IMG/VR virus record: IMGVR_UViG_3300039310_000049
Span: 1 to 25,593 of that record
DNA length: 25,593 nt
DNA from: a virus
Reading direction: 5' to 3' (one strand)
Of this stretch, positions 1-25,593 are shown piece by piece. The notes under the pieces are model-generated. The model was not told where the DNA came from. It searched no databases and saw nothing but the letters and a program-made list of their open reading frames with translations. Position 1 is the stretch's first letter, and each line of letters begins with the position of its first letter. The position numbers and the translations under genes are program-made.

Positions 1-1
1 C

Positions 2-694
2 AATGACATTTGGCAGGTTACCGGATACCCGCTTGACGCAACAATGGCGGGGAAGACGATTTACCTGAACGGCATCCCCTTCACTATTGCCAGCTATGTG
101 GCGCCGGGAGAGCTTACTACCACTGAGGCGCTGACAGACGAAGACAACGTGCCGTTTTACGTGGGAGATGGAAACGATTTCGGGCCGGAACACTCAATCA
201 CTTGCGTAGTCGAAGGCGGCGCCGAAGCCGCCATCGCGCAAGCGATCTACGACAACCGGGGTATCGGCTGCTACGTGAACGGCTCCACAGAGGTGCCAGA
301 TGTGGACGTGGTGCCCGCGGTCCCGCATTCCAGCGCACCGACAACGATCCGCTACAACGTCTTGGGCTACGTGCCGATTTACGTCAACCTGGAAGTACAG
401 CCATTGAAGGGATGGACTACGGCTGTCGAGGACGCCATCATCGCCGGAATTGTGAGCTACCTGAACAGCCTTGGCATTGGCGAGAGTGTGATCCTGAGCG
501 AACTGTATGGTGCTGCGCTGGCCGCCCGGCCGAATCCAGATCAGCCGCTATTCTCCATTCGTGGGATCACCATTGGCGCCGGGTCGCCTCCGACGATGGG
601 CAGCGAGGATTTACCTGTAGACTATGATGTCGCTCCAATGGGTGAGGCAGATCTGGTGACAGTGATTCTGACCACCGGCGGCAGCCCAGTGTAG
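2..694 (+). CDS. Baseplate J-like protein, 5'-truncated by the window edge
   Basis: This is the C-terminal part of a baseplate wedge protein of the gpJ family, which helps build the contractile-tail baseplate. The frame is open from base 2, so the ATG at 44 is an internal Met and the gene starts outside the window. What remains shows the family pattern: a Val-Val-Glu-Gly-Gly segment followed by an IAQAIYD-like helix, a Gly-Cys-Tyr-Val-Asn-Gly strand, and a later segment reading roughly PIYVNLEVQP. The C-terminal half is acidic and Gly/Pro-rich. The next gene follows after 2 bases and encodes another tail protein, which supports the call. Family assignment is by pattern recognition; no search was run. 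Confidence 0.82.
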   Translation, partial: NDIWQVTGYPLDATMAGKTIYLNGIPFTIASYVAPGELTTTEALTDEDNVPFYVGDGNDFGPEHSITCVVEGGAEAAIAQAIYDNRGIGCYVNGSTEVPDVDVVPAVPHSSAPTTIRYNVLGYVPIYVNLEVQPLKGWTTAVEDAIIAGIVSYLNSLGIGESVILSELYGAALAARPNPDQPLFSIRGITIGAGSPPTMGSEDLPVDYDVAPMGEADLVTVILTTGGSPV

Positions 695-696
695 CC

Positions 697-1290
697 ATGC
701 CACAGCCGCTCTCAGCATACGTTTCGCTCCTGTCAGCCCAGTGGCGTGCTCCCGCAGCGCCGAAGCTGAACGGGTGGCTGGCCGCCAATCTCCAACTGTT
801 CCAGGACCTGATCGCGTGCGCAGCTACCTTCCCCTACGCTTTCAGTATTGACACTGCGTTCGGTGCGCAGCTTGACGTGTTGGGAGTTATCATTGGGCAG
901 CCGCGGCAAGTGTCCTTTCAGCCATCCGACGGCGTGAGTCCGATTCTGGACGATCCAACGTACCGCCTACTGTTACGGGCGCGCATCGCGCAGAACCACT
1001 GGGATGGCAAGCTGCCGAGTTTCCTGGCGATCTGGGGATCATTGTTCCCTGGTGGCACCATACAGGTGCAAGACAATCAGGACATGACGGCTGACGTGTA
1101 TATCGCCGGCGCGTTCACCAGTATCGTGATCGACCTCATCTCGCAAGGCTACATCATGCCGAGGCCGCAGGGTGTTCTGTTCACGTATCCAGAAGGTGGT
1201 AGCCCTGGCCCGCTTCCGAGTCTCCCCTTCCTGGGGTTCGATCGGTCGGATAGCCAAGTCGCCGGTTTTGATCTCGCTCACTTCATCTAG
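697..1290 (+). CDS. Tail protein of the DUF2612 type
   Basis: This 197-residue structural protein probably belongs to the baseplate or tail end. The sequence shows a G-x-QLDVLG-x-IIGQPRQV segment near residues 57-70, a later LDDPTYRLLLRARIAQNHWDG stretch, then DNQDMTADV and a GYIMPRPQGVLF block. These are the conserved blocks I know from DUF2612 phage proteins, which lie next to baseplate J genes in Mu-like and other myophages. The start lies 2 bases after the previous stop with a weak ribosome site, so coupled translation is likely. The C-terminal tail, after about residue 165, is Gly/Pro-rich and ends in a short aromatic segment. The exact role in the baseplate is not known to me. Confidence 0.8.
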   Translation: MPQPLSAYVSLLSAQWRAPAAPKLNGWLAANLQLFQDLIACAATFPYAFSIDTAFGAQLDVLGVIIGQPRQVSFQPSDGVSPILDDPTYRLLLRARIAQNHWDGKLPSFLAIWGSLFPGGTIQVQDNQDMTADVYIAGAFTSIVIDLISQGYIMPRPQGVLFTYPEGGSPGPLPSLPFLGFDRSDSQVAGFDLAHFI

Positions 1291-1302
1291 AGGATTGATC
1301 CA

Positions 1303-2154
1303 ATGGGAACCACAAACCTGCTTCCTTTCAACCCGCTGCTTACAAACGCAGAGTCCGATTCCGCTTACGCCTCCGACACGATGCGCACGGGCGGCGCTGT
1401 GACCGACGCTTTGCTCCCGTCTGCTTTCTTCAACAAACTCATGGGGCAAATGTCGTTGTTCGTGGCGGCGCTCGCTCAGGCTCTCGCAAACAAGGGATTC
1501 TCGACTCATGATTCCGACGGCTTCGCGGCACTTGTTGCCCAATTGGCGAACATCTGGACAACCGCCGACAACATCCCAGGCATCGTCACAGTGCCCTATG
1601 CCAGTTCCATTGCCTTCGACGCGAGCGCGGCCCGCACTTTCCAGGTCACGTTGACCGGCGATGTCACCGCCTCTTCGCTTGCCAATGCGGCGGCCGGGGA
1701 GTTGCTGATCTTCATTCTGATTCAGGATGGCGTCGGGGAACATGCCTTCGCGTGGCCATCCAACGTGCCAGGCCGGCCGATTGCCGCGCAAGCCAACAGC
1801 GTGAGCGCCCAGGCTTTCATCGTCGGTGCCGATGGGACGGTACAGCCGCTCGATGTCGGAGTGCGGACGCAGACTGCGGTATCGAATGCGTTGGGGTACA
1901 CGTACCAGAACACGGGATCGAACACCCGTGAAGTGTCTGTGCTGCTGAGTATGCCGAACAATGCGAGCGTGGCGGCCTATTCGGATGCCTCACCCACGCC
2001 TTCGACGTTGGTTGGGCAATCATCCCACTTCACCGGATACTCCACAACCACAGGAGATACGATCAGTTTCAAGGTTCTGCCCGGGAACTACTACGTGGTC
2101 AAAAACATCGGCTCCGCAGCCGCCAGTGTCCAGCAGTGGATCGAATACCAGTAG
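1303..2154 (+). CDS. Putative tail fibre or baseplate-distal protein
   Basis: This 283-residue protein is likely a tail fibre or fibre-associated protein. Its N-terminus (about residues 1-85) resembles the N-terminal part of phage fibres that open with a short conserved helix-rich module. The rest is Ala/Ser/Thr/Val-rich with low charge, as in beta-structured fibre shafts, and the C-terminal third (an STTTGDTISFKV-like stretch) looks like a beta-sandwich decoration or receptor-binding domain. The ribosome site AGAGGA is at 1289-1294. Position after the DUF2612 gene and before the glycosyltransferases fits a fibre gene. The protein is short for a complete fibre. I see no chaperone gene of the usual type next to it. 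Call made from position and composition. Confidence 0.62.
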   Translation: MGTTNLLPFNPLLTNAESDSAYASDTMRTGGAVTDALLPSAFFNKLMGQMSLFVAALAQALANKGFSTHDSDGFAALVAQLANIWTTADNIPGIVTVPYASSIAFDASAARTFQVTLTGDVTASSLANAAAGELLIFILIQDGVGEHAFAWPSNVPGRPIAAQANSVSAQAFIVGADGTVQPLDVGVRTQTAVSNALGYTYQNTGSNTREVSVLLSMPNNASVAAYSDASPTPSTLVGQSSHFTGYSTTTGDTISFKVLPGNYYVVKNIGSAAASVQQWIEYQ

Positions 2155-2160
2155 GATCGC

Positions 2161-2832
2161 ATGGACCCGCTCATCACCGCCATCATGCCCGCCCGGGGCC
2201 GGCCAGAGTTGGCGGCGGCTGCGGTGGAGTGCTGGCGTCGGCAGACGTGGCCAAACACTGAATTGGTGATCGTGGATGACGGGGACATGCCCGCCTTTCC
2301 GGTTCCGCTTCCGTTCGAAGGGCTGCGGGTTCAGTACAGGCGTCTACCGAAGCGGCTGACGATTGGGGCGAAGCGGAACCTGGCCTGCGAGATGGCGGCC
2401 GGCGAGTTCATTATGCATCAGGATTCCGATGACTGGTCCGCTCCTGGCCGCGTGGCCGATCAGTTCGAGCGGCTAGTAGCCAGCGGCTTGTCCATGACCG
2501 GCTACCACACGATGCTCTTCACCGATGGGCAGCGATGGTGGCGGTACGATGGGCCGAAGTTCAAGGGCGGCATGGGAGCCTTCGGGACATCGTTCTTTTA
2601 CCGGCGCGACTGGTGGGAACACGGGCACCGGTTCCAGGATGGGCCAAAGAACCGGCTCGACTGCGAAGACAACCCGTTTTGCCAGGAATCGATGAGGCTA
2701 AACCAATTTGTTGCTGCACCAGCGGGTGAAATGATGTTCGCTCAAATCCACAAAGATAATACCAGTCCGAAGTGCACATCTGGAAGTCGATGGAAACCAT
2801 GCAGCCCACCATCTTGTTGGCCGCTATTGTAA
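2161..2832 (+). CDS. Family 2 glycosyltransferase
   Basis: This 223-residue GT-A fold enzyme probably transfers a sugar from a nucleotide donor. It has the N-terminal Rossmann-like strand with an ARGRP segment, the VIVDDGD motif near residues 36-42, a TIGAKRNLAC helix that is typical of processive and non-processive GT2 enzymes, and the metal-binding QDSDDW at 87-92. A late CEDNPFCQ segment may supply the catalytic acidic residues. The last 20 residues are Cys/Pro/Ser-rich and look less family-like, but the upstream NTSPK segment is where relatives also end, so the gene is probably intact. AGGA at 2153-2156 serves as ribosome site. It is the first gene of the glycosylation island behind the fibre gene. 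Confidence 0.86.
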   Translation: MDPLITAIMPARGRPELAAAAVECWRRQTWPNTELVIVDDGDMPAFPVPLPFEGLRVQYRRLPKRLTIGAKRNLACEMAAGEFIMHQDSDDWSAPGRVADQFERLVASGLSMTGYHTMLFTDGQRWWRYDGPKFKGGMGAFGTSFFYRRDWWEHGHRFQDGPKNRLDCEDNPFCQESMRLNQFVAAPAGEMMFAQIHKDNTSPKCTSGSRWKPCSPPSCWPLL

Positions 2833-2850
2833 TTGGTATACTTGGTTTAG

Positions 2851-2881
2851 GCCGCTGCGGTGCTGTTAACACCGTAGCGGC
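2851..2881 (+). other. 12-bp hairpin between a glycosyltransferase gene and an HNH gene
   Basis: GCCGCTGCGGTG (2851-2862) pairs with CACCGTAGCGGC (2870-2881) through 12 pairs including one G-T wobble, with a 7-base AT-rich loop. There is no T-run behind it, so it is not a standard Rho-independent terminator on the + strand. It sits 28 bases upstream of the HNH start at 2910. It could limit read-through or be the structured end of the mobile HNH segment. Confidence 0.55.
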
Positions 2882-2909
2882 TGAACATCCGATCCACGGG
2901 AGGAATCGA

Positions 2910-3695
2910 ATGCCTGAAGACCAGCCTACCACGAAGACGTGCTCCAGGTGCGGGCAAACCAAACCACAATCCAAATTTCCGAAATGGTTCGTTTGCTACG
3001 ATTGCCTCAATGCCAGAGAACGTTTCAGGCGGCACAACCCAGGGACTCCTACGATCTTCGAAGCAAGGCGCGCAAGTGGGGTGCGAACCTGCTCTTATTG
3101 CCACATCGCCAAACCATTCGCCGACTTTTATGGCCATCACGATTCTGGTCGCCAAAATTCCGTCTGCAAGACATGCACTTCCGAGTACCATAAGCAATAT
3201 AGTCAGGCTCACGTTGAGGAAAGACGTAAGTACGCACACGAATACGGCGTCACCCACAAAGAAGCCATCAGTGCCAAGAATAAGTCCAAGTATATCGCCA
3301 ACCCAAAACCATTCAAGGACAGGGCCACAAAAAGGTATAACGAGAAGCGTGATCAGATTCGCGAACAGTCCAAGGACTATTACCGTCGCAATGAAGCGGC
3401 AGTTATAGCGCGCACGAGGCTACGCGAGGCACGCATCGAAAACGCCACCATCGGTGATGTTCAAGAGATCGAAAAGTTTTATGAGTTCGTCCGATCAGTG
3501 AAACGGATTCGCTGCTACTGGTGCAAGGCATTCGTCCCCAAACGCTTTCGCCATGTAGACCATATTTTCCCTTTGGATGCTGGTGGACCTCACGCCACAG
3601 CCAACCTGTGCTGTTCATGCCGCACGTGCAATCTCAGAAAGCACATTAAGCTGCCAGAAGAATTCTCAGGGCAAGGGGAGCTTCGTCTCGTATGA
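2910..3695 (+). CDS. HNH endonuclease with N-terminal Cys pairs (mobile gene)
   Basis: This 261-residue protein is probably a free-standing homing-type nuclease. Two CxxC zinc-ribbon-like units lie near the N-terminus (CSRCGQTK, then CYDC; and CSYC followed by CKTC). A long Lys/Arg/Tyr-rich helical middle follows. The C-terminal HNH core reads CYWC, HVDHIFPLDAGG, then an Asn and CCSCRTCN, the zinc-bound beta-beta-alpha nuclease fold. The ATG at 2910 has a strong site (GGGAGGA at 2898-2904) and starts directly at the first CxxC unit; an upstream in-frame ATG at 2772 would overlap the previous gene. The gene is visibly more A/T-rich than its neighbours, and its stop overlaps the next start (ATGA). 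It looks inserted between two glycosyltransferase genes. Confidence 0.85.
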   Translation: MPEDQPTTKTCSRCGQTKPQSKFPKWFVCYDCLNARERFRRHNPGTPTIFEARRASGVRTCSYCHIAKPFADFYGHHDSGRQNSVCKTCTSEYHKQYSQAHVEERRKYAHEYGVTHKEAISAKNKSKYIANPKPFKDRATKRYNEKRDQIREQSKDYYRRNEAAVIARTRLREARIENATIGDVQEIEKFYEFVRSVKRIRCYWCKAFVPKRFRHVDHIFPLDAGGPHATANLCCSCRTCNLRKHIKLPEEFSGQGELRLV

Positions 3696-4360
3696 GTTTT
3701 ACAATCGCGATCCCATCCAGAAGGTTCGAGAATCTACTGCCTTGTGTCGCTGCAATCCGAGCAGCGGGTGAGACGGCCCGGATTCTTGTGATCGACGATG
3801 GGTTGTCACAACGGGCGGATGGATGCGAGTACCTTCAGGGAATCACGCCTTTTATCTACTCTCGCGCAATCAACCAAGCCATTGCTGCCGCCGGTACCGA
3901 TGATATTCTAGCGCTCAACGATGATTGCCTGCTCAAGACGCCGGGCGGGTTCACGCTGCTGGCCCAGGCCGCCGAAGAGCACCCCGAGTTCGGCGTCATC
4001 AGCGCCGTGATGACCAACGTCGGCAATCGCAATCAGTTTCCGCATCGCACTGGTGGCCTGCGGGTGGAACCGCGGATGGTGACGTACACCGCCGTCTACT
4101 TACCGCGCGCTACGTTTGAGAAGGTCGGACCACTCGACGAACGGTTCGGTGGCGTTGACGAGCAGGGAAGGCTAAGGTGGGGGTATGACGACGACGACCA
4201 TTGCTTTCGCATCCGGCGCGCCGGCTTGAAGATCGGGATTCACGATGGGTGCCTTGTGGATCATGGTACGCTGAAGTCTACCGCCAGAGGTCATGGGCAC
4301 GTGTCCCTAGATCCCGGCCGGGATGTCTTCATCAAAAAGTGGGGAGTGTACCCATTATGA
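3692..4360 (+). CDS. Family 2 glycosyltransferase (galactosyltransferase-like C-terminus)
   Basis: This 222-residue GT-A enzyme shows VIDDG at residues 33-37, NDDC at 76-79 as the likely metal site, and a WGYDDDDHCFRI block near 163-173. The last block resembles the WGYEDVDLC-type motif of enzymes with a galactosyltransferase C-terminal region. The N-terminus (SFTIAIPSR) is a normal first beta strand. The start overlaps the HNH stop by 4 bases and the stop overlaps the next start in the same way, so it is embedded in a coupled operon. Acceptor and donor cannot be read from the sequence. Confidence 0.84.
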   Translation: MSFTIAIPSRRFENLLPCVAAIRAAGETARILVIDDGLSQRADGCEYLQGITPFIYSRAINQAIAAAGTDDILALNDDCLLKTPGGFTLLAQAAEEHPEFGVISAVMTNVGNRNQFPHRTGGLRVEPRMVTYTAVYLPRATFEKVGPLDERFGGVDEQGRLRWGYDDDDHCFRIRRAGLKIGIHDGCLVDHGTLKSTARGHGHVSLDPGRDVFIKKWGVYPL

Positions 4361-4542
4361 GTGGAATGTGCGGTCGGGTCTGCCCTGTGTGCGGCGACGA
4401 TCTCATCTACGATCCAGATGAGTTTTTCGATGGCGAGAACGATGTTTGGTGGACTTGGCGCTGCATCCGATGTGGTCCGGTGGAACCGTTGCCGACGCAG
4501 TTCCCCGCTGAGCAGCCATGTGGCGAGGCCAAACCGGCGTGA
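4357..4542 (+). CDS. Small zinc-ribbon-like protein
   Basis: This is a 61-residue protein with two Cys pairs, CPVC near residues 9-12 and CIRC near 36-39, separated by an acidic and Trp-containing stretch. That spacing fits a single zinc ribbon. The start overlaps the upstream stop (ATGA at 4357) and the stop overlaps the downstream GTG (GTGA at 4539), which argues for a real, coupled gene. An upstream in-frame ATG at 4201 would add residues that are only a shadow of the glycosyltransferase. The function is unknown; similar small ribbons are common fillers in phage operons. Confidence 0.65.
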   Translation: MSGMCGRVCPVCGDDLIYDPDEFFDGENDVWWTWRCIRCGPVEPLPTQFPAEQPCGEAKPA

Positions 4543-5105
4543 TCTCTTTCATTGTCTCGGTTTTCGATCGCACCCTCCCTCTCTACTGCTTGCTGCCGTC
4601 TCTGATGCTCCAGGAGCCACCGTGGGAAATCATCGTCACCGATGCCAGCACAGACCCAGGGGTGCAGGCCATCCACCGGGCGGCGGCCGAGTGGGTGGGT
4701 GCCCGCTACCTGTCCACGCCGGGGCTGGATTGCTACGCCGCCGCCGAGAAAGCCATCCCACTGGCCACCGGGACATGGATATGTCTGCCAAACGACGATG
4801 GCTACTACGTGCCCGGCTTTGCCCAAACGATGCGCCAGGCCGCCCGAGAGCATGGCTGGGACCTAGTTTATTGCGACTTGGTGTACGACCCGCGGCTGGC
4901 GGGCGTGTACGAAGTGCTGCGGGTGGTTCCGAAGCTCATGGGGATCGACAAGACCTGCTTCATAGTGAGGCGGTCCGTGATGCCGCCAGTCTTCCCAGGC
5001 AAAGACGTGAACTGGAAGTTCTGCGATGGCTGGCTGGTGGAGCAGCTTGTCAAGGCAGGGGTTCGGCACGGGAAGGCGCCGGGAGTGATGGTGGTCCACA
5101 ACTGA
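4539..5105 (+). CDS. Family 2 glycosyltransferase
   Basis: This is a small GT-A enzyme of 188 residues. It opens with ISFIVSVFDR, has TDAST at the place of the usual DDGS motif, and LPNDDGYY as the metal-binding DxD-like motif. A late KDVNWKFCDGWLVEQL segment resembles the acceptor-side helix of short phage glycosyltransferases. I chose GTG at 4539 because it overlaps the previous stop as GTGA and starts exactly at the first beta strand. ATG at 4518 in the same frame is the alternative and would add seven residues. The gene ends 45 bases before the parS site. Donor and acceptor are unknown. Confidence 0.8.
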   Translation: MISFIVSVFDRTLPLYCLLPSLMLQEPPWEIIVTDASTDPGVQAIHRAAAEWVGARYLSTPGLDCYAAAEKAIPLATGTWICLPNDDGYYVPGFAQTMRQAAREHGWDLVYCDLVYDPRLAGVYEVLRVVPKLMGIDKTCFIVRRSVMPPVFPGKDVNWKFCDGWLVEQLVKAGVRHGKAPGVMVVHN

Positions 5106-5150
5106 TTCCAAAGGGGAAGGAACTCTAAAAAACGCCCTTATGAAGCCAGT

Positions 5151-5166
5151 TGTTTCACGTGAAACA
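5151..5166. promoter_or_regulatory. parS: Perfect chromosomal-type parS site
   Basis: The 16-bp palindrome TGTTTCACGTGAAACA matches the bacterial chromosomal parS consensus (TGTTNCACGTGAAACA, defined in Bacillus subtilis and conserved over most phyla) at every position. ParB binds such sites, loads as a CTP-dependent clamp and spreads over flanking DNA. The site lies in a 116-bp gap between two sugar genes of a phage-like region, and no parA or parB is in the window. Binding by a host ParB is inferred. It was the only complete copy I found; several bare CACGTG cores elsewhere lack the flanks. Confidence 0.88.
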
Positions 5167-5189
5167 TCGCCGGTCACGGGTCCGGCGAT
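5166..5189 (+). other. 8-bp perfect hairpin abutting parS
   Basis: ATCGCCGG (5166-5173) and CCGGCGAT (5182-5189) are perfect inverted repeats with an 8-base loop. The left arm shares its first base with the end of parS. There is no T-run, so it is a weak candidate terminator or an mRNA structure in front of the aminotransferase gene. Confidence 0.5.
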
Positions 5190-5221
5190 GGGAGAATAGT
5201 GGAATTGGTTTGGGTGGATGC

Positions 5222-6313
5222 ATGGTTCCGTTCGTAGATTTGAAGGCCCAGTATCGGAGCATCAAGGACGAGATCGACGCCGCCGTGGGGCGCGTTCTAG
5301 AGAACGCTCAGTTTGTGCTCGGACCGGAAGTCGCAGCTTTCGAGGAGGAGTTCGCCGCTTACTGCAACACGCGATACGCCGTCGCGGTGAATTCGGGTAC
5401 CAGTGCCCTGCACCTTGCGTTGCTGGCAGCCGGAATCGGCCCGGGCGACGAAGTGATCACGGTCTCCTTTACTTTCGTTGCGACGGTGGCCGCGATCTAC
5501 TACGCTGGCGCCCGACCGGCGTACGTGGATATCGATCCGCGTTCCTTTACGATGGACCCGGCGCTGGTGGAGGCTGCCATCACCCCCAGAACCAGGGCTA
5601 TTTTGCCGGTGCATCTGTACGGTCAGACCGCAGATATGGACCCGATCCTTGAGATTGCCCGGCAGCGGAACCTGTTGGTGATCGAGGACGCAGCACAAGC
5701 CCACGGGGCTGAGTACTGCGGCCAACGAGCAGGCAGCATGGGTGATCTGGGGTGCTTCAGTTTCTATCCGGGAAAGAACTTAGGAGCGTATGGAGAGGGC
5801 GGCGTGGTGGTGACGGCCAACCCGGAGTATGCGCATACTGTTAGGGTGCTTCGCGACTGCGGATCAGAAAAGAAGTACCACCACGTTCTGCGCGGATACA
5901 ATTATCGAATGGAGGGACTCCAGGGTGCTATTTTGCGGGTGAAACTGCGCCATTTGGAAGCCTGGACGGAAGCCCGCCGCTCTCACGCGGCGGCCTACCG
6001 GAAATTGCTCGGCGGCGTGTCCACACCCGAGGAGATGCGCTGGGCACGCCACGTCTATCACGTCTTCGCGATCCGGTCACCTCACCGTGCTGCCCTACAA
6101 AAAGCGTTGAGCGACTGCGGGGTGCAGACAGGAATCCACTACCCCATACCAGTTCATCTCCAGGAGGCATACCGCGATGAGAGATACGGACCAGGTGACC
6201 TTCCGTGTTCGGAGCGTGCGGCGGCAGAGGTGCTATCCTTGCCTATGTACCCAGAACTTGCATGTGCCGATATTGAACGAGTAACCGCCCGCGTGCGGAT
6301 TTTCCAACAATAA
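5222..6313 (+). CDS. DegT/DnrJ/EryC1-family sugar aminotransferase
   Basis: This 363-residue PLP enzyme makes an amino sugar from a keto-deoxy nucleotide sugar. Family landmarks are FVDLKAQY at the N-terminus, the NSGTSALHLAL phosphate-binding segment near 57-67, EDAAQAHGA with the PLP-contacting Asp at 156, and SFYPGKNLGAYGEGG with the Schiff-base Lys at 185. Together with the ketoisomerase at 10291 and the acetyltransferase at 10698 it fits FdtB or QdtB, which aminate dTDP-3-keto-6-deoxyhexose. Relatives begin at MVPFVDLK, so I chose ATG 5222. A TTG at 5150 would give an N-terminus MFHVKH that is merely the translated parS site. A GGTGGA lies only 3 bases upstream, so initiation may be weak. 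The exact sugar (Fuc3N or Qui3N) is not determinable here. Confidence 0.9.
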   Translation: MVPFVDLKAQYRSIKDEIDAAVGRVLENAQFVLGPEVAAFEEEFAAYCNTRYAVAVNSGTSALHLALLAAGIGPGDEVITVSFTFVATVAAIYYAGARPAYVDIDPRSFTMDPALVEAAITPRTRAILPVHLYGQTADMDPILEIARQRNLLVIEDAAQAHGAEYCGQRAGSMGDLGCFSFYPGKNLGAYGEGGVVVTANPEYAHTVRVLRDCGSEKKYHHVLRGYNYRMEGLQGAILRVKLRHLEAWTEARRSHAAAYRKLLGGVSTPEEMRWARHVYHVFAIRSPHRAALQKALSDCGVQTGIHYPIPVHLQEAYRDERYGPGDLPCSERAAAEVLSLPMYPELACADIERVTARVRIFQQ

Positions 6314-6334
6314 TCTTCCGGGAGCGCGTAAGCC

Positions 6335-7300
6335 ATGGCTATAGTTCAAGCCCCCTCTCTCAACGCGCGAATGAACATCCTGATCACGGTCGTTTCGTTT
6401 CACTACCTCACGGGCAGCGAGCTTTACGTGTATGAGCTTGTCCGGGGATTGGTGCGGCGTGGCCATCGGGTCACGGTGGCAGCCAACCTCGTTGGCGGGG
6501 TGCTGGCAGAACCCGCGCGCCGGGCCGGGCTCAACGTCTTCCACTTCGGCACGCTGCCAGAGCATCAGCACTTCGATCTGATTCACGCGAACGAGCCATA
6601 CCCAACCCAATGGGCGCTGGCCCGCTTCCCAGGGGTTCCCATCGTCTGTACCGTGCATTCGCAGTTCTCCTGCGAGCAACCTGTGGTGGATGACCGGATA
6701 CGGCACTACATCTGTGTGCGACCGGAAGTGCAGGAGAAGATCACCACCAGCGATGGAATCCCGCTGGAGAAAACCAGTGTGATCTACAACCCCATCGACT
6801 TCGAGCGGTTCCACCCGATAGCGGGGCCGAAGCACCAACCCTTCGAGTGGGATCTATGCCCTGAGACGCTTGCGCCAAAGCACGGGCGGCGCGTGTTGTT
6901 CTGCGGGACCATGGACCTACGGCGAAAGCAGACCATCATGGACCTGGTGGAGCGTTCGCAGTCCGAAGGGTTCTCTCTGCGATTGGTGGGCCGCAAGCCC
7001 GCCGGCAACTACGACGGGTTCGTTGAGAACCTTCCGCCAAACGTCACCTGGTTCGATGAAACCTGGCGCGTCGAGGATCACCTCAGCCAGTGCGATGAAA
7101 CCGCCAGCATCCTCCTCGGCCGAACCACCATCGAAGGCTGGGCCTGTGGGAAGCCCGGCTGGATCTACGACGTGGACCTGGCCAGCGCCATCCGGTCGCG
7201 GGCGCTTCACCAGCCGCCAGCCGACATGGAGCGGTTCGACAGCCGACACGTGGTCGATCAGATCGAGCAACTGTACCAGAAAGTCCTTGATGGCCGGTGA
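6335..7300 (+). CDS. Family 4-like glycosyltransferase (GT-B fold)
   Basis: This is a 321-residue GT-B enzyme. The N-terminal domain has the GSELYVYELVRGLVRRGHRVTV pattern of GT4 enzymes near residues 24-47 and an FDLIHANEP loop. The middle has VIYNPIDFERF, the usual start of the donor-binding domain, followed by VLFCGTMD. The C-terminal E-x7-E region is only loosely conserved (TTIEGWACGKPGW), so the donor site may be divergent. ATG 6335 has GGGAG about 10 bases upstream. ATG 6371 starts closer to the first beta strand but has no ribosome site. The gene is followed by a clear terminator, so it closes the first transcript of the island. Confidence 0.84.
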   Translation: MAIVQAPSLNARMNILITVVSFHYLTGSELYVYELVRGLVRRGHRVTVAANLVGGVLAEPARRAGLNVFHFGTLPEHQHFDLIHANEPYPTQWALARFPGVPIVCTVHSQFSCEQPVVDDRIRHYICVRPEVQEKITTSDGIPLEKTSVIYNPIDFERFHPIAGPKHQPFEWDLCPETLAPKHGRRVLFCGTMDLRRKQTIMDLVERSQSEGFSLRLVGRKPAGNYDGFVENLPPNVTWFDETWRVEDHLSQCDETASILLGRTTIEGWACGKPGWIYDVDLASAIRSRALHQPPADMERFDSRHVVDQIEQLYQKVLDGR

Positions 7301-7346
7301 GACGCGTGGTAACATCGAATCGTCCATCCATTCTGAAGCTCCTCTA

Positions 7347-7390
7347 GGCCCGGCCCGGATTCGACTCCCGAGCCGGGCCATTTTGCGTTT
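7347..7390 (+). terminator. Rho-independent terminator after the GT4 gene
   Basis: GGCCCGGC (7347-7354) pairs with GCCGGGCC (7372-7379); after one mismatch three more G-C pairs extend the stem, and the loop contains ATTCGACT. The hairpin is followed by ATTTTGCGTTT. The stem is very G+C-rich and the tail moderately T-rich. It lies about 45 bases after the stop of the gene at 6335. Confidence 0.75.
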
Positions 7391-7430
7391 GTCCGCAATG
7401 CAAGCGTGACCGTGCATTCCAACATTTCTC

Positions 7431-7460
7431 TTGACAGCCGCCCAGCTTAGGCCGCATACT
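7431..7460 (+). promoter_or_regulatory. Sigma70-type promoter candidate
   Basis: A perfect -35 box TTGACA (7431-7436) is followed after 18 bases by CATACT (7455-7460), four of six matches to TATAAT. It lies just behind a terminator and ahead of an HNH gene, so it would drive a new transcript. The sequence around the -35 box, CTCTTGACA, recurs at 11757 and 18069. Confidence 0.55.
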
Positions 7461-7472
7461 GAAACTGGAATT

Positions 7473-7519
7473 GTTTGCGGGGCCACGGGTCGGTGTTGCC
7501 CCATCGACCCCCCGCAAAC
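7473..7519 (+). other. Long two-part leader hairpin
   Basis: An outer stem GTTTGCGGG/CCCGCAAAC (7473-7481 with 7511-7519) encloses a 4-5 base bulge and an inner stem GGGTCGGTG/CATCGACCC (7487-7495 with 7502-7510, one G-T pair) with a 6-base loop. It would be close to the 5' end of RNA from the promoter at 7431, and ends 14 bases before the likely GTG start at 7534. Confidence 0.6.
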
Positions 7520-7533
7520 GCCGTGGGCAAACG

Positions 7534-8115
7534 GTGAGTCATAAAACCTCAAGATACGCACTGTCTGGCGAGATTGCGATGCTGGTGATCCCGCACAGGG
7601 ATTCACACGTCAAATGCTACGTGGACAAATCCGACATTTCAGCAATCCAGTCATCCTGTGCTGGTCTTCATGTAGTTGAGGACAAGAGCCACACGGTTTA
7701 CGTATCAACGTGTGTCAAGGGAACACCTATCCTACTGCACCGCTTCCTAATGCGCCTCCGCGCAGATGATAAGCGAGATGTAGATCACATCAACGGGAAT
7801 ACCTTGGACTGCCGCAGGGGCAACATGCGTATAGTCGATCATCAGGTAAATTGCCAGAATCGATCTGGGGATTCGGAAACTGGAATTAGGGGAGTACGCG
7901 GCAAAAACGGTAGATGGGTAGCTGAAATTACTGTTGCAGGTCAGAGAAAACATCTAGGCACATTCGATGCCCAATACCCGGCTGCGATGGCCGTTCTGCG
8001 GGAATTACTTAAAGTTGATCTGATTTCAGCTAAGCGGTACGCTCTCAACCTTTTACTGGAGTTCCCACTTTCTGAGAGGGTCGCGTTGAACAACCGCCGA
8101 CAACTCGAATCGTGA
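7534..8115 (+). CDS. AP2-HNH homing-type endonuclease
   Basis: This 193-residue protein has an HNH_3-type core: LLHRFLM, then VDHINGNTLDCRRGNMRIV, the His-Asn-His arrangement of these nucleases. Behind it is an AP2-like DNA-binding domain reading GIRGVRGKNGRWVAEI and HLGTFD. The N-terminal third resembles the small beta domain found before the HNH core in this family. The GTG at 7534 is the best start after the leader hairpin; ATG 7579 is a shorter alternative, and TTG 7471 would translate the hairpin. Its TGA overlaps the GTG of the next gene (GTGA at 8112). It is more A/T-rich than its neighbours and is likely a mobile insertion. Confidence 0.83.
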   Translation: MSHKTSRYALSGEIAMLVIPHRDSHVKCYVDKSDISAIQSSCAGLHVVEDKSHTVYVSTCVKGTPILLHRFLMRLRADDKRDVDHINGNTLDCRRGNMRIVDHQVNCQNRSGDSETGIRGVRGKNGRWVAEITVAGQRKHLGTFDAQYPAAMAVLRELLKVDLISAKRYALNLLLEFPLSERVALNNRRQLES

Positions 8116-8754
8116 CGCACGAAGAACTTTTGCCAGCGTGCGCGCCGTTGGCTTGCTGGAACGCGCCGATGCCAGCCGGTTTTCTCGAACATCGCTTCAT
8201 GTGGCGAGATCCCTGATGCTATCGGGTGGTCAAGTTGCTACCAATGGCATGGGAGCACCGTTGTGGAGTGCAAGACATCCCGCAGCGACTTCTACGCAGA
8301 CCGCCGCAAGTACATCGCCTACCATGAGCATCAATTCGGATGGCGGTACGCCGCCGTTCGCATCACCGCCAAGGAAGCGCAAGAGCGCGGCTACACCGAA
8401 ATCAGTTTGCCGCGCATGGGCGACTTCCGTTTCTATATGTGCGAAGCGGACGTTCTGCCAGTAGACCTCGTAACGAAACACGCTCCCGAACATGGGTTGA
8501 TTTACGTCGAAGGCACGCGCCGAGTCAGGATCGTTATACCAGCCACTCGACGTGAGGCGGCTATGATCGACAAGGATTCTGAGATCCGTTATTTGCGGTT
8601 CGCTATCATCAACAATAAAACTCCAGAGGTTTCGAATGTCACGCTGCCGGTCTATGGCGATCCGCTGGCCGGTAAGCCCGTAGCGACAAGTGGAGATTGC
8701 ACCCAGCGGGCGGGATTATTTGAGGAGGAAGGATCAAGGGACGATCAACCCTGA
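8112..8754 (+). pseudogene. PD-(D/E)XK nuclease-like gene with a frameshift near its start
   Basis: The open frame from 8116 (usable start only at GTG 8263) encodes a nuclease-like protein: PDAIGW, then VECKTSRSDF with D-x-x-K, matching PD...ExK of the PD-(D/E)XK fold, followed by GDFRFYMCEADVL and a TRRVRIVIP segment. The family part begins well before 8263, at about 8143 (RRWLAGTRRC). No start exists in that frame. The expected N-terminus THEELLPACA is instead encoded one frame away from GTG 8112, which overlaps the HNH stop. A single extra base around 8143-8147 would explain this. It is either a real frameshift mutation, a sequencing error or, less likely, programmed shifting. As it stands only a shortened product from GTG 8263 (163 residues), lacking the motif's first Asp, can be made. 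Confidence 0.72.
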
Positions 8755-8826
8755 GTCGCGGGAACCCAGCGGCGAACCGCCGTCAGCGGGGAAACCTGAT
8801 GCGCAACCACCAGGTCAAATTCCTGA

Positions 8827-8857
8827 GAGGTCTGTCCAATTTGGGATGTCAGACCTC
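8827..8857 (+). other. 8-bp perfect hairpin in an otherwise empty gap
   Basis: GAGGTCTG (8827-8834) and CAGACCTC (8850-8857) form a perfect stem with a 15-base loop. A pyrimidine-rich stretch follows about 17 bases later, too far for a typical terminator. The rest of the gap 8755-8946 shows nothing I recognise except a ribosome-site-like AAGGAG before the next gene. Confidence 0.4.
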
Positions 8858-8946
8858 AGAACCGCGATCCTTCCTCTTCTTTAGAGTAGCAGCTTTGAAA
8901 AGCTTATGGGTTGTGGTAAAACATCCCAAGGAGAGATTGTGAAGAA

Positions 8947-9516
8947 ATGATCCCCATAGAGAAGTTCATAGGCCGGCTCGGCTCTCAGGCTTTCTACTTC
9001 GCCTGGATTCGAATGTGGTGCCTCGATCATGGCTACGACTTCGAGCGGCTGCACAGCACCGATGAATTCAGGGAGATGCTGAGTCGGCACGGGCCGCTGA
9101 TCCGGTCACTGTATGGGACTGGTATTCCGCCGAGGACAGATCACGTTGCGGTTTCCGTGCGGCGTGGCGATTATGTCGGTGTTTACGTCGGTATCTTCGT
9201 GGATCTCTTCGCGCAGGGTTATTACGAGCGTGCCATGGCGAAGTTCCCGGGCCGGCGGTTTCTGGTGTTCAGTGACGATATCCCGTGGTGCCGCCAGCAG
9301 GCCGTGTTCGCCGGGTGCGAGTTCTGGGATCAAATAGACCCCGTGACGGACATGAACCGGATGGCGGCGTGCTCAGATTTCATTGTGGCGAATTCTGGCT
9401 TCTCCTGGTGGGGAGCTTGGTTGGGCACCAATCCGAACAAGCGGGTGGTCTGCCCAGTGCGCTACGAGTACGAACGCGCGGAAACTTGCATGTTGCCTGA
9501 GTGGGAGAGGGCATGA
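8947..9516 (+). CDS. Family 11-like fucosyltransferase (alpha-1,2 type), short form
   Basis: This 189-residue protein carries the landmarks of GT11 enzymes, which use GDP-fucose. It has GRLGSQAFYFAW at residues 9-20 (usually GRLGNQMFQYA), VAVSVRRGDYV at 67-77 with the donor-binding HxRRGDY-like motif (Ser in place of His), FLVFSDDIPWC at 105-115, and ANSGFSWWGAWL at 148-159. Full-length relatives are near 280 residues; here the region between the first two motifs is strongly shortened. The ATG at 8947 follows AAGGAG. Fucosyl transfer is inferred from the family and the shortened form may differ in donor or acceptor. It opens the second sugar-gene run, which is coupled onward by ATGA overlap. 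Confidence 0.8.
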   Translation: MIPIEKFIGRLGSQAFYFAWIRMWCLDHGYDFERLHSTDEFREMLSRHGPLIRSLYGTGIPPRTDHVAVSVRRGDYVGVYVGIFVDLFAQGYYERAMAKFPGRRFLVFSDDIPWCRQQAVFAGCEFWDQIDPVTDMNRMAACSDFIVANSGFSWWGAWLGTNPNKRVVCPVRYEYERAETCMLPEWERA

Positions 9517-9635
9517 GGATCAACCATAAGTACCAGCCGAAGGGCCGCGACACTGACAAGCCGACGGGATGGATCAAGCGGTGGCTCCGGCGCAAATTGC
9601 GGAGATGGATTGCCAGGATGGACGTGAGATGTTGA
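9513..9635 (+). CDS. 40-residue basic peptide with an amphipathic helix
   Basis: The ATG at 9513 overlaps the previous stop (ATGA) and has GGGAGAGG just upstream. The peptide is Arg/Lys-rich. From Trp20 to Met36, hydrophobic residues fall at 20, 21, 24, 25, 29, 32, 33 and 36 (three Trp, two Ile, two Leu, Met) and Arg/Lys fill most of the rest, giving a textbook cationic amphipathic helix. The stop overlaps the likely start of the next glycosyltransferase (9629). The overlaps on both sides suggest a real gene. It might bind membranes, for example to tether a neighbour or to disturb the envelope, but no family is known to me. Confidence 0.55.
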   Translation: MRINHKYQPKGRDTDKPTGWIKRWLRRKLRRWIARMDVRC

Positions 9636-10294
9636 AATCACCTCGATTCTCGTTGCTGATGCCAACCTGCGACCGACCGCAGTTCATCGAAGAGGCCATC
9701 GGCGCGGTTCTGACCCAGGACTTCACGGACTGGGAGTTGATCATCAAGGATGGCGGGAAGTGGCCCGTGCGCGGCCTGATGCCCAATGATCCGCGCATCC
9801 GGTACAGCCAGTGTGGCGTCCAGTGGGGACTCAACGAGGCACTGCGAGCCGCCCGCGGCGAGATTGTCGGCTTCGCCTCGGACGATGACGTAATGCTGCC
9901 AGGGACGTTGAGCCATGTCGATCAGACCATCGGCGACGCTATGTGGCTCTACGGCCAGATCCGATTCTGTCCAGACGGGAACCCGGTTGGACACCTGATG
10001 GGTGAACCGTGGGACTATGAGCGGCTGAAGCATGTGGACATCGTGCCAGCACCGGCAACTTTCTTTCGGCGGTCCTTAGTTGGCATTGTCGGCGAGTTCG
10101 ACCTGTCGCTGGTGCCGTCCGATTACGATTACTGGCTGAGGTTGGGGGCGCGGTGGGAACCGGTGTATACTGAACGTGTGCTGGTGAACTATCGTGTGCA
10201 CCGAGCTTCGGCTACCGCTATGTTCGGCGAAGAAATGGCACAGCAGACTCGGATGATCTCAGAGCGAGCCCTGAAGGGATATTACGCGCCATGA
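9629..10294 (+). CDS. Family 2 glycosyltransferase
   Basis: This 221-residue GT-A enzyme opens with FSLLMPTCDRPQFIEEAI, has IIKDGG at 38-43 in place of the usual VDDGS, and ASDDDVMLPG at 83-92 as the metal site. A later SDYDYWLRLG block is the acceptor-side motif seen in many GT2 enzymes (usually EDYDLWLRL). I chose ATG 9629, which overlaps the stop of the small peptide gene and is preceded by AGGA. The alternative start at 9569 would add 20 residues that look like noise. The stop overlaps the ketoisomerase start, so this enzyme and the sugar-nucleotide genes are made together. Confidence 0.85.
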   Translation: MLKSPRFSLLMPTCDRPQFIEEAIGAVLTQDFTDWELIIKDGGKWPVRGLMPNDPRIRYSQCGVQWGLNEALRAARGEIVGFASDDDVMLPGTLSHVDQTIGDAMWLYGQIRFCPDGNPVGHLMGEPWDYERLKHVDIVPAPATFFRRSLVGIVGEFDLSLVPSDYDYWLRLGARWEPVYTERVLVNYRVHRASATAMFGEEMAQQTRMISERALKGYYAP

Positions 10295-10701
10295 CAGGCG
10301 TGTCTCTTCAGCGATTGCCCCAGGTTCGAGACCAGCGTGGGCTCCTGACCTTCGCAGAGGTCGAGAAGCAAATCCCCTTTGACGTGAAACGCTATTTCCT
10401 GATTTCTGACGTGCCCTCCAAGGAAGTCAGGGGTGAACACGCCCATCGCAAACTGCATGAGATTCTCATGTGCGTTCACGGCCGGTGCCGGGTATCGGTC
10501 GATGACGGGCAAACCCACCAGGAGTTCGTTCTTGATGATCCTGCTCTCGCGTTGCACGTGCATCCTTTGATGTGGATTGGCCAGTACGGATTCACACGAG
10601 GCGCCGTCCTACTCGTATTCTGCTCTGACAAGTACGACGCGGCCGACTACATCAGGGAGTATTCGGAGTTCTATCGGATCAAACGAGAGGCGGCATCGTG
10701 A
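10291..10701 (+). CDS. fdtA: FdtA/WxcM-type dTDP-4-keto-6-deoxyhexose 3,4-ketoisomerase
   Basis: This 136-residue cupin enzyme moves the keto group from C4 to C3 of dTDP-4-keto-6-deoxyglucose. Family features are DQRGLL at 14-19, the KRYFLI strand, [11 protein letters not shown] at 47-57 with the catalytic HxH pair (50 and 52), a beta-barrel [11 protein letters not shown] turn, and the C-terminal [14 protein letters not shown], a hallmark of FdtA and QdtA. The length is typical. FdtA and QdtA differ in stereochemistry at C4 and I cannot tell which this is. It overlaps the acetyltransferase gene by 4 bases, and the required aminotransferase lies at 5222. Confidence 0.88.
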
Positions 10702-11165
10702 TACACCCGGCCGCCATTGTTGAGACAGAGCAGGTCGGGCCCGGCACTCGCATTTGGGCCTTCGCCCACATTCTGCCAGGAGCGCACATTGGAGCCGACT
10801 GCAACATCTGCGATCACGTGTTCATTGAGAATGATGTCGTGGTTGGGGATCGGGTGACGATCAAGTGCGGCGTGCAGCTTTGGGACGGCATTACAATCGA
10901 GGATGACGTGTTCATCGGGCCGAATGCCACCTTCACGAACGACCCATTTCCGCGCAGCGGGCATCGGAAGCCGTTCCATCCCACTCCCACCATCGTCAAG
11001 CGGGGTGCCTCCATCGGCGCGAATGCGACCATCCTGCCAGGTATCACCATCGGAGAGGAAGCCATGGTGGGCGCCGGCGCGGTGGTCACAGAGGATCTAC
11101 CGGCTGGTGCTATTGCTATCGGTAATCCAGCGCGGATTGTCGGGTACGATGAGGATCTCGAATGA
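10698..11165 (+). CDS. Hexapeptide-repeat acetyltransferase (amino-sugar N-acetyltransferase)
   Basis: This 155-residue left-handed beta-helix protein has many hexapeptide turns: [29 protein letters not shown], then [28 protein letters not shown] and the end [11 protein letters not shown]. It closely follows the WbpD/FdtC pattern, including the FTND segment near the active-site loop. With FdtA (overlap GTGA) and the DegT aminotransferase it would finish dTDP-Fuc3NAc or dTDP-Qui3NAc, using acetyl-CoA. The start is GTG 10698. The C-terminus lacks a helical extension, so it is a compact form. The substrate is inferred from gene context. Confidence 0.87.
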
Positions 11166-11752
11166 CAGCCGAGCGCGACCTAACTTTGGTGATAGTGGGG
11201 AAGGACTTGGAGGCCATCCAAGACCCCTACTTTCACCTTGGCTCCCTGCCAGCCGCCGAGTTGATCCTGATTGCCAACACGCGCAACGAATCGCTGGCGG
11301 CGATCGGGAACCGGTACTTGGATTCGTGCAGAACCGCCGTGTTTGGGATCGCGCACGCCGACTGCTTGTTTCATCCCGGAGCACTGGACTCCTTCACTGA
11401 AGCTGCCCGCACCAGCATCTGCGGAGTGGTTGGCATCGCCGAAGATGATGTCTACCACTGGTGTTTCCAAAATCCAGGCCCCGTCATGACGCTCGATAGC
11501 TGCTCAATTTTCTTCTCGCGGAATTCTGGATTGAGGTTCGACGCCGAGACGTTCGACGGAATGCACTGCCACGCGCAAGACGTTTGCATGGCGGCACACC
11601 GAAAGGGCATCCCAGTAGTCGTTCCGCCAGCCAATGCAACCCACCGCGGATCAAATTATGCAGGCGAAGCATGGCGGGCCGACTACCAAATCTACCTCGG
11701 CAAGCTCCACGCCAAATGGGGCCAGTGGTTCCCGGCGATCAAAACCACATGA
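11162..11752 (+). CDS. Divergent glycosyltransferase-like protein
   Basis: This 196-residue protein resembles GT-A enzymes of the GT2 group, with less clear motifs. It has a first strand [10 protein letters not shown], an [15 protein letters not shown] block at 64-78 where others show a DxD with downstream Pro, [13 protein letters not shown], and a [18 protein letters not shown] block near the C-terminus like the acceptor-side motif of these enzymes. The usual DDGS is absent. It overlaps the acetyltransferase by ATGA and is the last gene before a new promoter. A sugar transfer role is likely from context and block order, though catalytic competence is uncertain. Confidence 0.68.
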
Positions 11753-11758
11753 ATTCTC

Positions 11759-11787
11759 TTGACAACCCGATCAGAACGTGGCATTCT
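11759..11787 (+). promoter_or_regulatory. Sigma70-type promoter candidate
   Basis: TTGACA (11759-11764) in the context CTCTTGACA is followed after 17 bases by CATTCT (11782-11787), only three of six matches at -10. It starts 7 bases after the stop of the gene at 11162 and 51 bases before the next start at 11810, a suitable position for an internal promoter. Confidence 0.45.
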
Positions 11788-11809
11788 TGATCCACTGGAG
11801 ATCAAGACG

Positions 11810-12436
11810 ATGTTCCGAATCGACTCAGACAAAACAATCAGCTATTTCGAGGACTCGACGTTCCCCCGGCCAATGCAAACCACCGCGCCGGGCGCGCTCA
11901 ATTTCAGTACCGAGAAGGCGTTCGCGGCTCTTGCGGATGCACAGAAATGGACCCGGGAGTTCCTGGAGGAAATCTGGAACGGCTTCGCAGGCGTAGTTCC
12001 GTTCGACAATCTCAAGCTGGTGAAGAAGTTTCGCAACCGGCCTTATGGCATCAAGCAGATCTGGAACGCGATCCAGCGGCTAATCCCGGCTGGGGCTGAA
12101 GTCGCTCCGCAATCGCCGGTTCCGCAAACCAACTCCAAACCGCCGCGCAAGCGCAAAGGCTCTGCTGCCAAAGGGAAAGTCCGCAAGGCAAAGAAGGCAC
12201 CAGTCAAAACGATCGCTCAGCGTGCTCCGCGCGCGCCGCGCTCCGATTCCAACCTAGCGACGCTCATTTCCATGATCGGCCGGAAGGACGGCGCCAGCAT
12301 CGAAGAAGTCATGGAGGCAACGGGCTGGACAAGCCAGCACACCGTTCGCGGGCGGATTTCGATCCTGGGTTCCAAAGGCACCAAGATCGAATCGTTCAAG
12401 GATGCGAAGCGGGGTCGGGTCTATCGGGCGGCGTAA
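11810..12436 (+). CDS. DUF3489 C-terminal domain protein with basic linker
   Basis: This 208-residue protein has three parts. The N-terminal 100 residues are an unrecognised globular region that is rich in Phe and Trp. A Lys/Ala/Pro-rich linker follows (about 105-150). The C-terminal part, about 150-208, reads LATLISMIGRKDGASIEEVMEATGWTSQHTVRG and ends in GRVYR, the DUF3489 pattern, a winged-helix-like DNA-binding domain. The start ATG 11810 has GGAG at 11797-11800. It may be a DNA-binding regulator or nucleoid-type protein. The function is not known, but the domain call is good. The gene ends in TAATG, overlapping the methylase start. Confidence 0.7.
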   Translation: MFRIDSDKTISYFEDSTFPRPMQTTAPGALNFSTEKAFAALADAQKWTREFLEEIWNGFAGVVPFDNLKLVKKFRNRPYGIKQIWNAIQRLIPAGAEVAPQSPVPQTNSKPPRKRKGSAAKGKVRKAKKAPVKTIAQRAPRAPRSDSNLATLISMIGRKDGASIEEVMEATGWTSQHTVRGRISILGSKGTKIESFKDAKRGRVYRAA

Positions 12437-12873
12437 TGCCCTTCACCGCCCACGGGTTCAAGCGGCGGGAGCGCGGCGGCCGGCCCGCGTTCCCGCGCTC
12501 TGCTACCGGCGATTGGGCGACGCCTGAAGACCTCAAGCGTGCGCTCGACGCCGAATTTCATTTCGACCTCGATCCTTGCCCGCTTCAATCGCAGGAGGAT
12601 GGCTTGCTGCCGTTGTTCTCGGATTGGGCGCAGAGGAGAATTTTTGCGAACGTGCCCTACGGTCCGGCGATCCCAAAGTGGTTGAAGCGAGCGCACGAAG
12701 CAGACGTGGCCGTGTTCCTGCTCCCGGCCCGCACGGACACGAAATGGTTTGCAGAGCTTGTCATCCCGTACGCCAGCGAGATCCGGTTCATCAAGGGGCG
12801 GCTGAAATTCGGCGGGGCGAAGACCGGCGCTCCCTTTCCATCAATGCTGGTAGTTTTCGAGAAGGGGGCTTGA
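12436..12873 (+). CDS. Phage N6-adenine DNA methyltransferase (Dam type)
   Basis: This 145-residue protein fits the phage Dam family (PF05869), which methylates adenine using S-adenosylmethionine. Landmarks are DWATPEDLKRALDAEFHFDLDPC near 26-48, IFANVPYGP at 69-77 as motif IV, then FLLPARTDTKWF and IRFIKGRLKFGG, with APFPSMLVVF-like sequence near the end. The usual NPPY is NVPY here, a conservative but notable change in the catalytic loop. Such enzymes may protect phage DNA from host restriction. The start overlaps the previous stop by 1 base. The stop lies in an 18-bp repeat shared with the next gene end. Confidence 0.83.
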   Translation: MPFTAHGFKRRERGGRPAFPRSATGDWATPEDLKRALDAEFHFDLDPCPLQSQEDGLLPLFSDWAQRRIFANVPYGPAIPKWLKRAHEADVAVFLLPARTDTKWFAELVIPYASEIRFIKGRLKFGGAKTGAPFPSMLVVFEKGA

Positions 12874-12882
12874 CGCGCCATG
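12865..12882 (+). repeat. 18-bp direct repeat, copy 1
   Basis: GGGGCTTGACGCGCCATG occurs here and at 13222-13239. In this copy the first part encodes the end of the methylase and the final ATG is the start codon of the YkgJ-like gene. The two copies are 357 bases apart. Confidence 0.85.
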
Positions 12883-13230
12883 GGAAACCTTGCGAAGCTC
12901 GACGCGGCGCTACGGCAAATCCCGGCGTTCACCTGCAAGCCAGGTTGCTCAGAGTGCTGTGGTCCGGTGGCGATGAGCCGGTTGGAGTGGCAGCGTATCT
13001 GTGACCGGCTCGGCTACAAGCCGAACAGAAACATGGAGGCGTCGTTGGATTGCCCGATGCTCAAGGATGGGCGATGCTCAGTCTACGACATCAGGCCAAC
13101 GATCTGCCGTCTGTTCGGAACCGTCAACGTGCCGCTCATGCTGTGCCCGCACGGTTGCCGGCCAGAACGGTTGCTGCCCGATGCTGAGGCAGGGATGCTG
13201 CTCAACAAGGCGCAAAGGCTTGGGGCTTGA
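12880..13230 (+). CDS. YkgJ-type cysteine-cluster protein
   Basis: This 116-residue protein has the metal-binding Cys pattern of the YkgJ/CxxCxxCC family: CKPGCSECC near 19-27, then CPMLKDGRCSVYDIRPTICRLFG near 53-75, and CPHGC near 84-88. Relatives are thought to bind zinc or an Fe-S cluster; their role is unsettled. The gene is exactly delimited by the two copies of an 18-bp repeat, each carrying a stop-then-ATG junction, so it may be an inserted or duplicated cassette. Start ATG 12880 follows a run of G in the preceding gene. Confidence 0.78.
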   Translation: MGNLAKLDAALRQIPAFTCKPGCSECCGPVAMSRLEWQRICDRLGYKPNRNMEASLDCPMLKDGRCSVYDIRPTICRLFGTVNVPLMLCPHGCRPERLLPDAEAGMLLNKAQRLGA

Positions 13231-13239
13231 CGCGCCATG
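13222..13239 (+). repeat. 18-bp direct repeat, copy 2
   Basis: This is the second copy of GGGGCTTGACGCGCCATG. Here it spans the end of the YkgJ-like gene, and the following ATG opens only a 28-codon frame through a terminator, so no gene follows at the place where copy 1 begins one. Confidence 0.85.
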
Positions 13240-13255
13240 CATTCGGTGATAAAGT
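13227..13255 (+). promoter_or_regulatory. Weak promoter candidate inside repeat copy 2
   Basis: TTGACG (13227-13232), a 17-base spacer and TAAAGT (13250-13255) resemble a sigma70 promoter. A terminator follows about 30 bases later, so a useful transcript would have to read through it. The -35 part is shared with repeat copy 1, which has no matching -10. Confidence 0.25.
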
Positions 13256-13284
13256 TCCAATCAGCCATTGCAGGTTCCTTCTAC

Positions 13285-13320
13285 GGCCCCGCGCCTTCGA
13301 CAAGCCGGGGCCACTTTTGT
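13285..13320 (+). terminator. Rho-independent terminator after the YkgJ-like gene
   Basis: GGCCCCG (13285-13291) pairs with CGGGGCC (13306-13312), followed by ACTTTTGT. The loop is 14 bases. It sits about 55 bases after the YkgJ stop and just before the ribosome site of the next small gene. Confidence 0.72.
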
Positions 13321-13333
13321 TGATCGGAGGCGT

Positions 13334-13561
13334 ATGCGAAGATCAAGATCGGGCTGGGATAGACGGTGTGGTATAGACGCAGACTTCTTCCGCAAGATGA
13401 AGAGGTGGGAGCGGTACGTGCGCAGGATGTGCCGGATCTCTGAGTCTATGCGTAGGCGGCACGCTTTCTCTTCCCGTAGCTCAATCAGGGCACTCTGCGT
13501 CAGAGAGCGCACTCCAGAGGCATGGCAAAAGGTGTTGGCAGAGGTGAATAAATGCGCGTAG
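13334..13561 (+). CDS. Small Arg-rich protein of unknown function
   Basis: This 75-residue protein is very basic, with 20 or more Arg/Lys residues (for example MKRWERYVRRMCR and MRRRHAFSSRSS) and a helical C-terminus TPEAWQKVLAEV. The start ATG 13334 follows a good site (GGAGG at 13326-13330). Its end overlaps the start of the next glycosyltransferase by 10 bases. It may bind nucleic acid or be a small structural or regulatory peptide. No family is recognised; the ribosome site and overlap make it likely to be a real gene. Confidence 0.5.
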   Translation: MRRSRSGWDRRCGIDADFFRKMKRWERYVRRMCRISESMRRRHAFSSRSSIRALCVRERTPEAWQKVLAEVNKCA

Positions 13562-14280
13562 TAGGCGTACTTCGTATCAAGAATGAGTCCAGGTGGATCA
13601 CGCGGTCCATCCTGTCGCTGAAGGGGTTGTGCGATGCTGTGGTGGTGCTTGACGATCACTCAACTGACGGGACACCAGACCTGTGCCGGGCGGCCGGCGC
13701 GGACGTAGCGAGCAACCCTTTCACTGGCATCGACGAGAGTAGGGACAAGGACTACCTCCTGACGCTTGCCGCTCCGCACCATCCCGACTGGTGCGTGATG
13801 ATCGATGGCGATGAAGTGCTGGTGGGCGCCGAGTCGCTGCGGAAGGTACTGGAGCTCGCCAGTCCGGCACTGACCACATTCTCGCTGCGGTTCCTGTACC
13901 TTTGGGACCGTGAGGACCAAGTGCGGGTCGATGGCAACTACAACCCAGCGCGATCGCGGCGCCAGGGCATCTGGCGATTCGTGCCCGGGCAGATCTTCAT
14001 GCGGACGCGGTACGGTGGAAACTTCCACTGCGGCTCGGTCCCGCGGCCGTTTCTGGGGAAGGGGGTGTTCACCGATGCGGCCACGATCTTGCACTACGGG
14101 TACCTGGATCGCGCCGAGCGGCTGCGGAAGTACGAGTGGTACAACCGGATCGATCCTGGAAATGATTATGAAAACGGGTATAAACACTTCGTCATTGGCG
14201 ATCTGTTTCCGGTGGATTCCAGGTTTAAGTGGGGAGGGCCGCTGGAACTGGCGCCGCTCGATAGCATTTGTCGTTTATGA
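13552..14280 (+). CDS. Family 2 glycosyltransferase with altered C-terminus
   Basis: This 242-residue GT-A enzyme starts RVVGVLRIKNESRWITRSI, like WaaE/KdtX-type enzymes, with VVLDDHSTDGT at 31-41, MIDGDEVL at 83-90 as metal site, and a WRFVPGQIFMRTR segment. A later DAATILHYGYLDRAERLRKYEWY block is typical of this subgroup. The last six residues (after ELAPL) are encoded by bases that also encode the end of the minus-strand HNH gene, so the native 3' end was probably replaced when that element entered. The loss is likely only a few residues. It may act on a lipid- or protein-bound sugar. Confidence 0.82.
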   Translation: MRVVGVLRIKNESRWITRSILSLKGLCDAVVVLDDHSTDGTPDLCRAAGADVASNPFTGIDESRDKDYLLTLAAPHHPDWCVMIDGDEVLVGAESLRKVLELASPALTTFSLRFLYLWDREDQVRVDGNYNPARSRRQGIWRFVPGQIFMRTRYGGNFHCGSVPRPFLGKGVFTDAATILHYGYLDRAERLRKYEWYNRIDPGNDYENGYKHFVIGDLFPVDSRFKWGGPLELAPLDSICRL

Positions 14281-14989
14281 GGCGAGAAACGACGCTCGGA
14301 TCAACACCAAGAATCAAAGCGATCTGCCGCATCTTCACTTCTCCAGTGGCATACACCATCCTGATACGATCAGCCTCCTGATTAGTAAATTTTCTCCCTG
14401 CTCCTATATGGCCTTTTGGGGCTCCGACGCGGCTCTGACGGCCCTTAGCTACCATATCAGCGACGTTCTCGGCCTGAGTGGCAATGAAAAGGTGGTCGAT
14501 GTTTATGCACGGTGGATTGTCGCAGTGGTGGCACACATACTTACCTTCAGGGATTGGCCCGCGATAGACCTCCCAAGCCGCACGATGGGCCAGCGTGTGA
14601 TCGAATTTTCCATAGCCGCACCTGTCGATGCTCCCCTGGAATATGATGCACCCTGATGGATCGGGGCGGGCAAACCTTTCCAATCGTTGTTGACGCGACA
14701 GGGGCGTGCTGCCGGTAACCCCTATTCGAAGGTGATCCGGTCGAACACAAAGCTGGTTCATGCAGAGCCTGAACACATCAAAGCCTTCAGCGACCGACCC
14801 GTTCGCAATTAGCCATGCAGCGCGGTGAGCGGTTATGTGCCCACTGCCGCCATAATGGAACACGCCGTGTCCATGAATCGCTACCGGCCCGCACCAAATC
14901 CAGCAGCCATCTCCTTTCTTGATCATAGAGTGAAACCGAGCAACCTGCTTAACCGAAAACGCAGCAGCCATAAATTTGCTTTTGCCCAT
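14225..14989 (-). CDS. Tandem HNH endonuclease with C-terminal helix-turn-helix
   Basis: This 254-residue protein is the only minus-strand gene. It seems to contain two HNH_3-like modules. The first (about 28-95) has GCWIWCGP, AHRAAWL and a RLCMNQLCVRPDHLRIG end that lacks the usual first His. The second (about 110-180) has YGKFDHTLAHRAAWEVYRGPIPEG, CHHCDNPPCINIDHLFIAT and looks competent. A C-terminal resolvase-like HTH (MRQIALILGVDPSVVSRLIND) follows. The last ten codons after CYR are read from the opposite strand of the glycosyltransferase and are not family-like. It points against the surrounding operon, consistent with independent mobility. The ATG at 14989 is supported by the first domain's position. 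Confidence 0.85.
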   Translation of the reverse strand: MGKSKFMAAAFSVKQVARFHSMIKKGDGCWIWCGPVAIHGHGVFHYGGSGHITAHRAAWLIANGSVAEGFDVFRLCMNQLCVRPDHLRIGVTGSTPLSRQQRLERFARPDPSGCIIFQGSIDRCGYGKFDHTLAHRAAWEVYRGPIPEGKYVCHHCDNPPCINIDHLFIATQAENVADMVAKGRQSRVGAPKGHIGAGRKFTNQEADRIRMVYATGEVKMRQIALILGVDPSVVSRLINDKCYRAAPVPAALPT

Positions 14990-15053
14990 ATTCTAATAGT
15001 ACCACGCCATCAGCATATCGTAGTAGGATAATTCTCAGTCAGCCAACCAACCT

Positions 15054-15085
15054 CGCCTCCGGTCTTCGGGCCGGAGGCGTTTTTT
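15054..15085 (+). terminator. Strong Rho-independent terminator closing the glycosylation island
   Basis: CGCCTCCGG (15054-15062) pairs perfectly with CCGGAGGCG (15071-15079), loop TCTTCGGG, followed by six T (15080-15085). It is the best terminator in the window and would end transcription of the + strand island. The HNH element lies between it and the last glycosyltransferase. Confidence 0.9.
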
Positions 15086-15089
15086 GTGC

Positions 15090-15118
15090 TTGACACTTCG
15101 CATTATTCGTATTAGTGT
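15090..15118 (+). promoter_or_regulatory. Promoter candidate after the terminator
   Basis: TTGACA (15090-15095), 17-base spacer, TAGTGT (15113-15118); three of six at -10. The spacer is A/T-rich. It starts directly after the terminator and lies just ahead of the small gene at 15126. It could begin the early operon. Confidence 0.5.
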
Positions 15119-15125
15119 ATCGTGT

Positions 15126-15278
15126 ATGGGTGCTTTGAAATCGAAACGATGCAGCCGAGGCCATCTGCTCAGCGGCAAAAATCTCTACCTGCGCAAGAAC
15201 GGCTCCCGCGAATGCCGTAAATGTTCGTTGGCGCGAAGCGCCGCCCATGGCGCGACCAGAGGGCGCTTTCATGATTAG
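15126..15278 (+). CDS. 50-residue zinc-finger protein, possible HNH remnant
   Basis: The product carries the Cys/His pattern C-x2-GH-x-LSGKNLYLRKNGSRECRKC. The same finger forms the C-terminus of the HNH protein at 18293 (C-x-GHELNAENTY...CRAC) and is common at the end of phage HNH proteins. Here no HNH core precedes it, so it is either a small stand-alone zinc protein or a fragment of a decayed HNH gene. ATG 15126 lies very close to the predicted transcription start, and there is no clear ribosome site, so translation could be leaderless or weak. Confidence 0.5.
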   Translation: MGALKSKRCSRGHLLSGKNLYLRKNGSRECRKCSLARSAAHGATRGRFHD

Positions 15279-15507
15279 CACTCGCATCCGGTTTTCTCCC
15301 ATCGCCAAGCGTCTCCGCTCTATGGTTTCGGTCGTGAACAACATCGACCACTGGTGGGAGATCCGGCAGACCTGCGAACCAGACAAGCCGCTGACGCAGA
15401 CAGAGCGTGATCGTCTTGAAGTTGGCCGCGCGTGCATCGACGCTGAACTGGCGCGGTTGGAGCGAGAACAGGGGCGGTACGAGGAGGAAACGGAGCCCGC
15501 TGCATGA
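15271..15507 (+). CDS. Small helical protein, unknown
   Basis: This 78-residue protein is predicted to be mostly alpha-helical: RFSPIAKRLRSMVSVVNNIDHWWEIR, then a TQTERDRLEVGRACIDAELARLEREQ coiled-coil-like helix and an acidic end. The start ATG 15271 has GAGGG upstream and overlaps the previous gene by 8 bases; ATG 15247 in the same frame is an alternative (86 residues). It overlaps the next gene by ATGA. I recognise no family. Its place at the head of the early operon is typical for small host-modulating or regulatory proteins. Confidence 0.6.
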   Translation: MISTRIRFSPIAKRLRSMVSVVNNIDHWWEIRQTCEPDKPLTQTERDRLEVGRACIDAELARLEREQGRYEEETEPAA

Positions 15508-15878
15508 GGTTGATGCTGGCAGTGGCGTTCCTGGCGGTTGCCGCGCACGCTCCGCCCGCCCCTCCGTCACTGCCGCGCGTTCCAACCAGCCATGTTCAGC
15601 AGCAAGTGTACACGGCTTTGGAGCGCGCTGAGAACTGCATGAAGTGGCTGAACCCTGGTTGCCTGAAGTATGCTCGGCAGCCTGGCGCTGTGCGCGGACC
15701 ACACGGGTACGCGATGTTTCGAGAGCTTCGCGACGGGCAGGCGGCGTTGTGGTGCCGGGTGCAAGTCGGCCGCGGGCAGACGGTGTGGGAGTTTCTGAGT
15801 GGCTACAACCCGGGAGTGGAGAACTACCCCTTTCGGGTGGCCGCCCTGGTTGGACTCGATTTGGAGGCGATCTTGTGA
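15504..15878 (+). CDS. Exported small protein with a phage structural-type C-terminal domain
   Basis: This 124-residue protein starts with a signal-peptide-like segment (MRLMLAVAFLAVAAHA, then Pro-rich), suggesting export to the periplasm or anchoring. The rest has a pattern I know from phage proteins linked to virion or cell-wall functions: MFRELRDGQAALWCRV, then QTVWEFLSGYNPGVENYPFRVAALVGL, resembling a repeated motif with T-x-x-EFI-x-YAP-x-x-EN. It may interact with the envelope during entry or exit. The start overlaps the previous stop (ATGA) after a GAGGAGG ribosome site. A 13-codon frame follows at 15875 (GTGA) and is probably not a gene. Confidence 0.58.
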   Translation: MRLMLAVAFLAVAAHAPPAPPSLPRVPTSHVQQQVYTALERAENCMKWLNPGCLKYARQPGAVRGPHGYAMFRELRDGQAALWCRVQVGRGQTVWEFLSGYNPGVENYPFRVAALVGLDLEAIL

Positions 15879-15908
15879 GATGGGAATACTTCAAGAGGGT
15901 GAAGATCG

Positions 15909-16142
15909 ATGCCTGAGCAAATCTCTCTGATCGACGTGGCCGCTGAGCCACTGCCCGAGTTCGTGCCGCCGCGCACGGAGATCTTCCTGGTGCTGGCGTT
16001 TCATCGACAGATGGGCATTTGGAAGGTGCATCGCGAGTCCAACAGGGATGAACATGCATCGCAGGCAGAAGCAGTAACAGCGGCAGGAAAACTCGCGGCC
16101 GGTTGGACGCATCGCCGGGTATTGCGGGTGGTCGCGGAATGA
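15909..16142 (+). CDS. Small unknown phage protein
   Basis: This 77-residue protein begins MPEQISLID with an acidic, Pro-containing N-terminal third, then an FLVLAFHRQMGIWKVHRES strand pair and a QAEAVTAAGKLAAGWTHRRVLRVV C-terminal helix-strand. The second half resembles a small alpha/beta domain. Ribosome site GAGGGTGAAG at 15895-15904. The stop overlaps the next start (ATGA), so it is coupled to the winged-helix gene. No family recognised. Confidence 0.6.
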   Translation: MPEQISLIDVAAEPLPEFVPPRTEIFLVLAFHRQMGIWKVHRESNRDEHASQAEAVTAAGKLAAGWTHRRVLRVVAE

Positions 16143-16462
16143 GCAGCGAAGATCGCAAGGCATTGTACCAAGAGGCCCCACTGCTGGCCGCTGCGTACTT
16201 TGATGGCGAGACCTACGATCCGGCGTTGGACAAGCACCGACTGGCGAAGCAACTCCAAGCGGTGTACAATCTGATGCACGATGGCGGTTGGCGCACGTTG
16301 CGGGAGATTGCGGACGCGCTCAGCATACCGGAAGCCAGCGCATCCGCCCGCTTACGTGATCTTCGGAAAACACGCTTCGGTTCCCATCGCGTTGAGCGTC
16401 AGCGCCGAGGCGAAGAGAAGCGGGGATTGTTCGAGTACAGGGTGGAGATTGCAAGCCAATGA
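16139..16462 (+). CDS. Winged-helix DNA-binding phage protein
   Basis: This 107-residue protein has a helix-turn-helix pattern: RLAKQLQAVYNLMHDGGWRTLREIADALSIPEASASARLRDLRK, with a basic wing (RVERQRRGEEKRGLFEYRVE). This is a common small phage protein in recombination modules, with a winged-helix fold resembling the start of MarR or ArsR proteins. The N-terminal 35 residues are acidic (FDGETYDPALDKHRL). It probably regulates or assists the exonuclease gene, which overlaps it by ATGA. ATG 16139 overlaps the previous stop in the same way, so I prefer it to 16103. Confidence 0.72.
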   Translation: MSSEDRKALYQEAPLLAAAYFDGETYDPALDKHRLAKQLQAVYNLMHDGGWRTLREIADALSIPEASASARLRDLRKTRFGSHRVERQRRGEEKRGLFEYRVEIASQ

Positions 16463-17622
16463 TCGACAACGAATTGAGAAGCCGTGGCGTGGGAGCGAGT
16501 GAGGTAGCCGCCGTCCTTAATCTTGATCCCAGGCGTGACCCTTTCGCGGTCTACATCGACAAGATCGGGCAAGCGCCGCGAGAGGACAATCCGACCGAGC
16601 GCATGAAGCGCGGCAAAAGATTCGAGAGGGCCATTGCCTCCTGGTATGGCGATCTGACAACACAGCCGGTCGTGTGGTTTGACAAAACCCTTCAGCATCC
16701 GACGCGGACGTGGCAGATAGTGACTCCAGACGCCTTTGTGGTCCGCAGATACGGAAGCGAAGAGATTTTGGATCGGGACCTAGAATTGCAGTTGGAACGC
16801 ATAGGTGGTGTTGATGCAAAAACCGCTGGCATCGGGGCGTGGGACGAATGGGGCGAGTCCGGCTCCGACATCGTACCAGAGCGGGCGGCGCTTCAGTGCC
16901 AATACACCTGCTCAGCCCTCGACCTTCCGTGGTGGGACCTGGCTTGCGCCTTTTCTTTAGACGAACTCCGCATCTACCGCATTCACCGTGACCCGGCGAT
17001 CGAAGCGATGCTGCTTGAAGCGGTCGAAGATTTCTGGGTGAATCACGTACTGGCGCGGGTGCCGCCGCGGCCAGGCGCCAGTGATGCCACGAAAGATGCG
17101 CTTCGCCGGCTGTATCCGAAAAACGTACAGCCCCTGCGGGCCGCGACCGAAACCGAGTCGCCGCTGATCGAGTCATTCAAGGCGGCGTATCAGGATGAGA
17201 AGCGGGCGGCGCGGGTGCTGGCAGAGGCGCGCAACCAATTGATCTACGCGATAGGAGAGGCTGAAGGGCTACTGGCCGGGCCGGAAAAGCTGACGTACAA
17301 AAGATCAAAGGACTCGGTGGGTGTCGCATGGGAACAGGTTGCTCGCGAGTTGGGCCTACGGCTGGAACTGCTGAAGCCGGTAGTCGAGTGGGCGCTGCTC
17401 AACGCGTCGATACATCACGATGACAGGAATGCCATCATGCTTTCAGAGAACTTCTCGGCCGACGTGGGTGCACTGAAAGCAGTGGCGCGGAACGGCACGG
17501 CGCTATCGCTTCCAGGCTGGTGGGACCAAGATTTCGAGCAGCTTGCCGCTGAGCACCAAGGAGTGACGCGCGAGGGCGTGCGAAAATTGATCGTGCCCCG
17601 CGCCTGGGGATCGGAGGAATGA
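16459..17622 (+). CDS. YqaJ-type viral recombinase exonuclease
   Basis: This 387-residue nuclease likely degrades DNA ends to give single strands for phage recombination, like lambda Exo. Visible motifs: RGVGASEVAAVLNLDP (residues 9-24), RGKRFERAIASWYG with Glu56, TPDAF with Asp91, and GGVDAKTAG with Asp119 and Lys121 (the D-x-K part of PD-(D/E)XK), followed by QCQYTCSALDLPWWDLA, the usual Gln-x-Gln and Trp-rich helix. The C-terminal 150 residues are a helical extension (EKRAARVLAEARNQLIYAIGEAEG) typical of large YqaJ proteins. It overlaps its neighbour by 4 bases. The RecT-like partner is at 18762. Confidence 0.87.
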   Translation: MIDNELRSRGVGASEVAAVLNLDPRRDPFAVYIDKIGQAPREDNPTERMKRGKRFERAIASWYGDLTTQPVVWFDKTLQHPTRTWQIVTPDAFVVRRYGSEEILDRDLELQLERIGGVDAKTAGIGAWDEWGESGSDIVPERAALQCQYTCSALDLPWWDLACAFSLDELRIYRIHRDPAIEAMLLEAVEDFWVNHVLARVPPRPGASDATKDALRRLYPKNVQPLRAATETESPLIESFKAAYQDEKRAARVLAEARNQLIYAIGEAEGLLAGPEKLTYKRSKDSVGVAWEQVARELGLRLELLKPVVEWALLNASIHHDDRNAIMLSENFSADVGALKAVARNGTALSLPGWWDQDFEQLAAEHQGVTREGVRKLIVPRAWGSEE

Positions 17623-17999
17623 TGGGTGAGACACCGAAGCGCATTCAGCGAAAGCGTTCCGCCGGTTGGCGGATGCCAGAGAACACGGTCTACGTCGGCA
17701 GGCCGACGAAGTTCGGGAACCCGTACTGGGACATCGCGCGCTACGGTCTTGATCTCTGCATCCGATTGTTCCGCGAGACCGCGACCGGATGCTGGAATCC
17801 TTTACTGATCCCCGAAGGCCCACTCGCGAATTCCTGGCATAAGTGGCTATACCGTGACCACTGCGCATGGCTGAAACGCATCGGAGGCCATCCTGTCGAA
17901 GAGATCCAGGCTGAGTTGCGCGGAAAGAATCTGGCTTGCTGGTGCAGGCTTGATCGCCCGTGCCATGCAGATATTCTGTTGGAGATTGCGAACCAGTGA
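17619..17999 (+). CDS. DUF4326-domain protein
   Basis: This 126-residue protein fits DUF4326: KRIQRKRSAGWRMPENTVYVGRPTKFGNPY at the N-terminus, then an HPVEEIQAELRGKNLACWCRLDRPCHADILLEIAN C-terminus with Cys and His that may bind metal. The domain is frequent in phages and actinobacteria; its role is unknown to me. GGAGGA gives a strong ribosome site, and ATG 17619 overlaps the exonuclease stop; ATG 17622 is equally possible. Confidence 0.85.
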   Translation: MMGETPKRIQRKRSAGWRMPENTVYVGRPTKFGNPYWDIARYGLDLCIRLFRETATGCWNPLLIPEGPLANSWHKWLYRDHCAWLKRIGGHPVEEIQAELRGKNLACWCRLDRPCHADILLEIANQ

Positions 18000-18071
18000 T
18001 GCACGCCCGATGGTGAAGTCCATTGCGGACTACGTGGGGCGGTGGCTCGCGCTACGGTTCAATCTTCCCTC

Positions 18072-18101
18072 TTGACAACCACCATTCATCAGGTGCAGAA
18101 T
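18072..18101 (+). promoter_or_regulatory. Promoter candidate before the RHH gene
   Basis: TTGACA (18072-18077) in the context CTCTTGACA, 18-base spacer, CAGAAT (18096-18101), four of six at -10. The -10 box overlaps the ATG at 18100, so if used, transcription would start near the second ATG at 18109 and translation would be leaderless, or the promoter serves only downstream genes. Confidence 0.42.
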
Positions 18102-18261
18102 GGGACGTATGGGACAAAAGAACGCAGCGGTTGAACGTGCCGCTATTCTGAAGGTTGAAATACCAGCAAGTCTCAAACAGCGGATCAAGGTGTATGCAGC
18201 CGAGACTCGGCAGACCTTGAAGCAGGTGGTCGAATCCGCTGTGCGGGCATACTGCAAGTAG
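18100..18261 (+). CDS. Ribbon-helix-helix (CopG/Arc-type) protein
   Basis: This 53-residue protein matches RHH repressors: a beta strand ILKVEIPASLKQRIKVYAAETRQ followed by TLKQVVESAVRAYCK, the strand-helix-helix layout that dimerises to bind DNA operators. N-terminal residues are basic. It may be an early-gene repressor or plasmid-partition-type regulator. AGGTG lies 5 bases before the ATG at 18100; ATG 18109 is the alternative. A 21-codon frame (18010-18075) upstream and the gap to the HNH gene carry nothing else that I can support. Confidence 0.7.
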   Translation: MGRMGQKNAAVERAAILKVEIPASLKQRIKVYAAETRQTLKQVVESAVRAYCK

Positions 18262-18292
18262 AGGCCGGTACTGCGGCCATTGGAACGCTTGC

Positions 18293-18772
18293 ATGACGAA
18301 AGCGCGTATTGATCGATTCATGGAGAAGGTCAGTCCAGAACCCAACACCGGGTGCTGGTTGTGGCTCGGTTCTACCAGCGATGATGGCTACGCCGAGTTC
18401 GGGATTGCCGCAAGCAGGAAGACTAAAGCACACCGATACATCTACAAACAGACGAAGGGGCCAATCCCGGAGGGGCTGGAACTAGATCATCTCTGCCGAG
18501 TGCGATGCTGCGTTAACCCGCTACATTTGGAAGCGGTAACCAAATCGATCAATCAAAAGCGCGGATTGAACGCTTCAGCGGAATATATTCAGTTCCGGAT
18601 CGAAGCGAGGCGGAAGAAGGCAGCGGCCCGCACGCATTGCTGTCACGGCCATGAACTCAATGCGGAAAACACATACATGCGTGGCCACAGCAAGGCGTGC
18701 AGGGCTTGCATGGCAGATGCGTGCAAGAGGGCGAGAACAAAACAGGAACTGGAGGAACGTGATGGCAGGTAA
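18293..18772 (+). CDS. HNH endonuclease with C-terminal zinc finger
   Basis: This 159-residue mobile nuclease has an HNH_3 core: GCWLWLGSTSDDGYAEF, AHRYIYKQTKGPIPEGLELDHLC, then CCVNPLHLEAVT. A C-terminal finger follows, CCHGHELNAENTYMRGHSKACRAC, the same unit as in the small gene at 15126. A weak ribosome site precedes ATG 18293. Its end overlaps the start of the RecT-like gene by 11 bases, so it likely entered just upstream of that gene without destroying it. Confidence 0.87.
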   Translation: MTKARIDRFMEKVSPEPNTGCWLWLGSTSDDGYAEFGIAASRKTKAHRYIYKQTKGPIPEGLELDHLCRVRCCVNPLHLEAVTKSINQKRGLNASAEYIQFRIEARRKKAAARTHCCHGHELNAENTYMRGHSKACRACMADACKRARTKQELEERDGR

Positions 18773-20435
18773 CGAGATGGTTCCCCGCGAGGAGACTGGA
18801 GTGTCGTATCGCGATGACTTTTCGGGCACCGAAGTAATCAAACAGGCTGAAACGACCATCGCCATGATGGCGGCTCAGTCTAAGGCGCTGATCGAAGCAC
18901 GTTTCATCGTCGCCATGCGGGCCGGGCGCAATATCGAGAAGCTCCGGCTGAGCGTTGGTGATCTATGCCGAAACCCGAAGTTTGCCGAGACGGCGCTGTA
19001 TCTGAAGCCAGTCTCGAAGACGCCGCGGGGATGGGCCATGCTGCCCATGCGGGACCGGCTGCGGAGCGAATTGCTGAAGCGCGAGCGCAACCGTGGCGCC
19101 CGGCCAGGCGATGACAACGAGCAGGAATGGCCGATGGGCTTTAATATCAGATTTATAGAAGCCGCCATTGCGGAGGCCGGCCACATCGACGTGAACGCAA
19201 CCGTCATCTGGGAGGATGACGAGAAGCGCATCACCAAGGTGGACGTGGTTGACCTGTACAAAAACATCGGCTGGTCGCGCACCGTGGTGACCAAGAAGAC
19301 GGTGGAGCGGCGCAAGCTCGGACAGGACCAAGAGCCACTGTTCACTCGGCGAAACAGCTTCGGCGACATACTCTTCGTAGTGGAAGCCACCGAGGCCGAG
19401 GTGCTCCAAGCCGAGGCCGCATCGGTGAGCAAGTCTGTTCGCACGATGGCCGAGCGCATCTTTCCCGGCCACCTGAAGTTGGAGTGGCGCCAGATTGTCG
19501 AGGCCACCATACTCAACGAAGCGGCCCAAGACCCGGAGGGCAAGCGGAAAGAAATCATCGACGCCTTCCACACCATCGGGATTGAACCCGATCACCTTTC
19601 GAAGTATCTGGAGCACGATATCGCGCTCCTGCAACCAGCCGAGTACCTGAGCCTGAAGGTCATCTACTCCTCAATCCGAAGCGGGGAAATCACATGGGCA
19701 CAGGTCATGGAGTCGAAGTTCGGGCCGGCCGAGGGTGCCGAGGAGACCAAGGGTGCCAGGGCGCTCAAGGACAAACTGGAGAAAAAGGTGGCTGAACTGC
19801 GAACCGAGCAGCAAAAGCCACCCGCAGCCGCCACCGCAGCCCCTCCAGCAGCCCCGCCGGCTCCCGGCCCCACTACCCCCACCGAGCAGCCGCCGGCGCA
19901 ACAGGCCAAGCCTGAGCCTCAAAGCGCCCCATCAGAAGCGGTTTCCGGGACTCTTGGAACCGCCAAGGCGTCTAGTCTGCCGCCTCAACCGTCTAATCTG
20001 CCTCCAGTTGCGACCGCCACGGATGACATCGTGAGGTGTCCCCACTGCCATGTGAACGTGGTTGCCAGCGCGATGGATGCCCACTTGAGCGAGTGCCTAT
20101 CCATAAAACGTGGAGAAACTCCACAGGATGACCTCTTTGCCGACAAGAAACCGGCCGAGCCCGATCGGTCCCTGAAGACCTACGGCGCGGCGGCCGACTT
20201 CCCGGCGTTACCCGACGTGTTCGACGTGAAGCCCGGCTTGGAGGTCTACTTCATCGAAGGCAAAACGCGGAAGCGGCTGCGCGCCGAAGAGGACACCTGG
20301 AAGTTGGTGTCGGCAGAGGACTACATGGCGCCCGCCATGCCGCCACTGGTGCCCCCTGGACCGCAGGTCGTACCAGAAGCTGGTCCGCAGCCGGCCGCAG
20401 GCTTCAATTTCCACAAAGGGAAGGGGAAGCGCTGA
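18762..20435 (+). CDS. RecT-like annealing-protein candidate with Pro-rich linker and zinc finger
   Basis: This 557-residue protein is probably the single-strand annealing partner of the YqaJ exonuclease. The N-terminal 250 residues show a phage pattern: ALIEARFIVAMRAGRN, LCRNPKFAETALYLKPV, NIRFIEAAIAEAGHIDVN, a VDLYKNIGWSRTVVTKKTVERR block and KSVRTMAERIFP. Such proteins sit by exonucleases in many phages. A Pro/Ala/Gln-rich linker follows (about 360-420), then a CxxC...H-x3-C finger near 425-446 (CPHCHVNV..HLSEC) and a short acidic-aromatic domain. ATG 18762 has GGAGGAACG just upstream. An earlier in-frame start would lie inside the HNH gene. The annealing role is inferred from family and context. 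Confidence 0.72.
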   Translation: MAGNEMVPREETGVSYRDDFSGTEVIKQAETTIAMMAAQSKALIEARFIVAMRAGRNIEKLRLSVGDLCRNPKFAETALYLKPVSKTPRGWAMLPMRDRLRSELLKRERNRGARPGDDNEQEWPMGFNIRFIEAAIAEAGHIDVNATVIWEDDEKRITKVDVVDLYKNIGWSRTVVTKKTVERRKLGQDQEPLFTRRNSFGDILFVVEATEAEVLQAEAASVSKSVRTMAERIFPGHLKLEWRQIVEATILNEAAQDPEGKRKEIIDAFHTIGIEPDHLSKYLEHDIALLQPAEYLSLKVIYSSIRSGEITWAQVMESKFGPAEGAEETKGARALKDKLEKKVAELRTEQQKPPAAATAAPPAAPPAPGPTTPTEQPPAQQAKPEPQSAPSEAVSGTLGTAKASSLPPQPSNLPPVATATDDIVRCPHCHVNVVASAMDAHLSECLSIKRGETPQDDLFADKKPAEPDRSLKTYGAAADFPALPDVFDVKPGLEVYFIEGKTRKRLRAEEDTWKLVSAEDYMAPAMPPLVPPGPQVVPEAGPQPAAGFNFHKGKGKR

Positions 20436-21736
20436 TGGAACGGATAGTCGCAGTCGAGATCACCGATATCCGGTCCATCAAGCAGGTGGTGTTGCGGCCG
20501 AAGGCACTGAACGCCATCCTGGGCGATAACGGGCAAGGAAAGACCAGCATCATCCTGGCGATCAAGGCCGTCTTTTCGGGCGGCCACTCCCCGCTCTTAC
20601 GTCGGCAGCTACCTGATGGCACCTACGTCAAGAAGGCCAGCGTCAAACTGACTGGTGACGATGGCACAACCATCCTGAAGGTTATCAGGGAAAAGACCTC
20701 TGAGTTGACGGTCACAAGCCCAACCGGAGTTGAGATCCCTGGCCCGCAGGAGTACGTCGAGAATTTAGCACACGGGTTTTCCTTCGACCCACTGCAATTC
20801 ATCGAAGCCAAGCCGAAGGAGCGAGCAGCCTACCTGCAACGGGCGCTCAACCTGACCTTCACCGTTGAAGAGGTGTCGGAGATCGCTGGCCCATACGGGT
20901 TGAGCCCAGCCAAGCCGGTAGACCTTGACGGGTTGGATGCGCTACGCAAGGCGATCTACGAGGCCCGCACGAAGGTCAACGGCGCCGCCAAGGAGGCCAA
21001 CGGAACCGTGTCGCGGCTGTCCAAGGCGCTTGAAGAGGATGAGAAGACCGACTGGGATACCGAGGTCCAGCGGATTCAAGGAGAGCGTGAGCAGGCCATA
21101 CAGGCATGGTCTGATGGCAAGCAGGCCGTCAAGAACGATGCGGATGCGGCGCGCCAGCAGATCAATTTGGCGGCAGACGAGGAGATCGCCAGAATCAACA
21201 GGGAACGCAGCGCGGCCCTCTTGGATGCTGCTGCTGTTGAATCTGATGGCATAGGTGGGGTGGAAGCCGAAGCCCGACCCGTGATCGAGCGGTTGAATCA
21301 GGAACTCGGCACAGCGCAGGCCAACGCCAAAAAGAAGCACCAGATGGAGGTGTTCCGAGCCGAAGTCGAGCAGGCGCGGAAGGCGAGCGAGGGGCATGAG
21401 GTCACTTCTACCGGGATGACGGCGGCACTGAAGGCGCTCGATTTCCTGAAGGCTTCCAAACTCGAATCCCTGCCAATACCGGGCGCCGACTTCCGCGGCG
21501 GGGAATTCTATGTGAACGGTCTGCCGTTCGATTCCCTCAATGATGGGCAGAAGTTCCTGACGGCGTTCCAAGTGGCAGCCCTGATGCCGGGCGACCTCGG
21601 GGTACTCATTGCGGATCGAGCGGAGATCCTGGGGCCTGACAACTGGCAGGCGTTTCAGGACGCGGCCTTGCAGTCCGGCTTCCAGGTGTTCGTTACCCGA
21701 GTCCAGCCAGGGCCTCTCGAAGTGAAGACGTTGTGA
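20435..21736 (+). CDS. RecF/SbcC-like SMC-type ATPase
   Basis: This 433-residue protein has an SMC-type head split by a coiled coil. N-terminal ITDIRSIKQVVLRPKALNAILGDNGQGKTSI contains the Walker A GDNGQGKTS at 30-38. A long Glu/Lys/Ala-rich coiled coil spans about 175-330. C-terminal FDSLNDGQKFLTAFQVA resembles the ABC signature and LGVLIADRAEIL a Walker B with D-x-x-E spacing, ending FVTRVQ. It is shorter than SbcC. In phages such ATPases pair with nucleases and annealing proteins in DNA-end processing. It starts 1 base inside the RecT-like gene's stop (TGATG), so both are coupled. Confidence 0.82.
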   Translation: MERIVAVEITDIRSIKQVVLRPKALNAILGDNGQGKTSIILAIKAVFSGGHSPLLRRQLPDGTYVKKASVKLTGDDGTTILKVIREKTSELTVTSPTGVEIPGPQEYVENLAHGFSFDPLQFIEAKPKERAAYLQRALNLTFTVEEVSEIAGPYGLSPAKPVDLDGLDALRKAIYEARTKVNGAAKEANGTVSRLSKALEEDEKTDWDTEVQRIQGEREQAIQAWSDGKQAVKNDADAARQQINLAADEEIARINRERSAALLDAAAVESDGIGGVEAEARPVIERLNQELGTAQANAKKKHQMEVFRAEVEQARKASEGHEVTSTGMTAALKALDFLKASKLESLPIPGADFRGGEFYVNGLPFDSLNDGQKFLTAFQVAALMPGDLGVLIADRAEILGPDNWQAFQDAALQSGFQVFVTRVQPGPLEVKTL

Positions 21737-22215
21737 TGCGTATTCATGGCGACAAACCGAAAGATCGGCCACCCGCTCCAGAGTACACAGGCTGGATCAG
21801 GATGAAGGATCGCTGTCGAAACCCGAAGAGCGAGGATTTCAAGCGGTATGGAGGGCGAGGCATCAGCGTCTTTGCGGGATGGCTGCACGATTATCCGGCC
21901 TTTCTGTCTCACGTTGGCAGAAAGCCAACTCCAAAGCACACGCTAGACCGTATTGACAACAACGGAAACTATGAACCAGGCAATGTGCGGTGGTTGTTGC
22001 AGAGGCTCCAGAGCCGCAATCGCAGGGATAATCACCTGTTGACGATGGGCGGCGTCACGCGCTCCGTGGCCGAGTGGAGCGAGGTAACAGGGATATCTTC
22101 ACCAACGATTTTATATCGAATCAGGCGAGGAATTTCGACGATTGATGCTTTGACTATTCCAGCCGGAAAAGGCGGAACTCGGGTTGTTGATCGTCGGGCG
22201 GAGGCGCTGCCGTGA
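21736..22215 (+). CDS. HNH-like protein with C-terminal DNA-binding repeat
   Basis: This 159-residue protein matches the small phage family with YTGWIRMKDRCRNP, RYGGRGISVFAGWLHDYPAF, LDRIDNNGNYEPGNVRWLLQRLQSRNRR, an HNH-like fold in which the classic first His is not obvious. The C-terminal part (GGVTRSVAEWSEVTGISSPTILYRIRRGISTIDAL) is a NUMOD/IENR-type helix-turn-helix. It is likely mobile or formerly mobile. The first codon may also be GTG 21733. It overlaps the ATPase stop and gives a GTGA overlap to the next tiny gene. Confidence 0.8.
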   Translation: MRIHGDKPKDRPPAPEYTGWIRMKDRCRNPKSEDFKRYGGRGISVFAGWLHDYPAFLSHVGRKPTPKHTLDRIDNNGNYEPGNVRWLLQRLQSRNRRDNHLLTMGGVTRSVAEWSEVTGISSPTILYRIRRGISTIDALTIPAGKGGTRVVDRRAEALP

Positions 22216-22301
22216 TTGGCCGGCCACGACTGCCCATAGCCGCCTGGCTGCTGTTCGTTGGGCTCGTCTTGGTTGTTGCTTGGCAGTGGGGAACGCAATG
22301 A
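22212..22301 (+). CDS. 29-residue single-span membrane peptide
   Basis: GTG 22212 overlaps the previous stop (GTGA) and its own stop overlaps the next start (ATGA at 22298). The peptide has a short basic N-terminus (GRPRLP) and a hydrophobic run of about 17 residues (AAWLLFVGLVLVVAW), a clear membrane span. Overlaps at both ends in a packed operon argue for a real gene. It might be a small membrane-acting early protein. Function unknown. Confidence 0.55.
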   Translation: MIGRPRLPIAAWLLFVGLVLVVAWQWGTQ

Positions 22302-22597
22302 CCTTGAAGAAAGGTGAGGTGTACCTGGGAACGTGGGCCGGCGAACCTGCATGGTTGCGGGTCACGTCGATTACACTGTGCACGGATGGATCATCATTGG
22401 TGGGCTTCTGGGTGGTACCGTCCCGCTGGTGGCCGAAGTGGTTGTGGTGGTCATGCTTTTTACATAAGATTGTCAGTGGTCGAGACTTTGTTGATCGGCT
22501 TGACCGCGCCACCGCAATCCATCAGCGACGAAAAGACGAGGCCGCAAAAGCAGTTGGAAGTCGAGAGGTTTCCCAGGTAGAAGTTCGATACCGATAA
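22298..22597 (+). CDS. Small unknown phage protein
   Basis: This 99-residue protein begins MTLKKGEVYLGTWAGEPAWLRV, a beta-rich half, followed by a Trp-rich segment (SRWWPKWLWWSCFLHK), which could lie near a membrane, and a charged C-terminal helix (DRLDRATAIHQRRKDEAAKA). It overlaps the tiny membrane peptide gene by ATGA. An upstream in-frame start (22184) would read through two other genes and is rejected. No family recognised. Confidence 0.55.
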   Translation: MTLKKGEVYLGTWAGEPAWLRVTSITLCTDGSSLVGFWVVPSRWWPKWLWWSCFLHKIVSGRDFVDRLDRATAIHQRRKDEAAKAVGSREVSQVEVRYR

Positions 22598-22607
22598 GGA
22601 GAAGACG

Positions 22608-23300
22608 ATGGCGAAGGTAATCTTTCGAGGCGCTCGGGTGCGCTTCGCAGACGTGCGTGAAGGGAAGGCGGGCGTTTATACGCGGATCTACGTCACCGCT
22701 GTATTCAGTGACGTGGTTCGCCGGGCAATGGGATGGGGCGTCAACGAAGATGGCGTCCTAACGCCGATGATCGTGAACAGCGGCAAGTTGGGTGGCGAGA
22801 TCCACGCGACCCATATAATTCTCACTCCGAATGGAAAGGAGCTGAGAAAGCACGAACTCCAATTGGATGTGGAAGTGGTCGATGACTTCCAGTACTTCCG
22901 GGTTACAGATTCCGATTCAGAGTCGATCTCTGAGGAGGTTAGGTTCACTGTCCACACCGCAGTGAGTGGTGCCGCCGGTCTGCTTGAGAACTACATGCGG
23001 AAGATCGGAACATCCGACAAGTCCGTCGGGCAGCTTCGGATCGCCTACGAAGAGCAGATGGAACTGGGCGAGCCGCCGGCCGATGACGCCGAAGAGGGTG
23101 GGACATGTGTTGACTGTAATAATGGGATTGCCTTGGTTGACGGTGATCCGACGATGCACGTATCCGGCCAACCGTGCGCAGCCTACGAGGGCGATGGAGA
23201 GGGTGGCCCGGCGCTGGCCAGCGTGGCGCAGATGGGCAGCGGGCACCGGAAGCGGGGTCGCGGGCAGATTGTGGAAGCCACGGCCGAACCGGTGAACTGA
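22608..23300 (+). CDS. Conserved phage protein of the recombination module, unknown
   Basis: This 230-residue protein opens with MAKVIFRGARVRFADVREGKAGVYTRIYVTAVFSD and has a long beta-rich first half with VVDDFQYFRV, then FTVHTAVSGAAGLLENYMRKIG and an acidic tail with CVDC. The beta-rich start recalls small phage proteins found next to exonuclease and annealing genes; it could be a single-strand-binding-like or accessory protein, but I see no clear OB-fold signature. A strong ribosome site (AAGGAG) precedes ATG 22608. The C-terminal Gly-rich end (HRKRGRGQ) is basic. Confidence 0.68.
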   Translation: MAKVIFRGARVRFADVREGKAGVYTRIYVTAVFSDVVRRAMGWGVNEDGVLTPMIVNSGKLGGEIHATHIILTPNGKELRKHELQLDVEVVDDFQYFRVTDSDSESISEEVRFTVHTAVSGAAGLLENYMRKIGTSDKSVGQLRIAYEEQMELGEPPADDAEEGGTCVDCNNGIALVDGDPTMHVSGQPCAAYEGDGEGGPALASVAQMGSGHRKRGRGQIVEATAEPVN

Positions 23301-23304
23301 AGCC

Positions 23305-23637
23305 ATGGGAAACAACGCAGCCTTCACCAGCTTCGAAGCGTCGGTTATCGCCGTCTACAACAGAGGCGTACTCGACAAGGAACTTCTGGACGCCCTGGCC
23401 GCTCCATACGAAGGCATGGACATCGACCGGGGCGGACAGGAAGGAACACTCGCCAAGGACGGCTTGGACATCGACGGGGTGATCTGCAAGATGTATGGCG
23501 TCGTTTTGGCGCCGTATCCCGACATCCCGAAGGATTATCGAGACTGGACGCCTGAACAGCAGGCCCTCAATGATAAATGGGTCGAGGCCAAGTACGAGGC
23601 CATCAACAAGATTGAAAAGCAATGGGGATGGGGATGA
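23305..23637 (+). CDS. Small acidic phage protein, unknown
   Basis: This 110-residue protein reads FTSFEASVIAVYNRGVLDKELLDALAAPYEGMDIDRGG, then KDGLDIDGVICKMYGV and an acidic, Trp-containing C-terminus. The pattern Y-x-RGVLD...LLD-x-LA is familiar from other phage early regions, but no function is known to me. It starts 4 bases after the previous stop and overlaps the next gene. Confidence 0.6.
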   Translation: MGNNAAFTSFEASVIAVYNRGVLDKELLDALAAPYEGMDIDRGGQEGTLAKDGLDIDGVICKMYGVVLAPYPDIPKDYRDWTPEQQALNDKWVEAKYEAINKIEKQWGWG

Positions 23638-24068
23638 CCTGCGCCTTCTGCCCGGCTACCGAAGATCTGATGACCTGCGATTTCTCCGTCTACGACTTTG
23701 TCCCGTCTGCGTATTGGCGTTTGCGGATTGGTGACAAGGTCCACAGGTTCCCAACCGGGGACAGGATAGATGACCGAACGCGGCCACCAGCCGAGGTGGT
23801 GATGCTGCAAGCCTACCTAGGTGGTACAGCAGTCCAGATGTCAGTTTTGGCGGCCAGTCCGCCTGGCTGGTATCGCCCCACGGTCGAAGTAACGCTCAAG
23901 AAGGTGAACGGTAAATTGATCCGACGAGTAATGCGCGCCGACGCGCCGGTTCAGGTGCTGGAGGACCGCAGTTGCGGCGCTCTGGCCTGCGAGTTGCACC
24001 GCTGCGAGCGTGGCCCAGGAGCGACGTGTTGCCGGGACCACTGGAGCGTTCTGGAGCAGGTGGCCTGA
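23634..24068 (+). CDS. Cysteine-rich small protein, possible zinc binding
   Basis: This 144-residue protein has an N-terminal TCAFCPATEDLMTC and a C-terminal CGALACELHRCERGPGATCCRDHW, so two Cys-rich ends around a beta-rich middle (AYWRLRIGDKVHRF, VEVTLKKVNGKLIRRVM). Together the ends could form one metal site. I chose ATG 23634, which overlaps the previous stop (ATGA); ATG 23622 or 23628 would only add Met-Gly repeats. No family recognised. The stop overlaps the next start (TGATG). Confidence 0.6.
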   Translation: MTCAFCPATEDLMTCDFSVYDFVPSAYWRLRIGDKVHRFPTGDRIDDRTRPPAEVVMLQAYLGGTAVQMSVLAASPPGWYRPTVEVTLKKVNGKLIRRVMRADAPVQVLEDRSCGALACELHRCERGPGATCCRDHWSVLEQVA

Positions 24069-24592
24069 TGGTCCTCCGCATGTCCCAGGCGCAATTCGGT
24101 CTATTCCAGGAGCAGCAACGCAAGGGCGGCGGGGCGGGTCCGAAGGAGGGCCAACCTCGCCAACCACGCCAGCGGCGCCGCAAAGACGATCTCCCTGAGA
24201 ACATCCTTGAAGGCCAGATCAAAGGTTTCCTGGAAAGCCGTGGCTGGATTCTTACCCGCAACCATGTGGGCACTTTCTTGCCGGCCGGCGTGGTGATGCG
24301 CTTGATCGAGTCTGGCACTGCATTGACGAAAGAGGCTTTGTTCCGGTGTATGGTCCGCATCGGCCAGAAAGGATTTCCTGATTGGACCGCAACGCGGCCA
24401 GTACCGGGCCAGCAGTACCGCAGGGACTGCTTCGAGTTCGAGGCGAAGGCTCCAGGCAAGCGCCCATCGCCAGAGCAGCGCCTGTGCCTTGAGAAGCGGG
24501 CCGCCGTCGGGCTGGCCTGCGTTTGGTTTGATGATTTCGACGGTGATTGGGATACCAGTTTTCTTCCCTGGTATAGGGAGAGATTTGCATGA
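24068..24592 (+). CDS. VRR-NUC-like nuclease
   Basis: This 174-residue protein has a basic N-terminal region (QPRQPRQRRRKDD) then ENILEGQIKGFLESRGWILTRNH, GQKGFPDWTATRP and RDCFEFEAKAPGKRPSPEQ. The PD...E-x-K layout and KRPSxEQ tail match VRR-NUC, a PD-(D/E)XK nuclease often found in phages and thought to act on structured DNA. It belongs in the recombination module with YqaJ and RecT-like proteins. The start overlaps the previous stop by 1 base; ATG 24080 is the alternative. Confidence 0.82.
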   Translation: MVLRMSQAQFGLFQEQQRKGGGAGPKEGQPRQPRQRRRKDDLPENILEGQIKGFLESRGWILTRNHVGTFLPAGVVMRLIESGTALTKEALFRCMVRIGQKGFPDWTATRPVPGQQYRRDCFEFEAKAPGKRPSPEQRLCLEKRAAVGLACVWFDDFDGDWDTSFLPWYRERFA

Positions 24593-25302
24593 CCCCAGAC
24601 GAACAGATCGCGGAACTTTCAGAGCAAGTGGTGTACCTACAGGCGCAGCTTTCCGACGCGCAAGCTGAACTACGTGGTATCCGAGACGATGCCGGTACAC
24701 CACTCGCTATCAGCGACGGGCTGTGGAAATTCGCAGAGGAGGAGTGCGGGCATAATCCGTTGTCCGCAAGGCCCGCCCTCTTAACTGTTATTGATTGGGT
24801 TCAAAAGGCGAAGGTCGAACTCGCCGACGCGCGAGCCGAACTCGCCGAGGCGCGGCTGGACACGGAGCGCATGAACAAGCTATGCCAGATCTCTATTCAG
24901 GATGCTCACAGTTTTCGGATCATTGTCCCACTGTGGTTCGACGGTGGAGATACAGATCCAGATTTGCGGAAGTCTATCGATGCCGCCCGCAAGCGAGAGG
25001 AGCCGAAATGCCAGAGCAAAAGTGGCATCAGTGCCGTGAGTGCGGGGCCGTCCATCTTGGAGCAGCCACCCTTCGGCACGATGACGCTGTTTGAGCAAGC
25101 GCAGGAACTTCTAAAGAAATACGCGCTCCCATCCTATCCCGGCGTGTCGTTCGACAGCGCGATAGCGACAATTCGGCAGGCCGACCGCACGGCCCGGCTA
25201 GAGACGCTGGAGTGGGTGCAAACGCTTCATGCTCATTTTGGTGGCCTGGTATTTGACGGTGAGATCGCGCGCCGCCTGAGGGAGATCAAAGATGCAGGTT
25301 GA
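24589..25302 (+). CDS. Coiled-coil protein, possibly a fusion of two small genes
   Basis: This 237-residue protein has a heptad-rich N-terminus (IAELSEQVVYLQAQLSDAQAEL), a middle part with LLTVIDWVQKAKVELADARAELAEARL, and a separate C-terminal part starting MTLFEQAQELLKKYALPSYPG at 25081. Between them residues about 141-164 are low in family signal, and an out-of-frame stretch there (25009-25095) reads MPEQKWHQCRECGAVHLG, a zinc-knuckle-like start. So an older order of coiled-coil gene, small zinc gene and third gene may have been joined by frameshift. ATGA overlap gives a supported start. Function unknown. Confidence 0.55.
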   Translation: MTPDEQIAELSEQVVYLQAQLSDAQAELRGIRDDAGTPLAISDGLWKFAEEECGHNPLSARPALLTVIDWVQKAKVELADARAELAEARLDTERMNKLCQISIQDAHSFRIIVPLWFDGGDTDPDLRKSIDAARKREEPKCQSKSGISAVSAGPSILEQPPFGTMTLFEQAQELLKKYALPSYPGVSFDSAIATIRQADRTARLETLEWVQTLHAHFGGLVFDGEIARRLREIKDAG

Positions 25303-25474
25303 AGTCTGTGGCGTGCAGCGGGAAGTGGAGTATCAGATTCGTGCAAGCTATCTGAATGGCGAACCGGAGTACTGGTCTATATGTGCCTACGCTCGATGGT
25401 TAGGATGGTATACTGTGGCGTCACGCTATACTATTCAAGAGATCGTCGCATTACTTCCAGAGGAGCACCGCTGA
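25292..25474 (+). CDS. Small unknown protein
   Basis: This 60-residue protein is beta-rich and aromatic: VEVCGVQREVEYQIRAS, EPEYWSICAYARWLGWYTVASRYTIQEIVALL. It overlaps the previous gene by 11 bases and the next by 1. A GGGAG lies about 10 bases upstream. No family recognised. Confidence 0.5.
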   Translation: MQVEVCGVQREVEYQIRASYLNGEPEYWSICAYARWLGWYTVASRYTIQEIVALLPEEHR

Positions 25475-25593
25475 TGCCTTCGTGGGAACTCACTCTCGCT
25501 GAAGTTAGGGGAATGTCAATGCCAGCCGAACCTGAACCGATGACGGAAGAGAAGTGGGCCGCGCTGGAGGCGGTACTCCACCCGGTGATCGTG
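25474..25593 (+). CDS. Unknown protein, 3'-truncated by the window edge
   Basis: The frame starts at ATG 25474 (overlapping the previous stop, TGATG) after GAGGAG and stays open to the last base, giving 40 residues: acidic, with MTEEKWAALEAVLHPVIV at the end. The length and function of the complete gene cannot be judged. Confidence 0.5.
   Translation, partial: MPSWELTLAEVRGMSMPAEPEPMTEEKWAALEAVLHPVIV

Follow-up and report, generated by a model that had tools for sequence, protein, structure and literature searches.

A probable phage exonuclease-annealase-ATPase gene module with a candidate annealing protein of the phrog_3657 family

The RecE/RecT and lambda Exo/Beta systems place a PD-(D/E)XK exonuclease beside an annealase-type gene on one strand of the phage early region, and exonucleases of the YqaJ and DUF3799 families are among the known neighbours of recT in Firmicutes (PMC8093625, section 11). 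We analysed a 25,593-nucleotide stretch of an uncultured phage contig (IMG/VR record IMGVR_UViG_3300039310_000049, positions 1 to 25,593; hereafter the window) that shows the same layout; the exonucleases of this and related loci include the YqaJ and DUF3799 families. The gene set looks like an unusual version of this known phage toolkit for trimming and re-joining DNA ends, because the likely annealase belongs to a family listed as function unknown in the databases searched. It differs from RecE/RecT and Exo/Beta in that its annealase core is not matched by Pfam RecT, an SMC-like ATPase gene follows the annealase gene, and HNH and DUF4326 genes intervene. With a probability of about 0.8, we read the locus as a phage exonuclease-annealase-ATPase module akin to RecE/RecT and lambda Exo/Beta, with an annealase of the unnamed family phrog_3657.

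Organization of the candidate recombination genes

The exonuclease, the RecT-like candidate and the ATPase are genuine ORFs on a common strand. The plus-strand ORFs comprise 16459-17622 (387 aa), 18762-20435 (557 aa), 20435-21736 (433 aa) and 23972/24068-24592. A GGAGGAA sequence at 18751-18757 stands upstream of the ATG of the 18762-20435 ORF, and the junction of this ORF with the ATPase gene reads TGATG (20433-20437); the ORF calls and this junction confirm the one-strand layout and the coupling in the original prediction. The whole window gave no match to phage DNA. The features are as follows.

16103-16462, plus strand: small protein, weakly similar to winged-helix proteins; runs into the start of the exonuclease gene and may share its transcript
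16459-17622, plus strand: YqaJ/RecE-like exonuclease of the PD-(D/E)XK type (PF09588, phrog_434)
17619-17999, plus strand: DUF4326 protein (PF14216, E 4.4e-20); ATGA overlap with the exonuclease stop
18293-18772, plus strand: HNH-like ORF (phmmer match to the ORF at 14225-14989 of the window)
18762-20435, plus strand: candidate single-strand annealing protein of the phrog_3657 family (profile, models, fold comparison, context)
18852-19721, plus strand: predicted annealing core and helical region, aa 31-320 of the 18762 product (model secondary structure, family alignment)
19821-20033, plus strand: Pro/Ala-rich linker, aa 354-424 of the 18762 product (translation)
20037-20096, plus strand: C2HC finger CPHC-x11-HLSEC, aa 426-445 of the 18762 product (pattern search)
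20435-21736, plus strand: SMC/RecF/SbcC-like ATPase (phrog_1499, AAA_23); TGATG coupling to the stop of the annealase candidate
21733-22215, plus strand: HNH endonuclease, probably an insertion (phrog_3377, E 1.5e-46)
22608-23300, plus strand: orphan protein, without family or relative in the searches made
23305-23637, plus strand: orphan protein, without family or relative in the searches made
24068-24592, plus strand: endonuclease-like protein, originally predicted as VRR-NUC (phrog_93); TGATG overlap with the preceding stop

The 16459 product matched Pfam YqaJ with an E-value of 5.1e-13 (50 bits against a cut-off of 22) and phrog_434, 'RecE-like recombination exonuclease', with an E-value of 4.5e-58, in agreement with its earlier assignment as a YqaJ exonuclease. 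Its sequence contains TPDAFV, VDAKT and LQCQ, which we take to be the catalytic motifs. The small upstream protein matched phrog_16568 'Ren-like exclusion protein' over aa 45-89 (E 7.6e-5) and MarR_2 below the cut-off.

The DUF4326 gene and both HNH-type ORFs were absent from the original prediction. None of the other 75 loci compared contained a relative of the DUF4326 protein. The 18293-18772 ORF, presumably of HNH type judging from a motif, also matched one ORF of another locus (L009) by phmmer, and is probably a homing-type insertion between the exonuclease and annealase genes. Several small proteins of the region had been described as conserved. This was not confirmed: the ORFs of those 75 loci included no relative of the ORFs at 22184, 22608, 23305, 23622 and 24589. 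The 23305 product had no relative in phage records; for the 22608 product, 50,697 phage records and a single pattern scan of viral contigs likewise yielded none. The suggestion that these two products are partners of the recombination proteins found no support. The 22608 product was rejected as a single-stranded DNA-binding protein (SSB), since phmmer detected no similarity to those of Dolphis and Sansa and a PDB sequence search gave only matches of E 0.3 or worse. At the far end, the sole match of the 24068 product was phrog_93 'endonuclease' (E 1.3e-6). Its VRR-NUC assignment is weaker than the others, as the 206-aa ORF had no Pfam match at E 0.1, VRR_NUC included; tblastn matched no phage record, and phmmer against the Dolphis VRR-Nuc found nothing. 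GFPDW...FEFEAK in this product was assumed to be the VRR-NUC motif.

Family and predicted fold of the annealase candidate

The 18762 product is a member of phrog_3657 ("unknown function"; E 2.1e-29, model positions 17-275 of 289), its sole family match, and has no Pfam or NCBIfam family. All 29 aligned family members matched phrog_3657 in a PHROGs search; other matches occurred in at most three members each, a Sak-like family once (E 0.2), and in NCBIfam and Pfam, hmmscan of the 29 found no more than sporadic weak matches to unrelated families. A PDB sequence search returned a single match, 7bqq 'Gogy' (E 0.0015), which was dismissed as unrelated. Pfam RecT (PF03837) had no match in the window, nor in 31 other carrier records, nor among ten diverse members; the Sansa and A118 controls were matched. 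In these 32 carrier records (the window and the other 31), Pfam ERF (PF04404), Rad52_Rad22 (PF04098) and SSAP_Sak (PF06378) were also unmatched; the P22 control matched the first, and the ul36 and Lactococcus lactis genome controls matched the other two. In hhalign comparisons with profiles of RecT, Sak and Erf, the core profile (30 and 47 sequences) gave scores inside the range spanned by 39 control families; the profiles of RecT and Erf were narrow (11 and 3 sequences). Judged by sequence profiles, the 18762 product is outside the RecT family.

Seven of the 22 invariant columns in the family alignment are arginine. The predicted Pro-rich linker and finger are both present, as a Pro-rich stretch and CPHC...HLSEC. 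The C2HC pattern was found in 4 of 47 family sequences, one match upstream of the gene being left out; on this pattern search the zinc finger is sporadic and no trait of phrog_3657.

Annealases of the Rad52 superfamily share helix 1, a beta-hairpin, helix 2, an antiparallel three-stranded sheet and helix 3 across the sheet (PMC9870868). The AlphaFold model of an Acinetobacter relative (L038; pLDDT 85.9) shows this five-element order complete: helix 44-55, strands 67-72 and 76-81, helix 83-93, strands 96-105, 109-118 and 123-132, and helix 164-186. The window model (pLDDT 83.8) has the same order with a rudimentary hairpin of two 3-residue strands. RAD52, Mgm101, 80-alpha Sak and Red-beta entries aligned to both models (Z 4.2-6.3 for annealases; 5.5-6.3 over 131-143 residues for closed-ring RAD52), so a fold unrelated to RecT/Red-beta was not the outcome. 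Annealases made up 11 and 14 of the 50 best matches listed in the two structure comparisons. Every Z was below 8, and LptE scored higher than RAD52, with Z 6.9 and 7.5 across roughly 65-68 residues. Foldseek gave neither model a PDB match at E 0.001, and its best matches were not annealases; Listeria RecT and Gp2.5 structures were absent among the matches listed in both comparisons, an absence that excludes nothing. The protein shares the predicted element order and these alignments with the Rad52/Red-beta/Erf/Sak superfamily and differs from it in lacking a detectable sequence-profile link, in about 100 more helical residues after the core, and in an insertion near aa 88-120, which is long here and in one relative (L001) and shortened in another (L006). 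The RecT-like label is, with the reservations just given, supported by the predicted fold and not by sequence.

Middling Z values and the lack of a family-level sequence link to any annealase leave some room for a non-annealing protein that binds ssDNA or assists the exonuclease, with annealing left to another host or phage protein; SSB-like phage proteins also lie near such modules, as in Dolphis. We consider this unlikely, given that annealases dominate the named matches when a library of viral models is searched (Erf, Rad52, RecT or annealing proteins account for 14 of the 16 named ones among the best 50), that the 32 carrier records are without matches to the known annealase families, and that the gene holds the usual place of RecT beside exonucleases.

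Genomic context of the phrog_3657 family

A PD-(D/E)XK exonuclease lies on the same strand within about 2.4 kb of phrog_3657 in 30 of 30 representatives, and several exonuclease families take this position. The exonuclease-annealase pairing of the original prediction is thus borne out by many loci, and for the annealase reading this context is stronger evidence than the fold. Members from Acinetobacter phages, Pseudomonas phage Dolphis, Mycobacterium phiT45-1 and Gordonia Twister6 belong to the same profile family and adjoin an exonuclease, at about 20-35% identity to the window protein.

Most listed phrog_3657 records read 'hypothetical'; RecT-like or ssDNA binding is the name used in the M. 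abscessus prophages listed and in a few phages of Gordonia. The phiT45-1 and Twister6 members were deposited as RecT, adjoining RecE, and the last 74 aa of phiT45-1 gp49 matched the RecT-like phrog_4171 (E 1.1e-6; Twister6 tail alone, E 0.092). These names and this C-terminal segment could mark the 18762 product as a very divergent member of RecT proper, which we regard as very improbable: the gp49 segment lies outside the core, Pfam RecT is unmatched in the 32 carrier records and ten diverse members, the core profile is unlinked to that of RecT, and Red-beta is no closer than RAD52 by fold. The RecT names in actinophage records may derive from gene position. BLASTP of Giles against phiT45-1 gave no match at E 1. 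Another weak PHROG 4171 match (record G005, 120-362) was given no weight, since coordinate conversion placed it inside the exonuclease ORF of L010.

The SMC-like ATPase and the proposed module

The 20435 product matched AAA_23 (31.9 bits; cut-off 27) and phrog_1499 (E 2.2e-51), which upholds its description as a RecF/SbcC-like ATPase. It shares Walker A and SMC/AAA_23 similarity with SbcC/Rad50, RecF and T4 gp46, and differs from them in its length of 433 aa and short coiled region; no SbcD/Mre11 partner was identified in the window. The Walker A lysine is present in all 85 phrog_1499 sequences, while in a MAFFT alignment, on which these counts depend, 8 of the 85 carry the second signature glycine and 11 have a glutamate following the Walker B position. 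By this alignment, the protein is without the normal Walker B glutamate and has a degenerate signature motif.

An exonuclease or annealase lies beside phrog_1499 in 45 of 80 loci, all listed on the same strand, the companion being phrog_3657 in 14 and RecT in 9. Exonuclease-phrog_3657-phrog_1499 triads occur in 5 of 76 loci, in 13 of 80 other loci and in Dolphis. The association of the ATPase with the exonuclease-annealase pair is therefore supported by many loci, and SMC genes are also listed beside recT in a published survey (PMC8093625). All of this speaks against an independent SbcC/RecF-like early protein that neighbours the module by chance. That alternative nevertheless keeps some plausibility, short of an even chance, from the degenerate motifs, from the presence of phrog_1499 in only 5 of 76 phrog_3657 loci, and from the 35 of 80 loci in which narrow profiles found no exonuclease or annealase. 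Among 37 partnerless loci of an earlier scan, Pfam RecT appeared in 4, below cut-off, and PDDEXK_1 in 1.

For the preferred exonuclease-annealase-ATPase module, we infer DNA binding, annealing, the polarity of resection and the entire ATPase step. Resection of a DNA end by the YqaJ enzyme would leave a 3' single strand. The 18762 product would coat this strand and anneal it to a complementary one; its Pro-rich tail, here with the C2HC finger, may mediate contacts with partners or DNA. Close to the end, the phrog_1499 protein would engage both ATP and DNA, either keeping the end or the annealase in place or passing it on. More tentatively, phrog_3657 might be an additional widespread Rad52-type annealase family, without a name in the surveys compared and with an exonuclease partner of varying type. 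A subset might carry a dedicated SMC-like protein with an atypical nucleotide site, working as a clamp or loader in the ATP-bound state and not as a fast ATPase, and so form a three-part end-recombination machine.

If the module reading is right, a family listed without a function would acquire one that can be tested, in phages of Acinetobacter, Pseudomonas, Mycobacterium and Gordonia at least. It would also supply further exonuclease-annealase pairs for editing the genomes of hosts in which lambda Red performs poorly, and the recurrence of the ATPase would suggest a step of phage recombination that is absent from simple Exo/Beta pairs.

Genes of the probable recombination module

At 25,593 bases, the window spans a whole virus record of the IMG/VR type, and its DNA gave no match to 50,697 phage records by megablast. 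The likely genes of 16103-24592 are all on the plus strand, as the original prediction held for the YqaJ exonuclease, RecT-like and SMC-type ATPase genes.

Gene order of the run
First of the run, +, winged-helix-like small ORF
Next, +, YqaJ/RecE-like exonuclease
Next, +, DUF4326
18293-18772, +, HNH-like ORF between the exonuclease and annealase genes
18762-20435, +, RecT-like candidate, 557 aa
20435-21736, +, SMC/RecF-like ATPase, directly after the candidate
Next, +, HNH endonuclease
22608-23300 and 23305-23637, +, orphan ORFs
Last of the run, to 24592, +, endonuclease-like ORF

GGAGGAA at 18751-18757 lies ahead of the candidate's ATG, and the proposed TGATG junction with the ATPase gene was confirmed, stop and start overlapping there. 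No relatives of the orphan products were detected among ORFs of other loci and phage records or, for 22608, viral contigs. The HNH-like ORF is related to one at 14225-14989 on the minus strand (phmmer E 3.2e-18).

Elsewhere in the window, Pfam identified DegT aminotransferase (5228-6313), FdtA-type isomerase (10291-10701) and hexapeptide acyltransferase (10698-11165) genes, a trio resembling the FdtA/FdtB/FdtC set, which makes an acetamido-dideoxy sugar. Five glycosyltransferase-family genes (Pfam; 3692-4360, 6335-7300, 8947-9516, 9569-10294 and 13552-14280) sit between tail-type and early genes, a set that hints at glycosylation of the virion, the DNA or the host surface. A DNA adenine methyltransferase-like gene occupies 12436-12873 (PF05869, E 1.1e-12).

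The phrog_3657 family and its predicted fold

The candidate matched only phrog_3657, a family of unknown function (E 2.1e-29), and no Pfam family above its cut-off. Relatives were found by tblastn in 6 Acinetobacter phage records and 7 records of a plasmid collection, and by an alignment-based scan in 70 IMG/VR loci (L001 among them) plus one genome contig. The working set comprised 76 loci with the window, giving 30 representatives at 85% identity. Searching with the homologue from Pseudomonas phage Dolphis extended this to 86 phage records, at least 35 from Mycobacterium and at least 18 from Gordonia among the 60 matches listed. A literature search confined to papers outside subscription found none naming phrog_3657 as annealase.

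When the family core was compared with RecT (11 sequences), Sak (32) and Erf (3) profiles, the scores were no better than for 39 control families, and the core was therefore assigned to none of RecT, Erf, Rad52 and Sak. Pfam RecT, ERF, Rad52 and SSAP_Sak matched none of 32 carrier records, several being fragments from which genes may be missing, while positive controls did match; these records were 26 of the 30 representatives (all but L004, L028, L032 and L066) and 6 of Acinetobacter type. A helix-3 arginine is invariant in 47/47 members, and arginine accounts for 7 of the 22 invariant columns of family alignment A2.

AlphaFold models built on 29 aligned relatives had pLDDT values of 83.8 (window core) and 85.9 (Acinetobacter relative L038). 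In the L038 model a helix, a hairpin and a second helix precede three strands, additional short strands and a long helix, which is the element order that PMC9870868 describes for the Rad52 superfamily. The window protein carries an insertion of ~35 residues between hairpin strands of only 3 residues each in its model; the insertion is common to L001 and shortened in L006. The predicted RecT-like fold was partly borne out: RAD52, Mgm101, 80-alpha Sak and Red-beta aligned to both models by VIA-align, taking 11 (window) and 14 (L038) of the best 50 matches, mostly over 94-143 residues (one Sak match, 156 at rmsd 11.1), but at Z scores of only 4.2-6.3, and LptE ranked higher (up to 6.9 and 7.5, respectively) on shorter alignments, mostly of 64-100 residues. 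Neither model had a Foldseek match in the PDB at E 0.001. In a viral-model search the first five proteins were unnamed and the next was an Erf protein (E 9.7e-4); annealases made up 14 of the 16 named proteins among the best 50 matches.

The proposed zinc finger is present as a C2HC-like pattern in the window protein but is sporadic, occurring in the tails of 4/47 members (window, L022, L069 and L394); a fifth match, in L011, lies upstream of the gene. Since so few members carry it, the finger does not account for how the family functions.

Exonuclease neighbours and actinophage relatives

Among the 30 representatives, which are related to one another, iterated searches placed a same-strand YqaJ relative upstream in 17 and a DUF3799/exonuclease VIII relative in 6. 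The remaining 7 were inspected by hand, and Pfam scanning of exonucleases covered these, the window and L002, the type protein of the first group. A YqaJ-domain exonuclease lies next downstream in L004, L010, L028 and L032 (above cut-off). A phrog_298- or phrog_69/DUF2800-type PD-(D/E)XK exonuclease is present in L035, L069 and L070; that of L035 is below the Pfam cut-off yet matches phrog_298 at E 3.6e-21, and in L069 one gene separates it from the phrog_3657 gene. The varied exonuclease families and two gene orders are the part hardest to put down to shared descent.

The record of Mycobacterium phage phiT45-1 names the relative 'RecT-like ssDNA binding protein' and places it behind a 'RecE-like exonuclease'; the record of Gordonia phage Twister6 calls its relative ssDNA binding protein, with the note RecT. 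In phiT45-1 gp49, the final 74 residues match the C-terminal portion of RecT-like phrog_4171 (E 1.1e-6), a family that includes Giles gp53 (E 6.4e-124); the Twister6 tail alone matches weakly (E 0.092), and BLASTP of Giles versus phiT45-1 gave no match joining the two. In mycobacteriophage loci L403 (3896-5068) and L405 (5869-7317), a C-terminal segment is apparently common to phrog_3657 and phrog_4171 proteins. Annealing cores may have been exchanged on a common tail.

The phrog_1499 ATPase

The ATPase family, phrog_1499, occurs in 5/76 phrog_3657 loci. It adjoins DUF3799 exonuclease and phrog_3657 in Dolphis; in Caulobacter phage Sansa the genes close to it include RecT and an exonuclease. 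Narrow profiles applied to 80 further viral phrog_1499 loci found phrog_3657 in 14 (13 with exonuclease), RecT in 9, exonuclease in 44 and none of these partners in 35. Strand is constant and gene order variable across the 43 loci with matches; SMC genes near recT are already listed in PMC8093625.

The Walker A lysine is invariant in 85 aligned sequences, but only 11 have a glutamate after the Walker B position and only 8 have the second glycine of the signature. Walker A is kept, and signature and Walker B are degenerate (window 20435-21736 and L323-L402), with arginine at the expected Walker B aspartate in 34/85. With the Walker B glutamate and signature glycine mostly absent, the aligned motifs would be compatible with a slow or non-hydrolysing clamp.

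The window thus probably encodes an exonuclease-annealase module whose annealase would belong to a separate family, an SMC-like ATPase being an optional addition.
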